A stretch of 64,000 nucleotides of DNA. Origin: Streptosporangium brasiliense (GTDB taxonomy: Bacteria > Actinomycetota > Actinomycetes > Streptosporangiales > Streptosporangiaceae). Under the pieces are notes generated by a model. The model searched no databases, had not been told where the DNA came from, and was given only the letters and a program-made list of their open reading frames with translations. The stretch is taken from assembly GCF_030811595.1 (NCBI RefSeq), contig NZ_JAUSRB010000001.1:1674001-1738000 (forward strand). The letters are read 5' to 3'. A program made the position numbers and the translations under genes. Below are positions 1 to 64,000 of the stretch, piece by piece; within the stretch, counting starts at the first letter, position 1, and the number at the start of each line of letters is the position of its first letter.

Positions 1-126
1 GGGCTTCCCATCGGCAGCCAGCTGATCGGCGGGCCCTGGGACGAGGCTGTGCTCATCCGGCTGGCTGCCGCCCTGGAGGAGCTGGACCGCTGGCCGCTCC
101 GCCGCCCCGCACGCTTCCTCGGATGA
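1..126 (+). CDS. Amidase family protein, C-terminal end (partial)
   Basis: The frame is open from the first base of the window to a TGA at 124-126, giving about 41 residues. It opens with GLPIGSQLIGGPWDEA, which matches the C-terminal signature of the amidase-signature (GatA-like) family, where a GLP-x-G-x-Q segment precedes a helix ending the protein. Everything upstream, including the Ser-Ser-Lys catalytic residues, lies outside the window, so substrate cannot be judged. The gene ends 27 bases before the start of the amine oxidase, so the two are probably one transcript. That pairing recalls the monooxygenase/amide-hydrolase pairs of arylacetamide pathways, but this is inference. Confidence 0.7.
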   Translation, partial: GLPIGSQLIGGPWDEAVLIRLAAALEELDRWPLRRPARFLG

Positions 127-153
127 CCTCCGCACATGACAAGGAGATCCGCC

Positions 154-1797
154 ATGGCAAGAACAGAACTGGCCCGTCTGGTGCAGAAGATCTTTCAGGA
201 GCATCGGGCCGCCGCACGGCTGCGCGTGCCCGTCGACGAGGTCCGAGGCGTGGCAGGGGTGCGTGCGGTGTCCCGCCGGGCCCTCCTCGGTGGTGCGGCC
301 GCTCTGGGCGTGGGGGCCGCGACCGGCGTCCTCGGCTTCCCCGTCCGCCCCGCCCGCGCCGCCGACCAGCCGCGTGTGGCGATCGTCGGTGCGGGCATCG
401 CCGGCCTCGCCGCGGCGCTGCGGCTGGCCGACAAGGGGATCGGCGCGACCGTCTACGAGGCAGACACCCGGGTCGGCGGCCGCATCTACTCCAATCCCTC
501 CGGCGCCTACTGGAGAGCTGGACAGGTCTCCGAGTGGGGCGCTGAGCTGATCGACACCGGTCACGAGATCATCCATGGACTGGCCGCGCGGTTCGGGCTG
601 CCGCTGGACGACCTGCGTGCCGCCGAGCCGGCCGGCAGCACGGAGACCTACTGGATCGACGGCGGGTACTACCCGTACGCGACCGCCAGCGCCGACTTCG
701 CTCCCGTCTACCAGGCGATCCTGGCGGACCTCGACGGGTTCGCCTGGCCGAGCTGGGACACCCCAACCTCTCCCCAGGTCGCCGCGCTGTCGAACATGAC
801 GACGTACGAGTGGATCGAGACCAGGGTGCCCGGCGGCCACTCCTCCCGGATCGGCAAGCTGCTCGACGTCGCCTTCACCACCGAACTCGGCATGGACACC
901 GACAGCAGCACGGCGATGGGCATCCTCGTCGTGCTCGCCGCCCAGCCCGAGGGCAGGTTCTCCCTCTTCGGGCAGAGCGACACCCGCTTCCACATCAGAG
1001 GCGGCAACGACCTTCTCCCGCGGGCCATCAAGGACGCCCTGCCCGCAGGGACCGTACGGCACGGCTGGAAGTTGGAGGCCCTGGCGGTCGACGGCGCGGG
1101 ACGGCAGACCCTGGTCTTTTCCGTCGACGGCCTGACCCGAACGGTGACCGCCGACCACACGATCTTGGCCCTGCCCCAAGGCGTACTGCAGCGCGTGAAC
1201 TTCTCCGCCGCCAGGTTCGACGCGCGTAAGAGAGCGGCCATCGCGGCCCTGCCGATGGGGCGCAACACCAAGTTGGCGCTCCAGTTCGACCGACGCCTGT
1301 GGAACGACGCGGGCCCGTGGGGCCGCGGTAGCGGCAGCACCATGTCGGAGAGCGGCTACCAGACCTCCTGGGAGTCCACCCGTGCCCAGGCGGGCACCCA
1401 GGGCATCCTCCTCGCCTACGCCGGCGGCGATCACGCCGCCGACTTCAACCCGGCCTCCGCTTTCTCGACCGCGAGCTCCTACAGAACGGCGGGGTACGCC
1501 CGCGCCGTCCTCTCTCAGCTGAACACGGTCTTCCCCGGCCTGGACAGCCAGTGGAACGGCAAGGCCACGCTGGCCGCCTGGCACCTCAACCCCTACGCCC
1601 GCGGCGCCTACGCGGGGCTGCCCACCGCCTATTACCAGTATTACGGTGGCTACGAGGTGGTCCGGCAGGGCAACGTCCACTTCGCGGGCGAACACACCTC
1701 CGCGGTCGCCGCGGGATTCATGGAAGGGGGAGCGGATTCGGGCCTTCAGGCCGCGAACGAACTCCTGGCCGACCTCGGCATCGCCTCCGCGGCGTGA
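154..1797 (+). CDS. Tat-exported flavin amine oxidase (L-amino acid oxidase / monooxygenase type)
   Basis: The protein has 547 residues from ATG 154, chosen because AAGGAG at 141-146 sits seven bases before it; an upstream in-frame ATG at 136 has no ribosome binding site. A short N-terminal helix is followed by SRRALLGGAAALG, a twin-arginine export signal ending near ARAADQP. The mature part opens with a dinucleotide-binding motif (VAIVGAGIAGLAAAL, then a Glu for the FAD ribose) and an RVGGRI motif. It ends with FAGEHTSAVAAGFMEGG, the FAD-contacting C-terminal motif of amine oxidases. Family knowledge: such enzymes oxidise L-amino acids or, in relatives, convert Phe/Trp to the arylacetamide. 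It follows an amidase gene at 27 bases. Substrate is unknown. Confidence 0.85.
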   Translation: MARTELARLVQKIFQEHRAAARLRVPVDEVRGVAGVRAVSRRALLGGAAALGVGAATGVLGFPVRPARAADQPRVAIVGAGIAGLAAALRLADKGIGATVYEADTRVGGRIYSNPSGAYWRAGQVSEWGAELIDTGHEIIHGLAARFGLPLDDLRAAEPAGSTETYWIDGGYYPYATASADFAPVYQAILADLDGFAWPSWDTPTSPQVAALSNMTTYEWIETRVPGGHSSRIGKLLDVAFTTELGMDTDSSTAMGILVVLAAQPEGRFSLFGQSDTRFHIRGGNDLLPRAIKDALPAGTVRHGWKLEALAVDGAGRQTLVFSVDGLTRTVTADHTILALPQGVLQRVNFSAARFDARKRAAIAALPMGRNTKLALQFDRRLWNDAGPWGRGSGSTMSESGYQTSWESTRAQAGTQGILLAYAGGDHAADFNPASAFSTASSYRTAGYARAVLSQLNTVFPGLDSQWNGKATLAAWHLNPYARGAYAGLPTAYYQYYGGYEVVRQGNVHFAGEHTSAVAAGFMEGGADSGLQAANELLADLGIASAA

Positions 1798-1803
1798 GTA
1801 GGT

Positions 1804-1832
1804 CCTGAGGGCCGGGCGCACCGGCCCTCAGG
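1804..1832. terminator. Hairpin between convergent genes (bidirectional terminator)
   Basis: A 12-bp perfect stem (CCTGAGGGCCGG / CCGGCCCTCAGG) encloses a GCGCA loop. It starts seven bases after the amine oxidase stop and lies 29 bases from the GH3 stop on the other strand. It has no T-run, as is usual in high-GC actinomycetes. Confidence 0.7.
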
Positions 1833-1860
1833 AGCCGCGGGAGAACCTCGCCGTGCTCTC

Positions 1861-4251
1861 CTACAGGGCCAGGGTGGTGGTGATGCGGATGTCGTCGAGT
1901 GAGTGGCCGGTCTGGAGCGCGTAGTCCCCGGAGACCAGGCGCCATCCGTCCTCGCTCCAAACCTCGGCCGCGCGGCGCGGGATCTCGACGGACACCTCGG
2001 CGGTCTCGCCGGGGCCGGCCTCGGCGACGGCGAACCCGACCAGCCAGCGGGCGGGCCGGGAGTCGGGCACCACGGGCGCCAGGTAGACCTGCACCACCTC
2101 GCGGCCGGGACGGTCGCCGGTGTTGCGCACCCGGACGGTGAGCGTCTCGTCGGCGTACTCGGCGGAATCGTAGTGCCAGGTCGTGTATCCGAGACCGGCT
2201 CCGAACCCGTAGGCGGGAGCCGTACCCGACCGCTCCCAGGCGCGGTAGCCGACGAAGACGCCCTCCTCGTATCGCAGCACACCGTCGACGGGGGTGACGT
2301 CGACGACCGGGCAGTCCTCGAGCGCGCCGGGCCAGGTGGTCGGCAGGCGGCCGCCCGGCTCCGTGCGGCCGAGCAGCACATCGGCCAGCGCGTGGCCGCC
2401 CTCCTGGCCGGGGAACCAGGTGAGCAGGATGGCCGCGACCTCTTCCCGCCATGGCATCTCCACGGGGGAGCCGGCGTTGACCACGACGACCGTCCGCGGG
2501 TTGGCGGCGGCCACCCGGGACACCAGCTCGTCCTGACGGCCGGGCAGCTTCAGCGACGTGCGGTCGAAGCCCTCGCTCTCCACCTCCTTGGTCGTGGCCA
2601 CGACGACCACGGCGACGTCCGCCGCCGAGGCGACCTGTACGGCCTCCTCGATCAGCTTGTCCGGACCGAGCGTCGGCTTGCGGTGACCGAGTGTGGCGCC
2701 GACGAAGGGGAACGACAGCAGGTCGGACCGGGGCACCGTGTGCTCGAGGCGGACGTCGACCGGCTCCCCGGCGCGCAGCTCCACGTCGACGACGGTGTGC
2801 GGCGGCGCCATGAACAACGCGATCGGGTCATCGCCTTCCGGGGCCATCGTCCCGTCGAAGCGGGTCTGCCCGCCGACGACGAGCCGGAAGCGGCCGACCC
2901 CCTCGATCGAGAGCCGGTGCACGCCGCCGACCGTGGGAGTGAACGTGCCGGTGATCTCGACGCTGTGCAGCTTTTGGAAGGCCACGCCTTCCGGCATCTC
3001 GCCGAGCCACTGGATCACCCCCTCGGACAGCGGGAAATCGCCGAGCACCCGCCCGTCCTCCGCCCGGCAGACCACGCGCAGTGGGAACCGCGCCGGGTTG
3101 AACCTGCCGCTGGGGTCGGCCCCGCGGGCGTACGCCATGCGGACCCCCGCGGACGCGAGCCCCTCGTACGGTGACACGACATGGGAGGGAAAGACCTGCG
3201 CGCTGCCCCCGCCCATCACGCGGGCCTCCTTCGCCGCTCCTCCGATGAGGGCCACGCTCCTGTCCGGGCCGAACGGCAGGACGCCGTCGTTGCGCACCAG
3301 CGTGAACGACGACGCCGCGATCTCACGAGCCAGCGCCTCCCCGTCGATGGCCGGAAGGGGCTCGGCGCGGGGCGCGCCCTCCAGGGCGCCCACCCTGCGG
3401 GCCAGGGTCAGCACCCGGCGTGCGTGCTCGTCCACGACCTCCTCGTCCAGCTCTCCGGCGCGTACGGCCGCCGCGAGCGCCGGGCCGTACACGGTGCCGG
3501 GGCCGGGCATGGCGATGTCGAGCCCGCCGAGCGCGGCGCGGATCGTGTCCCGGGCGGCCGTCCAGTCGGAGACGATGACGCCGTCGAAACCCCACTCGTC
3601 GCGCAGGACCTTGTTCTGCAGCTCGTCATGTTCTGTCATGGTGTGCCCGTTGACGCTGTTGTAGGCCGCCATGACGCAGAACGGCCCCGCCTTCTTCACC
3701 ACGAGCTCGAAGGGGGCCAGGTAGAGTTCGCGCAGGGCACGCTCGCCGACCAGGACGTTGGCGGTCATCCGCTCGGTCTCGAAGTCGTTGGCCACGAAGT
3801 GCTTGACCGTGGCGGCGACCCCGCCCTCCTGGACTCCGATGACGTACGCGGCGGCGATCTCGCCGCTCAGCACCGGGTCCTCGGAGTAGCACTCGAAGTG
3901 CCGACCGCCGAGGGGGGAGCGGTGCAGGTTGACGGTCGGCGCCAGCAGCACGTGAACACCCGTGCGGCGGGCCTCCTGGGCCAGCAGGTTGCCGACGCGG
4001 CGGGCCAGCGTCACGTCCCAGGTCGCTGCGAGGGCGGTCGGGCTCGGCAGGGCGATGGACGGGTCGTCGGTCGTCCATCTGGCGCCTCGGACACCGATCG
4101 GCCCATCCGACATGACGATCGAATCGAGGCTGACGCCGGGCGCCGCGGGCAGGCTCCACATGTCCTGACCGGCCAGAATGCGTGCCTTGGTGTCCAGGTC
4201 GAGTTTGCTCAGCGCCTGTTCCACGATGTCGTCGTGCTCGATTCCCGACAC
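1861..4251 (-). CDS. GH3 beta-glucosidase with PA14 insert
   Basis: The protein has 796 residues from GTG 4251, preceded by AAGGGGG about ten bases upstream; a longer frame to 4335 has no ribosome binding site. It has no signal peptide, so it is probably cytoplasmic. The N-terminal GH3 barrel ends in GFDGVIVSDWTA, whose Asp is the family nucleophile, and KHFVANDFE is the substrate-binding region. The second alpha/beta domain is interrupted at about residues 385-530 by a PA14-like beta segment, and a fibronectin-III-like domain closes the protein. This is the three-domain-plus-PA14 layout of beta-glucosidases acting on oligosaccharides or plant glycosides. It diverges from the TetR gene, and the shared gap holds a clear operator. 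Confidence 0.9.
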   Translation of the reverse strand: MSGIEHDDIVEQALSKLDLDTKARILAGQDMWSLPAAPGVSLDSIVMSDGPIGVRGARWTTDDPSIALPSPTALAATWDVTLARRVGNLLAQEARRTGVHVLLAPTVNLHRSPLGGRHFECYSEDPVLSGEIAAAYVIGVQEGGVAATVKHFVANDFETERMTANVLVGERALRELYLAPFELVVKKAGPFCVMAAYNSVNGHTMTEHDELQNKVLRDEWGFDGVIVSDWTAARDTIRAALGGLDIAMPGPGTVYGPALAAAVRAGELDEEVVDEHARRVLTLARRVGALEGAPRAEPLPAIDGEALAREIAASSFTLVRNDGVLPFGPDRSVALIGGAAKEARVMGGGSAQVFPSHVVSPYEGLASAGVRMAYARGADPSGRFNPARFPLRVVCRAEDGRVLGDFPLSEGVIQWLGEMPEGVAFQKLHSVEITGTFTPTVGGVHRLSIEGVGRFRLVVGGQTRFDGTMAPEGDDPIALFMAPPHTVVDVELRAGEPVDVRLEHTVPRSDLLSFPFVGATLGHRKPTLGPDKLIEEAVQVASAADVAVVVVATTKEVESEGFDRTSLKLPGRQDELVSRVAAANPRTVVVVNAGSPVEMPWREEVAAILLTWFPGQEGGHALADVLLGRTEPGGRLPTTWPGALEDCPVVDVTPVDGVLRYEEGVFVGYRAWERSGTAPAYGFGAGLGYTTWHYDSAEYADETLTVRVRNTGDRPGREVVQVYLAPVVPDSRPARWLVGFAVAEAGPGETAEVSVEIPRRAAEVWSEDGWRLVSGDYALQTGHSLDDIRITTTLAL

Positions 4252-4362
4252 GGTCGGCGAACCCCCTTGATACGAGTGACCAGAACCGCGCCCACGATCA
4301 TGCCGATCGGGGCGAAGAGGAAGAGTGCGGGCCACGCTTCCCCTCCGGAGTATGCCCGCGGT

Positions 4363-4378
4363 TACCGAGTGGTCGGTA
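4363..4378. promoter_or_regulatory. TetR-type operator in the GH3/TetR divergent gap
   Basis: TACCGA-GTGG-TCGGTA is a perfect 6-bp inverted repeat with a 4-bp spacer. It lies 68 bases before the TetR start and 112 bases before the GH3 start. The same motif, ACCGAG-N-TCGGTAGG, recurs at 7351 in front of the SurE/MFS pair. Symmetry, location and recurrence support it as the binding site of the TetR protein encoded next to it. Confidence 0.7.
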
Positions 4379-4389
4379 GGTTATGACAT

Positions 4390-4400
4390 GTAATCGTTAC
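4390..4400. promoter_or_regulatory. Second small inverted repeat in the same gap
   Basis: GTAA-TCG-TTAC is a perfect 4-bp inverted repeat 12 bases downstream of the main operator, in the AT-richest part of the gap. It may mark a promoter or an accessory site. A repeat this short can arise by chance. Confidence 0.3.
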
Positions 4401-4445
4401 TCTTGCTGATCGCGTTAGGCTCGGCGCGACGAGAGGAGTTGACGC

Positions 4446-5054
4446 ATGGTGCGGCGCCGAGGATCGCGTGAGAGCCGGCGGGAGGAGATCCTGCTGGCCG
4501 CGCTCGACGTGTTCGCCGAACGCGGCTACACGGGGGCGTCGATCGCGTCGATCGCCGAACGGGTGGGCCTCAGCCAGCAGGGGGTGCTGCATTACTTCCC
4601 GAGCAAGGATCGGCTGCTCGCCGAGGTTCTGCGGCTGCGCGACGAGCGCAACCTCGACGTGCTCGCGCTGCCCGGTGAGGGGGGAGCGATCACGCTGGAC
4701 ACCGTGGCCGCGCTGGTCGAGTACAACGCGCAGCGCCGCGGCATCGTGCAGTCCTTCACCGTGCTCTCCGCGGAGAGCGTGATCGAGAACCACCCGGCCA
4801 GGGACTTCTTCAAGACGCGCTACGGAACCTCCCGTGCCTGGATGGCCGAGGTGATCCGCGCCGAACTCGGCGACGAGTTGCCCGCCGGCCTCACACCCGA
4901 GCAGGCCGCGCCGCTGATGTTCGCGGTGATGGACGGACTCCAGCTCCAGTGGCTGCTCGCCCCCGACGAGATCGACATGTCGGGGCTGTTCCGCGCCTTC
5001 CTCTCCCTCCTGAAAGCCCGCGACTCGGCCCCCGGGCTCAGCGGACCGACCTGA
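4446..5054 (+). CDS. TetR/AcrR family transcriptional regulator
   Basis: The protein has 202 residues. Residues 10-57 form a TetR helix-turn-helix (EILLAALDVFAERGYTGASI..., ending QGVLHYFPSKDRLL). The C-terminal part carries a ligand-binding domain of the kind that follows this HTH in many actinomycete sugar-linked TetR proteins. GAGGAG sits eight bases upstream of the ATG. It is divergent from the GH3 glucosidase, and its last 17 bases overlap the end of the convergent MFS gene. The palindromes at 4363 and 7351 suggest that it represses the GH3 gene, itself and the SurE-MFS pair. The ligand is unknown. Confidence 0.9.
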   Translation: MVRRRGSRESRREEILLAALDVFAERGYTGASIASIAERVGLSQQGVLHYFPSKDRLLAEVLRLRDERNLDVLALPGEGGAITLDTVAALVEYNAQRRGIVQSFTVLSAESVIENHPARDFFKTRYGTSRAWMAEVIRAELGDELPAGLTPEQAAPLMFAVMDGLQLQWLLAPDEIDMSGLFRAFLSLLKARDSAPGLSGPT

Positions 5055-6273
5055 CGGGGAGCACGGTCAGCGCTCCCACGATCGCCACCACGGCGGACAC
5101 GATGAAAAGCGTCGGGTAGCCGCCCACGCCGATGAAGAACGCCGCGGCGAGCGGCGCGAGCATCTGCGGTCCGGCATTGGCGATGTTGAGCACCCCCAGG
5201 TCCCTGGCGGCGTTCTCCGAGTTGGGCAGGACGAGGGTGACCAGGGCGGTGTCGACGGCGTAGTAGGCGCCGAAGCTCACCCCGTTGATAGCCATGAAGA
5301 TCATCATGCCGGTCCAGGTGGGCGACAGCAGCAGGATCAGCGTGGCCAGCCCGGTGATCGCGCTGGAGACGAAGACGAACAGCCGGTACCGCTGCAGCTT
5401 GTCGGCCAGCGGCCCGGCGATCAGGGTGGCCAGGACGGAGGTGACCGTGTTGACGACGGTCAGGGTCGCCACGCCTTCGACGGCGGTCACGCCCGAGGGG
5501 AGCGCGATGTAGTCCTGGAGTATGTAGAGCTCGAACATCAGCACCATGAAATAGCTGAGGTTCATCAGCGCGCGGCCGGTGAACACCCACATGAAGTCGC
5601 GGTGCCTCAGGGCGGACAGGAAATCCGCCAGCACGGCGAGCGGCGACCTGCGCTCCTTGACCACCGCCTCGTACTCCCCGGGACGGGGGTCCCTGCTGAA
5701 CAGCACCAGGAGTACCGCCGACGCGACCACGCCCGCGCCCAGCAGCAGGTAGCTTGCGATCGAGCCGATGTACGCGGCCGCGATCTGGGTGCCGACGATG
5801 GCCGCGACCGAGGTGGCGATGCCGACGACGGCCGAGGCGGTGCCGCGCAGTTCCCTGGGCACGCGGTCGGGGACGATGGCCGTGAGCGCGGCCTGGAAGA
5901 GGTTCATCATGGCCTGGGCGATGGACCAGGTGACCAGGATCACGATGATGCTGCCGGCCGTGCCGAGGAACCACAGCGCGGCGAAGGCGCCCAGAGCACC
6001 GCCGAGCAACCAGGGGTCGCGGCGGCCGAACCGGGAGTGCGTGCGGTCGGAGAGTGCTCCGCCGATCGGGTTGAACAGGGTGGCGAAGATCGCGCTGACC
6101 CCGGCGACCAGGCCGGCGTTGGACACCTTGTTGACGGGGTCGGCGACTTCGATGGCGCTCTGCAGGAGCGGGGCCACCCCGAAGTAGACGGCGAACATCG
6201 CGGTGTTGGCGAAGAACAGAAGCCCGAAGAGGCCGGCCTGACGGGTCCCTGGGCGAGGGGTCCTGGCTGTCAT
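5038..6273 (-). CDS. MFS transporter, probably sugar or glycoside uptake
   Basis: The protein has 411 residues from ATG 6273, where GGAG lies five bases upstream; the frame continues to 6429 without a plausible start. About 12 hydrophobic segments are visible. A loop between helices 2 and 3 reads GGALSDRTHSRFGRRDPWLL, which is typical of the glycoside-pentoside-hexuronide-like or MFS_1 sugar carriers. It follows the surE gene by 118 bases on the same strand, so they may be co-transcribed. It overlaps the TetR 3' end by 17 bases. Next to a beta-glucosidase and a phosphatase, uptake of a glycoside or its phosphate is plausible, but substrate is inferred. Confidence 0.85.
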   Translation of the reverse strand: MTARTPRPGTRQAGLFGLLFFANTAMFAVYFGVAPLLQSAIEVADPVNKVSNAGLVAGVSAIFATLFNPIGGALSDRTHSRFGRRDPWLLGGALGAFAALWFLGTAGSIIVILVTWSIAQAMMNLFQAALTAIVPDRVPRELRGTASAVVGIATSVAAIVGTQIAAAYIGSIASYLLLGAGVVASAVLLVLFSRDPRPGEYEAVVKERRSPLAVLADFLSALRHRDFMWVFTGRALMNLSYFMVLMFELYILQDYIALPSGVTAVEGVATLTVVNTVTSVLATLIAGPLADKLQRYRLFVFVSSAITGLATLILLLSPTWTGMMIFMAINGVSFGAYYAVDTALVTLVLPNSENAARDLGVLNIANAGPQMLAPLAAAFFIGVGGYPTLFIVSAVVAIVGALTVLPVRSVR

Positions 6274-6391
6274 GATGCTCCAAGGGGGGTGATCTGAGGA
6301 CGGGAGACGTGCTTCGCGCAGCGGCCCGCCTCGTGCGGGAGCCGTACCGGGGGACTGGCCGGTCGGAAGAAACGCCGGCGAACGACCGAGA

Positions 6392-7297
6392 TCAGCGCAG
6401 ACCGGCGAGGCGGGCGGCGGTCGCGGCATAGGTCGCCGGGTCGGCCGTCCAGTCGGCGTCGATCGGAGTGATGCTGACCTTGCCCTGGGTGAGGGCGGCG
6501 AGGTCGCTCCTCGCCTCGCCCTCGGTCTCCTCGAAGGAGACCTTCATCGTGTAGGTGTCGCCGCCGCTCGCCTTGTAGGCCACGCCGAACAGCTCCTCGC
6601 GGGTCTGCCGGGTGAACGCGATCCCGGTGGGCGAGGCCAGGTTGGGGCGCGTTGGATAGTTGACGTTGAGACCGGCGTGCTTGGGCAGCAGACGTCTGCC
6701 GCGCGCCGTGTGCTGAAGCCGCGCCACCAGCCTGACGATGAAGTCCGCGGTGGCCGGCATGTTGGCGACCGTGTTCTGCATGTTCTCGAAGTCGAACTCG
6801 GTGCTCACCGCGATAGCCGGCATGCCGAGGTCGATCGCCGTGACCGCCGCGCCGACGGTGCCGGAGTTGTTGACGATGCCGCCGATGTTCTGCCCGAGGT
6901 TGGTTCCGGAGACGACCAGGTCGACCTTGTCGCCCGCGAAGACGTGTCCGAGGCCGAACAGAACCGAGTCGGCCGGGGTCCCGCTGACGGCCCAGACCTT
7001 GTCGGCCACCTTCTTGGCGGTGATCCGATGGCCGTCCTCGACGGTCCGCTTGGCGCTCGCGCCGCTCTGGTCGGCGGCCGGGGCGACGATGGTGACGTCG
7101 TGTCCCGCGGCGGTGAGCTTGTCGAAGACGGCCTTGATGCCCGGGGCACGGTAACCGTCGTCGTTGCTGAGCAGGATGGTCAGCCGCCTGGCGAGCTCGG
7201 AACGCGGGGCGGAGGCGACGGCGGAGGTGGTCGGGAAGGCGGCTGTGGCCACGGCCACGGCGGCGAGGAAAGCGGCATGTCGTCGGCTTGGCTTCAT
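6392..7297 (-). CDS. surE: Secreted SurE-type 5'/3'-nucleotidase
   Basis: The protein has 301 residues. The first 30 residues look like a Sec signal peptide (MKPSRRHAAFLAAVAVATAAF, cleavage near AVASA). The mature part begins with the SurE core ILLSNDDGYRAPGI, whose Asp pair binds the metal. It continues with VVAPAADQSGASAKRTV-like and SGTNLGQNIGG motifs, both typical of the family. SurE acts on nucleoside monophosphates and short polyphosphate, and most SurE proteins are cytoplasmic, so the signal peptide is notable. The start codon lies 54 bases downstream of the palindrome at 7351. The MFS gene follows on the same strand. Confidence 0.88.
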   Translation of the reverse strand: MKPSRRHAAFLAAVAVATAAFPTTSAVASAPRSELARRLTILLSNDDGYRAPGIKAVFDKLTAAGHDVTIVAPAADQSGASAKRTVEDGHRITAKKVADKVWAVSGTPADSVLFGLGHVFAGDKVDLVVSGTNLGQNIGGIVNNSGTVGAAVTAIDLGMPAIAVSTEFDFENMQNTVANMPATADFIVRLVARLQHTARGRRLLPKHAGLNVNYPTRPNLASPTGIAFTRQTREELFGVAYKASGGDTYTMKVSFEETEGEARSDLAALTQGKVSITPIDADWTADPATYAATAARLAGLR

Positions 7298-7350
7298 GGG
7301 GGCTCCGAATCTCGCGAGGGGTACCGCTGACCAGGAGCATGGGCTATCAG

Positions 7351-7364
7351 ACCGAGCACTCGGT
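7351..7364. promoter_or_regulatory. Second TetR-type operator, upstream of surE
   Basis: ACCGAG-CA-CTCGGT is a perfect 6-bp inverted repeat followed by AGG. It matches the site at 4363 (ACCGAG..TCGGTAGG) at most positions, and it sits 54 bases before surE. Two near-copies flanking one TetR regulon is the expected pattern for a local repressor. Confidence 0.65.
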
Positions 7365-7365
7365 A

Positions 7366-7811
7366 GGCCTTGTTGTCGAATTGTTATATATGCCGCGTTG
7401 GATCCCTCGAGGTCCGTGCGCCGATCGGGACGCGCCTGTACGTTCTGGCATTCTCGAGGGGTATCGGCGTGCGGCTCATATTCTGACTACTTTGGCTTCA
7501 GGGAAGAAGATGCCAAGTACTTTAAATACTGGGTAAATATCATATTCGCCGACGAGGATGGCGAACTTAATGCAGAATGCATTTCGGATAACGGCAGGTC
7601 GCAGGGCGCGGACAGGGCCTGGATGTCACGCCTATTTCAGGGGCATCGTGATCCATCCCCATTCATGTCCGCCGGCACCGTTCTGGCAGCATCAAGCACC
7701 AAATGCCCGAGCTGATCTTGCTGAGATCACCTTGTTGCGGTGCTTTTTACCCTGCTGACTCTGCACTGCATTTGACCAGGTGAAGCCTAATGTGGCCTGC
7801 GGGTCCGGAGG
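7366..7811. other. Low-GC stretch without a convincing gene
   Basis: About 450 bases with distinctly lower GC than the surroundings, especially 7485-7600. A frame across 7164-7715 on the plus strand gives a reading such as YFKYWVNIIFADEDGELNAE with protein-like composition, but it has no start or ribosome binding site of its own and its first part is the antisense of surE. Near 7694-7745 AAGCACC pairs with GGTGCTT followed by Ts, and GATCT-TGCTG-AGATC forms a hairpin inside it. It looks like decayed or foreign DNA ending in a terminator-like structure. Confidence 0.4.
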
Positions 7812-7823
7812 TGGCGCGCAACC

Positions 7824-8446
7824 GTGGTGATTTCCTCGAAGGTCCGTGAGGGCCACAAGGGGGATTACCGGCGTCGGCAGGACAAGGCGCGAAGGTCCAG
7901 GAGAGGTTTCCCGGCTTCCTGGGATACGAGGGGTTCGAACCCGTGGCCGGGATCCAGGAGCGCCGGGTCGTCATGTTCCGCTTCGACACCCGTGAGCACC
8001 TCGACGGATGACTGGAGTCCGGCACCCGCAGGAAACTGCTGGACGAGGGCCACGACTACTTCCTCGCCTACGACGTGCGAACAATCAGGTCGGCGTTCAG
8101 CGGCTGGTTCGGGTTCGGTGGCGAGACCGGGCAGGACCCCCCGCCCAACTGGAAGCAGGCCATGTCCGTGCTGCTGGCGCTCCACCCCACCGTGATGATC
8201 CTGAACCTGACGCTGAGCCCCGCGCTCAGGGTGGCGCACCTGCCCGGCGATCTCGCCCTGTTCGTCGGCAACGTGGTGAGCGTCGCCCTCCTCACGTGGC
8301 TGCTGATGCCGCTCGTCAACAGGATCTTCGCGTCATGGCTGCTGCCCGGCAGGGCCGTCTCCGTCTCCACGAGCGTGGCCGGTGCGCTGGCGATGGTGCT
8401 GTGCTCCGTGCTGTCCGCCGCCGCCTTCGGCGTGATCACCGGCTAG
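7824..8446 (+). pseudogene. Broken antibiotic-biosynthesis-monooxygenase-type membrane protein gene
   Basis: Reading starts at GTG 7824 with VVISSKVREGHKGDYRR, an ABM-like N-terminus. A shift near 7888 moves the frame, after which QERFPGFLGYEGFEPVAG, RRVVMFRFDTREHLDG and then LESGTRRKLLDEGHDYF follow in register. A TGA at 8009-8011 stands where Trp is expected. The rest, to TAG 8446, encodes the linker RTIRSAFSGWF and two or three hydrophobic helices (LLALHPTVMILNLTL, VSVALLTWLLMPLV, VLCSVLSAAAFGVI). At least one frameshift and one stop therefore break a dimeric alpha/beta-barrel domain fused to membrane helices. Either could in principle be a sequencing error, but two independent lesions favour a true pseudogene. 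Confidence 0.75.
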
Positions 8447-8573
8447 AGGCGCGGCCGCCGACGCGCGCTGACGACGTGGCCGGGTCCCGTCCGGCCGGGC
8501 CAGGTGGCCTCCTGGCTTCCGTCCGCCTGACGGGTGATGCGCGCCGCCACCCGGTTGGGCGAGGGTTGCTCCC

Positions 8574-9080
8574 ATGAGCGTTTACGAGACCGAGCGGCTG
8601 ACCGTCCGCCTGTGGACCCACGACCAGAGCGACCTCGACCGGATGACCGACCTCTACTCCCGCCGGGAGGTCACCCGGTGGCTGCCGCCCTTCAGTTTCG
8701 AGGCGGCGCCGGCGGTGGACGGCTGGCGCGCCTTCCACGAGCGGGACCGCCGCTTCGGCTCCTGGGCGGTCGAGGTCCGCGACACCGGGGTGGCCGCCGG
8801 GACCGTGCTGTTCCGGCCGATCCCCGGCGGAGAGGGAGAGGTCGAGGTGGGCTGGCACTTCCACCCCGACTCCTGGGGGAACGGCTATGCGACCGAGGCG
8901 GCCCGGGGCGCGGTCGAGCGCGGTTTCGCCTCCGGGCTGGAGGAGGTCTACGCCCTGACGATGCCGGACAACGCGGCGTCCATGGCCGTCTGCCGCCGGC
9001 TCGGCATGACCGCCCTCGGCCGGACCCGGCGCTTCTTCGACCTGGAGTCGGAGATGTTCCGGCTGTCCCGGGAGCTCTGA
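8574..9080 (+). CDS. GNAT family N-acetyltransferase (RimJ/RimL-like)
   Basis: The protein has 168 residues. It opens with VYETERLTVRLW, the usual first strand of RimJ/RimL-type acetyltransferases. The acetyl-CoA pyrophosphate loop region is GWHFHPDSWGNGYATEAARGAV, and NAASMAVCRRLGM is the helix that ends the fold. These enzymes transfer an acetyl group from acetyl-CoA to a protein N-terminus or small amine. GAGGG lies ten bases before the ATG. It is convergent with the kinase gene that follows and has no obvious operon partner. The substrate cannot be read from the sequence. Confidence 0.88.
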   Translation: MSVYETERLTVRLWTHDQSDLDRMTDLYSRREVTRWLPPFSFEAAPAVDGWRAFHERDRRFGSWAVEVRDTGVAAGTVLFRPIPGGEGEVEVGWHFHPDSWGNGYATEAARGAVERGFASGLEEVYALTMPDNAASMAVCRRLGMTALGRTRRFFDLESEMFRLSREL

Positions 9081-9099
9081 CCTCCGGGGACGGAGCCGT

Positions 9100-9126
9100 G
9101 GCCGCGGCGGCGCCGCCCCCGCGGCC
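9100..9126. terminator. GC-rich hairpin between convergent genes
   Basis: GGCCGCGG pairs with CCGCGGCC across an 11-base loop, 20 bases after the acetyltransferase stop and 48 bases before the kinase stop. The whole gap is nearly pure G/C, so chance pairing is possible. Confidence 0.4.
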
Positions 9127-9173
9127 GCCGGCCGGACGGGGCCCGGTCCGCGCGGCGCCGCCGTCCGCACGGG

Positions 9174-10157
9174 CTAGCCGGAGAGCTGCTCCAGCGCCCT
9201 GACCAGGGAGGCGGTGCTCCGGTCGCGGAGCGGGGCGTAGTCCGCCTCCGGATACTGGCGGGGGCCGTTCTCCACCAGAATGATCAGCGCGAGGTAGAGG
9301 CGGTAGAGGGCCAGCCGGGCCCGGGCGGAGTCGGTGAACTCCACCACGCCGCCCGCCTCCCGGTATCCCGCCACGATCTCGTCGGCCTCGTCCAGCTCAC
9401 CGAAGATCGTCGGAGTGACGAAGTCGGCCAGCGGGTCGCCCCAGAACGCCCGCTCGTGGTCGATGATGGCCTGGATGCGCGGGGCGTCGCCGGGAGTCAG
9501 GAAGACGTTGCCCGGCCACACGTCGAAGTGGACCAGGGACGGCGCCGTCACCTCCTCCAGCACACCCGCGTTCGCCTCGATCACCGCCGAGATCTCGGCG
9601 GCCGGCCTCGGCAGCGGCGTCGCGTAACGGCGCGCGTCGGCCAGGATCGCGCCGGTCATCGTCAGGAAGGCGGCCCGCCAGGTGCCGCCGGTCAGACCGG
9701 CGTGCGGGTAGCCGTAGACGTCGCCGGTGACCGCGTTCAGCCGGGCCAGATGGCCGCCGAGCTCCCGGCGGAGCGCGCGCTGGTCGGCCTCCGCCGGGCT
9801 GACCCGGTTCCACGGCACGCCGCCGAGGGCGGACAGGACGAGGTAGTCGCCGCCCAGCACCGGATCGTCGAACCCGGCGCACAGCAGCTCCGGACCCGGC
9901 ACCCCGGCCGGTCCGGCCAGGGCGTAGACCATCGCCTCGGTGCGCAGGAGGTTACGTTCGTAGCGGAGCTGCTCCAGCTCCGGCGGGGGCGACAGCTTGA
10001 GCACCACCTCGCGGCCGTCCTCCAGCGTCAGCCGCCACACGGCGTTGGCGAAGCCGTCGGTCAGCTCCGCGGAGGCGGTGACCCCGCTGCCCAGGGCCCG
10101 CCGCGCCAGCGCGTCGAGCTCGGCGGCAGTGAGCGGGCGCTTGGTTCTGCTGTCCAT
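9174..10157 (-). CDS. Aminoglycoside-phosphotransferase-fold small-molecule kinase
   Basis: The protein has 327 residues. The N-lobe contains VVLKLSPP (ATP-binding Lys). The C-lobe has HFDVWPGNVF, the HxDxxxxN catalytic loop, and IIDHERAFWGDPLAD, the metal-binding segment. This is the APH/choline-kinase fold, which phosphorylates aminoglycosides, sugars or other alcohols. It starts nine bases after the aldose epimerase stop, at the end of the cellobiose operon, so a sugar substrate is more likely than an antibiotic. That is inference from position only. Reading continues without breaks, and length is normal for the family. Confidence 0.85.
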   Translation of the reverse strand: MDSRTKRPLTAAELDALARRALGSGVTASAELTDGFANAVWRLTLEDGREVVLKLSPPPELEQLRYERNLLRTEAMVYALAGPAGVPGPELLCAGFDDPVLGGDYLVLSALGGVPWNRVSPAEADQRALRRELGGHLARLNAVTGDVYGYPHAGLTGGTWRAAFLTMTGAILADARRYATPLPRPAAEISAVIEANAGVLEEVTAPSLVHFDVWPGNVFLTPGDAPRIQAIIDHERAFWGDPLADFVTPTIFGELDEADEIVAGYREAGGVVEFTDSARARLALYRLYLALIILVENGPRQYPEADYAPLRDRSTASLVRALEQLSG

Positions 10158-10166
10158 CGCGGCACC

Positions 10167-11063
10167 TCAGATGGCGGAGATCGTCCAGGAAGTCTCGATC
10201 TTGTCTCCGGGCTGGAGCACGACCAGATCGGTGCCGGAGTTGAAGGCGTCCGGCGGGCAGGTCATCGGCTCGACGGCCAGCCCGCGGTGGCCGAGCCCGG
10301 TCCCGGTGCACACCTGGGCCCAGGGCAGCGCCGCGGCGTCCCAGCTGATCTCGACCCCGCCGTCCGGGCCGCTCACCCGCACCCGGACCAGCCCGTCGGC
10401 GTCCGGGACGAGGCCGGTGAAGGCGTGGTCCACGGCGGTGCCGCCGACCGCGCGCGCGGCCGTGAAGTCGTACGGCGTGCCCGAGACGTCCTCCAGGGAG
10501 CGCGGCAGCAGCCGGTCGTCCACCAGTAGCACCCTGGTCGCGGGCAGGTGCAGCTCGTAGTCCTCGACGGAGTCGCCCGCCAGCAGCCAGGGGTGCGGGC
10601 CGCAGCCGTAGGGGGCGGGGCCGTCGCCGATGTTCTCGGCGGTCAGCGTGGTGGTCAGCCCGCCGGGGGTGAGGGAGTAGAGGACCTGCAGGGCGAGGGT
10701 GAACGGGTAGCCGGGGGAGGGGGCGATGGTCTGCGCCAGCCGTACGAAGCCGTGCTCGTCCTCCACCGCGAGCCATTCCACCGCCTCCCAACCGGCCTGG
10801 GCGACCAGCCCGTGCAGGGCGTTGCCCCTGTCCTCCTCGTTCGCCACGAGCCGGTGGGTCTGGCCGCCGAAGGTGTAGGAGGCGCCGCCGACCCGGTTGG
10901 GCCAGGGGGCGAGCAGGGTGCCGCTGTAGTAGGGGATCGGCCCTTCTGCCGGCCAGCTGGTCACCAGGTCGCGCTCACCGTGACGGAGCACGCGCAGGGC
11001 CGCGGCCCGCTCGGTGATCTCGGCGTGCATGGCGCCGCTGCGGAGGGTGAACTGCCGGGACAC
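10167..11063 (-). CDS. galM: Aldose 1-epimerase family protein
   Basis: The protein has 298 residues from GTG 11063, preceded by AAAGGA five bases away. The same frame is open far upstream but only as antisense noise. The fold markers are APWPNRVGGASY (the NR motif that binds the sugar), ALHGLV (catalytic His), and YGCGPHPWLLAG (second His). The acidic catalytic residue lies near VAVEPMTCPPDAFN. Mutarotases interconvert alpha and beta anomers of glucose or galactose released by glucosidases. It lies 68 bases after the LacI gene and nine bases before the kinase in the operon headed by cebE, so it likely equilibrates the glucose made by the GH1 enzyme. Confidence 0.88.
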   Translation of the reverse strand: MSRQFTLRSGAMHAEITERAAALRVLRHGERDLVTSWPAEGPIPYYSGTLLAPWPNRVGGASYTFGGQTHRLVANEEDRGNALHGLVAQAGWEAVEWLAVEDEHGFVRLAQTIAPSPGYPFTLALQVLYSLTPGGLTTTLTAENIGDGPAPYGCGPHPWLLAGDSVEDYELHLPATRVLLVDDRLLPRSLEDVSGTPYDFTAARAVGGTAVDHAFTGLVPDADGLVRVRVSGPDGGVEISWDAAALPWAQVCTGTGLGHRGLAVEPMTCPPDAFNSGTDLVVLQPGDKIETSWTISAI

Positions 11064-11131
11064 GGGAGTCCTTTCGCCGGGGAGGTGGGGCAAGGTCAAC
11101 AGCTCGAAGGTACACAGGCGGGTCGCCCCCG

Positions 11132-12139
11132 TCAGGCGGAGGCCCGCTCCACCAGGTGGGTGTCCAGTATCACCACGGGCTGCTCCAGATGCTCGCCGTT
11201 GATGCGGGCGATGAGGAGATGGGCCATCTGCCGGCCCATCGCCTCGGTCGGCTGGTGCACGGTGGTGAGCGCGGGGGAGGAGTGCGCCCCCGCGGGCGAG
11301 TCGTCGAAGCCGATCACCGCGACGTCCTCGGGGATCGTCCTGCCCTCCTCCCGCAGTACCCGCATCGCGCCCAGCGCCATCGGGTCGGAGGCGGTGAACA
11401 CCGCGTCGAGGTCGGGGTGCTCGGCCAGGAGCTTGCGCGTGGCGGTGATGCCGCTCTCCTCGCTGAAGTCGCCGTAGGCCACGATCTCGGTCATCCCGGT
11501 CGCCAGCAGCGCGTCGCGGTAGCCAGCGAGCCGGTCCACGCCCACCCCCATGTCCTGCGGGCCCGCGATGGTGGCGATCCGCCGGCGGCCCTTGCCCAGC
11601 AGGTATTTGACCGCCTGCCGGGCGCCGGCCCGGTTGTCCACGTCGACGTAGCTGTAGGGGGTCAGGCCGACGGGGCGGCCGCCGATGACGGTCGGCACGC
11701 CCATCGCCTCCAGCCGCCCCGGCAGCGGGTCGGCGCCGTGCAGCGAGATGAGCAGCACGCCGTCGACGTGCTGCCCGGTCAGGTAGTGCTCCAGCCGTTC
11801 GTGGTCCTGCTCCGACTGGGCCATCGCCAGGATGAGCTGCAGGCCGGTCTCGGACAGGGCCGAGCCGATGCCACGGATGGTCCCGGCGAAATAGGGTTCG
11901 TCGAAGACGCGCAACTCCGACTCCGAGACCACCAGCGCGACCGTGTCGGTGCGCCGGGTGACCAGCGCGCGGGCCGCCCGGTTGGGGACGTAGCCCAGCT
12001 CCTGGATCGCCTGCTGCACCGCGTCGCGGGCCTTCTCGCTCACCTTCGGCGAGCCGTTGATGACCCGCGACACCGTGCCGCGGCCGACGCCGGCCAGAGC
12101 CGCGACCGCCTCGAGCGTCGGACGACGGTCGCCGTTCAT
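11132..12139 (-). CDS. cebR: LacI family repressor, CebR-like
   Basis: The protein has 335 residues from ATG 12139 (GAAG upstream), or 340 from ATG 12154. The first 60 residues are a LacI helix-turn-helix plus hinge (TLEAVAALAGVGRGTVSRVINGSPKVSEKARDAV, then LGYVPNRAARAL). The rest is a periplasmic-binding-protein-like effector domain ending ALTTVHQPTEAMGRQM. It lies downstream of the GH1 gene in the same operon, whose head carries two copies of TGGGAGCGCTCCCA. That sequence is the known binding site of Streptomyces CebR, the cellobiose-responsive repressor. The symbol rests on this operator plus the neighbouring genes. In Streptomyces the repressor gene is beside cebE, so the order here differs. 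Confidence 0.78.
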   Translation of the reverse strand: MNGDRRPTLEAVAALAGVGRGTVSRVINGSPKVSEKARDAVQQAIQELGYVPNRAARALVTRRTDTVALVVSESELRVFDEPYFAGTIRGIGSALSETGLQLILAMAQSEQDHERLEHYLTGQHVDGVLLISLHGADPLPGRLEAMGVPTVIGGRPVGLTPYSYVDVDNRAGARQAVKYLLGKGRRRIATIAGPQDMGVGVDRLAGYRDALLATGMTEIVAYGDFSEESGITATRKLLAEHPDLDAVFTASDPMALGAMRVLREEGRTIPEDVAVIGFDDSPAGAHSSPALTTVHQPTEAMGRQMAHLLIARINGEHLEQPVVILDTHLVERASA

Positions 12140-12172
12140 GTTCTTCGCCCCCATAAAAGATCCGTCGGTGTC

Positions 12173-13593
<1,421 letters not shown>

Positions 13594-13597
<4 letters not shown>

Positions 13598-14469
13598 GCC
13601 TTGACCGCACCTTCCATGAGGCCGCCGACGATCTGGCGACCGAACGCGACGAAAACAACGAAAAGGGGGAGGACCGAGGCCGCCGTGCCGGTGAACAGCA
13701 TGACGTAGTCGGTGCCGTGGGCCTGGTTGAGCGCGGCGATCGAGGTCTGCACCACCGGGTTGTCCGGGTTCAGGACGATCAACGGCCACATGAACTCGTT
13801 CCAGGTCTGCATGAAGACGAGCAGCGCCAGCACGGCCATGCCGGGACGGAGCGCGGGCAGGATGACGTTGGCGTAGATCCGCATGGTGGAGGCGCCGTCG
13901 ACGCGGGCCGCCTCGACCAGCTCGTCCGGCACCGCCTGGGTGGCGTACTGGGTCATCATGAAGACCCCGAACCCGTTGACCAGGAAGGGCAGGATCACCG
14001 CCTTGAGCTGGCCGGTCCAGCCGAGGTTGACCATGAGCTCGTACAGCGGCACCACGCCCATCTGCTGGAGCGGCACCATCATCGTCACCAGGATCAGGCC
14101 CAGCAGGATCTTGCTGCCCCTGAAGCGCAGCTTGGCGAAGGCGAAGCCGGCCAGCGTGGAGATGAGCACCACCGACAGGGTCACGGTGACCGCGACGACG
14201 GCCGAGTTGACCAGGCCGGTGAGGAAGTAGGCGTCCTCGGTGGCCAGCAGCCGCTCGATGTTCTCGCCGAGGTGCCCGCCGGGCAGCATCGGCGGCGGGA
14301 CGTCGATCGCCTCCTCGTTGGTCCGCGTGGCCATGATGAACATGTAGTAGATCGGGAAGGCCGACAGCACGAGGGCGAAGGCCAGGACGGCCTTCGTCAG
14401 CGGGCCGGCGTCCCAGATGCGGTTACGGGCCTCCGGCCGGGCGGGGGGCCGGGTCTGGATCGCCGTCAC
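13594..14469 (-). CDS. cebG: ABC sugar permease, MalG/CebG type
   Basis: The protein has 291 residues from GTG 14469, overlapping the previous gene's stop by four bases. Six hydrophobic segments are visible. The EAA loop, where the ATPase docks, reads ELVEAARVDGASTMRIYANVILPALRPG, with the usual Gly-Ala spacing. It pairs with the permease encoded just upstream to form the inner-membrane channel of a CUT1 family importer for oligosaccharides. The operon has no ATPase gene; the orphan ATPase at 60.8 kb is a candidate. It overlaps the GH1 gene by four bases, so translation is probably coupled. Confidence 0.88.
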
Positions 14470-15446
14470 TTGGAACCCCCGATACGGCGGGTGAAGGAGT
14501 AGTTGATGAGCGTGCCGATGAGGATCAGCGCGAACAGCAGCCACGCGGCGGCCGCGGCGTAGCCGAAGTCGAAGTCGCGGAACGCCTCCTTGACGATGAA
14601 CATCGCCACGGTCTGGTACTGGCCGTCGGTGCCGCCGGCCATCGTCGGGTTGCCGTCGAACATGACCGGTTCGGTGAACAGCGTCAGGCCGCCGATGGTC
14701 GAGATGAACACCGTGAAGACGATCGTCGGGCGCAGCATCGGGATGGTGATCTGCCAGAACTGCCGCCGGGCCGTGGCGCCGTCGATGGCGGCGGCCTCGT
14801 AGAGGTCCTTGGGGATGGTCTGCATGGCGGCGAGCAGGATGATCGCGTTGTAGCCGGTCCAGCGCCAGTCGATCATCGTGGAGATGGCGATCCACGAGGA
14901 CCACTTCTCGTTCTGCCAGTTGATCGCGTCGACCCCGAAGAGGCCGAGGAACCAGTTGATCATGCCGTAGTCGCGCCCGTAGAGCTGGGTGAAGACGACG
15001 GCGACGGCGACGACGGAGGTGATCAGCGGCAGCAGCACGCCGAGACGGAAGAAGAGCCGGCCCCGGATGCGCTTGTTGAGCGCGTTGGCGAGGACCAGGG
15101 CGAGGACGAGCTGCGGGACCGTCGAGATGACGAACATCCCGAGCGTGTTGACCACCGCGTTCCAGAAGGCCCCGTCGGTGATCAGGTCGATGTAGTTGTC
15201 GAGTCCGGCGAAGCTCTTGTCCCCGGCGAGCTCCCAGTCGTGCAGTGACACCCAGAGGGTGTAGCCCAGGGGGAAGACGCCGAAGACGGCGAAGAGGAGG
15301 AAGTAGGGGGAGACGAGGAAGTAGGGGGTCGCCCGGAGGTCGAACCTGGCGAGCCCGCCGCCCCGTCCCGGGCCCCGGTGGCCGGACGGCCGGCCGGCCC
15401 CGGGCCGGGCCGGGGCCGGGGCCGGGGTGTCGACGTGCAGGGTCAT
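14466..15446 (-). CDS. cebF: ABC sugar permease, MalF/CebF type
   Basis: The protein has 326 residues. A proline- and glycine-rich N-terminal tail of about 40 residues comes before six predicted membrane helices (the first is YFLLFAVFGVFPLGYTLWVSL). The docking loop reads DLYEAAAIDGATARRQFWQITIPML. GAAAGG lies upstream of the ATG. It belongs with the binding protein (83 bases upstream) and with the second permease (overlap of four bases). Family knowledge places it in the CUT1 group of di- and oligosaccharide importers. Confidence 0.88.
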   Translation of the reverse strand: MTLHVDTPAPAPARPGAGRPSGHRGPGRGGGLARFDLRATPYFLVSPYFLLFAVFGVFPLGYTLWVSLHDWELAGDKSFAGLDNYIDLITDGAFWNAVVNTLGMFVISTVPQLVLALVLANALNKRIRGRLFFRLGVLLPLITSVVAVAVVFTQLYGRDYGMINWFLGLFGVDAINWQNEKWSSWIAISTMIDWRWTGYNAIILLAAMQTIPKDLYEAAAIDGATARRQFWQITIPMLRPTIVFTVFISTIGGLTLFTEPVMFDGNPTMAGGTDGQYQTVAMFIVKEAFRDFDFGYAAAAAWLLFALILIGTLINYSFTRRIGGSK

Positions 15447-15529
15447 GGATCAGCCTTTCAGCTCAAGGGCAGGCGACGGGCCCGGCCGCGGGGTCGCCGC
15501 CGCCGGGCCCGTACGGATCGGGCCGGGGA

Positions 15530-16882
15530 TCAGCCCGCTGCCTTGACGCCGGCCTCGGTGAACTTCGTCCAGGCCTCGCCGTAGGGGATCGAGCCCTGGT
15601 CCATGCCCTCCAGGACCTTCTCCACCGACGTCTTCACCTGGGCGTGCTTCTCACCCAGGAAGGTGGGGAGCAGATCCTTGACGGAGGCGCCGAAGATCTG
15701 GCCGGTGGGCGCGTCGTTGAAGAAGGGGTTCTTCAGCTCGCTGACCGCCGGGTCCTGCTGGGCGGTGATGGAGCTCGGGAAGGCCGCGGCCTCCTGGAAG
15801 GCCATCACGTGGCCCTCCTTGCCGGTGAGGTAGTTCAGGACCTCGGCGGCCTCCTTGGGGTGCTTGCTCTGCTTGGGCACCGCGAGATAGGAGCCGCCCC
15901 AGTTGCCGGCGCCGCCGGGCACCGCGGCGACGTCCCACTTGCCCTTGCCGGCGTCACCGGCCGCGCCGGAGACCACGCCGAGCATCCACGACGGGCAGCC
16001 CATCGTGGCGAACCCGCCCTTCTTGATGGCGGCGTTCCACGGCGGGGTGAAGGAGGCGAGCTTGGCGGTCAGGCCCGCCTCGCTGAAGCTCTTCACCGTG
16101 TCGAAGGAGGTCTTGATGGCCGGGTTGCTCTCGATGACGAGCTGATTGCTCTTGTCGAAGTAGGAGACGTTGCCGTTCTTTGGCGCCTCCTGCGACAGGA
16201 TCACGTTGTAGAGGGTGTTGGGGCCGTCGAGGAACTTGGGGTCGCCCTTGCCGGGGTTGGCGGCCTGGAACTTCTTGCCGACCTCCATGAAGGCGTTCCA
16301 GTCCGGCCAGAGCTTGCCGACCTCCTCGCGGTCGGTGGGCAGCCCGGCCTTCTTGAACAGATCCGTGCGGTAGCACATGGTCATGCCGCCGATGTCGGTG
16401 CCGAGGGCGAACAGCTTGTTGTCGGCGTTGATGCCGTTGTCCCACTTCGCCGCGGGGAAGTCGGCCTTGCGGCTGTCCAGCCCGTACTGGGCCAGGTCGG
16501 TGAAGAACTGCGGGCGGGCCTTCATGAGGCCCATGGCGCCCTCGTCCAGGGCGATGATGTCGGCCGCGCCGCTGCCGGCCTGCAGGCGCTGGAGCAGCTG
16601 GGGCAGGTAGACGTCCTCGAAGCGGTCCGTCAGGTTCTGGTACTTGACCTGGATGTTCGGGTGCGCGGCGTTCCACGTCTCCACGGCCTTGTCGTAGCCG
16701 AAGTTCTCGCCGCCGCCGAAGGTGTGCACGGTGATGGTCACCGGCTCGGCGGCCGGCGCGGAGCTGCCGCCGCCGGCCGCGGGCTTGGCGGGCTCACTCG
16801 AACCGCAGGAAGTGATCGCCAGGGCGGTGGCCGCCATGACCGCGACCGCGGCGAGCTTGCCCTGCCGCTTGTTGTTCAACAT
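15530..16882 (-). CDS. cebE: ABC oligosaccharide-binding lipoprotein, CebE-like
   Basis: The protein has 450 residues. The signal peptide ends at a lipobox (ALAITSC, Cys26), so it is anchored outside the membrane. A low-complexity Ala/Pro/Ser linker follows. The body is a family-1 extracellular solute-binding protein (VTITVHTFGGGENFGYDKAVETW, later ADIIALDEG and GGSYLAVPKQSKHPKEAAEVLNYL). It heads a one-strand operon of at least seven genes. Two perfect CebR-type operators lie 103 and 233 bases upstream. Cellobiose or cellotriose is the inferred ligand because of those operators and the GH1 glucosidase. Another beta-glucoside is possible. Confidence 0.85.
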   Translation of the reverse strand: MLNNKRQGKLAAVAVMAATALAITSCGSSEPAKPAAGGGSSAPAAEPVTITVHTFGGGENFGYDKAVETWNAAHPNIQVKYQNLTDRFEDVYLPQLLQRLQAGSGAADIIALDEGAMGLMKARPQFFTDLAQYGLDSRKADFPAAKWDNGINADNKLFALGTDIGGMTMCYRTDLFKKAGLPTDREEVGKLWPDWNAFMEVGKKFQAANPGKGDPKFLDGPNTLYNVILSQEAPKNGNVSYFDKSNQLVIESNPAIKTSFDTVKSFSEAGLTAKLASFTPPWNAAIKKGGFATMGCPSWMLGVVSGAAGDAGKGKWDVAAVPGGAGNWGGSYLAVPKQSKHPKEAAEVLNYLTGKEGHVMAFQEAAAFPSSITAQQDPAVSELKNPFFNDAPTGQIFGASVKDLLPTFLGEKHAQVKTSVEKVLEGMDQGSIPYGEAWTKFTEAGVKAAG

Positions 16883-16984
16883 TCCGGACCCCTCTCAGGT
16901 GGTCGCCCGAATCGGTGGGAGGTGACATCGCGGACCGGTCCCCGACAAACGCGGCCGGCGACGGGGTGTTTCCTCAATGTACTT

Positions 16985-16998
16985 TGGGAGCGCTCCCA
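16985..16998. promoter_or_regulatory. CebR-type operator, proximal copy
   Basis: TGGGAGCGCTCCCA is a perfect 14-bp palindrome preceded by TT. It is identical to the operator bound by Streptomyces CebR. It lies 103 bases before the binding-protein start. Confidence 0.85.
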
Positions 16999-17114
16999 CG
17001 AAGAGTGGACGATAGGCGGCCGGGACGTCAATATGCCGAAACTCAACCGTTACATCTGGCCTGCTCAGGGCGGATGTACAGGGGCATAGCTCACAAACTC
17101 CCCAGATAGCTGTT

Positions 17115-17128
17115 TGGGAGCGCTCCCA
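17115..17128. promoter_or_regulatory. CebR-type operator, distal copy
   Basis: An exact second copy of TGGGAGCGCTCCCA, again preceded by TTT, with its centre 130 bases from the proximal copy. Two identical sites at about 12 helical turns would allow DNA looping by a dimeric or tetrameric LacI protein. Confidence 0.82.
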
Positions 17129-17192
17129 TCAAACGGTGACATACTGGGACATTCCGCACAGGAGGCCGCCTCGCCGGCGGGGTGGGGACGCC

Positions 17193-17228
17193 GGAAGGGG
17201 CCCGGCTCGAATGAGCCGGGCCCCTTCC
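17193..17228 (-). terminator. Strong hairpin terminator of the CHAP gene
   Basis: A perfect 16-bp stem (GGAAGGGGCCCGGCTC and its complement) encloses a GAAT loop, starting 47 bases after the CHAP stop. It also separates the CHAP gene from the ceb operators. Confidence 0.8.
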
Positions 17229-17274
17229 CGTGGCTGTGAACCCGTGGCCGTGAAACGGCCTGCGCGTCTGTCGA

Positions 17275-17979
17275 TCAGCCGCTGTAGACCGGGTAGCCGT
17301 AGCCGACGACCTGGGACTTGGGCCGGACGCGCTGCTCGACCTTGCCGTTGCCGGTGTTGCCCTCGATCGTGCTGATCGTGCCGTCGCCGTTGTCCTTCTT
17401 CACGAAGCCGACGTGGTCGATCCCGCTGATGCGCTTGCCGCCGTTCCAGTCGAAGTAGACGACGGCGCCGGGCTTGGCGACGGTGCCCCAGTGCTTGTTG
17501 TCCTTGAACCACTGGGCGTGGGCGACGGTGTAGGCGTCCCAGCCCATGGTGGGCCGGATGCCGGCCTGCTCGCCGACCCAGGAGACGAACATCGCGCACC
17601 AGGGGGCGTTGGCGTAGGCCCGCACGTTGCCGCCGTCACGGGCGACGGTCTCCTTGGCGCGGACGGAGGAGACGTACCAGGACTGGAACTTCGTCCCGCC
17701 GCCCTGGGCGTTCTCCGAGACGCCGACCTGCTTGGCGGCGATGTTCAGGACCTGCGCGGCGGTGACCTTCGGCAGGCGCTCGGCCTGGACCTGGAGGGGG
17801 GTCCTGGAAGTCTTGGCGGTCTTGGAGACCTCGACCGGAGGGGCGGCGACGGGGGCCTGCCCGGGGGTGTCCGCCAGAGCGGCGGGGACTGCTACGACGG
17901 TGCCACCCAGGGCGATGGAGGCGCCCAGAACGATGCGGGCCAGGTGACGGGTCTTGGGGGTGAGGCGGTTCTTGGCCAT
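17275..17979 (-). CDS. Secreted CHAP-domain protein (peptidoglycan amidase/endopeptidase)
   Basis: The protein has 234 residues. A long Sec signal (positively charged start, then LARIVLGASIALGGTVVAVPAALA) ends near residue 36. A linker and a short helix lead into a CHAP domain. NAPWCAMFVSWV has the catalytic Cys, and GIDHVGFVKKDNGDG carries the catalytic His. GNTGNGKVEQRVRP closes the domain. CHAP proteins cut peptidoglycan stem peptides or glycan-peptide bonds. The 5' leader is a c-di-AMP riboswitch, the usual control of cell-wall hydrolases in actinomycetes. A strong hairpin terminator follows. It is a single-gene transcript. Confidence 0.9.
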   Translation of the reverse strand: MAKNRLTPKTRHLARIVLGASIALGGTVVAVPAALADTPGQAPVAAPPVEVSKTAKTSRTPLQVQAERLPKVTAAQVLNIAAKQVGVSENAQGGGTKFQSWYVSSVRAKETVARDGGNVRAYANAPWCAMFVSWVGEQAGIRPTMGWDAYTVAHAQWFKDNKHWGTVAKPGAVVYFDWNGGKRISGIDHVGFVKKDNGDGTISTIEGNTGNGKVEQRVRPKSQVVGYGYPVYSG

Positions 17980-17991
17980 GCGGGGGTGTGA

Positions 17992-18136
17992 CTCCTTGCT
18001 TCGCTTCTCATGCCGCCTACCGGGTTAGCTGACGGGTTCGGGCTGGGAAGTGCCCTACGGCGCGCAGGCGCCGATTCACCCCAAGAACGTGGTTCCCCGG
18101 TTCCGCGAGACTCGCGGATTCGGCGGCCGTGCTCAC
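17992..18136 (-). promoter_or_regulatory. c-di-AMP riboswitch (ydaO/yuaA class)
   Basis: On the minus strand the leader reads, in order, GCCGAATCCGCG, GCGGAACCGGGGAACCA, TTGGGGTGAATCGG, GGGCACTTCCCAGCCCGAA, CCCGTCAGCTAACC and GGTAGGCGGCATGAGAAG. These are the conserved blocks of the ydaO-yuaA family in the right order and spacing. It ends about 12 bases before the CHAP start. Family knowledge: c-di-AMP binding turns expression off, linking wall hydrolases to osmotic and potassium status. Boundaries are approximate. Confidence 0.92.
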
Positions 18137-18504
18137 CGGCGGAGTGATCCGTTCCGATGGAGCACGGTCGGGCAATGTGATGGCAACGTGTAGGCCTTGG
18201 TTGACCTAGGCGTTCACCAGGAATGAGTAGAAGCTACGTGAACCGGACAAACGATTACAAGTGGGGCACATTGCCTTGACTTGGGAATACGTCCGATTCG
18301 AGGGGGAAGACTTGGTCCCCCTCAAGATCGCCCGGCCCGCGACCGCCGACCGGCGCGGAGCCGGAAACGCCTGTGTGGCAGGGGTTCGCGGGCGGCGGCG
18401 CCGCCGGAGGGCCGCCGTGCCGCCCCCGCTCCGTCCCAGGGCTTCACCATCATCGTAGATCTTTTAAAAGAAGGCCGCTTTACCTGCGAAAACACCCTTT
18501 TCGA
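18137..18504. other. Intergenic region between the riboswitch and a TetR gene
   Basis: No gene is supported. The part near 18180-18290 is relatively AT-rich and is where the promoter of the riboswitch transcript should lie. GAGGGGGA (18300-18307) pairs with TCCCCCTC (18316-18323) across eight bases and could be a terminator for the TetR transcript coming from the right. The rest, 18340-18440, is very GC-rich. Confidence 0.5.
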
Positions 18505-19083
18505 TCATTGTTTCGGGCCAGTCCAGGCATGGATCAGCGGCATCAGCACCCGGTCGACCGTCTCCTCGACGAAGTTCTCGTCCAGTGGCTTGCCGGTGAT
18601 GAGCAGCCGGTGCCAGACCAGGGCCTCGGTGACCGTCCTTATCTCGCCGGGATCGACCGGTCCCGGCAGCTCGCCCCGCTCGCGGGCGCGGTCGAGCAGC
18701 GGGGTGGTGCCGGTGATGTCGGGCCGCGGCACGTGCTCGCGCAGGGCGGCCGCCAGGGCGGGGGTGGTGAGCAGGGCGGGCACCAGCCCGAAGACCAGGC
18801 TGTGCTGCTGCTCCAGGATCCGGCAGAACCCGGCCACCACCGCCACGAGGTCACCGCGCATCGATCCGGTGTCGGGCGGCGGCGCGACGTCGATCTTCAG
18901 ATGGTTGCAGACCAGGTCCACCACCAGGGCCTCCTTGCCCGGCCAGCGGCGGTAGATCGTGGCCTTGCTCGCGCTGGCCCGTCTGGCGATCTGGTCGACG
19001 GACATGCGGTCGAACCCGACCTCGGAGAGCAGTTCCGCGGTCGCGTCGAGAATCGCCCGCTCTCGCCTGGGGTCGAGACGCAA
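18505..19083 (-). CDS. TetR family transcriptional regulator
   Basis: The protein has 192 residues from TTG 19083, with GGAGG four bases upstream. The helix-turn-helix is at residues 8-55 (AILDATAELLSEVGFDRMSVDQIARRASASKATIYRRWPGKEAL). The C-terminal domain is of the TetR_C type found behind ATIYRRW helices. It follows the SDR gene by 15 bases and is surely co-transcribed with it. The inverted repeat at 19998, in front of the SDR gene, is its probable autoregulatory target. Confidence 0.9.
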   Translation of the reverse strand: MRLDPRRERAILDATAELLSEVGFDRMSVDQIARRASASKATIYRRWPGKEALVVDLVCNHLKIDVAPPPDTGSMRGDLVAVVAGFCRILEQQHSLVFGLVPALLTTPALAAALREHVPRPDITGTTPLLDRARERGELPGPVDPGEIRTVTEALVWHRLLITGKPLDENFVEETVDRVLMPLIHAWTGPKQ

Positions 19084-19098
19084 GGTGCCTCCGGTGGG

Positions 19099-19971
19099 TC
19101 ACGAGTGCTGTGTGATCGCCTTGAATCGTACGCCCGTGAGCTCCTCCGACGTCTCCCACAACCGCCCGGCCACGCTCTCGTCCAGCGCCTTGGGCGAGGG
19201 GGTCAGCGGCCGCGGGCCGGGGCCGACGAACAGGCCTCCGGTCACCTCGGGAGAGGTGGCGGCGTAAAGGGAGGGGACCGCCCCCTTGTCCGGAGACTGG
19301 ATCGCCAGCCGCACGAGAGCGTTGACCGGCCTGGTGAGCACGCCCAGCTTCATGATGCCGGTGGCCGTCGCGCCGGGGTGGGCGGCCACGCTGAGCAGCC
19401 GTCCCCCCGCCCGGCGCTGCAGCTCCAGCGTGAACATCAGGTTGGCCAGCTTCGACCTGCCGTAGGCCGTGAAGCGCCCGTAGTGGCGTTCGAGCCCCAG
19501 GTCGTCGAAGTCGATCCGGCCCAGGCTGTGCGCGTCGCTGGATACCGTGACGACCCGGGCGCCGGGCCGGGCCAGCAGGTGCGGCAGCAGCAGCCCGGTC
19601 AGGGCGAAGTGTCCCAGGTGATTGGTGCCGAACTGCATCTCGAAGCCGTCGGCGGTGGTCTGCCGGGGGATCATGCCGACCCCCGCGTTGTTGACCAGTA
19701 TGTCGAGGGACCCGTCGAAGGCGGCGGCGAACGCCCGCACCGAGCCCAGGTCGGCCAGGTCCAGCCGCCTCAGCTCGACCCGCGCGCCCGGCGCCTGTGA
19801 CCGGACCGTCTCCGCCGCGGCCTCACCTCTGGCGAGGTCGCGGACGGTCATGACGACCCGGGCGCCGTGCCTGGCCAGTCGCGCCGCGGTCGGCAGCCCG
19901 ATGCCGCCGCCGGCCCCGGTGACCACGGCGGTGGAGCCGGTCAGGTCGGGGATGTCGTCGGGAGTCCACAT
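19099..19971 (-). CDS. Short-chain dehydrogenase/reductase
   Basis: The protein has 290 residues from ATG 19971 (GGAGGAG six bases upstream). STAVVTGAGGGIGLPTA is the TGxxxGxG cofactor loop, NNAGVG follows strand 4, and YGRSKLAN is the YxxxK catalytic motif. The layout resembles the retinol-dehydrogenase/protochlorophyllide-reductase-like SDRs, which reduce carbonyls with NADPH. It is followed by a TetR gene at 15 bases and is preceded by an inverted-repeat operator. Together they look like a self-contained detoxification unit. Substrate unknown. Confidence 0.88.
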   Translation of the reverse strand: MWTPDDIPDLTGSTAVVTGAGGGIGLPTAARLARHGARVVMTVRDLARGEAAAETVRSQAPGARVELRRLDLADLGSVRAFAAAFDGSLDILVNNAGVGMIPRQTTADGFEMQFGTNHLGHFALTGLLLPHLLARPGARVVTVSSDAHSLGRIDFDDLGLERHYGRFTAYGRSKLANLMFTLELQRRAGGRLLSVAAHPGATATGIMKLGVLTRPVNALVRLAIQSPDKGAVPSLYAATSPEVTGGLFVGPGPRPLTPSPKALDESVAGRLWETSEELTGVRFKAITQHS

Positions 19972-19997
19972 GTTCGCTCCTCCGGGGTGCGGTTGAG

Positions 19998-20018
19998 TGT
20001 ACGAAACGGTTCCGTACA
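19998..20018. promoter_or_regulatory. TetR-type operator upstream of the SDR gene
   Basis: TGTACGAAAC and GTTCCGTACA form a 21-bp inverted repeat around one base, with a single mismatch. It lies 26 bases before the SDR start, overlapping the expected promoter. TetR proteins with the ATIYRRW helix often use GTACGGAAC-type sites. Confidence 0.75.
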
Positions 20019-20119
20019 CCACGGTAGATCTCTCTCCGCGGAGTGCGCAAGTGGGCATATTCAGGTGTTCACCCGCAGTTCCCGGCCATGTAAGACATCC
20101 GGGTTAGGTTGAGGCCGTC

Positions 20120-21169
20120 GTGAACGGGTCATCACCCGGCGTGGAGCACGGTCGAGACCACGCGCGGGAGCAGGGTTCGGCCATTGCCTGGGTGGAGTCC
20201 CCGCTGCAGATGCTCTGCGCCGTGGAGGCCCACCACGCCGGGCTGCTCGGCGCGCGTGCCCGGGTGGTGCCCCGCGCCGGGCTGCGACCGCTCGTCCTCA
20301 CCCGCCGCGAGCTCTCCCGGCTCGGCCCTCCCGACGGGCTGGAGCTGGCCGCCCCCGGGCCCGGGATGCCCAGGCCCCGCCGGGGCGCCACGTGGGCGGT
20401 CGGCGACGCGTTCTCCGGCAGGGTGCAGGCCGGCTGGCTGACCGCCCTGCCGGGACGCATCGTGATCGTCGACGACGGCCTGGCCACCATCAGGCTCCTG
20501 GAGCTGCTCACCGGGCGGATCTGGACGCCGCTGCTGCGGGCCCGCGCCACCGCCGGCCCGCTCAGGGCCGGGCTCAGGAGCGCGCTGGGCACGGCGGCCG
20601 GCCTGCGGCTGCGCGCCGCGGCCCGGTCCGGCCGGCTGTCGATCTTCACGGCGCTGCCCGTCCCCGCCGAGCTGGCGCGGGCCGTACGGGACAGGGGGGC
20701 CGAGCTGGTCACCCACGACTTCGCCTGGCTCCGGTCGCAGCCCCTGCGCAGGCCGCGCCCCGAGGAGCGCACCGTCGTGCTCGGCACCTCGCTGGTCCGC
20801 AACGGCCTGATCCACCGTGACCGCTACTTCACCTGGCTGGCCGGGCTCGGCTCGTCCGGGCCGGTGGCCTACTTCCCGCACCGCAGGGAGGACCCCCACG
20901 ATCTCGCCCGGGTCGGGGAGCAGCCCGGGATCACCGTCTACGACGGCGGGATCCCCGCCGAGATGACCCTGCGGGGGCTGGCCGCCGAACAGCGGGTGCT
21001 GAGCCTGCCGTCCACCGCGGTCACCTCCCTGCGGGTCCTGCTGTCGGCCCGGGGCGTGACCGTGGAGACGGTGGAGGTCCCCGACGAGTGGTGGACCGCC
21101 CAGGCGGCCCCCTCACTCCGTTCCCATCTGTCAATGTTCGCCCATCACGACACTGGAGTCACCGGGTGA
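20120..21169 (+). CDS. Putative glycosyltransferase of the polysialyltransferase/GT52-like kind
   Basis: The protein has 349 residues from GTG 20120 (GAGG eight bases upstream). After about 20 residues comes AIAWVESPLQMLCAVEAHHAG, a first-strand motif seen in bacterial sialyltransferase- and polysialyltransferase-like proteins. RIVIVDDGLATI is a strand-turn typical of the same group. YDGGIPAEM and SLPSTAVTSLRVL lie in the C-terminal half, where the donor-binding site is expected. It has no signal peptide or membrane helix. It overlaps the next gene by four bases and lies in a nonulosonic acid locus, so transfer of a CMP-nonulosonate is the best guess. Assignment is by weak motif similarity and context. 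Confidence 0.6.
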   Translation: MNGSSPGVEHGRDHAREQGSAIAWVESPLQMLCAVEAHHAGLLGARARVVPRAGLRPLVLTRRELSRLGPPDGLELAAPGPGMPRPRRGATWAVGDAFSGRVQAGWLTALPGRIVIVDDGLATIRLLELLTGRIWTPLLRARATAGPLRAGLRSALGTAAGLRLRAAARSGRLSIFTALPVPAELARAVRDRGAELVTHDFAWLRSQPLRRPRPEERTVVLGTSLVRNGLIHRDRYFTWLAGLGSSGPVAYFPHRREDPHDLARVGEQPGITVYDGGIPAEMTLRGLAAEQRVLSLPSTAVTSLRVLLSARGVTVETVEVPDEWWTAQAAPSLRSHLSMFAHHDTGVTG

Positions 21170-22368
21170 AGATCCTGGCCGTGGCCGACTCGGATTCCTA
21201 CCTGAAGTGGGCCGCCTACCTGCTCGCGGACCTGCCTTCGAGCTGTACGGCGGAGCTGACGGTGATCCGCACGCCCATCACGCCCTCCCCGGCCCAGATC
21301 CATGCGGCCGTCCCGGGCGCGGCCGCCGACCCGCCCGTGCTGTCGGCCCGGGCGCTGCGCCGGGCCGCCGAGCGGCTCGGACCCGACGTGGTGCTGGTCG
21401 CCTGCACCGGGCCGGTGGTGGACGTGCTGGTCAGCGAGGTGCTCGCCGGCCTGACCCCGAGACCGGTGTTCGTCTCCGGGCTGCCGGGGATCTCCGTCCC
21501 GGCCACCGAGAAGGCGTGGGTGTTCCGCAGCGGATGCGACCTGTTCGTCCTGCACAGCGAGCGGGAGGTCGAGGAGTTCTCGGCGATCGGCCGGGAGCTG
21601 GGCGGGGGCGGGGCGGTGGGCCTGGCCCGGCTGCCGTTCCTGCACGGCGCCCAGGAGGTCCCCGTCACCGGGCCGCGTGACCGGCTGGTGTTCGCCACCC
21701 AGGCCAAGGTGCCCCGGCGCAGGGAGGAGCGCGAGCGGATCCTGCTCGCGCTGGCCGGGCTGGCCGAGCGGCGGCCGGACCTCGACGTGGTGGTCAAGCT
21801 CCGCGCCCTGGACACCGAGCGGCAGACCCACAACGAGCGCCACCACTACCAGCGCCTGTGGCAGTCGCTGGCCGACGACGGCCGGGTCCGCCCCGGCGCC
21901 GTGCGCTTCGCCGTGGGGCCCATGCACGAGCACCTGGCCCACGCGGCCGGTTTCGTCACGGTCAGCTCGACCGCCGCGCTGGAGGCGATCGCCCAGTCGG
22001 TGCCCCTGCTGGTGCTGTCGGACTTCGGGGTCAGCGCCGAGATGATCAACCTGGTCTTCGAGGGCAGCGGGCTGCTGGGCACCCTGGAGGAGCTGTCCGA
22101 GGGGCGGCTGCGCACCCCGGAGGAGAGCTGGTGCCGGGCCAATTACTTCCATCCGCGCGGCGAGAGCGACTGGGTGTCCCAGCTGGTCACGCTGGTCGCC
22201 CAGGTCCGGGCGGGACGCCTGGCCCCCGCCCGGTCCCTGCTCGACGGCCCACAGCACGCCGCCGCCCGGCGCCGCGCCCGGCTGCGCGTGGAGGTCCCGC
22301 CCAACGTGCTGCGCGTCGGCTACCGGGCCAAGCGCCGGATGCGCCGCTACCTCAACGCGCTGGGCTAG
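21166..22368 (+). CDS. Putative GT-B-like glycosyltransferase (DUF6716-like)
   Basis: The protein has 400 residues from GTG 21166, overlapping the previous stop by four bases (GTGA). It opens KILAVADSDSYLKWAAYLL. The middle has LVFATQAKVPRRREERERILLALAGLA and RPDLDVVVKLRALDTERQTHNE, and the end has AGFVTVSSTAALEAIAQSVPLLVLSDFG, which resembles the nucleotide-sugar binding half of GT-B enzymes. A basic C-terminal tail (YRAKRRMRRYLNAL) may contact the membrane. Actinomycete homologues of this kind are known only as DUF-type putative glycosyltransferases, as far as I can recall. Coupling to the upstream GT gene suggests joint work on a wall glycopolymer. Confidence 0.55.
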   Translation: MKILAVADSDSYLKWAAYLLADLPSSCTAELTVIRTPITPSPAQIHAAVPGAAADPPVLSARALRRAAERLGPDVVLVACTGPVVDVLVSEVLAGLTPRPVFVSGLPGISVPATEKAWVFRSGCDLFVLHSEREVEEFSAIGRELGGGGAVGLARLPFLHGAQEVPVTGPRDRLVFATQAKVPRRREERERILLALAGLAERRPDLDVVVKLRALDTERQTHNERHHYQRLWQSLADDGRVRPGAVRFAVGPMHEHLAHAAGFVTVSSTAALEAIAQSVPLLVLSDFGVSAEMINLVFEGSGLLGTLEELSEGRLRTPEESWCRANYFHPRGESDWVSQLVTLVAQVRAGRLAPARSLLDGPQHAAARRRARLRVEVPPNVLRVGYRAKRRMRRYLNALG

Positions 22369-22405
22369 CCGTACGCGCCGGTGGGCGGGGCGGCGGACCG
22401 GGTGG

Positions 22406-22760
22406 TCAGGCGGCGCCGCCGAGGAGGTCGCGGTATCCGGCGCTCAGCACCGGCGACACCCCGGCCAGGGCCTCGTCGAGCTGCTCGGCGCCGCTGACGC
22501 CGGCGATCGGCGTCACCACCGGGTCGCCGCCGGACAGCCAGGCGAGGACCACCTGGTTCCGGGTCGACGACCTCGTCGGTGACCCAGCCGGACCGGTGCC
22601 CCTGCTCGGGGACGGAGGCGCCGGGACGGGGCTGGACGTACGAATGACGCAGTTGGAGCGCGGTGTACCCGGCCCAGCCGTTGCCCCGGGCGACCTGCCG
22701 GGCCCGCTCCACCCGCCGGAGCGGATGGTCGGAGCAGCCCAGCCGGGTCAGGACAGCGCT
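22406..22760 (-). pseudogene. Aldo/keto reductase 3' remnant
   Basis: On the minus strand AVLTRLGCSDHPLRRVERARQVARGNGWAGYTALQLRHSYVQPRP reads as the middle of an aldo/keto reductase. It continues to GWVTDEVVD, then a deletion and frame change occur near 22560. NQVVLAWLSGGDPVVTPIAGV and EQLDEALAGV, the family's C-terminal segment, follow in another frame and end at TGA 22406-22408. The N-terminal half with the catalytic Asp-Tyr-Lys-His is absent, because the neighbouring gene's 3' end takes its place. It is a fused, deleted relic, left where the nonulosonate genes meet. Confidence 0.7.
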
Positions 22761-24037
22761 CTGGACAGGCGGCGGCGGAGCCTGTCCAGAGCGCCGGGCT
22801 GCTCGGCGGAGGCCGTGGGGACCAGCTCCAGGGCGGCCAGGCGCTGACGCTTGAAGTAGCGGGCCGGCCCGTGGGCGTCCAGGTAGGAGACGGCCGACCC
22901 GCGCAGGCCGGGGTGGGCCTCGCTCTGCATGCAGTAGCCGACCGCGCGGACCAGGGCCGGAAGGTCCACCGGGGGCGGCTCCCGCAACGACCCGTCGGCG
23001 GACAGGCGGGGGAGCAGGGCGTCGGTGATGGTGGCCGGGACGCGGTTGCTGTTCTCGTACGGCGCGAGCCGTTCCAGGACCAGCTCCCCGCCCATCGTCG
23101 CCACCGGCAGGCCGAACTGCCGTCCGGCGGTGATCAGGGCGGTGGAGAAACACCCCGTCACGAGGGCGGGCCGCAGCGCGGCGAAGCACGCCTCGGCGGG
23201 GACGGTCTCGCCCGCCACCGCCAGGCGCACGCCCAGCTCCCCGGCCGTCTCGCGGAGCCGCTGGGCGTGCCGCCGTCCGGCCGCCGGGTGGGGTTTGAAC
23301 AGCACGGTGTCGAAGCCCCGGGAGGCCAGGCCGCGCAGCATGTCGGCGTGGAGCGCGGCCTCCTCGTCGGGGGTGAGGATGTCCAGCGCGGACAGATACT
23401 GGCCGAGGATCATCGGCGGGCCGGCGGGCAGGTCCCGCACCCCCTGCCCGAGCGCGCCGTCCCGCTCGATCACGTCGAGGAAGGCCCTGTCGGGCAGCGC
23501 CTCGGCGGGCACGCCGTACTCCGACAGCAGCAGCGGGGACAGGCCCGGCACGAGGTCGAGGTGGAGCAGGCGGGTGATCCGGCCGGAGATCTCCGCCGGC
23601 AGCGGGTCGCGGGTGGGGCCGTAGCTCATCAGGCCGTCGGAGTAGACCGTGATGGGGCAGTCCCTGACCAGGGCGGCGAGGGTCCGCGACGGCGGGACCG
23701 CGATGGACTCCAGGATCAGCTCGTCGGGGCCGTCGTCCAGGGAGAGCCGGGACAGCAGCAGGCGGCCCAGCATCGGGACCTCGATGACGCGCGCCTTCCA
23801 GTCCGACGGGTGCAGCGGGGCCACGATGTCGTTCCAGGAGCGGACCTCGTCGAAGTACGGGCGCAGCGCGGCGAAGCCGGGGGCCTGGTCCAGGGACGGG
23901 GTGACCTCCGGGACGGCCGCGTTGTTGGAGACCAGCAGGATCCGGCGGCCCCCGCGCGGCCCGAAGCGGCCGTCATCGATCGCCGCCGCCAGCGTCACCG
24001 CGCCGAACAGGGTCGATGCGTAGAACAGCTGTGTCAT
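22748..24037 (-). CDS. Polysialyltransferase-family glycosyltransferase
   Basis: The protein has 429 residues from ATG 24037, overlapping the GT2 stop by four bases. It opens TQLFYASTLFGAVTLAAAID. CPITVYSDGLMSYGPTR and FDTVLFKPHPAAGRRHAQRLRE follow; the latter's HP motif is characteristic of bacterial sialyl/polysialyltransferases, where it binds the CMP donor. ALVTGCFSTALITAG is the Ser-Thr donor-site segment. The family adds sialic acid or relatives to a glycan chain. It is third in the minus-strand run NeuA-NeuB, GT2, polyST. The last bases abut the aldo/keto reductase relic. Confidence 0.78.
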   Translation of the reverse strand: MTQLFYASTLFGAVTLAAAIDDGRFGPRGGRRILLVSNNAAVPEVTPSLDQAPGFAALRPYFDEVRSWNDIVAPLHPSDWKARVIEVPMLGRLLLSRLSLDDGPDELILESIAVPPSRTLAALVRDCPITVYSDGLMSYGPTRDPLPAEISGRITRLLHLDLVPGLSPLLLSEYGVPAEALPDRAFLDVIERDGALGQGVRDLPAGPPMILGQYLSALDILTPDEEAALHADMLRGLASRGFDTVLFKPHPAAGRRHAQRLRETAGELGVRLAVAGETVPAEACFAALRPALVTGCFSTALITAGRQFGLPVATMGGELVLERLAPYENSNRVPATITDALLPRLSADGSLREPPPVDLPALVRAVGYCMQSEAHPGLRGSAVSYLDAHGPARYFKRQRLAALELVPTASAEQPGALDRLRRRLSRALS

Positions 24038-24963
24038 CGGACCTCCAGGAGCCTGTGCAGGATCTGGTCGCGCTCCGGTCCCAGGCTGGTCTCGGCGAGC
24101 AGGCCCGGGGGCAGCCGCCGCAGGGCGTCGGCGCCGCGCTGCTCGAAGCGGGTGCGTAGCTCGGGGGAGAAGCGGTCGGCCAGCTCCAGGTGGTGGGCCA
24201 GCAGCGCGCAGAAGGTGCGGGCCGCCTTGGGGGCGAACTCCTCCTCCAGGTCCGCGAAGACCAGGTCGAAGGCGTCGAAGAAGTGCAGCTGCCTGGCGTC
24301 GCCGATCTGGGTCAGCGAGCCGGAGACCATCCGCCGGTAGAAGAGCCCGGCCAGCGAGACCACGCCGAACGAGCTCGCCTGCCGGTGCAGCCGCCAGATC
24401 CACGGCCGGTCCTCGGCGGTGTGCAGGTGCCCGGGGAAGGTCAGCAGGTCACCGAGGTCACGCCGGTAGATCCCGGCCCAGGCGTAGGGGTAGTCGACCA
24501 TGGTCCTGACCTGGGCGGGCAGGATGTGGTCGCGGGGCTTCAGCACCACCTCGCGGGTGGCCAGCGGCGCCCGGTGGATCACCCGCCGGCGGCCCTCCAC
24601 CTGGACGTGGTCCACCCGGACGAAGTCGCAGCCGAGCCGTTCGATCGCCCCGACCAGATCGGCGAGATAGCCGGGCGCCAGCCAGTCGTCGCCGTCCATG
24701 AAGGTCAGGTAGCGGCCCGAGGCCAGCGACACCCCGAGGTTGCGGGCGTCGGCCAGCCCGACCGGCGTCTCGTTGCGCAGGACGACCAGCCCGGGCAGAT
24801 CGTCGCGGAAGTCCTCGATGATCTGCCCGGTCGCGTCCGCCGATCCGTCGTCGACCACGATGAACTCGAAGTCCCGGTGCGCGTTCCTGATGAGCGAGGT
24901 GAGCGCGTCGGAGATGTAGAGCTCGGCGTCCCGCACCGGGACGACGACGGACAACTTGATCAA
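24034..24963 (-). CDS. Family 2 glycosyltransferase
   Basis: The protein has 309 residues from TTG 24963, or 306 from TTG 24954; GGGAAAG lies just upstream of either. KLSVVVPVRDAELYISDALTSL opens a GT-A fold. FIVVDDGSADATGQII binds the nucleotide, and TFMDGDDWLAPGYL holds the DxD metal-binding motif. Inverting GT2 enzymes use UDP- or GDP-sugars. It lies 107 bases after the NeuA-NeuB gene and overlaps the polysialyltransferase-type gene, so it probably builds the primer or the alternating sugar of a nonulosonate glycopolymer. Confidence 0.85.
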   Translation of the reverse strand: MIKLSVVVPVRDAELYISDALTSLIRNAHRDFEFIVVDDGSADATGQIIEDFRDDLPGLVVLRNETPVGLADARNLGVSLASGRYLTFMDGDDWLAPGYLADLVGAIERLGCDFVRVDHVQVEGRRRVIHRAPLATREVVLKPRDHILPAQVRTMVDYPYAWAGIYRRDLGDLLTFPGHLHTAEDRPWIWRLHRQASSFGVVSLAGLFYRRMVSGSLTQIGDARQLHFFDAFDLVFADLEEEFAPKAARTFCALLAHHLELADRFSPELRTRFEQRGADALRRLPPGLLAETSLGPERDQILHRLLEVR

Positions 24964-25037
24964 CTTTCCCTTTCCCGTCGGAACGGAGCGCCCGCGAGGG
25001 TGCGCCGTGGCTGGACTGAGGAGCGAGGGCCGGTGGC

Positions 25038-25083
25038 CACGCGGCTCTGTACGGTCACGGTCACGCGGCTCTATACGGTCACG
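25038..25083. repeat. Two-copy direct repeat at the NeuA-NeuB 3' end
   Basis: CACGCGGCTCTRTACGGTCACG occurs at 25038-25059 and 25062-25083, differing at one base, with a 24-base period and part of a third copy following. The second copy contains the stop codon and the last codons of the fusion gene. It looks like a slippage duplication. Confidence 0.7.
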
Positions 25084-27128
25084 CGGCGCAGGCGGGACTT
25101 GGGGGCCTCCTCGCCGGGGAAGACCCGCTTGACGCCGTCGCCGAGGGCGGTCTCGATGATGCGGATGTCGCGGACCAGGTGTTCCAGGCCGGCCGGCTCC
25201 AGGGAGGCGGCGTGGTCGGAGCCCCACATGGTGCGGTCCAGCGTGATGTGCCGCTCCACGGTCACCGCGCCCAGGGTCACCGCCGCGAGGGAGATCTGCA
25301 GGCCGCGCTCGTGGCCGGAGTAGCCGACCGGCACGCCGTACCGCTCCTGGAGGGTGACGATCGTGCGGAGGTTGGCCTCCTCGGGAGGGAGCGGGTAGGT
25401 GGAGGTGGCGTGCATCAGCACCAGCTTGGAGGTGCCGAGGATCTCCACCGCCCGGTCGATCTCCGCCAGCGTGGACATGCCGGTGGACAGGATGAGCGGC
25501 TTGCCGGTGGCGGCGAGCGCGCGCAGCAGCTCCAGGTCGGTCACGCTGGCCGAGGCGATCTTGTGGGTGACCACGTCCATGGACTCCAGGAAGTCCACCG
25601 ACGGCACGTCCCACGGCGAGGCGAACCAGTGCAGGCCCCGCTCCTGGCAGTGCTTGGCGATCTCGGTGTACTCCTCCAGGCCGAACTCGGTCCTGAGCTT
25701 GTACTCCATGTAGGTCATCTCGCCCCACGGCGTCTGCCGGATCTGGTCGCGCTGCTCCAGCGGCACGCAGATCTCCGGTGTGCGCTTCTGGAACTTGACC
25801 GCCTGGCAGCCGGCCTCGGCCGCCACGTCGATGAGCCTGCGCGCGATGTCCAGGTCGCCGTTGTGGTTGATGCCGATCTCACCGATGACGTAGACCGGCT
25901 GCCCGGCGCCGACCAGCGCGTCGCCGATCTGGACCGGCTTGGCGACGGGGGTGAGCCGCAGCTCGGCGCGGGGCGCGGGGGCGGCGGCGGTCTCGGTCTC
26001 CGGGCGGGCCGCGAGGACCCGGTCGCACAGCTCCCGTACGGCTCCCGCCCCGCCGGGCCTGGTCAGGACGGTCCGGGCGGCGGCGCGGACCCTGGGGTGG
26101 GCGTCGGGGACCGTGACGGGCCAGCCGACCTCGCTCATCGGGCCCAGGTCGTTGACGTCGTTGCCGATGTAGGCGACGCGGGCCGGGTCCAGCCCCTCGA
26201 TGGCCAGCCAGTCGCGCAGCACGGTCCGCTTGTCGGTCAGCCCCTGCAGGACCGGCACGCCCAGCTTGCGGGCGCGGGCGGCGACCACCGGGTTGTGCTC
26301 GGTGGACATGATCATCAGCTTGACGCCGGACCGGCGCAGCAGCGCGATGCCCATGCCGTCGGAGCGGCTGACCGCGACCATCTCGCGGCCGTCCTGGTCG
26401 ACGTAGGCGCGGTCGTCGGTGTGCACCCCGTCGAAGTCGGTGATCACGGCGTCCACGTCGATCGGCTCGGGCTGGTCCACGAACGGCGCCAGCGCCCGGA
26501 CGATCTCCAGGTCCTCGGCGGTGTCCACCTCGATGGCGTGCCGTGAGGGCACCGGCTGCACGGCGACGGCCCCGAAGAAGCGGTGGCCGTGCTCGCGCAG
26601 GCCCTCGGCGCGCATCACGTAGAACGCGCCGGTCTCGCGGAAGTGCGGCTCGCGGTCCTGGCGGCGCGGCCGGAAGGAGGGGTCGTGGTTGAGGCCCGCG
26701 CCGCCGGCGTTCCACAGGAACTCGTGCGTCTCCAGCCCGGAGAACACCACGTCGGCGGTGCCGTCGAGGACCTTGACGATGGCGGTGTCCAGGTCCGCGG
26801 GGTCGATGAACGCGCTGGTGCACTGGACCAGGACGACCACGTCGGGGGTCTCGGGCAGGTGGTCGAGCACGTGCAGCACGGCCGACTCGCTGGAGGCGTC
26901 CGCGCCGCTCAGCTCGCCGGGCCGGTCGATCACGGTCGCCCCCGCCTCGCGGGCCACCGCGGCGATCTCCGCGTGGTCGGTGCTGACCACGACCTCGTCG
27001 ATCAGCTCGCTCCGCACGCAGGTCTTCACCGCGCGGGCGACCAGGGGTGTGCCGCCGACCGCGGCCAGGTTCTTCAGCGGGACGCCCACCGAACCTCCAC
27101 GGGCGGGGACAACGGCCAGGACTCGCAA
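25071..27128 (-). CDS. Trifunctional nonulosonic acid enzyme: CMP transferase - HAD phosphatase - NeuB synthase
   Basis: The protein has 685 residues from TTG 27128 (GAGGAG about five bases upstream). Residues 1-228 are a CMP-nonulosonate synthetase (VLAVVPARGGSVGVPLKNL, the CTP loop; ETGAFYVMRAEGL). Residues 238-378 are a KdsC-like HAD phosphatase with complete motifs: DFDGVHTDD, MSTEH, DKRTVL Lys and IGNDVNDLG. Residues 400-685 are NeuB-type synthase (YVIGEIGINHNGDLDIA, VKFQKR, LSTGMSTL, VERHITLDRTMWGSDHA). The C-terminal SAF (antifreeze-like) domain of standard NeuB is missing. Three successive steps are thus fused: condensation with phosphoenolpyruvate, removal of a 9-phosphate, and CMP activation. 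A 9-phosphate route to Kdn or a sialic acid is implied. Confidence 0.85.
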   Translation of the reverse strand: MRVLAVVPARGGSVGVPLKNLAAVGGTPLVARAVKTCVRSELIDEVVVSTDHAEIAAVAREAGATVIDRPGELSGADASSESAVLHVLDHLPETPDVVVLVQCTSAFIDPADLDTAIVKVLDGTADVVFSGLETHEFLWNAGGAGLNHDPSFRPRRQDREPHFRETGAFYVMRAEGLREHGHRFFGAVAVQPVPSRHAIEVDTAEDLEIVRALAPFVDQPEPIDVDAVITDFDGVHTDDRAYVDQDGREMVAVSRSDGMGIALLRRSGVKLMIMSTEHNPVVAARARKLGVPVLQGLTDKRTVLRDWLAIEGLDPARVAYIGNDVNDLGPMSEVGWPVTVPDAHPRVRAAARTVLTRPGGAGAVRELCDRVLAARPETETAAAPAPRAELRLTPVAKPVQIGDALVGAGQPVYVIGEIGINHNGDLDIARRLIDVAAEAGCQAVKFQKRTPEICVPLEQRDQIRQTPWGEMTYMEYKLRTEFGLEEYTEIAKHCQERGLHWFASPWDVPSVDFLESMDVVTHKIASASVTDLELLRALAATGKPLILSTGMSTLAEIDRAVEILGTSKLVLMHATSTYPLPPEEANLRTIVTLQERYGVPVGYSGHERGLQISLAAVTLGAVTVERHITLDRTMWGSDHAASLEPAGLEHLVRDIRIIETALGDGVKRVFPGEEAPKSRLRRVTV

Positions 27129-27275
27129 GGTGGCTCCTCATGACATACGGCAAACGCCCCTGAACTGGGGTGTTAGGAACGCTAGTCACGAGGGTGACCG
27201 GACAGGGGTGCCTGAGCTGAACGTCCAGAGTCGCCCGCCTTAACTTTCCGCGCGGGGTGGGAGCGCCCACGGCGA

Positions 27276-27311
27276 GGCGCCGCGGACGGCACTGATGCCG
27301 TCCGCGGCGCC
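27276..27311 (-). terminator. Terminator of the csbD gene
   Basis: A perfect 16-bp stem (GGCGCCGCGGACGGCA and complement) with a CTGA loop begins 18 bases after the csbD stop. It also isolates csbD from the neuAB promoter region at 27130-27270. Confidence 0.8.
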
Positions 27312-27329
27312 CGTCATACGGAGCGGTCC

Positions 27330-27515
27330 CTATTCGGCGAAGCGGCCCCGTGTCTCCTCGGAAGCCCTCTTGGCCCTGTCCTTGGCCTTGTCCGCCGCCT
27401 CCTTCGCCTTACCCTTGGCCCGGTCCGCCCGGCCCTTGGCGGCCAGGCTGTCGTTGTCGACCGCCTCACCGGCGGTCTCCTTGACCTTGCCCTTGATCTG
27501 GTCGAAGTTCGTCAT
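27330..27515 (-). CDS. CsbD family small stress protein
   Basis: The protein has 61 residues and starts FDQIKGKVKETAGEAV, the CsbD signature. The rest is a highly charged Ala/Lys/Glu helix. In Bacillus, CsbD is a general-stress protein under sigma-B control; the molecular role is unknown. GGGGGAG lies six bases before the ATG. The upstream region 27530-27610 is AT-rich, as expected for a promoter, but I could not read a reliable -35/-10 pair. Confidence 0.88.
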   Translation of the reverse strand: MTNFDQIKGKVKETAGEAVDNDSLAAKGRADRAKGKAKEAADKAKDRAKRASEETRGRFAE

Positions 27516-27643
27516 CGTGCTCCCCCGTGGTTAAGGACCGATTGGTTATTTCCTCTCATAGCCAGAAATGAGGCCATCAATCGCTACTTAACTAACTTTA
27601 AGTGACGAAATGACTCCTCTTGGTGACGGAGGGTGGTGGGCCG

Positions 27644-28630
27644 TCAGACTGTGGCGCCGATGGAGTCCATGAGCATGGGCAGTGCGCGCTCCAGGCCGCG
27701 CTGCCAGTACGGCCAGCTGTGCGTGCCCGGCCCGTAGAAGTCGACCGCCACCTCGGCCCCGTCCGCCCCGGCCCGCTCGGCGAAGGTGGCGGCCTGGCGG
27801 AGCAGGGACGCCTCTCCCGTGTCCACGGAGGTGCCGGGCGGGTCCAGCGGGCCGGGGGAGCCGTCCCCGCAGGAGACGAACAGCCGCATCCCGCGCAGCC
27901 TCCCGGTGAGGTCGGCCGGGTTGTGCGCGGCCCACTCCGGGTCCCGGGGGTCGCCCCAGAGCTTCCTGGAGTCCTCCCCGTTGCGGCCGAGCAGCCAGTC
28001 GACGCCGCCGTTGCCGTCCCGGGTGTGCAGCACGCCCGAGAAGGAGGCGGCGGCCTGGAACATGCCCGGGTGGCGGGCCGCGTAGGACATCGCGCCGAAC
28101 CCGCCCATGGACAGTCCCGCCACCGCCCGGCGGTCCCCGGCGCCGTAGTCGCGCTCCAGGACCCGGCGGACCTCGGCCAGGTGGAAGGTCTCCCAGCCGG
28201 GCCCCTCGCGCCAGTCGGAGTAGAAGCCGACCTCGCCGCCCTCGGGCATGACCACGATCGCCGGGTAGCGCGAGGTGAGCCTGGCCGCCTCCCCCCGGGT
28301 GGCCCACGCGTCGTAGTCGGGCTGGCAGCAGCCGTTCAGCAGGTACAGCACCGGCCACGGCCCCGAGCCCGGCCGCCAGCCCTCGGGCAGCAGCACCCGG
28401 ACCATGCCCTCGCGGCCGAGCGCGGCGGAGGCGATCGTGAGCACGTGGTCGCGTTCGCCGAGGCGGTCGACCTCGACGCCCGGCGACCGCTGTGCCCGGC
28501 CCCCGTCGTCGTCGCCGGACAGCCCGCGGGAGGACCCGGAGGAGAAGGGCGTCAGCAGCGCGAGGAGCACGGCCGCCACCGCCGCTCCGGCCAGCAGGAG
28601 CACTCCCAGACGTACGGCTGTGCGGTTCAC
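27644..28630 (-). CDS. Membrane-anchored or secreted alpha/beta hydrolase (antigen-85/esterase D-like)
   Basis: The protein has 328 residues. Residues 7-30 form a hydrophobic signal or anchor (LGVLLLAGAAVAAVLLALLTPF) without a lipobox. AVAGLSMGGFGAMSYAARHP gives the nucleophilic Ser in GLSMGG. The aspartate and histidine of the triad lie near VSCGDGSPG and FYGPGTHSWPYW. The Trp-rich YLLNGCCQPDYDAW region is typical of antigen-85-like esterases. In mycolic-acid bacteria these transfer acyl chains, and in others they act as esterases. GC-rich actinomycetes without mycolates carry many, so plain esterase is the safe call. Confidence 0.85.
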   Translation of the reverse strand: MNRTAVRLGVLLLAGAAVAAVLLALLTPFSSGSSRGLSGDDDGGRAQRSPGVEVDRLGERDHVLTIASAALGREGMVRVLLPEGWRPGSGPWPVLYLLNGCCQPDYDAWATRGEAARLTSRYPAIVVMPEGGEVGFYSDWREGPGWETFHLAEVRRVLERDYGAGDRRAVAGLSMGGFGAMSYAARHPGMFQAAASFSGVLHTRDGNGGVDWLLGRNGEDSRKLWGDPRDPEWAAHNPADLTGRLRGMRLFVSCGDGSPGPLDPPGTSVDTGEASLLRQAATFAERAGADGAEVAVDFYGPGTHSWPYWQRGLERALPMLMDSIGATV

Positions 28631-28743
28631 ACGGCCAATCCTGACGGGTCGCGGTGGTCCCGGGAAGCCCGCGGGCCGCCGCCGCCCGGATCATCCCGGA
28701 CCGCCCGCCCCTCCGGGCCGCCTCTGTGTAGCGGCCTTCCCGG

Positions 28744-29436
28744 TCACTCCGGGCCGCCGTCCCCCAGGCCCGGCGCCCGTGCCAGATGGCGCAGGAACCA
28801 CTCCCGGGCCAGCTCGGCCACCCGCTCCAGCGCCCCCGGCTCCTCGAAGAGGTGGGAGGCGTCCGGGACCGTCTCCAGGCGCGTCTCGCCGCGCAGCTCC
28901 CGCATCGCCTCCTGGTTGAGCCGGAGGACGGCCGGGTCGCGCTCCCCGACGATCAGCAGGGTGGGCCGACGGACCGATCCGAGCGCCTCGCCGGCGAGGT
29001 CGGGCCGCCCTCCGCGGGAGACGACCGCCTTCACGGAGTCGGGGCGGGCCGCGGCGGCGACGAGCGCGGCCGCCGCGCCCGTGCTGGCGCCGAAGAGCCC
29101 GACGTCGAGGCCGGCGGTGGGCTCGTGCTCCACCAGCCAGTCGCTCAGCGCCGCCAGCCGTACGGCGAGCCTGCCGATGTCGAAGCGGAGCTCGCCGGTC
29201 CGCAGGTCGATCCGCTCCTCCTGCGGCGTGAGCAGGTCGGCCAGGACCGTCGCCAGACCGGCCCGCTGGAGTTCGCCCGCCACGTAGCGGTTGCGCGGGC
29301 TGTGGCGGCTGCTGCCGCTGCCGTGCGCGAACAGCACCATCCCGTGCGCCGGCCGGGGCACCGTGATGTCGGCCTCCAGCACGACGTCCGCGGCCGGGAT
29401 CTCCAGCCGCTCCAGGTTCATCCGGACGGCGTTCAT
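28744..29436 (-). CDS. Dienelactone-hydrolase-like alpha/beta hydrolase
   Basis: The protein has 230 residues. The strand-loop MVLFAHGSGSSRHSPRNR is the oxyanion hole region. LFGASTGAAAALVAAA holds the nucleophile (GxSxG as GASTG). LIVGERDPAVL contributes the Asp and ASHLFEEPGAL the His. This compact subfamily often sits fused or next to phosphoribosyltransferase domains in actinomycetes, but none is here. Substrate unknown. It is divergent from the MFS-GH2 pair, separated by 348 bases. Confidence 0.82.
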   Translation of the reverse strand: MNAVRMNLERLEIPAADVVLEADITVPRPAHGMVLFAHGSGSSRHSPRNRYVAGELQRAGLATVLADLLTPQEERIDLRTGELRFDIGRLAVRLAALSDWLVEHEPTAGLDVGLFGASTGAAAALVAAAARPDSVKAVVSRGGRPDLAGEALGSVRRPTLLIVGERDPAVLRLNQEAMRELRGETRLETVPDASHLFEEPGALERVAELAREWFLRHLARAPGLGDGGPE

Positions 29437-29784
29437 GGCGTCCTCCCTCGGACGGGGGGACCGCTCCCCGCCCCAGGGCGGGCAGGCTGATCCGCCCCTG
29501 ATCGATGTGGTCCACTATTCCCATCCGGATATGCCCGAATTGGTGCGGCCGATACGGCCGGCCAGGGTGATTTCCTGCCGGGAGGGACGCCCCGCCGAAC
29601 CCGGCCCGCCCGGTCCTGTCCCTGCCCGCCCGGTCCCGTGGCGCCGCGCCCGGCGCCCGCCGCCGCACCCCCGCCGCCTACTGACCGGACACTCAGGATT
29701 GCCAGCGAGAAGCTGCAGAAAAGCCAAATAGATGATGTCAAATCGAGCTATTGTGGCAGGAGTGGGACTTGTAAGATCTCGCGC
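29437..29784. other. Divergent intergenic region
   Basis: This holds the promoters of the hydrolase (left) and the MFS-GH2 operon (right). The last 90 bases, 29690-29780, are AT-rich. TTGCCA at 29699 could be a -35 element, but no matching -10 is clear. No gene is supported. Confidence 0.4.
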
Positions 29785-31074
29785 GTGACAGCAGCAGTCG
29801 TCCCCCGGCTGAGCCCGCGGCTCTGGACCGCCCTGATCGTCCTCGGCTCCGTCGGCCAGGTGGCCTGGACCGTCGAGAACATGTATCTCAACGTGTTCGT
29901 CTACGACACGATCAGCGACGACCCCGGAGCCATCGCGGCGATGGTCGCCGCCAGCGCGCTGGCGGCGACGCTGGCGACGATGCTGATCGGAGCCCTCTCC
30001 GACCGCGCCGGCCGCCGCAGGGCGTTCATCTCGGCGGGCTACGTGCTGTGGGGGCTGGTCACCGCCGCGTTCGGGTTCGTCACCGTGGACGCGGTCACGG
30101 GCCTGGTCCCCGCGGCCGAGGCCGTCCTCGTCGCGGTGGCCGCCGTCATCGTCCTGGACTGCCTGATGTCCTTCCTCGGGGCCGGGGCCAACGACGCGGC
30201 CTTCCAGGCGTGGGTCACCGACGTGACGCATCCGGGCAACCGCGGCAGGGTCGAGTCGGTCCTGGCGATCATGCCGCTGGTGTCGATGCTGGCCGTCTTC
30301 GGCGGCTTCGACTCCCTCACCCGGGCGGGGAACTGGCGGCTGTTCTTCCTGCTCACCGGGGCGGTGATCGTCGTGGTCGGGGTGGCCTCCTGGTTCCTCG
30401 TGCGGGACCGGCCCGCCCCGGCGCGGCGGGAGGGCGGCTACCTGGGCTCTGTCGTCCACGGCCTGCGCCCGGCCGCGATGCGCGCCGACCCGGGCCTCTA
30501 CCTCGCGCTGGCGGCGTGGTCGATCTGGGGGATCTCCACGCAGGTCTTCCTGCCCTATCTGATCATCTACGTGCAGCGATACCTGCACATCGAGGCGTAC
30601 GCCGTCGTCCTGGCCGTGGTCCTGACCGGCGCCTCGGCCGTCAGCGTCGGCTGCGGCCGGTACGTCGACCGGATCGGCAAGATCCGCTTCCTGCTGCCGG
30701 CGGTCGCGGTGTACGGGGCGGGGCTGCTGCTGATGGCCGTCGCGCGCGGCATGGGCCCGGTGATCGCGGCCGGGCTGGTGATGATGTCGGGCTTCATGCT
30801 CGTCCTGGCGCCCCTCGGCGCGATCGTCCGCGACTACTCGCCGCCGGGCCGGGCCGGGCAGGTCCAGGGGCTGCGGATGATCTTCGCGATCCTCATCCCC
30901 ATGATCGTCGGACCGTCCCTCGGCGCCGTCGTGATCAAGGGGGCCGACGAGTACTACGAGGAGCTGGGCGTGCTCAGACAGGTCCCCACGCCGGCCATCT
31001 TCCTGGCCGCCGCGGCCGTGCTGCTGCTCATCGTGGTGCCCGTGCTGGCGCTGCGCCGGAGGGAGACCCGATGA
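29785..31074 (+). CDS. MFS transporter, probably glycoside uptake
   Basis: The protein has 429 residues from GTG 29785; an in-frame extension upstream to 29638 lacks a start signal. Twelve hydrophobic segments are visible. GALSDRAGRRRAFISAGYVLWG is the helix 2-3 loop. GRVESVLAIMPLVSML and YVDRIGKIRFLLPAV flank the central loop. It overlaps the GH2 glycosidase gene by four bases (ATGA), so translation is coupled and the sugar imported is presumably the glycosidase's substrate. Family knowledge: GPH-like MFS proteins often accompany beta-galactosidases and beta-glucuronidases. Confidence 0.85.
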   Translation: MTAAVVPRLSPRLWTALIVLGSVGQVAWTVENMYLNVFVYDTISDDPGAIAAMVAASALAATLATMLIGALSDRAGRRRAFISAGYVLWGLVTAAFGFVTVDAVTGLVPAAEAVLVAVAAVIVLDCLMSFLGAGANDAAFQAWVTDVTHPGNRGRVESVLAIMPLVSMLAVFGGFDSLTRAGNWRLFFLLTGAVIVVVGVASWFLVRDRPAPARREGGYLGSVVHGLRPAAMRADPGLYLALAAWSIWGISTQVFLPYLIIYVQRYLHIEAYAVVLAVVLTGASAVSVGCGRYVDRIGKIRFLLPAVAVYGAGLLLMAVARGMGPVIAAGLVMMSGFMLVLAPLGAIVRDYSPPGRAGQVQGLRMIFAILIPMIVGPSLGAVVIKGADEYYEELGVLRQVPTPAIFLAAAAVLLLIVVPVLALRRRETR

Positions 31075-32825
31075 GCCTGCTCACCCGCTGGGGCGCCGAC
31101 CTCGACCCCGACGCGATCCTGCCCGAGTATCCCCGGCCCCAGCTCGCCCGCGACAGCCATCTCAACCTCAACGGCCGCTGGGAGTACGCCATCACCGGCA
31201 CCGAGGAGGAGCCCGAGACCTACGACGGCGTCATCCTCGTGCCGTTCTCGCCGGAGTCGACGCTGTCGGGCGTCGGCCGGCAGCTGCTGCCGGACCAGAC
31301 GCTGTGGTACCGGCGCGCGCTGACCCCGCCCGGCGGGTTCCTGCCCGCCGACGGCGCGCCGGTCCGGGTGCTGCTGCACTTCGGCGCGGTGGACCAGACG
31401 TGCCGGGTGCTGCTCAACGGCGTCGAGGTCGGCGGCCACACCGGCGGCTACCTGCCTTTCACCTGCGACATCACCGACGCCCTGCGCGACGGCGAGAACA
31501 CGCTGGTGGTCGCGGTGCGCGACGCCTCCGACACCGGACACCACGCGCGCGGCAAGCAGAAGCTGAAGCGCGGCGGCATCTGGTACACCGCCCAGTCGGG
31601 CATCTGGCAGAGCGTGTGGGCCGAGTGCGTGCCCGCCGTCCACGTGGAGCGGCTGACCCTCACCCCGCACCTCGACGAGGGGTGCGTCGAGGTGACCGTG
31701 CACGCCACGGCGGCCGGGGACGCCCGGGTCGAGATCCTCGCCGCCGGGACCGCCGTCGCGCGGGCCGTCGTGCCGGCGGGACGGCCGGTGCGCGTCCCGA
31801 TCCCGGACGTGCGGCCGTGGAGCCCGGAGGACCCCTTCCTGTACGACGTCACGGTGGAGCTCGGCGCCGACCGCGTGCGCAGCTACGTCGGGATGCGCTC
31901 GTTCTCCGTGGGGCCGGACGAGAACGGCGTGCCCCGGCTGCTGCTCAACGGTCGTCCCTACTTCCACGCCGGGATCCTGGACCAGGGGTACTGGTCCGAC
32001 GGCATGTACACCGCGCCGTCGGACGAGGCGATGGTCCACGACATCGCCACGATGAAGCAGCTCGGCTTCACCATGCTGCGCAAGCACATCAAGATCGAGC
32101 CGCTGCGCTGGTACTACCACTGCGACCGGCTGGGCATGCTCGTCTGGCAGGACATGGTCAACGGCGGCGGCCGTTACCACCCGCTGGTCATCACCGCGCC
32201 CGTGCTCACCCCGCTGCGGCTCGGCGACCGCCGCCACCGGTGGTTCGGGCGGGCCGACGCGGAGGGCCGGGCCCGGTTCCGCGCCGAGCTCCGCGACACC
32301 GTGGAGCACCTGCGCAACGTGGTGAGCCTGGCCGTCTGGGTGCCGTTCAACGAGGGCTGGGGGCAGTTCGACGCGGCGCGGATCGCCGCCGAGGTCGCCG
32401 AGCTCGACCCCACCCGCACGGTCGACCACGCCAGCGGCTGGCACGACCAGGGCGGGGGCGACCTGAAGAGCCTGCACGTCTACTTCCGCCGCTTCCGCGT
32501 GCCGCGCCGGCGCCGCGGCGACCGGCGGGTCCTCGTGCTGTCGGAGTACGGCGGCTACAACCTGCGGGTGGACGGCCACGCCTTCAACGACAGGGACTTC
32601 GGCTACCGGCGCTACGGTTCGGCCGGGCAGCTCGGCGAGGCGTTCGGCCGCCTGCACGCCGAGCAGGTCGTCCCGGCCATCCGCCGTGGCCTGAGCGCGA
32701 CCGTCTACACCCAGCTCTCCGACGTCGAGGACGAGCTGAACGGGCTGCTCACCTACGACCGCGAGGTGCTCAAGCTGCCCGCGGAGCTGGTGCGCTCGGT
32801 CAACGCCCGGCTGCGGCCGGAGTGA
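31071..32825 (+). CDS. GH2 family glycoside hydrolase
   Basis: The protein has 584 residues. Residues 35-215 are the sugar-binding jelly roll (NLNGRWEYAI, VLLHFGAVDQTCRVLLNG, GGYLPFTCDITDAL). An immunoglobulin-like domain follows. The barrel has VWVPFNEGWGQFDA, with acid/base Glu in NEGW, and VLVLSEYGGYN, with the nucleophile Glu. Length near 580 and the NEGWGQFD form resemble the uncharacterised GH2 enzymes annotated as beta-galactosidase or beta-glucuronidase. It has no signal peptide, so it is intracellular and coupled to the MFS importer. The exact sugar cannot be assigned. Confidence 0.88.
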   Translation: MSLLTRWGADLDPDAILPEYPRPQLARDSHLNLNGRWEYAITGTEEEPETYDGVILVPFSPESTLSGVGRQLLPDQTLWYRRALTPPGGFLPADGAPVRVLLHFGAVDQTCRVLLNGVEVGGHTGGYLPFTCDITDALRDGENTLVVAVRDASDTGHHARGKQKLKRGGIWYTAQSGIWQSVWAECVPAVHVERLTLTPHLDEGCVEVTVHATAAGDARVEILAAGTAVARAVVPAGRPVRVPIPDVRPWSPEDPFLYDVTVELGADRVRSYVGMRSFSVGPDENGVPRLLLNGRPYFHAGILDQGYWSDGMYTAPSDEAMVHDIATMKQLGFTMLRKHIKIEPLRWYYHCDRLGMLVWQDMVNGGGRYHPLVITAPVLTPLRLGDRRHRWFGRADAEGRARFRAELRDTVEHLRNVVSLAVWVPFNEGWGQFDAARIAAEVAELDPTRTVDHASGWHDQGGGDLKSLHVYFRRFRVPRRRRGDRRVLVLSEYGGYNLRVDGHAFNDRDFGYRRYGSAGQLGEAFGRLHAEQVVPAIRRGLSATVYTQLSDVEDELNGLLTYDREVLKLPAELVRSVNARLRPE

Positions 32826-32831
32826 GGCCGG

Positions 32832-33815
32832 CTACCAGCGGTTACGCGCCTCCTCCGCCCAGCCGACCAGGCCGTCGAGGTCGACCCACGCGCCGTCGTC
32901 GGTCCGTGCCCGCCCGGCGAAGTGGCCGAAGCACTGGTGCGTCTCGCTGCCCACCACGCCGAGTTCGGTGCGCGCCACCTTCTCGTGGAAGGGGGTGAAC
33001 TCCACCTCGACCCGGGGACCGGTGATCCGCCACGGACGCAGCCAGTCGGCCCGGTCGTAACTCCAGGCCAGCTCCTCGCCGATCTTGTGCAGCCGGCCGT
33101 CCACGAACAGCGCGTTCTCCGTCATGCCGGTGCCGTCGGTCCACTTGCCGCCGAGCTGGATCGCCCGGCCGGGGCCGCTGCCCGCGGCCCAGTTCCAGGT
33201 GACCGAGTAGGGCCACTTGCCGCGGCCGTGGTCGAGCACCGCGAAGGAGTCCGCCTCGCTCACCGCGTGCTCGCCGGACTCCAGGCGCAGCCGCCCCCGC
33301 ACCGGACGCCCGACGTCCTTGAGGGTGTACTGGAACCGGCGGGGGCCCCACGGGACCACCACGCCGAGCGACTCGTGCCCGGCCGGCAGCGGTATGTCGA
33401 GGTCCAGCTCGACACCGGGCGCGACGGCGCGCAGCGACGTGCCGCCGGGGTGCTGGCCGATGTCGACCGTCACGCCGCCGCCCCTTACCGACGCCGTCCC
33501 CGCACCGCTGCGCGGGGGCATCGCGGCCCCGCGCGCCAGCGGCACCACGGCGTCCTTGGAGATCTCCGCGCCGGTGGCGCGGTCCAGGACGTAGAGGCCG
33601 TGCACGCCCGCGTAGTCCAGCGACGACGCCACGACGCCGATCACGTGGGAGGGGGTGACGATCCCCCAGTATTCCCAGCGTTTGGCCCGTCCCCAGCCGC
33701 GCAGGTTCGCGCGGTGCAGCGGGCGCCGCGTCCAGCCGACCGCCTCCGGGTTGAGGCGCCCGTCCGGCAGGCACAGGTCGACGGGGGCGGTGATCTCCCG
33801 CTCGTGGGTCGGCAT
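32832..33815 (-). CDS. DUF2804 family protein
   Basis: The protein has 327 residues and no signal peptide. It shows the blocks I associate with DUF2804: ITAPVDLCLPDGRLNPEAVGW, HRANLRGWGRAKRWEYWG, PRRFQYTLKD, VLDHGRGKWPYSVTWNWAAGSG and a C-terminal HQCFGHFAGRA. The family has no known activity. It is predicted to be beta-rich, perhaps lipocalin-like, and conserved Trp, His and Arg residues hint at a binding pocket. It ends six bases from the GH2 stop, convergent, and has its own start. Confidence 0.82.
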   Translation of the reverse strand: MPTHEREITAPVDLCLPDGRLNPEAVGWTRRPLHRANLRGWGRAKRWEYWGIVTPSHVIGVVASSLDYAGVHGLYVLDRATGAEISKDAVVPLARGAAMPPRSGAGTASVRGGGVTVDIGQHPGGTSLRAVAPGVELDLDIPLPAGHESLGVVVPWGPRRFQYTLKDVGRPVRGRLRLESGEHAVSEADSFAVLDHGRGKWPYSVTWNWAAGSGPGRAIQLGGKWTDGTGMTENALFVDGRLHKIGEELAWSYDRADWLRPWRITGPRVEVEFTPFHEKVARTELGVVGSETHQCFGHFAGRARTDDGAWVDLDGLVGWAEEARNRW

Positions 33816-33999
33816 AGCCAGAGGGTAGCGGCCCCGGACCGGCGTGGGGAGAGGGGCCGTGGCGGCGGCCCCTCCCGCGCCTCGCGTGTGCCTCCCGGCG
33901 GTTCCCCCGGGAGGCGGTTCGCGTCACTCTCCCGGGGTACGCCGGTGCCACCGGCCGCCTCACGTGGAGGTGGGGCGGGGCGGGTGAAGGGGGACGAGG

Positions 34000-34572
34000 A
34001 TGCGCGGGCTCGTGTGGATGAAGGACGAGGGCGCCGAATACGCGGAGGTCGGCCTGGGGGCGGAGCTGACGGCGGTCGGCGTGGCTATCGGCACCGACCC
34101 CATGCCCTACCGGCTGGAATACACCCTGCGGACCCTCCCCGGATACGTCACCGAGCTGCTGTCGGTACGGGCCCACGGCACGGGCTGGTACCGGGCGCTC
34201 GACCTGCGCCGCTCGGCCCACGGCACCTGGTCGTGCGAGACGAAGGGGGAGGGCCGCCTCGACGGGCCGCCGCCCGGCGGGGACATGAACGTCCTGAACG
34301 ACTCGCTCGACTGCGACCTGGGGCTCTCCCCGCTGACCAACACCATGCCGGTGCTCCGGCACGGCCTCAACGAGTGCGAGGGGCGGATCGACTTCGTCAT
34401 GGCCTGGGTCCGGGTCCCGCACCTGCACGTGGTCCGCCACCCCCAGCGCTACACCCACCTCGGCCCGGGGTCCGTGCGCTACGAGAGCGAGGGCTTCAGC
34501 GCCGACCTCGCCTTCGACGGCGACGGGATCGTCACCGACTACCCCGGCCTGGCGAAGCTGGTCGCCTCCTGA
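34000..34572 (+). CDS. Putative glycolipid-binding-fold protein (Glycolipid_bind family)
   Basis: The protein has 190 residues and no signal peptide. MRGLVWMKDEGAEYAEVGLG opens it, RLEYTLRTLPGYVTELL and RALDLRRSAHGTWSCE follow, and DLGLSPLTNTMPVLRHGL is the most conserved block. VVRHPQRYTHLGPGSVRYES ends it. This matches the putative glycolipid-binding family, a beta-sheet fold of unproven function. GGACGAGG sits just before the ATG. It is convergent with the NRPS gene that follows. Confidence 0.8.
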   Translation: MRGLVWMKDEGAEYAEVGLGAELTAVGVAIGTDPMPYRLEYTLRTLPGYVTELLSVRAHGTGWYRALDLRRSAHGTWSCETKGEGRLDGPPPGGDMNVLNDSLDCDLGLSPLTNTMPVLRHGLNECEGRIDFVMAWVRVPHLHVVRHPQRYTHLGPGSVRYESEGFSADLAFDGDGIVTDYPGLAKLVAS

Positions 34573-34607
34573 CCGCCGGCTCCGTCATGGCCTGGACGGG
34601 CCGGCGG
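34573..34607. terminator. Inverted repeat between convergent genes
   Basis: CCGCCGGC directly after the glycolipid-protein stop pairs with GCCGGCGG 19 bases later. It lies 35 bases from the NRPS stop. The loop is long, so its strength is uncertain. Confidence 0.4.
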
Positions 34608-34641
34608 GCAGTGGTGAGCGGCGGGCGGGGGCGGAGGGCCC

Positions 34642-37600
34642 TCACCCGCTCCGGCCGGCGCCCTCCAGCAGGACGGCGTCCGCCTCGACCTGGACCGCGT
34701 CCAGATCATCGGCGATCTCGGCGCCCGCCACCGCGTCGGGCAGCGCGTCCTCCATCCGGCGCAGCGGCCGGTACCACAGCCCCAGCGCGCCCCAGAGCAT
34801 CAGCAGCGCACCGCAGACGGTCAGCAGCAGCCCGACGCCGCGCCCCGGCCCCACCCCGATGACGTCACCGACGAGTGTGTCCGCCAGGGCGCCGCCCGGG
34901 ACGAGCAGCGGGCCGAAGACGTCGTCGGCCAGCGACGGCGCGGTGAGGAACGCCAGCGGCGTCATCGACACCGCCAGCATCTGGTTGGTGGCCAGCACCC
35001 GGCCCTGCAGCTCCAGGCCGACCTTGAGCTGGATGAGCGCCAGCCAGTGCGCGTTCAGCACGGTGAGGAACACCCACGACATCAGCCCGCCGAAGGCCGC
35101 CAGCGCCAGCGAGGGCCGCAGCCCGACCAGCAGCACCCCGGCCCCGAAACCGATCACGAAGCCGACCATGCCGATCGCGCGACGCTCGGTGCCACCCCAG
35201 AACACCATGACCAGCGAGCCGAGCACCGCGCCCACGCCCTGCATCGCGGTCACCGCGCCCACGCCCGCGACGTTGCCGAACGACAGCACCGCGGGCACGG
35301 TCACGGCCAGGGCGAGCATGTTCAGGTAGTTCATCACGACGAAGAACCCGATCATGATCATCAGGGGGCGGCGCCGTACGAGGAAGCGCCAGCCGCCGAC
35401 GATGGCCTGCCCGAAGGTCTCCTCCAGGCGGTAGAACAGCCGGTCGGGGAAGCGGACCAGCAGCAGCGTGCCGAGCCCGGCGAGGAAGGTGACCACGTCC
35501 ACGGCCACCACGCCGTGCAGGCCGACCAGCGCGATGAGCGCGGCGCCGCCCAGCGGGCCGATGAGCATGCCCAGACCGGTGCCGAGGTTCGCCACCGCGT
35601 TGGCCTGCATGAGGTACGGCTTGGGCACCAGCTGCGCCACCGCCGCCAGGTAGGCGGGCCGGTGGAAGGCCGTCACCAGCGACAGCAACCCGGCGATGAT
35701 CCCGACCTGCCAGACCTCCAGCCGCCCCAGCCACAGCAGGATCACCAGGGCCGCGGTGGCCGCGGCGGAGACGCCGTCGCACACCAGCATGACCCGCCTG
35801 CGGTCCACCCGGTCGGCGACCGCGCCGCCCAGCGGCGCCGCCAGCAGCGACGGCAGCAGCGCGAGCATGCTGACCAGGGCGTAGTCCAGCACCCGGCCGC
35901 TCTCCTGGTAGGCCCACACGCCCAGCGCGAAGGAGGTCAGCGCGGCACCGAGCAGCGACACGGTCTGCCCGGCCGCGACGGTGTAGAAGCGGCGCAGGTC
36001 CCGGCGGGCGCTCCGGCCCGCGACCTCGACCTCCCCGACCGGCTCGGGCAGGTCGCCGCCGGCCCAGCGGTCCAGGTGCTCGGAGATGTGCCGGGCCAGG
36101 GGCTCGGCCTGGTGCTTGATGAAGTAGTGACCGGCCCGGGGGATCGTGGCCAGCCCCACCCGGTCGGCGAACGCCCCCCACTCCCGGTAGCGCTCCTGGT
36201 AGAGCTCGGTCGCGCGGTCCCGCTCGCCGATCACGCACAGCAGCGGCGCCGCGAGCCTGCGCTCCTCGCCGGCGGGGGTGTCGAGGTGGCGGCTGAACCA
36301 CGCCTGCGCCTCCTCGACGTCGTGCCGCAGGCCGCGCAGCATGGTCTCGGTGTCGCCGAAGTCCTCGTCCAGGGCGCCCAGCGTGCGCAGGAAGTCGCGC
36401 TGGGTGCGGTCGGAGGCCCAGCGATGGGCGGGGAACCTCCGGTTCCACCAGGCCGACAGCCGTCCGGGCAGCCGGGCGTCGGGGAAGCTGCCGCCGACGA
36501 AGACGCCGGCGACCGGGGTCCCGGACGCCTCCAGCCGCAGCGCCAGCTCGGTCGCGGCGGCCGAGCCGACGCAGTGTCCGTACAGCGCGATCGGGCCGGG
36601 TCCCCCGGGCAGCTCGGCCAGCTCGGCCACGATCCGGCCGACGAGCTCCGGCATCGGCAGCATGGCCTCGTCCGGCCGGGCCGGGTCGTGTCCGGGCAGC
36701 TCGACGGCCAGCACCGCCGTGGTGGGGGAGATACGGGTCAGCGCGGCGGCGAGCGGCTGGTAGGCGGCGGCCGAGCCGCCGCCGTAGGGCAGGCAGACGA
36801 CGGTACGGCTCGCCGTGCGCGGACCGGCCAGCCGGTGCAGCAGCCCGGCCGGGGCCTCGGCGCCGCCGTCGAGGTGGGCGGCCAGCTCGCGGACCGTGGG
36901 CCGGGTGAACAGGTCGATCACCCGCAGCGACGGGTCGATCTCCCGGACCGCCCGGACCGCGCGGAAGGAGTCGCCGCCCAGTGCGAAGAAGTCGTCGTCG
37001 ACGCCGACCTCGACGTCCAGGATGTCCGCCCACACCGCGGCGATGCGCACCTCGGTCGGCGTGCTCGGCGCGACCCGCTCCGCGGCGGGCGCCGCCTCGG
37101 GGATCGGCAGGCGGGCCCGGTCGACCTTGCCCAGCGGGGTGAGCGGCAGCTCGTCGAGGACGACGATCGCGGGCGGGACCATGTAGTCGGGCAGCCGCTC
37201 ACGCAGCCCCGCCCGGATCACCGCGAGGTCCACCGAGGCGGGCGCGACCCAGGCGGCCAGCCGCCGGGAGCGGCCCTCGCCGACCGGCAGCACCGCGGCC
37301 TCCCGGACCCCGGGCTGCTCCTGCAGCGCGGCCTTCACCTCGCCCAGCTCCACCCGGAAGCCCCTGATCTTGACCTGGTCGTCGACCCGGCCGAGGAACT
37401 CCACCAGCCCGGCGGAGTTGAGCCGGACCCGGTCGCCGGTGCGGTAGCAGCGGTCGGCCCCGGTCACCGGGTCGGGGACGAACCGCTCGGCGGTCAGGTC
37501 GGGGCGGTTCAGGTAGCCGCGGGCCAGGCTGGGGCCGGCCACCCACAGCTCGCCCGGCACCCCGGCGGGCAGCGGACGGCCCGCGGGGTCGACGACGTAG

Positions 37601-39981
37601 CAGTCGACGCCGGCCAGCGGGCGGCCCAGCGGGACCGACCCCGACCCCGACGGCGGATCGGGCACCCGGCCGCCGAGCACCGAGACCGTCGTCTCCGTCG
37701 GCCCGCAGTGGATCTGCACCTCCAGGTCGGGGTCGGCCGCCCGGACACGCTCGGCCAGCTCCCACGACGTCGCCTCACCGGCGAGGATCAGCAGCCGGCG
37801 CGGCAGCATCCGGGCCAGGTCGCCGTGGGCGGCCAGCAGCTCCAGATGGCTGGGCACCATCTTGATCACATCGATGGGATGCTTCGCGAGGTAGGCGGCG
37901 TACGCCTCCGGGTCGGTGGCGGCGTCCTGGTCCACGAGATGGACCGCGGCGCCCCGGACGAGGGCGCCGTACAGGCAGGTCAGCACCAGGTCGGAGGCGA
38001 TCGTGGAGACCATGCCGTAGGAGGAGCAGTCCTCGGGCACCAGCTCGGCCAGGCCGTGCAGGTAGTGCAGCGCCGACCGGTGCTCGATCGCGGCGCCCTT
38101 GGGCCGCCCGGTGGAGCCCGAGGTGAAGATCACATGCGCGAGGTGGCCGGGGGTGACGTCGACCTCCACGGGCCCGTCGGGCCCGGCGGCCAGCAGGTCG
38201 GGCAGGACCAGCGTGCCGGGGACCCGGCCGGCGTGTTCACGGTCGGCCAGCACGACGCGCGCGCCGGCCGTCTCCAGCATGTAGGCGAGGCGGTCGTCGG
38301 GGTAGGCGGGCTCCATCGGCATGTAGGCCCCGCCCGCCCGCAGCACGCCGAGGAGCGCGGGGACCAGCACGGAGCGGCGGTCCACCAGCACCCCGACCGG
38401 CTCGTCCGGCCGCACCCCGGCCGCGGCCAGGTGACGTGCCAGGCGGTCGGCCAGCCGGTCCACCTCGCCGTAGGTGAGCGATCCGGAGGCGTCCACCACG
38501 GCGGTCGCCTCCGGCGTGCGCCGCGCCCAGTCGCCGACCACCGCGTGCAGCGGCCGGGTCAGGTCCATCCGCGTCCGCGCGCCCGCGACGGCGGGCCCGG
38601 TCACCGGCTCCAGCGGCACGGCCGCCGCGGGCGCGTCCAGGTCGGCGAGCATGCCCTCCAGCAGGTTCAGGTACCAGCCGGTCATGCGCCGCACGGTCGC
38701 CTCGTCGAACAGGTCGGTGCGGTAGGTGAGCTCGCCGTCGTACTCGTCCCCGTCGTTGACGAAGGCGAGGTTGAGGTCGTACTTGGTGGTGCGCGGCGCA
38801 GGCGGTGCCTGCTCCGCGGTCAGGCCGGGGAAGTCCAGCACCTGGGGGCGGTCGTCCAGGACGTTGAGCAGCGCCTGGAAGATCGGCGTGGTGGCGAGGC
38901 TGCGCTCGGGGTGCAGGTGCTCCACGATCCGCTCGAAGGGCACGTCGCGGTGGGTGAGGGCGTCCAGCACGGCGTCCTTGGTCCGGGCCAGCAGCTCGCG
39001 GCCGGTCGGCTCGCCGGACCTGTCGCCGCGCAGGACAAGCGTGTTGACGAAGCAGCCGAGCATGCGCGCGGTGTCGGGGTGGAGCCGCCCCACCTCGGGC
39101 ACGCCGACCGGCACGTCGTCGGTGCCGGAGGTGCGGCCCAGCAGTTCCTGCCAGGCGGCCAGCAGCACCATGAACGGCGTGCAGCCGGTCTCGGCGGCGG
39201 CCTCGCGGACCCTGGCGGTCAGCGCGCGCGGCAGCCGCACCGGGACGGCGGCGCCGGACCAGTCGGCCACCGACGGCCGGGCCCGGTCCACGGGCAGGTC
39301 CAGGACGGGTTCGAGCCCGGCCAGCCGTCCGGTCCACCAGGCGAGGTCGCCCTCCGGCTGCCCGGCCAGCCAGGCCGCGTAGTCGGCGTAGCGCACCTGC
39401 GGCGCCGCGGGCGGCCCGGCCAGGCCGAGCCGTGCCGCGTACAGGGCGGCCAGCTCGGCCAGTGCCAGGTTCCGCGACTGGGCGTCGAAGGCGATGTGGT
39501 GCACCGTCAGCGCCAGGACGTGCTCGTCGGCGCCGGTGAGGCGGAGCAGCAGGGCGCGGGTGGGCGGCTCGGAGTCCAGCGCGAACGGGCGGGCGACCTC
39601 CTCCCGCAGCCGCTCCTCCAGCAGATCGTGGTCGTCGAGGTCCTCGACCGCGATCGGGACCCGGCCGGCGTCGACCGGGGTGGCGCCCTCGTCGGTGACC
39701 AGGCTGCGCAGCACCTCGTGCCGGTCCGCGAGGTCGCGCACGGCGCCCAGCAGCGCGGCGACGTCCAGCGGGCCGCGCAGCCGTACGACGGCGGGCACGT
39801 TGTAGGCGGCCAGGTCGTCGAGCTGGGCGAGGAACCACAGCCGGGCCTGGGCCGGGGACAGGGGAGCGGGGCCACCGGTCGTCTCCCTGGCGGGGATCGC
39901 CGGGACGGCCTGGGCGGCGGCGCGGCGCGCGGCCGACAGCCGCGCCGAGAGGGCGCTGCGGCGCTCGTCACTGACGGTCAT
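34642..39981 (-). CDS. NRPS terminal module fused to thioesterase and MFS exporter (C-A-PCP-TE-MFS)
   Basis: The protein has 1,779 residues, with GGAGGAGG four bases before the ATG. Domains: condensation about 45-455 (TVHHIAFDAQ near 161; last Gly of HHxxxDG is Ala); adenylation about 480-980 (TSGSTGRPKG near 624, GELWVAGPSLARGYLN); PCP with the phosphopantetheine Ser1005 in ALGGDSFRA; thioesterase about 1060-1300 with YGHCVGSA (Cys1137 in the usual Ser place), GERDR Asp and RAGHYF His; then an MFS exporter from about 1325 with about 12 helices (GGAVADRVDRRRVML loop). It follows the other NRPS gene by 130 bases. It should add the last residue, release the product and export it. The adenylation pocket reads near D-L-T-K-I-A-H-V-S-K by my alignment to GrsA, closest to aspartate codes. 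Confidence 0.9.
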   Translation of the reverse strand: MTVSDERRSALSARLSAARRAAAQAVPAIPARETTGGPAPLSPAQARLWFLAQLDDLAAYNVPAVVRLRGPLDVAALLGAVRDLADRHEVLRSLVTDEGATPVDAGRVPIAVEDLDDHDLLEERLREEVARPFALDSEPPTRALLLRLTGADEHVLALTVHHIAFDAQSRNLALAELAALYAARLGLAGPPAAPQVRYADYAAWLAGQPEGDLAWWTGRLAGLEPVLDLPVDRARPSVADWSGAAVPVRLPRALTARVREAAAETGCTPFMVLLAAWQELLGRTSGTDDVPVGVPEVGRLHPDTARMLGCFVNTLVLRGDRSGEPTGRELLARTKDAVLDALTHRDVPFERIVEHLHPERSLATTPIFQALLNVLDDRPQVLDFPGLTAEQAPPAPRTTKYDLNLAFVNDGDEYDGELTYRTDLFDEATVRRMTGWYLNLLEGMLADLDAPAAAVPLEPVTGPAVAGARTRMDLTRPLHAVVGDWARRTPEATAVVDASGSLTYGEVDRLADRLARHLAAAGVRPDEPVGVLVDRRSVLVPALLGVLRAGGAYMPMEPAYPDDRLAYMLETAGARVVLADREHAGRVPGTLVLPDLLAAGPDGPVEVDVTPGHLAHVIFTSGSTGRPKGAAIEHRSALHYLHGLAELVPEDCSSYGMVSTIASDLVLTCLYGALVRGAAVHLVDQDAATDPEAYAAYLAKHPIDVIKMVPSHLELLAAHGDLARMLPRRLLILAGEATSWELAERVRAADPDLEVQIHCGPTETTVSVLGGRVPDPPSGSGSVPLGRPLAGVDCYVVDPAGRPLPAGVPGELWVAGPSLARGYLNRPDLTAERFVPDPVTGADRCYRTGDRVRLNSAGLVEFLGRVDDQVKIRGFRVELGEVKAALQEQPGVREAAVLPVGEGRSRRLAAWVAPASVDLAVIRAGLRERLPDYMVPPAIVVLDELPLTPLGKVDRARLPIPEAAPAAERVAPSTPTEVRIAAVWADILDVEVGVDDDFFALGGDSFRAVRAVREIDPSLRVIDLFTRPTVRELAAHLDGGAEAPAGLLHRLAGPRTASRTVVCLPYGGGSAAAYQPLAAALTRISPTTAVLAVELPGHDPARPDEAMLPMPELVGRIVAELAELPGGPGPIALYGHCVGSAAATELALRLEASGTPVAGVFVGGSFPDARLPGRLSAWWNRRFPAHRWASDRTQRDFLRTLGALDEDFGDTETMLRGLRHDVEEAQAWFSRHLDTPAGEERRLAAPLLCVIGERDRATELYQERYREWGAFADRVGLATIPRAGHYFIKHQAEPLARHISEHLDRWAGGDLPEPVGEVEVAGRSARRDLRRFYTVAAGQTVSLLGAALTSFALGVWAYQESGRVLDYALVSMLALLPSLLAAPLGGAVADRVDRRRVMLVCDGVSAAATAALVILLWLGRLEVWQVGIIAGLLSLVTAFHRPAYLAAVAQLVPKPYLMQANAVANLGTGLGMLIGPLGGAALIALVGLHGVVAVDVVTFLAGLGTLLLVRFPDRLFYRLEETFGQAIVGGWRFLVRRRPLMIMIGFFVVMNYLNMLALAVTVPAVLSFGNVAGVGAVTAMQGVGAVLGSLVMVFWGGTERRAIGMVGFVIGFGAGVLLVGLRPSLALAAFGGLMSWVFLTVLNAHWLALIQLKVGLELQGRVLATNQMLAVSMTPLAFLTAPSLADDVFGPLLVPGGALADTLVGDVIGVGPGRGVGLLLTVCGALLMLWGALGLWYRPLRRMEDALPDAVAGAEIADDLDAVQVEADAVLLEGAGRSG

Positions 39982-40111
39982 GAGTCCTCCTCCGTCGGTC
40001 CCGTGACCGCGGTGCTGTGCTCTCCGGTGACTTCGGCGGACCCGGTCACGGAACCTTCTCCGCCGGCCTCGTGATCGAGGCGGTGTGCGCCGGCGGCTCC
40101 GGCGAGCCCGG

Positions 40112-43100
40112 TCACGACCCCTCCTCCAGGTCGTCCAGCAGCAGGGCCTCCAGCCGCGCGGCGTAGTCGGCCAGCGTCCGCCGTTCGAACAGCAGGCGCA
40201 CCGGCACCCGCAGGTCCAGGGCGTCGCTCAGCCGGGCCGTCACGAGGGCGGCGGTCGCGGAGTGACCGCCGAGGGCGAAGAAGTCGTCGTGCGCGCCGAG
40301 GTCGGAGCGGTCCAGAACGGCGGTCCACACCTCGGCGACCAGCAGCTCGGCCTCGGTGCTCGGCGGCACCCGGGTGGCCGCGTCGCCGGGTTCGGGCAGG
40401 GCGGTGCGGTCCACCTTGCCGGAGGCCGTGACGGGCAGCGCGTCCAGGAGCACCCAGCGGCGGGGGACCATGTAGTCGGGGAGCCGGGAGCCCAGGCGCC
40501 GCTCCAGCTCGCCGGTGTCGGTCCCCGGCGGCGCGGCGAGGTAGCCGACCAGGTGGTCGCCGCCGTGCACGGTCACGGCCGCGTCGGCGACGCTCTCGCG
40601 GAGCACGGTCTCGATCTCGCCCAGCTCGATCCGGTGGCCGCGGACCTTCACCTGCCGGTCCCGGCGGCCGAGGAAGTCGAGTGTGCCGTCGGGCCGCCAG
40701 CGGGCCAGGTCGCCGGTGCGGTAGCGGCGCCCGCCCAGCGGGTCCTCGGTGAAGGCCGCGGCGGTCAGCTCCGGCCGCCCCCGGTACCCCCTGGCCACGC
40801 CGGCGCCGCCGATCCACAGCTCACCGGGCGTCCCGGCGGGCAGCACGCGGCCCGCCCGGTCGAGCACGTAGGCCCGCTCCCCGGCCAGCGGGACGCCGAT
40901 CGACACCGGGTCGCCGGCCGGGGCGGTGACCCGGACCATGGTGGAGTAGATCGTGGTCTCGGTGGGCCCGTAGGCGTTCCACAGCTCGGCGACCCGCTCC
41001 AGCAGGTCACCGGCGAGGGCGGCGTCGAGCACCTCGCCGATGCTGACCACGCGCACGTCCCCGCCGCGCCAGCCGGAGGCGACCAGCATGCGCAGCGCCG
41101 TCGGGGTCGCGGTCATCAGCGTGACCCCCGTCTCCTCGATCCGCCGCGCGACGGCCCGCCCGTCGAGCGCGTCGTCCCGGCCCAGCAGCTCCAGCCGCAG
41201 GCCGTGGCAGAGGCTCACCCACAGGTCGAAGCCGAACACGTCGAACGAGAACGGCGTCAGGCCGAGCATCACGTCGCCGGGCCGGATCCCCGGGGCGAGC
41301 GTCATCGAGGAGACGAACGCGGCGAGGTTGGCGTGGGTGACCTCGACGCCCTTGGGGTTCCCGGTGGAGCCGGAGGTGTAGAGGACGTAGGCGAGGTCGC
41401 CGGGCTCCACCGGGGAGGGACCGCCGGCGTTCACCCCGTCCGGCGCCGCCCCCGCCGTGAACGGCCCGGCCAGGTCGACGACGGTGCCGCCCAGCCGCTC
41501 GGCCACCGCCAGCCCCTCGCCCGCCGCGATGATCATCTTGGTGCCGGAGTCGTCGACCTGGTGGCGGAGCCGCTGGAGCGGGTGGCCGGGGTCGAGCGGG
41601 ACGTAGGCGGCACCGGCGAGCAGCACGCCCAGCAGCGCCGCGGGCAGGTGCCGGTCGCGGGGCAGGCACACGCCCACGCAGGCGCCCGCGGCCGCCGGGC
41701 CCAGCGCCGCGGCCACCTGGCGTGACCGGTCGGCCAGCTCGCCGTAGCTGAGGACGCCGTCGGCGTCGACGACCGCCGGGGCGTGCGGGTGCCGTGCGGC
41801 CCGCTCCAGCACCGCCTCCACCACGGTCCGCGGCGCGTCCGCGGGCAGCGGCACGCCGGTCCCCGCGGCCAGCAGCGCCGCCCGCTCCTCGGCGCCGACC
41901 ACCTCGAACGCCGACAGCGGCCGGTCGGGGTGGGCCAGCGCGTCCGCCAGCAGGCGGACCAGCCGGTCGGTGAGGATCTCGGCGCCGGAGCGGTCCAGGT
42001 GCTCCACGTCGTACTCGACCTGGAGCTCGGGCCCGGCCGCCGTGTCGTTGAGGTAGACGATCAACGGCGCCTGGGCACTGCCCGCGTCCAGCTCGCCGAC
42101 CAGGTCCACGCCCACGCCCCCGCGTTCCAGACGGACGGGGACCGCGGGCGGCTGGATCGAGAGCGTGACGGGCGTCAGCACCGCGCCGGGCGGGCGCTCG
42201 ACCCCGCTGACCTCGGCCCGTTCCCACGCGGACAGCGCGCGGTGGTCCATCGCGCGGGCGGTCACGGCCCCCGCGTGCCGTACGGCCTCGCGCAGCGACA
42301 GCCCGTCCTCCAGGCGCAGCCGTACCGGCAGCACGTCGACCAGCATGCCGACCACGGCCTCCAGACCGGGGTCGGCGCGGTCGGCCACGGCGGCGCCGAG
42401 GACGACGTCCCGCCGGTCGGTCAGCCCGGCGACCAGCATGCCGAGCACGGTCAGGTAGACGGCGAACGGGGTGGCGCCGCAGCCGGCCGCCAGCTCGCCG
42501 GCCTGCGCGGTCGTCGCCGGGGTGAGCCGGCGCACCAGGCGCTCGCCGCGCAGCCGGCTGGGGCGGCCGTCGGGGCGGGGCAGCAGCTCGTACGGCGGGA
42601 CCGCCCCGGCGAGCTCCTCGGCCCAGAAGGCCCGCAGCGCCTCGGTGCTCCCGCCGGCCGCCTGCTCGCGCAGCGCCACGTCGCCGATCTGGAACGGCGG
42701 CTCCGGGATGTCGCCGGGGCGGGTGAGCCCGTCGAGGAGCTCCCGCATGACGATCCCCAGCGACCAGCCGTCGAAGGCGGTGTGGTCGGTGAGGAGCACC
42801 AGCTCCGCGCTGTCCGGCCCCGACCACAGGAGGGTGGCCCGCAGCAGCGGCGACTCGCCGGAGATGTCGAAGTCGTGGGCGACCGCGGCCCGTCGCAGCG
42901 CGTCGGCCTCCCGTTCCGAGGCCGGGCGGTGCTCCTCCAGCGGCACCGGCACCGGCGGCCCGATCTCCAGGGTCGCGCCGTCCACGACGAGGGTGCGCAG
43001 CGCCTCGTGGCGGCGCACGATCGCGTCCAGCGCGGCGCGCAGCGGCTCCGCCGAGGTGAGGCCGCGCAGCCCGAGCCGGAAGGCGATGGCGGTGGCGCCG

Positions 43101-44962
43101 GGGTTGTGGCTGACCTCGCGCAGCAGGCACATGCCGCGATGGGCGGCGGTCAGCGGATAGCCGGTCCGCCCGGCGTGGCGGACCAGCGGCGTCACGGCGG
43201 ACGGGGCGGCCTCGGCGACGTACGAGGCCAGCTCGGCGACCGTGGGCCGCGCCAGGAGCGTCGTCAGCGGGACGTGGACCCCGAGCGCGTGCTCGATCCT
43301 GGCGCAGATCTTGGCGGCGGCCAGGGAGTGCCCGCCCAGGTCGAGGAAGTGGTCGTGGACGCCGACCCGCTCGGCGCCGAGCACCTCGGAAGTGATGGCG
43401 GCGAGCCGCCGCTCGGTCTCGTCGCGGGGGGCGACGTGGCCGGTCCCGGCCGTGCCCGTGGCGGCGACGGAGCCGGAGGAGCCGGGGGCGGAGGAGAACG
43501 CCACCGCGGGCAGCCGGGAGCGGTCGGCCTTCCCCGTGGGGCCGACCGGGATGGCGTCGAGGAACACGATCCTGGAGGGGATCATGTAGTCGGGCAGCCA
43601 GTCGCGCAGCCAGGACCGCAACCGCCCGCCGTCGAGGCCGGGGCCGGCCGGTTCGACGTAGGCGACCAGCCGCCGGGTGCCCTCCCCGTCGACGGGGGCG
43701 AGCACGACGGCGTGGTTCACCAGCGGGTGGCGCACCAGCCTGCCCTGCACCTCGCCCAGCTCGACGCGGAAGCCCGCGACCTTCACCTGGTCGTCGATCC
43801 GCCCCTCGTAGAAGTAGGTCCCGCCCGATCTGCGGACCAGGTCGCCGGTGCGGTAGTGGCGCACGCCCGCGGCGTCGGTCACGAACCGCTCGGCGGTCAG
43901 CTCGGGCCGGTTCAGGTAGCCCCGGCCGACCAGCGGACCGGCCACCCACAGCTCGCCGAGCTCGCCGTCGCCGAGCGCCTCGCCGCCGGCGCCGCGCACC
44001 GACAGCTCCGACCAGGCGTACGGCGTGCCGATCGGCGGCTCGCCCGTCTCGTCCCTGGGGATCTCGTGCGCGCAGCAGTGCACGGTGCACTCGGTGGGCC
44101 CGTACAGGTTCACCATGCGTCGCACGCCGGGGTTGGCGAAGACGCGGTCGGCCAGCGCCCGGCTCACCGGCTCACCGCTGGAGAGCACCGTGCGCACCCC
44201 CGGGGGCAGCGGCTCCCGCAGCAGCGCGGTCAGCGCCGAGGCCGCCGCGCTGATCATCGTGACCTCGTCCCTGGCGGGCAGGGTGTGCAGCGCGAGGGGG
44301 TTCTCCGCCATGATCACCGTGCCGCCCAGCAGCAGGGGGAGGTAGAGCTGGGGGACGGACGGGTCGAAGCAGACCGAGGTCGAGGCGAGGAACCCGGCCA
44401 GCTCCTCGGCGGTGAAGTGGTCGGCGTCCCAGCGCAGCAGCGTCATCACGTTGCGGTGTTCGATCACGACGCCCTTGGGGCGCCCGGTCGAGCCGGAGGT
44501 GTACATGACGTAGGCCAGGTCGGCCGGGTCGCTCGGCAGGCCCGGATCGCCGTCCGGGCGGTCGCCGACCGCGTCCACCAGGATGAGTTCACTGCCGGGC
44601 AGCCGCTCCGCCAGCGCCGCGGAGGTCACCGTGTGTGACACCCCGGCGTCCTCGGCGATGAACTCCAGCCGGTCGGCCGGGTAGGCCGGGTCCAGCGGCA
44701 CGTAGGCGGCGCCGGTCTTCCAGACGCCCAGTAGTGCCGCGATCAGCGTCTCGTCGCGGTTCAGGCACACGCCGACGGTCGAGCCCCGCCGTACCCCCCG
44801 AGCGACGAGCTCGTGGGCTATCCGGTTGGCCTGGACGTTCAGGTCAGCGTAGGTCGTGCGGGTCGTGCCGGCGATGACCGCCGTGCGATGGGGAGTGCGT
44901 CGCGCCTGCTGCTCGAAGGCATTGTGGACCGGTCCGAGCGATGCGAGGTTGCCAGCCACCAC
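40112..44962 (-). CDS. NRPS, two modules (A-PCP-C-A-PCP)
   Basis: The protein has 1,616 residues from GTG 44962, chosen because AAGGAG lies four bases upstream; in-frame ATGs at 45043 and 44992 lack a site. Domains: A1 about 15-500 (YTSGSTGRPKG near 155, FDPSVPQ pocket start), PCP1 Ser near 543 (DLGGHSLAA), C about 600-1030 (LLTDHTAFDGWS near 731, first His replaced by Asp but the catalytic His kept), A2 about 1050-1530 (YTSGSTGNPKG near 1198, NAYGPTETTIY), PCP2 Ser near 1566 (ALGGHSATAA). No epimerase, methyltransferase or starter condensation domain is seen, and no MbtH gene lies nearby. It loads residue 1, joins residue 2 and passes the dipeptide to the C-A-PCP-TE-MFS protein. Confidence 0.9.
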   Translation of the reverse strand: MVAGNLASLGPVHNAFEQQARRTPHRTAVIAGTTRTTYADLNVQANRIAHELVARGVRRGSTVGVCLNRDETLIAALLGVWKTGAAYVPLDPAYPADRLEFIAEDAGVSHTVTSAALAERLPGSELILVDAVGDRPDGDPGLPSDPADLAYVMYTSGSTGRPKGVVIEHRNVMTLLRWDADHFTAEELAGFLASTSVCFDPSVPQLYLPLLLGGTVIMAENPLALHTLPARDEVTMISAAASALTALLREPLPPGVRTVLSSGEPVSRALADRVFANPGVRRMVNLYGPTECTVHCCAHEIPRDETGEPPIGTPYAWSELSVRGAGGEALGDGELGELWVAGPLVGRGYLNRPELTAERFVTDAAGVRHYRTGDLVRRSGGTYFYEGRIDDQVKVAGFRVELGEVQGRLVRHPLVNHAVVLAPVDGEGTRRLVAYVEPAGPGLDGGRLRSWLRDWLPDYMIPSRIVFLDAIPVGPTGKADRSRLPAVAFSSAPGSSGSVAATGTAGTGHVAPRDETERRLAAITSEVLGAERVGVHDHFLDLGGHSLAAAKICARIEHALGVHVPLTTLLARPTVAELASYVAEAAPSAVTPLVRHAGRTGYPLTAAHRGMCLLREVSHNPGATAIAFRLGLRGLTSAEPLRAALDAIVRRHEALRTLVVDGATLEIGPPVPVPLEEHRPASEREADALRRAAVAHDFDISGESPLLRATLLWSGPDSAELVLLTDHTAFDGWSLGIVMRELLDGLTRPGDIPEPPFQIGDVALREQAAGGSTEALRAFWAEELAGAVPPYELLPRPDGRPSRLRGERLVRRLTPATTAQAGELAAGCGATPFAVYLTVLGMLVAGLTDRRDVVLGAAVADRADPGLEAVVGMLVDVLPVRLRLEDGLSLREAVRHAGAVTARAMDHRALSAWERAEVSGVERPPGAVLTPVTLSIQPPAVPVRLERGGVGVDLVGELDAGSAQAPLIVYLNDTAAGPELQVEYDVEHLDRSGAEILTDRLVRLLADALAHPDRPLSAFEVVGAEERAALLAAGTGVPLPADAPRTVVEAVLERAARHPHAPAVVDADGVLSYGELADRSRQVAAALGPAAAGACVGVCLPRDRHLPAALLGVLLAGAAYVPLDPGHPLQRLRHQVDDSGTKMIIAAGEGLAVAERLGGTVVDLAGPFTAGAAPDGVNAGGPSPVEPGDLAYVLYTSGSTGNPKGVEVTHANLAAFVSSMTLAPGIRPGDVMLGLTPFSFDVFGFDLWVSLCHGLRLELLGRDDALDGRAVARRIEETGVTLMTATPTALRMLVASGWRGGDVRVVSIGEVLDAALAGDLLERVAELWNAYGPTETTIYSTMVRVTAPAGDPVSIGVPLAGERAYVLDRAGRVLPAGTPGELWIGGAGVARGYRGRPELTAAAFTEDPLGGRRYRTGDLARWRPDGTLDFLGRRDRQVKVRGHRIELGEIETVLRESVADAAVTVHGGDHLVGYLAAPPGTDTGELERRLGSRLPDYMVPRRWVLLDALPVTASGKVDRTALPEPGDAATRVPPSTEAELLVAEVWTAVLDRSDLGAHDDFFALGGHSATAALVTARLSDALDLRVPVRLLFERRTLADYAARLEALLLDDLEEGS

Positions 44963-45103
44963 TGGTCTCCTTGGGGTACGGAAGGGGGGCATAGGCCGTA
45001 CGACGGCAAGGGTGGCAAAGGGCACTCGGACGATGTAAGGCAAAGATCGTTTTGTTACCCGAACGGTATTGATCGCAATAAATTACTCTTAAACAACATT
45101 TGA

Positions 45104-45121
45104 TCACCTCATGTGAGGTGA
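45104..45121. promoter_or_regulatory. 18-bp palindrome in the NRPS promoter region
   Basis: TCACCTCA-TG-TGAGGTGA is a perfect inverted repeat. It lies about 142 bases before the NRPS start, at the edge of an AT-rich stretch (45040-45105) that should hold the promoter. No repressor gene is adjacent, so the binding protein is unknown. Confidence 0.6.
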
Positions 45122-45177
45122 CGCTCCGTAGTCGTGGACGGCCGCGGCGTCCTACCGGTGGCACGCCGGTCACCGGG

Positions 45178-45209
45178 GATCCGGCGGGGCCGTACGGCCC
45201 CGCCGGATC
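45178..45209 (-). terminator. Terminator of the alpha-amylase gene
   Basis: A perfect 32-base palindrome, with arms starting GATCCGGCGGGGCC around a central GTAC, begins six bases after the amylase stop. It separates amylase transcription from the NRPS promoter. Confidence 0.8.
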
Positions 45210-45215
45210 ACGGGG

Positions 45216-47249
45216 TCAGCGCCAGGAGTCGTCGCGTGTCGCGGTGCCGCCGGAAGGGGTGGTGAAGGAGCGGTCGGGGTCGCTCTCCCACGTCACCGAG
45301 CCGTCGGGGTTCTTCTTGATGTACTTGTACGTGACCGCCGTGCCGGCGGGCAGGTCGACGGTGGCCTTCCAGACCGGGTAGCTCGCCGACGACAGCGCCA
45401 CGGCCCTGGCGGGGTCCCAGCCGCCCAGCTCGGCCACGTCGCCGACGACGAAGACGTTCTGCCCGTAGGAGGTCGTCACGTTCGCGTTGAAGGAGGTGGC
45501 CACCTTGCCCGGGTTCACCGTCGGGGTCGGGCCGGGGCCGTCACCGCAGGGGCTGGCGGCGCCCGCGGTCACGACGCCGTTCTTGACCGTGCTCACGCCG
45601 CCGCCGATGGCGTAGTCGGTGCCGCCGTTGTTGTCCCAGGTGCCGGAGCCGTTGTTGAAGGCGGCCCGGAGCCCGGTGGCGTAGCCGAGGTCGATGGTCT
45701 TCTTCTTCCAGCCGGCGCAGGCGGTCTCGTCCATGGCGACGCCGGGGACGGGGGTCCAGGTGCCGCCGGTGGGGGCGTAGTGGATGTTGGCGCCGCTCCA
45801 GCCGGTGGCGTAGTAGACGGTCGCCTCGCCGGCCGGCGGGTCGGTGGGCCTGACGCCGCCCACGTGGATGGCGACCGCGCCCTTGCCGGGGACGGTCACC
45901 GAGGCGGTGCCGCCGGCGCCGACCGTCACCGAGCCGCCGCCCGCGTCGTTGGCGTAGGTCCCGGCCGGCAGGCCGGTGGTGAAGGTCCGGGTGACGGAGC
46001 CGCCCTCGTTGTTGATGGCGACCCAGCCCTTGTCGCCGCGGCTGAAGGCGATCACGTTGTCGCCGTTGTCGTACCAGTTGCCGACGGAGGTGCCCGCGAT
46101 GGCCCGGTTGAAGCCGACCATGCCGCTCATCTGGCGGTGGAAGCAGCTCCACCGCCCGCTGCCGCAGTCGGCGTCGGTGACGAAGCCCCCGTTGGCCGAG
46201 GGCGGACCGGCCTCGCGGTCGCCCCAGGTGAAGCCGGAGTAGACTCGCGGCGTGCCGTACGGCCAGGCCAGCATGAAGACGTTGGCCAGCCTGTAGGCGT
46301 CGCCGTACTTGTAGTTGAGCGTGGAGCCGTTGCGCTCGGTGTCGTGGTTGTCGACGAAGACCACGGCCTTGTCGCTGGGCACCGACAGGCCCCAGCTCTG
46401 CCCGAAGGTCCGCAGCCACTTGATCTGGCCGGTGAACTGCTCCTTCATCTTGCGGCCGTACACGAACTCGTGCACGTCGCCGATCCCGGTGTACTGGCCC
46501 GGAGTGACGGCCTCGTTGTCACCCTGGATGACCTCCTGGTGGATGTACGGCGAGCCCTTCAGCCTGGACTTGATCGCCGCCAGGTCACCGGGGTTGATGT
46601 GCTTGGCGGCGTCGATGCGGAAGCCGTCCACGCCGAGGTCGGTCAGCCTGTTGAGGTAGCCGGCGATCTGGTCGCGGACGTGGTCGGAGCCGGTGTTGAG
46701 GTCGGACAGCCCCACCAGCTCGCAGTTCTGCACCCGCCAGCCGTTGCCTGTGTAGTCGGAGTCGTTGATCGAGCAGGCGGGGGAGTGGAAGTCCGCGGAG
46801 GAGTAGAGCCCCGGGTAGTCGTACTTGCCGAACCCGTAGCCGCCGTAGCTCCTGCTGCCCTGGCCGGTCATGTGGTTGACGACCGCGTCGGTGTGGACCT
46901 TGACGCCCGCGCCGTGGCAGGCCCGGACCATGTTCCTGAACGCGTTCTCGTCACCGAACTTGCTGGTGAGCGTGTAGCGGGCGGGCTGGTAGATGTCCCA
47001 CCAGACCGAGCCGCCCTTGCTCATCGAGTCGCTCGGCGGGGAGACCTGGACCGCCCCGTACCCGGCGGGGCCGAGCACGTCGGTGCACTCGCGTGCCACC
47101 GAGTTCCAGTTCCAGTTCCACAGCTTGACGATGGGGCCGGGCGTGGGCGGTGCCGCCTGGGCGGGGGCGCTGAGCACGGTGGGCACCACCACGACGGCGC
47201 TCGCCAGCGCGCTCAACGCCGTCGCGACGATGATTTTGTAGGATTTCAT
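45216..47249 (-). CDS. Secreted alpha-amylase with two starch-binding domains
   Basis: The protein has 677 residues. The signal peptide (SYKIIVATALSALASAVVVV, cut near APAQA) exports it. The GH13 barrel is about residues 35-375: VQVSPP, DAVVNHMTG, GVDGFRIDAAKH (nucleophile Asp near 211), VHEFVYG (Glu near 262) and FVDNHDTERN (near 300). A C-terminal beta domain follows. Residues about 470-570 resemble CBM25 (TVYYATGWSGANIHYAPTGG) and 580-677 a CBM20 (VFVVGDVAELGGWDPARAV). It cuts starch to maltodextrins outside the cell. It lies 84 bases downstream of the pullulanase gene, separated by a hairpin, on the same strand. Confidence 0.92.
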   Translation of the reverse strand: MKSYKIIVATALSALASAVVVVPTVLSAPAQAAPPTPGPIVKLWNWNWNSVARECTDVLGPAGYGAVQVSPPSDSMSKGGSVWWDIYQPARYTLTSKFGDENAFRNMVRACHGAGVKVHTDAVVNHMTGQGSRSYGGYGFGKYDYPGLYSSADFHSPACSINDSDYTGNGWRVQNCELVGLSDLNTGSDHVRDQIAGYLNRLTDLGVDGFRIDAAKHINPGDLAAIKSRLKGSPYIHQEVIQGDNEAVTPGQYTGIGDVHEFVYGRKMKEQFTGQIKWLRTFGQSWGLSVPSDKAVVFVDNHDTERNGSTLNYKYGDAYRLANVFMLAWPYGTPRVYSGFTWGDREAGPPSANGGFVTDADCGSGRWSCFHRQMSGMVGFNRAIAGTSVGNWYDNGDNVIAFSRGDKGWVAINNEGGSVTRTFTTGLPAGTYANDAGGGSVTVGAGGTASVTVPGKGAVAIHVGGVRPTDPPAGEATVYYATGWSGANIHYAPTGGTWTPVPGVAMDETACAGWKKKTIDLGYATGLRAAFNNGSGTWDNNGGTDYAIGGGVSTVKNGVVTAGAASPCGDGPGPTPTVNPGKVATSFNANVTTSYGQNVFVVGDVAELGGWDPARAVALSSASYPVWKATVDLPAGTAVTYKYIKKNPDGSVTWESDPDRSFTTPSGGTATRDDSWR

Positions 47250-47286
47250 GCGGGGGCCTCCAGGGTTGTGGATGGGATCCCTAGGT

Positions 47287-47314
47287 CGGGCCGGGTGCTG
47301 CAACACCCGGCCCG
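47287..47314 (-). terminator. Hairpin between pullulanase and amylase genes
   Basis: CGGGCCGGGTG and CACCCGGCCCG form an 11-bp perfect stem with a CTGCAA loop, 19 bases after the pullulanase stop. It may end that transcript or attenuate read-through into the amylase gene. Confidence 0.65.
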
Positions 47315-47333
47315 GCGTTTCTCTGCTGACCCG

Positions 47334-53156
<5,823 letters not shown>

Positions 53157-53521
53157 CGGGGGGCCTCCGCGGAGTTGTTTCGAGGGTGTTGCCCGGAAGT
53201 TACTCACTGGACATGATCTATGCAATCCTTTGCCGAAACTTTCTGAATCACGATGGTCCCCGGGTCCTCGCCGAGGCTCCGGCCCGCGGGCGGCGGTAGG
53301 TGCGGCACCGCGGAAAGGCCCTCTGAGGTGCCGATCTTCCCTGTCCGGCCGGCCGCGGGCGGGATGCGGTCCGCACCTTTGGTGGAATATGTAACAACTT
53401 TGCAGACTCTTGCAGAAAGTTCTTCCAATGCGGTTCACGTCGGCGTAACGTCCGGCGTACTCCAACCCGGCCCGGTGGCTTCCCCGGCCCGGCCCGGTCC
53501 CCTGAACTATGAGGAGAAATG
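53157..53521. promoter_or_regulatory. Divergent pulA/malE control region with two LacI-type sites
   Basis: Two related motifs lie here. GAAACTTTC at 53235-53243 is inside CCGAAACTTTCTG, about 80 bases before the pullulanase start. GAAAGTTC at 53415-53422, inside TTGCAGAAAGTTCTT, is the same motif on the other strand, about 100 bases before malE. AACTTTGCA at 53396-53404 is a degenerate third. Related sites stand before the second lacI gene and before the PfkB gene. Family knowledge: Streptomyces amylase and malE promoters use CTTGCAG- and CTTTC-type operators for MalR. Confidence 0.6.
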
Positions 53522-54817
53522 ATGCGGCGAGCCTTCTCGGCTGCGACGATCGTCGCGGCCCTCGCCCTGGCGGTCTCCGCCTGCGGCGGCGGCGACAGCG
53601 GTTCGACGGCGGCGCCCGCCCAGTCCGCCGCGGCCGACCCGTCGAAGATCAGCGGCGAGATCACCTGGTGGGACACCGTCCGGCCGGACAGCGAGGGCCC
53701 GACGTTCCAGGCGCTCATCACGGAATTTCAGGCGAAGTACCCCAATATCAAGGTCAAGTACGTCAACGTCCCCTCGGACCAGGCGCAGAACAAGTTCCAG
53801 ACCGCCGCGCAGGCCGGCGCCGGGGCGCCGGACGTCATCCGTTCCGAGGTGGCCTGGACCTCCCAGTTCGCCTCCCTCGGCTACCTCCAGCCGCTGGACG
53901 GCACGCGCGCCTTGGAGAACGAGTCGGACTTCCTGCCCAGCCCGCTGAGCAGCACCAAGTACAACGGCAAGTCCTACGCGGTGCCGCAGGTCACCGACAC
54001 CCTGGCGCTGCTCTACAACAAGAAGCTCCTCAAAGAGGCCGGGTACGAGAAGGCGCCGGCCACGGTCGAGGAGCTCAAGAAGGTCGCCCTCGACGTCAAG
54101 GCCAAGACCGGCGTCAACGGCCTCGCGCTCAACGTCGACGCCTACTTCCTGCTGCCCTTCATGTACGGCGAGGGCGGCGACCTCCTCGACGTCCAGGCCA
54201 AGAAGATCACCGTCAACTCCCCGGCCAACGTCAAGGCCATGGCGACGGTCGCCGACCTGGTCACCTCCGGCGCCGCGCCCAAGCCCGCCATCCAGGACAG
54301 CTACGCCAACGCCATGACCGCCCTCAAGGACGGCAAGGCCGCGATGATCTACAACGGCCCCTGGGCGCTGTCGGAGATCTACCAGGGCAAGGAGTTCCAG
54401 GACAAGGAGAACCTCGGCATCGCGCCCGTCCCCGCGGGCTCCGCCAAGGCCGGCGCCCCCACCGGCGGCTGGAACTACGCCATCTACGCCGGCTCCAAGA
54501 ACCTGGACGCCTCCTACGAGTTCGTCCGCTTCATGAGCACCCCCGAGGCCCAGGCCAAGGTCGCCAAGGAGATCAGCCTCCTGCCGACCCGCGCCTCCGC
54601 CTACGACAACCCCGACGTCCAGGGCAACAAGGACGTCGCCACCTTCAAGCCGATCATCGACACCGCGGTCGCGCGGCCGTGGATCCCCGAGGGCGGCCAG
54701 CTCTTCCAGCCGCTCCTGGAGGGTTACCAGTCCCTGGTCGGCGGCAAGTCCTCGCCCGAGGACATGGTCAAGTCGGTTGACGAGAAGTACCACGGCATCT
54801 TCAAGGACTGGAGCTGA
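53522..54817 (+). CDS. malE: Maltodextrin-binding lipoprotein of an ABC importer
   Basis: The protein has 431 residues from ATG 53522 (GAGGAG five bases upstream; the ATG at 53519 is only two bases from it). The signal peptide ends in a lipobox (LAVSAC), and a Gly/Ser/Ala linker follows. EITWWDTVRPDSEGPTFQALI opens a family-1 solute-binding protein, GAPDVIRSEVAWTSQFA and AMIYNGPWALSEIYQ are ligand-cleft segments. The ligand is inferred as maltose or maltodextrin from the neighbouring GH13 enzyme and the amylases. It starts the operon malE-malF-malG-GH13-lacI. Confidence 0.85.
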   Translation: MRRAFSAATIVAALALAVSACGGGDSGSTAAPAQSAAADPSKISGEITWWDTVRPDSEGPTFQALITEFQAKYPNIKVKYVNVPSDQAQNKFQTAAQAGAGAPDVIRSEVAWTSQFASLGYLQPLDGTRALENESDFLPSPLSSTKYNGKSYAVPQVTDTLALLYNKKLLKEAGYEKAPATVEELKKVALDVKAKTGVNGLALNVDAYFLLPFMYGEGGDLLDVQAKKITVNSPANVKAMATVADLVTSGAAPKPAIQDSYANAMTALKDGKAAMIYNGPWALSEIYQGKEFQDKENLGIAPVPAGSAKAGAPTGGWNYAIYAGSKNLDASYEFVRFMSTPEAQAKVAKEISLLPTRASAYDNPDVQGNKDVATFKPIIDTAVARPWIPEGGQLFQPLLEGYQSLVGGKSSPEDMVKSVDEKYHGIFKDWS

Positions 54818-54820
54818 CCG

Positions 54821-55837
54821 GTGGCGACTTCCACTGGACGTGTAACCGGCACGGCCAGGGACCGGGCCGCGGGCGCCGCTGACGGCGCCCGCGGCCGGGG
54901 CCGCCCCAAGAAGGTCGGCCCGGTCCGGCGGGCGACGTCGCGCTACTGGTACGCCTGGGCCATGGTCGCCCCGGTCATCGTGGTCACCGCCGTGCTGATC
55001 GGCTGGCCGCTGGTCCGAGGCGTCTACCTGTCGCTGACCGACGCCACCGAGGCCACGATGGGGCGGACGATCGGCGTCAACGTGATCCCCTCGAGCTACG
55101 AGTTCGTCGGGTTCGGCAACTACGTCGACATCCTGACCAGCGGCCTGTTCTGGGAGAAGCTGATCTGGACGGTCGGCTGGACCGTCGCGTGCGTCGGGCT
55201 CCACTACGGCCTCGGTCTCGGCCTGGCCCTGCTGCTCAACCGGAAGATGCGACTGCGCTCGGTCTACCGGCTGCTGCTGATCCTGCCGTGGGCGGTCCCG
55301 CCCTTCGTCGCCGCCTTCATCTGGCGCTACCTGTACAACAGCGACTACGGCGTCATCAACGCGATGCTCAAGGCCGCGGGCCTCGGGGCGGTCGGCTGGC
55401 TCGACGACCCGACCACGGCGAAGATCGCGGTCATCGCGGTCAACGTCTGGGTGGGCGTACCGTTCATGATGGTGGCCATGCTCGGCGGGCTCCAGTCGAT
55501 CCCCGGCGAGCTCTACGAGGCGGCCGAGGTGGACGGCGCCACGCCGTGGCAGCGCTTCCGCCACATCACCGTCCCCGGCCTGCGCACGGTCTCCAGCACC
55601 GTCGTCCTGCTGGGCACGATCTGGACGTTCAACATGTTCCCGCTGATCTTCCTGATCACCGGCGGGGGACCGGGCAGCTCCACGGAGATCCTGGTCACCT
55701 ACGCCTACCGTGAGGCCTTCACCGGCATCCGCAACTACTCGGGCTCGGCGGCCTGGGGAGTGATCATCCTCCTGCTCCTCGTCGTGCTGGCCCTGGTCTA
55801 CCGCCGCGCGCTGCGCAAGCAAGGGGAGGTCTGGTGA
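54821..55837 (+). CDS. malF: ABC maltodextrin permease, MalF type
   Basis: The protein has 338 residues from GTG 54821, three bases after the malE stop. A basic Gly/Ala-rich tail of about 40 residues precedes the first helix (WAMVAPVIVVTAVLIGWPLV). Six helices are visible. The ATPase docking loop reads ELYEAAEVDGATPWQRFRHITVPGLR. It overlaps malG by four bases. It is one half of the CUT1 importer channel. Confidence 0.88.
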   Translation: MATSTGRVTGTARDRAAGAADGARGRGRPKKVGPVRRATSRYWYAWAMVAPVIVVTAVLIGWPLVRGVYLSLTDATEATMGRTIGVNVIPSSYEFVGFGNYVDILTSGLFWEKLIWTVGWTVACVGLHYGLGLGLALLLNRKMRLRSVYRLLLILPWAVPPFVAAFIWRYLYNSDYGVINAMLKAAGLGAVGWLDDPTTAKIAVIAVNVWVGVPFMMVAMLGGLQSIPGELYEAAEVDGATPWQRFRHITVPGLRTVSSTVVLLGTIWTFNMFPLIFLITGGGPGSSTEILVTYAYREAFTGIRNYSGSAAWGVIILLLLVVLALVYRRALRKQGEVW

Positions 55838-56712
55838 GCACCGTCACCGCAGGTCCCACGAGGCGTGGCCGCGCCCGCGGCCGTGGGGAACGCAGCGTCG
55901 GCAGCTCGATCCTGCTGCACGGGACGCTCGTCGTCGCCTCCCTCGTCGCGCTGTTCCCCATCGTGTGGCTGATCCTGACCTCGCTCAAGCCGCGCGACGG
56001 CTGGCTCTCCACCGAGCTGACCTTCTTCGACAACTCGTCGCTGGGCAACTACGCCCGGGTGCTGACCGAGACGCAGTTCCCGAACTGGCTGCTCAACTCC
56101 GTGATCATCGCGGGGCTGACCACGGTCATCGGCGTGTTCCTGGCCTCGACGACCGGATACGCGGTCAGCCGCTTCCGGTTCCCGGGCTACCGCGGCGTCA
56201 TGTGGATGCTGCTGATCACCCAGATGTTCCCGGTGGCGATCCTGATCGTGCCGCTCTACAACCTGATGGCGGGCCTCGGGCTGCTCAACCAGATCCCGGG
56301 CCTGGTCATCGCCTACATGACCGTGGCGGTGCCGTTCTGCGCGTGGATGATGAAGGGCTACTTCGACTCCATCCCGCGCGAGATCGACCAGGCGGGGATG
56401 ATCGACGGGCTGACCCCGTTCGGCACCTTCTGGCGGGTCATCCTGCCGCTGGCCCGGCCCAGCATCGCGGTCACCGCGTTCTACTCCTTCATGACCGCCT
56501 GGGGCGAGGTCGCCTACGCCTCGGTCTTCATGACGGGAGAGGAGACGCGCACACTCGCGGCCGGCCTGCAGCAGTTCGTCGGCCAGCACTGGTCCGACTG
56601 GGGGCTGCTGACCGCCTCGGCCGTGCTGATCGCGCTGCCCGCGGCGGTCATCTTCCTGCTCGTCCAGCGTCATCTGGTCGCCGGACTCACCGCCGGCGCC
56701 ACAAAGTCGTAA
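55834..56712 (+). CDS. malG: ABC maltodextrin permease, MalG type
   Basis: The protein has 292 residues from GTG 55834, overlapping malF's stop by four bases. Helices include LHGTLVVASLVALFPIVWLIL and GVMWMLLITQMFPVAILIV. The docking loop reads EIDQAGMIDGLTPFGTFWRVILPLARP. It pairs with MalF. The operon has no ATPase; the ATPase gene at 60.8 kb is the likely partner. Confidence 0.88.
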   Translation: MSTVTAGPTRRGRARGRGERSVGSSILLHGTLVVASLVALFPIVWLILTSLKPRDGWLSTELTFFDNSSLGNYARVLTETQFPNWLLNSVIIAGLTTVIGVFLASTTGYAVSRFRFPGYRGVMWMLLITQMFPVAILIVPLYNLMAGLGLLNQIPGLVIAYMTVAVPFCAWMMKGYFDSIPREIDQAGMIDGLTPFGTFWRVILPLARPSIAVTAFYSFMTAWGEVAYASVFMTGEETRTLAAGLQQFVGQHWSDWGLLTASAVLIALPAAVIFLLVQRHLVAGLTAGATKS

Positions 56713-56761
56713 CACCACCGTGCTATCACGTCCTGATATGTCACTTGATCGGGGGATTAAT

Positions 56762-58378
56762 ATGACCGAGCTCGTCCACGCGGACCATGCCAGCGAGACC
56801 GCCACCCGGTGGTGGCGGGACGCGGTGATCTACCAGGTCTACGTGCGCAGTTTCGCCGACGGCAACGGCGACGGGGTCGGGGACCTGCTGGGCGTGCGGA
56901 GCCGGCTGCGCTATCTGGCCGACCTGGGGGTCGACGCCGTCTGGCTGACGCCGTTCTACACCTCGCCGATGGCCGACTTCGGCTACGACGTGGCGGACTA
57001 CCGGGACGTGGACCCCATCTTCGGGTCGCTGGCCGACGCCAAGGCCCTGATCGACGACGCGCACCGGCACGGCCTGCGGGTGATCGTCGATGTCGTGCCC
57101 AACCACACCTCCGACCGGCACGTGTGGTTCCAGCAGGCCGTGGCGGCCGGCCCCGGCAGCCCCGAGCGGGAGCGCTACATCTTCCGCCCGGGCAAGGGCG
57201 AGGACGGGCAGCTGCCCCCCAACGACTGGGAGTCGGTCTTCGGCGGCCCCGCCTGGACCCGGCTGCCCGACGGCGAGTGGTACCTGCACCTGTTCGCCCC
57301 CGAGCAGCCCGACCTCAACTGGGACACCCCCGAGGTCCACACGGAGTTCGAGTCGGTCCTGCGCTTCTGGCTCGACCTGGGCGTGGACGGCTTCCGCGTC
57401 GACGTGGCCCACGGCATGGTCAAGGCCGAGGGCCTGCCCGACGTCGGCCACTCCGACCAGGTCCGGATGATCGGCGCCGACGTGGTCCCGTTCTTCGACC
57501 AGGACGGCGTGCACGAGATCCACCGCGCCTGGCGCAGGCTGCTCGACTCCTACCCGGGCGAGCGGATCGGCGTCGCCGAGGCGTGGGCGCCGTCGCCGCA
57601 GCGGCTGGCCAACTACGTCCGCCCGGACGAGCTGCACCAGGCGTTCAACTTCCACTTCCTCAACACCCCGTGGGAGGCGGCCAGGTTCCGCACGGTGATC
57701 CAGGAGTCGCTGACCACCTCCGGAATGGTCGGCGCGCCCACCACCTGGGTGCTGTCCAACCACGACGTCAAGCGGCACCTGACCCGCTACGGCGGCGGCG
57801 ACCTCGGCCTGCGCCGCTCCCGCGCCGCGGCCCTGCTGACGCTCTGCCTGCCCGGCTCCACCTACCTCTACCAGGGTGAGGAGCTCGGCCTGCCGGAGGT
57901 CCTCGACCTGCCGGAGGAGTTCCTGCGCGACCCGCAGCGGCTGCGCAACCCCGACGACGGTCGCGACGGCTGCCGGGTCCCCATCCCGTGGGCCGACGTC
58001 GAGCCGCACTTCGGCTTCAGCCTGCCGGGCATCGAGGAGACGTGGCTGCCCATGCCCGCCTCCTGGGGCCCGCTCAGCGTCCAGTCCCAGCTACGCGACC
58101 CGCACTCCACGCTGAGCCTCTACCGGACGGCGCTGGAGATCAGGCGGGCCCGCCGCTCCTTCGACGACGCGCCGCTGACCTGGCTGGACTCCCCCGAGGG
58201 CACGCTGGCCTTCACCCGGGGCGACGGGTTCGCCTGCACCATGAACCTGACCGGCGAGCCGGTCGAGCTGCCCGCCCCCGGGCGGGTCCTGCTGGCCAGC
58301 GAGGAGCCGGCCGTCGACGGCGGCGTGGCGCGGCTGGCACCCGACTCGGCCGTCTGGTGGGAACGCGATGCCGTCTAG
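56762..58378 (+). CDS. GH13 alpha-glucosidase (oligo-1,6- or maltodextrin glucosidase)
   Basis: The protein has 538 residues from ATG 56762; an in-frame extension upstream to 56720 has no ribosome site. WWRDAVIYQVYVRSFADGNGDG and the Gly-rich loop are the alpha-glucosidase opening. DVVPNHTSDRHVWF, DGFRVDVAHGM (nucleophile Asp), GVAEAWAPSP (Glu) and VLSNHDVKRH are the four conserved regions. It has no signal peptide, so it hydrolyses imported malto-oligosaccharides to glucose. It follows malG by 49 bases and its last 11 bases overlap the lacI gene. Confidence 0.88.
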   Translation: MTELVHADHASETATRWWRDAVIYQVYVRSFADGNGDGVGDLLGVRSRLRYLADLGVDAVWLTPFYTSPMADFGYDVADYRDVDPIFGSLADAKALIDDAHRHGLRVIVDVVPNHTSDRHVWFQQAVAAGPGSPERERYIFRPGKGEDGQLPPNDWESVFGGPAWTRLPDGEWYLHLFAPEQPDLNWDTPEVHTEFESVLRFWLDLGVDGFRVDVAHGMVKAEGLPDVGHSDQVRMIGADVVPFFDQDGVHEIHRAWRRLLDSYPGERIGVAEAWAPSPQRLANYVRPDELHQAFNFHFLNTPWEAARFRTVIQESLTTSGMVGAPTTWVLSNHDVKRHLTRYGGGDLGLRRSRAAALLTLCLPGSTYLYQGEELGLPEVLDLPEEFLRDPQRLRNPDDGRDGCRVPIPWADVEPHFGFSLPGIEETWLPMPASWGPLSVQSQLRDPHSTLSLYRTALEIRRARRSFDDAPLTWLDSPEGTLAFTRGDGFACTMNLTGEPVELPAPGRVLLASEEPAVDGGVARLAPDSAVWWERDAV

Positions 58379-59420
58379 CGGCGGCGGCCCGCCCGGCAAC
58401 AGCGCGGCCAGGCTCACCGACATCGCCGCGCAGGCGAAGGTGAGCGAGGCGACCGTGAGCCGGGTGCTCAACGGCAAGCCGGGCGTATCCGCCGCCACCC
58501 GGCAGGCCGTCCTGGCCGCGCTCGACGTCATGGGCTACGAGCGGCCGCAGCGGTTGCGCCAGCGCAGCAACGGGTTGATCGGGCTGGTCACCCCGGAGCT
58601 GGACAACCCGATCTTCCCGGCGTTCGCCCAGGCCTTCGAGAAGGCGCTGACCCAGCACGGCTACACCCCGCTGCTGTGCACCCAGCTCCCCGGCGGCGCG
58701 GTGGAGGACGAGTTCACCGAGCTGCTCGTGGAGCGCGGGGTCAGCGGCATCATCTTCGTCTCCGGCCTGCACGCCGACGTCACCGCGCGTTCGGACCGCT
58801 ACACCCAGATCATCGGGCAGGGCGTGCCGATCGTCCTGCTCAACGGGCACGCCGACGACGTCCCGGCGCCGTTCATCTCGCCGGACGACCGGGCCGCCGC
58901 GCGGCTGGCGGTGCAGCATCTGGTGGATCTGGGGCACGAGCGGATCGGTCTGGCCGTCGGGCCGGGCCGGTTCGTGCCGGTGATCCGCAAGATCGAGGGT
59001 TACCGGCAGGCGATGGCGCAGTTGCTGGGGGCGACCGAGGTGGATGAGCTGATCTCGCATTCGCTGTTCTCGGTGGAGGGGGGTCAGGCGGCGGCGGCGC
59101 AGTTGCTGGAGCGGGGGTGCACGGGCATCGTGTGCGCTTCGGACCTGATGGCGTTGGGGGCGATCCGGGCGTGCCGGGACCGGGGGTTGTCGGTGCCGGG
59201 GGAGGTGTCGGTGGTGGGGTTCGACGACTCGCCGTTGATCGCTTTCACCGATCCGCCGCTGACCACCGTCCGCCAGCCGGTCCAGTCGATGGTGACCGCC
59301 GCGGTGCACACCCTGCTGGAGGCCGTCTCCGGCGCGCCCGTGCAGCACTCCGAGCTCATCTTCCAGCCGGAGTTCATCGTGCGCGGCTCCACGGGCTCGG
59401 GCCCGAAGATCCTCCGCTGA
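58368..59420 (+). CDS. LacI family repressor, MalR-like (copy 1)
   Basis: The protein has 350 residues from ATG 58368, whose first bases overlap the GH13 stop, with GGTGGGA upstream. RLTDIAAQAKVSEATVSRVLNGKPGVSAATRQAVLAAL is the LacI DNA-binding domain; QRLRQRSNGLIGLVTPELDNP is the hinge. The effector domain follows the periplasmic-binding fold to SPLIAFTDPPLTTVRQPV. It ends the mal operon. Large blocks of its DNA are almost identical to the second lacI gene at 62.4 kb, so both proteins probably bind the same AACTTTC-type operators. See the entry for the shared blocks. Confidence 0.9.
   Translation: MPSSGGGPPGNSAARLTDIAAQAKVSEATVSRVLNGKPGVSAATRQAVLAALDVMGYERPQRLRQRSNGLIGLVTPELDNPIFPAFAQAFEKALTQHGYTPLLCTQLPGGAVEDEFTELLVERGVSGIIFVSGLHADVTARSDRYTQIIGQGVPIVLLNGHADDVPAPFISPDDRAAARLAVQHLVDLGHERIGLAVGPGRFVPVIRKIEGYRQAMAQLLGATEVDELISHSLFSVEGGQAAAAQLLERGCTGIVCASDLMALGAIRACRDRGLSVPGEVSVVGFDDSPLIAFTDPPLTTVRQPVQSMVTAAVHTLLEAVSGAPVQHSELIFQPEFIVRGSTGSGPKILR
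58439..59273 (+). repeat. Paralogous block shared with 62493-63327
   Basis: At a constant offset of 4,054 bases, 58439-58630 (192 bases) is identical to 62493-62684. 58865-59273 (409 bases) matches 62919-63327 with one mismatch at 58965. The section between (58631-58864) is clearly diverged, as are both gene ends. The second block uses many Gly GGG, Leu TTG and Ala GCG codons, unlike its flanks. Confidence 0.85.
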
Positions 59421-59589
59421 CCCTTCTCCCCTTCTCTCGCTGACCCTTCTCTCCCCTTCCCCTTTTTCCTGGGGACCGGCTGTCCCCGGCCGATCCCTCT
59501 CCTCGGCACGTGCATCACCCGGGCCGTTCTCGGCCCGGTCCCACTCTCGTTCGATCATCCGATCTCGCGCGCCCGCCCAGGAGGCCGGC

Positions 59590-59909
59590 ATGAGTGTGCA
59601 CACCCGGCTCCGCCCACGATCCCCCGGCTGCTCGCCGTACGGGCGGAGACCGATCCCGACAGGCCCGCCCTCGTCGCCGACGGACTCGGCGACCTGACCT
59701 TCGGCCAGTGGGAACGGCGCTCCAACGCCGTCGCCCGCGGCCTGCTCGACCGGGGTCTCCGCCCCGGGGACCGGATCGGCCTGCTGTTCGGCGGAGACGG
59801 ATGGGCCGAGTACGCGGTCGCCTTCTGCGCGGTGCTCAAGGCCGGTGGCACGACGGTGCCGCTGCCCGCGCCGGCGGAGGGGGATGACGGGCCGCCGGGA
59901 GGACGGTGA
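59590..59909 (+). pseudogene. Truncated, frameshifted AMP-binding (acyl-CoA synthetase-like) gene
   Basis: AGGAGG lies four bases before ATG 59590, which opens MSVHTRL; after a frame change near 59612-59618 the reading gives TIPRLLAVRAETDPDRPALVADG, GLGDLTFGQWERRSNAVARGL and AEYAVAFCAVLKAGGTTVPL. That is the N-terminus of an adenylate-forming enzyme. The frame ends at TGA 59907-59909 after about 95 residues, while intact family members have about 500. The ATP-binding P-loop and all later motifs are absent. A duplicated 22-base unit covers the 3' end. Confidence 0.65.
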
Positions 59910-59941
59910 CGGGCCGGTGAGAGGACGGTGACGGGTCGGTG
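59900..59941. repeat. Two-copy direct repeat at the pseudogene end
   Basis: AGGACGGTGACGGGYCGGTG occurs at 59900-59919 and again at 59922-59941, differing at one base. It covers the pseudogene stop codon and may mark the deletion breakpoint. Confidence 0.6.
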
Positions 59942-60107
59942 GGGGAGCCCGCCGGAAACGCTCGCGCCGGGCCGGGACCGGATCACCGGCATGGCGTCCG
60001 ATCAGGACTGATGTTTTCGGATGCCAGGTCTTATCCTGGACATCTCCCCGGAACCTTCGTGAAACCTGTCTAGGACACCCTGGCTGTCCAAAGAGAGGTG
60101 ATCGACA

Positions 60108-60740
60108 ATGATGTTGCGGCTACGGGTGTCCTTCCCTGACCGTCCGGGCGCCCTGGGGCAGGTCGCCCGGGTGCTCGGCACGCTGGGGGCCGACATCCTC
60201 CAGGTGACGGTGCTGGAGCGCGAGACCGGCCGGGCCGTGGACGACTTCACCGTCGCCTGGCCCGGCGCCGCCGACGCCGAGACGGTCCGGGAACGCCTGT
60301 CCGTCGTGCCCGGCATACGTGTCGAGGCCGTCTGGCCCACCCGTGAGATCCCCGGCGCCGCCCCCGACTACGACCTGCTCAAACATGTCGCGACCGAGCC
60401 CGCCCGGGCCTTCGCCACCCTCGTGGACGCCGTGCCCGGCCTGCTGAGCGCCGAATGGGCGGTCGCGGTGTCCTCGGGGAGTGGTGAGCTCGTCCACCGG
60501 AGCTGGCAGGCCCCCGCCGCGCTCGACGGAGAAGGCGGCCTCCTCGGCGTCAAGGCGGGCGATCTCACCCCCCTGCGCCCCTCGACCCTCGCCTCGGGCA
60601 GCCATCGTCTGATGAGCCTCCCGGTGCCGGGCGCGGGCCTGCACCTGATCCTCGCCCGCCCCGAGGGGCCGTCCTTCCACCGGGCGGAGCTGGACCGCGC
60701 CGCCCGCGTCGTCGAGATCGTCTCCATCATCGGCCGCTGA
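60108..60740 (+). CDS. ACT-domain regulatory protein
   Basis: The protein has 210 residues from ATG 60108, six bases after AGGTGA; ATG 60111 is an alternative. Residues 3-75 are an ACT domain (LRVSFPDRPGALGQVARVLGTLGADILQVTVLE, with the Gly-Ala-Leu turn for ligand binding). Residues 90-210 look GAF-like (TEPARAFATLVDAVPGLLSAEWAVAVSSG, LHLILARPEGPSFHRAEL). ACT domains bind amino acids. The combination suggests a small-molecule sensor. No enzyme or DNA-binding part is seen, and neighbours give no hint. Confidence 0.75.
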   Translation: MMLRLRVSFPDRPGALGQVARVLGTLGADILQVTVLERETGRAVDDFTVAWPGAADAETVRERLSVVPGIRVEAVWPTREIPGAAPDYDLLKHVATEPARAFATLVDAVPGLLSAEWAVAVSSGSGELVHRSWQAPAALDGEGGLLGVKAGDLTPLRPSTLASGSHRLMSLPVPGAGLHLILARPEGPSFHRAELDRAARVVEIVSIIGR

Positions 60741-60817
60741 TCCCCGTGGCGGGCCCGGCGGGCGCGGGGCCGGACAGGGTACGGCGGGCCACGCGGGGGT
60801 GCGGCCGGGCCGGCCGG

Positions 60818-62101
60818 TCAGCGGTGCGGGGGGTCGATCCGGGAGCCGTCGGGGGTGAAGAGCATCAGGCGGGTGGTGTCGACGCCCACGCGGGCCGGTT
60901 CGCCGGTCCGCCAGACGGGGCGGGACCCGACGCGGACGATCAGGTCGGCCCGGCGGTGGGTGCCGCCGACCTGCTCCTGGGCCTGCTCGGGCTCGGGGTC
61001 GAATCCGGAGCCGGGCAGCAGGCGCCTGATGACCGCGCGGGCCCGGCCGCCCGGGGCGGCGGCCGCCAGGCTGCGGGCCTTGTGCCGGGGGTCCGGAGGC
61101 TCGGGGACGGCCACCGTGGGGATGCCGCTCTCGACGTAGGCGAGCCACTCGTGGCCGTGATACTCCAGGGCCCGGACGCGGCCGAGGAAGGTGGGGCCCT
61201 CGAACGTCTCGGGGACCGGGGCCAGGCAGTCCGGGCGCAGGCCGACGATGATCTGGCGGCCGACGTGCTGGGAGATGGCGTAGGCCCTGGGATCGGTCCA
61301 AGGGATCATGATCTGGTGGACCCCGAAGTCCAGCAGGATGAACTGGTTCTGCGGGGTGCGCACGGTGGCCGCGAGCAGGTTGAGCTGCTGGGAGCTGAGG
61401 AAGGCGGCGGTGAAGGCGGTGGCCGGGTCGTTGTAGACCTGGGCGGGGGTGCCGACGTCCTGGAGCACGCCGCGGTTCATGATGGCGATCCGGTCGGCCA
61501 GCGTCAGGGCCTCGACCTGGTCGTGTGTCACGTAGATCGTGGTCACGCCGAGGGAACGGACCAGCGAGGAGATCTCCATGCGGAGCTCGGTGCGCATGCC
61601 CGCGTCGAGGTTGGACAGCGGCTCGTCCATCAGGAAGAGCGAGGGCTGGCGGACGATCGCCCTGCCCATCGCGACACGCTGGCGCTGGCCGCCGGAGAGC
61701 GTTCCAGGGCGGCGCTCAAGGGTCTCGTCGATGTGCAGCGCCTTGGACAGCTCCGTCACGCGCTCCCTGACCATCGCCGGATCGGCCTTGGCGATCTCCA
61801 GGGGGAAGGCCATGTTGCCGCGTACCGTGCGGTGCGGATAGAGCGCGCCGTTCTGGAAGACCATGGCGACGTCCCGGTCGCGCGGGGCGAGGTCGTTGGC
61901 GAGCGTGCCGCCCAGCCAAAGGTCTCCGGAGGTGATCTCCTCCAGGCCGGCGATCATCCGGAGCAGCGTGGACTTTCCGCAGCCGGAGGGCCCCAGCAGA
62001 ACGAGGAATTCCCCGTTTTCGGCGCGCAGGTTCATGCGGTCAACCGCCAGGTACCCGCCGGGGTAGACCTTGGTCACATTGTCGAGGACGACGGTACTCA
62101 T
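60818..62101 (-). CDS. ABC sugar importer ATPase (MsiK/UgpC-like, probably shared)
   Basis: The protein has 427 residues. Walker A GPSGCGKST, signature LSGGQRQRV, Walker B LFLMDEPLSNLD and the switch His in VTHDQVEAL are complete. It is about 50 residues longer than the usual 370, because an Ala/Arg/Pro-rich insert (about residues 320-385, RAVIRRLLPGSGFDPEP) interrupts the TOBE-like regulatory end. MalK/MsiK proteins energise CUT1 importers. Neither the ceb nor the mal operon here has an ATPase, so this one could serve both, as MsiK does in Streptomyces. It is divergent from the second lacI gene. Confidence 0.85.
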   Translation of the reverse strand: MSTVVLDNVTKVYPGGYLAVDRMNLRAENGEFLVLLGPSGCGKSTLLRMIAGLEEITSGDLWLGGTLANDLAPRDRDVAMVFQNGALYPHRTVRGNMAFPLEIAKADPAMVRERVTELSKALHIDETLERRPGTLSGGQRQRVAMGRAIVRQPSLFLMDEPLSNLDAGMRTELRMEISSLVRSLGVTTIYVTHDQVEALTLADRIAIMNRGVLQDVGTPAQVYNDPATAFTAAFLSSQQLNLLAATVRTPQNQFILLDFGVHQIMIPWTDPRAYAISQHVGRQIIVGLRPDCLAPVPETFEGPTFLGRVRALEYHGHEWLAYVESGIPTVAVPEPPDPRHKARSLAAAAPGGRARAVIRRLLPGSGFDPEPEQAQEQVGGTHRRADLIVRVGSRPVWRTGEPARVGVDTTRLMLFTPDGSRIDPPHR

Positions 62102-62409
62102 GCGCGCTCGTTCCCCCCGGGCGCCACTGCCCGGATCCAGCCGTGTGATTGATGAGGTAGTACATCGCGCTACTTGCCCGCGTGTCCATAGATGTCGTTA
62201 GAAATCGCACACCTGCTGGTTACTTCCCTGTTCCTGGTGAGTAGCTAAGTAGCGAATTAGGAGATTTCCGGCCGCATGCGAGGTGATGGCCGTGACAGAG
62301 AGCAAGGGATGTTACAGTTTACGAAAACTTTCGGAAACGAGTTTCACATCCAGGGCGTTGAATACCGTCTGGGTTGCGCCCAATTCAGCAGCATGGTGGG
62401 GTACTTCTG
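62102..62409. promoter_or_regulatory. Divergent control region with LacI-type operators
   Basis: An AT-rich gap between the ATPase and the second lacI gene. GAAA-AC-TTTC at 62323-62332 (in CGAAAACTTTCGG) is followed at once by GAAAC-GA-GTTTC at 62334-62345. Both are perfect inverted repeats and match the GAAACTTTC motif before pulA. They lie 77-88 bases before the lacI start and about 225 bases from the ATPase start. Positions 62150-62260 are AT-rich and may contain the ATPase promoter. Confidence 0.65.
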
Positions 62410-63474
62410 ATGGACGGTGAACTCACGCAGACCTCGCGGTCCCGCCCCGAGGGAGCGGGCATCCGGCTGGCCGACATCGCCGCCCAGTCAGGGGTGAGCG
62501 AGGCGACCGTGAGCCGGGTGCTCAACGGCAAGCCGGGCGTATCCGCCGCCACCCGGCAGGCCGTCCTGGCCGCGCTCGACGTCATGGGCTACGAGCGGCC
62601 GCAGCGGTTGCGCCAGCGCAGCAACGGGTTGATCGGGCTGGTCACCCCGGAGCTGGACAACCCGATCTTCCCGGCGTTCGCCCAAGCGATCGAGAAGGCG
62701 CTGACCCAGCACGGCTACACCCCGGTGCTGTGCACCCAGCTCCCCGGCGGGGCCCCCGAGGACGAGTTCACCGAGCTGCTGATTGACCGGGGGGTCAGCG
62801 GCATCGTCTTCGTCTCCGGCCTGCACGCCGACACGACGGCCAAGATGGACCGTTACACCCGCCTGACCGATCGCGGGCTGCCGATCGTCCTGCTGGACGG
62901 CTACAGCGGTCAGATCGAGGCGCCGTTCATCTCGCCGGACGACCGGGCCGCCGCGCGGCTGGCGGTGCAGCATCTGGTGGATCTGGGGCACGAGCGGATC
63001 GGTCTGGCCGTCGGGCCGCGCCGGTTCGTGCCGGTGATCCGCAAGATCGAGGGTTACCGGCAGGCGATGGCGCAGTTGCTGGGGGCGACCGAGGTGGATG
63101 AGCTGATCTCGCATTCGCTGTTCTCGGTGGAGGGGGGTCAGGCGGCGGCGGCGCAGTTGCTGGAGCGGGGGTGCACGGGCATCGTGTGCGCTTCGGACCT
63201 GATGGCGTTGGGGGCGATCCGGGCGTGCCGGGACCGGGGGTTGTCGGTGCCGGGGGAGGTGTCGGTGGTGGGGTTCGACGACTCGCCGTTGATCGCTTTC
63301 ACCGATCCGCCGCTGACCACCGTCCGCAAGCCCATCGGCGCGATGGCCTCGGCCGCCGTGGCGACCCTGCTGGAGGAGATCAACGGCATCCGGAGCAGGC
63401 ACATCGAGCTGATGTTCCAGCCGGAGCTGGTGGTGCGCCGCTCGACCGGCTCCGGGCCGCTGGTCAACCGCTGA
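62410..63474 (+). CDS. LacI family repressor (copy 2)
   Basis: The protein has 354 residues from ATG 62410, with GGTGGGG nine bases upstream; an in-frame TTG at 62374 is an alternative start. The DNA-binding domain (RLADIAAQSGVSEATVSRVLNGKPGVS) is nearly the same as copy 1. The effector pocket region (HADTTAKMDRYTRLTDRG) differs from copy 1, as does the C-terminus. So the two probably share operators but answer to different sugars. It is autoregulated if the palindromes at 62323-62345 are its sites. Confidence 0.9.
   Translation: MDGELTQTSRSRPEGAGIRLADIAAQSGVSEATVSRVLNGKPGVSAATRQAVLAALDVMGYERPQRLRQRSNGLIGLVTPELDNPIFPAFAQAIEKALTQHGYTPVLCTQLPGGAPEDEFTELLIDRGVSGIVFVSGLHADTTAKMDRYTRLTDRGLPIVLLDGYSGQIEAPFISPDDRAAARLAVQHLVDLGHERIGLAVGPRRFVPVIRKIEGYRQAMAQLLGATEVDELISHSLFSVEGGQAAAAQLLERGCTGIVCASDLMALGAIRACRDRGLSVPGEVSVVGFDDSPLIAFTDPPLTTVRKPIGAMASAAVATLLEEINGIRSRHIELMFQPELVVRRSTGSGPLVNR
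62493..63327 (+). repeat. Paralogous block shared with 58439-59273
   Basis: This is the partner of the block in lacI copy 1 at an offset of 4,054 bases; the two near-identical stretches are 62493-62684 and 62919-63327. The middle part, which encodes most of the sugar-binding half, is diverged. Confidence 0.85.
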
Positions 63475-63479
63475 CGGCG

Positions 63480-63512
63480 CCCCACCCGCCGGGCCGCGCC
63501 CGCCCGGTGGGG
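63480..63512 (+). terminator. Hairpin after lacI copy 2
   Basis: CCCCACC at 63480 pairs with GGTGGGG at 63506-63512, with further GC-rich partial pairing inside. It begins six bases after the stop codon. Confidence 0.5.
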
Positions 63513-63863
63513 ACCGTCCGGCCGGGCGGGGCCGTTCCACACTGCGGCTGATGGAAGAGGCCCCGGATCAGGATGGCCACGACCGTCGAGATCGAAACTT
63601 TCGCGAGATCTTCGAAAAATCGAAGCTCCGAAGGATGGCCTGGTCAACGGATGGGGATGCGCCTGATCAGCCACAACCGGATCACACCGGGCCGTGTCCG
63701 GCCGTGACGTCCCGGCCGACGGCCGGATCCTGTTCCCGACGGGGCAGGGCGGCGACCCGCTGCCGGACTGCCGGCGTGACGTCCTGCGGCCCGGCGGCGC
63801 CCCCGGTCCGGCCGGCCGGGGCGCGGGGCGGGCCGCCTGCCGGCGGGGTGGGATCATGGGGCG
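63513..63863. other. Intergenic region before the PfkB gene
   Basis: No gene is supported. The start is AT-richer and carries the operator cluster listed separately. The right half is very GC-rich, with a short reading (RDVPADGRILFPTGQGGDP) that lacks a start and is not recognised. Confidence 0.4.
63593..63625. promoter_or_regulatory. Operator-like cluster before the PfkB gene
   Basis: CGAAACTTTCG at 63593-63603 is a perfect odd palindrome with the GAAACTTTC core seen before pulA and the second lacI. CTTCGA-AAAA-TCGAAG at 63610-63625 is a second perfect inverted repeat. Both lie about 240-270 bases before the kinase start. Confidence 0.5.
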
Positions 63864-64000
63864 ATGAAGACTGGTCACGACGTCGTCGTCATCGGTGGGA
63901 CCGGGGTGGACACCACGGCCTACGTGCCCGAGCTGCCCCTGCCGTACGCCGACACCTACGCCGTCCCCCCGGTGATCGACCGGATCGGCAACACCGGCAG
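63864..64000 (+). CDS. PfkB family sugar kinase, N-terminal part (runs off the window)
   Basis: The first 45 residues are present. DVVVIGGTGVDTTAYVPELPLPYADTYAVPP resembles the N-terminus of ribokinase/fructokinase-type PfkB enzymes, whose first strand and Gly-Asn or Gly-Thr turn bind the sugar. The catalytic GAGD motif lies beyond the window. It is probably part of the LacI-controlled sugar region. The substrate is unknown. Confidence 0.7.
   Translation, partial: MKTGHDVVVIGGTGVDTTAYVPELPLPYADTYAVPPVIDRIGNTG

Follow-up and report, generated by a model that had tools for sequence, protein, structure and literature searches.

A terminal peptide synthetase subunit joined to a putative cysteine-type thioesterase and a predicted MFS exporter in Streptosporangium brasiliense

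What is gained when a nonribosomal peptide synthetase (NRPS) carries, in one polypeptide, both the domain that releases its product and a transporter that might export it? The question is raised by a locus of the soil bacterium Streptosporangium brasiliense. The window analysed here is a stretch of 64,000 nucleotides (contig NZ_JAUSRB010000001.1, positions 1,674,001 to 1,738,000), and coordinates below are those of the window.

Architecture of the gene pair

A sequence-only reading of this DNA had proposed that a single protein adds the last amino acid, releases the peptide and carries an exporter at its C-terminus. The corresponding open reading frame (1,779 residues, minus strand) begins with an ATG at 39981, just downstream of a GGAGGA that by eye resembles a ribosome site, and has no internal stops. 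A Pfam search of its product found condensation (C), adenylation (A), peptidyl carrier (PCP), thioesterase (TE) and MFS domains in that order, every match exceeding its curated cut-off, which bears out the joining of last module, TE and transporter. The C, A and PCP domains stand in the modular order of an NRPS. The A domain comprises an AMP-binding match (484-824) and its C-terminal part (881-952), the Thioesterase match (1060-1300) scores 62.6 bits against a cut-off of 26.4, and the transporter matches both MFS_1 (1336-1670; 77.6 bits, cut-off 33.4) and MFS_3 (1341-1647; 60.8 bits, cut-off 27). A second gene, directly upstream, encodes the first subunit, and Pfam likewise upholds the proposed two-gene, three-module system, A-PCP-C-A-PCP / C-A-PCP-TE-MFS.

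34642..39981, minus strand: terminal NRPS subunit fused to exporter, C-A-PCP-TE-MFS, 1,779 residues (open reading frame, Pfam and six full-length orthologues)
38623..39867, minus strand: condensation domain, residues 39-453 (Pfam); HHxxxDG-type motif HHIAFDA
37126..38532, minus strand: adenylation domain, residues 484-952 (Pfam); code DLTKIAHVSK
36871..37047, minus strand: peptidyl carrier domain (PP-binding), residues 979-1037 (Pfam); GGDS site
36082..36804, minus strand: putative cysteine-type thioesterase, residues 1060-1300, ObiF1/SulM-like (Pfam, structure and sequence matches, alignment)
34762..35976, minus strand: predicted MFS exporter domain, residues about 1336-1740, 12 predicted helices (Pfam and AlphaFold2 model)
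40112..45043, minus strand: first NRPS subunit, A-PCP-C-A-PCP (Pfam; order from domain stretches and orthologues)
43508..44923, minus strand: first adenylation domain (Pfam); code DPPSLSLVHK
41870..43162, minus strand: module-2 condensation domain, residues 628-1058 (Pfam); motif DHTAFDG, catalytic second His retained
40394..41806, minus strand: second adenylation domain (Pfam); code DVFTVIAIYK

By eye, a start of the first subunit at a GTG (44962 or 44959) that follows AAGGAG is likelier than the TTG at 45043. The two NRPS genes are separated by 130 bases, within which there is no other obvious gene.

Could the fused frame be an artefact? A frameshift or missed stop separating the TE and MFS parts was looked for in the window copy, and none was found. 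Because six congeneric orthologues are full length and free of stops (G012 93%, G010 91%, G011 90%, G002 90%, G001 87% and G007 87%), the fused frame is neither a product of chance nor a local frame error. Several of these congeneric records are Streptosporangium, and the locus of S. canum matches at 96% over TE-MFS. In comparisons of the window with eight orthologues, no domain reaches a dN/dS of 1 (TE 0.30-0.63, MFS 0.22-0.46); these values are rough, and they are probably too high because a GC3 of 0.97 compresses dS.

The thioesterase

Which kind of thioesterase would release the peptide? An alignment of 60 rows gave the following predicted catalytic residues.

36571..36573, minus strand: Cys1137, predicted TE nucleophile, in GHCVG (Cys in 59 of 60 rows, Ser in one)
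36217..36219, minus strand: Asp1255, predicted triad Asp at 'position II' (60/60; aligned with the ObiF1 sequence)
36127..36129, minus strand: His1285, predicted triad His (60/60)

Position I, the Asp site of ordinary TEs, is occupied by Gly (46/60) or Ala (14/60), positions I and II being assigned by alignment. In a larger set of fused TEs, Cys was found in 116 of 117 rows (95 distinct), a count that leans to Cys because one of the two patterns of the collection scan contained YGHC; the rows found by profile alone have Cys in 31 of 31. Among solved structures the best sequence match is ObiF1 (123.6 bits, 1e-34), with RifR next (60.5 bits, 1.7e-15) and SulM at 40.7 bits (1.9e-9), and a Foldseek search with the AlphaFold2 model of the TE-MFS part (pLDDT 89.3) placed ObiF1 first and SulM at ranks 2 to 5. 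Type II editing TEs are free-standing and use Ser, whereas the TE here is embedded and has Cys. By these sequence marks, the domain is a cysteine thioesterase of the ObiF1/SulM type. ObiF1 and SulM are described as having a Cys nucleophile with the Asp moved to position II, and as making small products with a strained ring (PMC6668435, PMC11298585); the C1146S change in ObiF1 leads largely to hydrolysis (PMC6668435), and the nucleophile motif of SulM is given as QCN (PMC11298585).

Five unfused ObiF1-like terminal TEs were found in four other actinobacterial genomes (L190-L193 and L195), three with Ser and two with Cys. The sole fused protein with Ser among the 60 rows is from a Streptomyces (L084:5288-12148, plus strand), a natural test of the Cys. 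Since Ser occurs in three of the five unfused TEs and in this fused one, Cys is no absolute requirement.

The MFS half and its arrangement with the thioesterase

Topology prediction for the C-terminal region agrees with the exporter placed there by the sequence-only reading, suggesting a 12-helix MFS transporter with the N-terminus, the C-terminus and the TE all cytoplasmic; Lys and Arg number 24 in the predicted cytoplasmic loops versus 3 in the outer loops, the helix limits being set partly by eye. The loop between helices 2 and 3 is, as we take it, MFS motif A.

35797..35814, minus strand: MFS motif A-like loop DRVDRR, residues 1390-1395 (alignment and topology)

This loop, the 12 predicted helices and the Pfam MFS match above cut-off are marks of the MFS exporter family. 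Six charged residues (Asp1390, Arg1391, Lys1454, Glu1521, Lys1653 and Arg1661) are each present in 60 of the 60 aligned rows, so that the loss of essential residues, which would speak against a working transporter, is not what was found: with these residues and the dN/dS given above, the MFS half is not degenerate. EntS and Mef exporters are among its relatives, though it stays under those models' cut-offs, scoring 177 bits with TIGR00900, an H+ antiporter subfamily (cut-off 319.6), and 65.7 bits with the EntS equivalog (cut-off 324). The full MFS transporters nearest in fold to the TE-MFS model are SPNS2 and MdfA (Foldseek).

A linker of about 25-30 residues leads from the TE to helix 1. AlphaFold2 models of the TE-MFS part of two paralogues (38% identity) gave pTM values of 0.85 and 0.84, their input alignments overlapping; considering that two proteins so far apart give such values, TE and MFS are taken to hold a defined mutual arrangement. 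As a hypothesis, the product might be channelled by direct hand-over from TE to pump.

Distribution and origin of the fusion

The genome of the window encodes five NRPS-TE-MFS proteins; the sixth-best MFS of the same kind stands alone in a protein of its own, and those after it drop from E 1e-112 to 1e-37. At E 1e-80, the TE-MFS profile finds a match in 127 of 297 genomes from the same family (three candidates scored per genome), 119 of them at 1e-236 or better and eight at 1e-82 to 1e-109. Since 1e-236 needs both domains, the 119 matches carry both TE and MFS. In 396 genomes across the phylum, scored at two candidates per genome so that rarer fused copies can be missed, a fused match occurs only in the window's own genome, and seven others match in the MFS part alone.

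A scan of a named public collection matched 435 stretches, of which 417 were confirmed and the best 80 kept. All of these best 80 of 417 loci end in PCP-TE-MFS, with A directly before PCP in 76 by a simple domain search. They fall to Actinomycetota (67), Chloroflexota (6), Bacillota (4), Pseudomonadota (2) and Spirochaetota (1), some non-actinobacterial loci being metagenome bins in which misbinning is possible, and Herpetosiphon, Dyella, Rhodanobacter and Brevibacillus being named strains. The earlier remark that such fusions have been annotated in actinomycetes thus holds as far as their presence there (67 of the best 80 of 417), but they are not confined to that group and extend over five phyla. 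Brevibacillus and a Clostridia bin each have a single open reading frame of about 3,650 residues that contains three modules together with TE and MFS, which corresponds to the window's two genes joined in one. Loci of Dyella (L102:2-12199) and Rhodanobacter (L106:2-12196) have four modules, TE and MFS in one frame of at least 4,065 residues. In the copy of one genome (G288; L243:2707-7765), TE and MFS lie in an 881-residue frame with the upstream NRPS in another, the frame changing inside the A domain; TE and MFS share one frame, and the A-subdomain-PCP-TE-MFS part is apart from the NRPS part. This frame change is either a sequencing error or real damage.

Literature searches, with subscription journals mostly outside reach, found no paper on an NRPS-TE-MFS fusion. 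A product name along the lines of 'non-ribosomal peptide synthetase/MFS transporter' is in use at NCBI, so that the architecture is probably annotated in databases.

How did the fusion arise? The fused MFS domains (27 rows, five phyla) form one clade with support 100/100, and unfused MFS domains lie outside it. The nearest unfused clade, itself well supported, is represented by five distinct loci, and in four of them the MFS gene adjoins an NRPS that ends in a reductase; the exporter line would therefore have served NRPSs before the fusion. An unfused counterpart of the NRPS-MFS arrangement is present in the window's genome (L019:5868-12123, plus strand), where a reductase-ended NRPS gene is followed by a separate sister-clade MFS gene overlapping it by 8 bases, and then by an O-methyltransferase gene. 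In a set of 30 fused proteins, the distances between TEs and those between MFS domains are correlated with a Mantel r of 0.882, versus 0.668-0.798 for the other five domain pairs. In the TE tree, ObiF1 joins the five unfused actinobacterial TEs (95/79), outside the fused group. The fused TEs do not make one clade when the tree is left free; such a grouping is not rejected (p-AU 0.095), nor is a single clade of fused TEs with ObiF1 (p-AU 0.096). As far as the MFS tree shows, the MFS appears to have been fused once and to have stayed with its TE since.

Surroundings of the gene pair

Flanks (about 9-14 kb on the upstream side, 10 kb on the downstream side) were compared in 17 genomes, the window's and 16 others (open reading frames of at least 80 residues; tblastn, E 1e-12). 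Every open reading frame common to at least four of the 17 sits within the NRPS genes or on their opposite strand. Because no flanking gene is common to at least four of these genomes, the NRPS pair is, on this comparison, a self-contained unit, and no tailoring gene travels with it, as had been proposed. Among the matches listed, genuine flanking genes are common to the window, G012 and G010, and a few flank matches of 34-53% link G057, G118 and G226 at differing positions. In a second test of 16 named loci, the long downstream stretch is kept only in S. canum, and S. minutum keeps its first gene.

The further claim that there is no separate transporter nearby is not literally right. An MFS_1 gene (29638-31074, plus strand) lies about 3.6 kb from the NRPS end, near which no further transporter gene was seen; this MFS_1 gene probably belongs to sugar use, since a GH2 glycosidase gene (30048-32825, plus strand) comes next. 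Genes for a DUF2804 protein (32832-33815, minus strand) and a putative glycolipid-binding protein (34000-34572, plus strand) adjoin the NRPS end and are kept only in close relatives. Directly upstream of the pair lie starch genes (45216-53465, minus strand), encoding an alpha-amylase with CBM20 and CBM25 (696 residues) and then a 2,043-residue protein that combines an alpha-amylase domain with pullulanase domains. Farther off, a gene at 9174-10157 (minus strand) encodes a 327-residue APH-family phosphotransferase, of a family to which small-molecule kinases belong.

Recent horizontal transfer of the pair between genera was considered, since the flanks differ, and was not adopted. The ratio of cassette dS to uvrA dS, with this one control gene only, is 0.54-0.84 within the genus (5 pairs) versus 0.47-1.25 against other genera (7 pairs). 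Plasmid matches came from two records, both Embleya (35.8-52.5% identity), with no annotated feature beneath the match, and a PADLOC search with the 1,779-residue protein gave no match. A siderophore role was also considered and not adopted: the 10 ORFs covered in two paralogue-type clusters (L121 and L017/L018) include free-standing A and C domains along with E1/transketolase genes, and nothing siderophore-typical.

Substrate codes and possible product

The ten-residue codes of the A domains were taken from the positions given by GrsA numbering. The third code, DLTKIAHVSK, presumably resembles Asp codes and is identical in the orthologues; the second, DVFTVIAIYK, may perhaps, with low confidence, point to an aromatic substrate. 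The first is identical in 11 named loci and different in the four Nonomuraea/Sphaerisporangium loci that show it. Across the family, 112 readable terminal codes, which are not independent, comprise 74 Asp-like, 21 Ser-like, 8 Gly-like, 2 Glu-like and 7 other.

Since ObiF1 is the nearest solved TE, a beta-lactone was considered as the product here, and was not adopted, given the Asp-like code and the lack of a hydroxylase recurring beside the pair: an Asp-like final residue has no beta-hydroxyl, so that a beta-lactone of the ObiF1 type does not follow. The terminal code offers no obvious beta-nucleophile for a strained ring. For the 21 Ser-like rows, a beta-lactone stays open.

Proposed mechanism and alternatives

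The reading that we favour, with a rough probability of 0.66, is a membrane-anchored tripeptide synthetase whose product is released by the Cys-TE and exported by its own pump. Its scaffold can be read directly in the DNA: the order of the domains, active sites whose residues are intact, a single open frame, and a conserved fusion and two-gene unit. The first protein would load residues 1 and 2 and join them, and the second would add residue 3, for which we infer an Asp-like substrate from the code. The tripeptide would then pass from the carrier domain to Cys1137 of the built-in ObiF1/SulM-type TE, which would free it by ring closure or by water, two outcomes to which we give about even odds; a preference of the Cys-TE for intramolecular ring closure would be one further step beyond this scaffold. 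The C-terminal MFS would anchor the assembly line at the membrane and export the freed peptide. Proton antiport, the mode of related exporters, would be the probable mechanism of export, and a direct hand-over from TE to pump may be part of the process.

Perhaps, at slightly less than even chances, the fusion serves mainly as an anchor and for joint gene dosage, the TE hydrolysing a linear tripeptide and the MFS acting as an ordinary cluster pump with no hand-over. The mixed terminal codes are easier to reconcile with a release domain of general use than with a single set ring chemistry, and the unfused MFS relatives adjoin NRPSs ending in a reductase. Against this, the TE and its MFS diverge in step, the nucleophile is Cys in almost every row, and both models put the TE against the MFS at pTM 0.85 and 0.84, where we estimate about 0.6 for freely moving domains.

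How far might the favoured synthetase-with-pump reading be extended? In its boldest form, the fused proteins would be a multi-phylum class of single origin, in which a ring-closing Cys-TE is docked on an exporter and a small reactive peptide leaves without entering the cytosol; that peptide would be a strained ring or other short-lived product, formed at the mouth of the pump. We consider this joint claim tentative and rather unlikely.

A siderophore-like chelator with acidic residues, exported by an EntS-like pump, is improbable: the MFS does match MFS_3 and, weakly, EntS, and the terminal codes are often Asp-like or Ser-like, but catechol, hydroxamate and iron-uptake genes do not recur beside the pair in the 17 genomes, and in the window the pair is flanked by genes for starch and sugar use. 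That the MFS half is vestigial or a misassembled read-through with no role draws on the general rarity of NRPS-transporter fusions only, has scarcely any probability left, and is refuted on present data, barring a processing event, by the same frame in six orthologues, the fusion in 80/80 loci (best 80 of 417), purifying selection and the invariant MFS residues.

Comparison with known systems

The best solved match by sequence and fold, ObiF1, is the obafluorin synthetase (C-A-PCP-TE-MLP, beta-lactone-forming), which has the same Cys nucleophile, Asp at position II and a small residue at position I. It differs in ending in an MbtH-like domain with no pump, and in using a beta-hydroxy amino acid, versus the Asp-like code here. 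The beta-lactam-forming sulfazecin synthetase SulM also has Cys with Asp at position II and a small product, and differs in its nucleophile motif, its lack of an MFS and its weaker sequence match. RifR-type type II editing TEs, the third-best class by sequence and fold ranking, share the fold and the Asp at position II; they are free-standing Ser enzymes, whereas the window's TE is embedded after the last carrier domain and uses Cys.

The enterobactin proteins EntF and EntS resemble the window protein in that, as we understand them, a terminal C-A-PCP-TE protein works with an MFS_3 exporter; they are presumably encoded by separate genes, with a Ser TE. The window protein scores far under the EntF and EntS cut-offs, and these are family matches only. 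An MFS joined to an adenylating enzyme in one polypeptide has a precedent in NCBIfam PRK08633 (MFS plus AMP-forming acyl-ACP--phospholipid acyltransferase), whose model matches both the MFS and the adenylating parts of the window protein; PRK08633 differs in being a lipid enzyme with an N-terminal MFS and without carrier or TE domains. The epsilon-poly-L-lysine synthetase, which we take to be an NRPS with transmembrane parts, presumably has a membrane part that is not an MFS transporter. By analogy, then, the window protein may work as a terminal module of the ObiF1/SulM type would with an EntS-like pump attached.

Significance

Two points go beyond the sequence-only reading: the TE appears to be of the cysteine type rather than an ordinary serine TE, and the fused proteins make up a family that spans several phyla and has five members in this genome. 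That family connects the rare ObiF1/SulM TE type with a transporter in five phyla, so that the relation of TE chemistry to export can be put to a direct test. If the favoured reading is true, PCP, Cys-TE and MFS in one frame could also serve as a genome-mining handle for short peptides from minimal two-gene clusters, which would rank low in searches based on tailoring genes. On the same condition, release and export would be one step, which would offer a testable explanation of how bacteria that make small reactive peptides avoid harming themselves.
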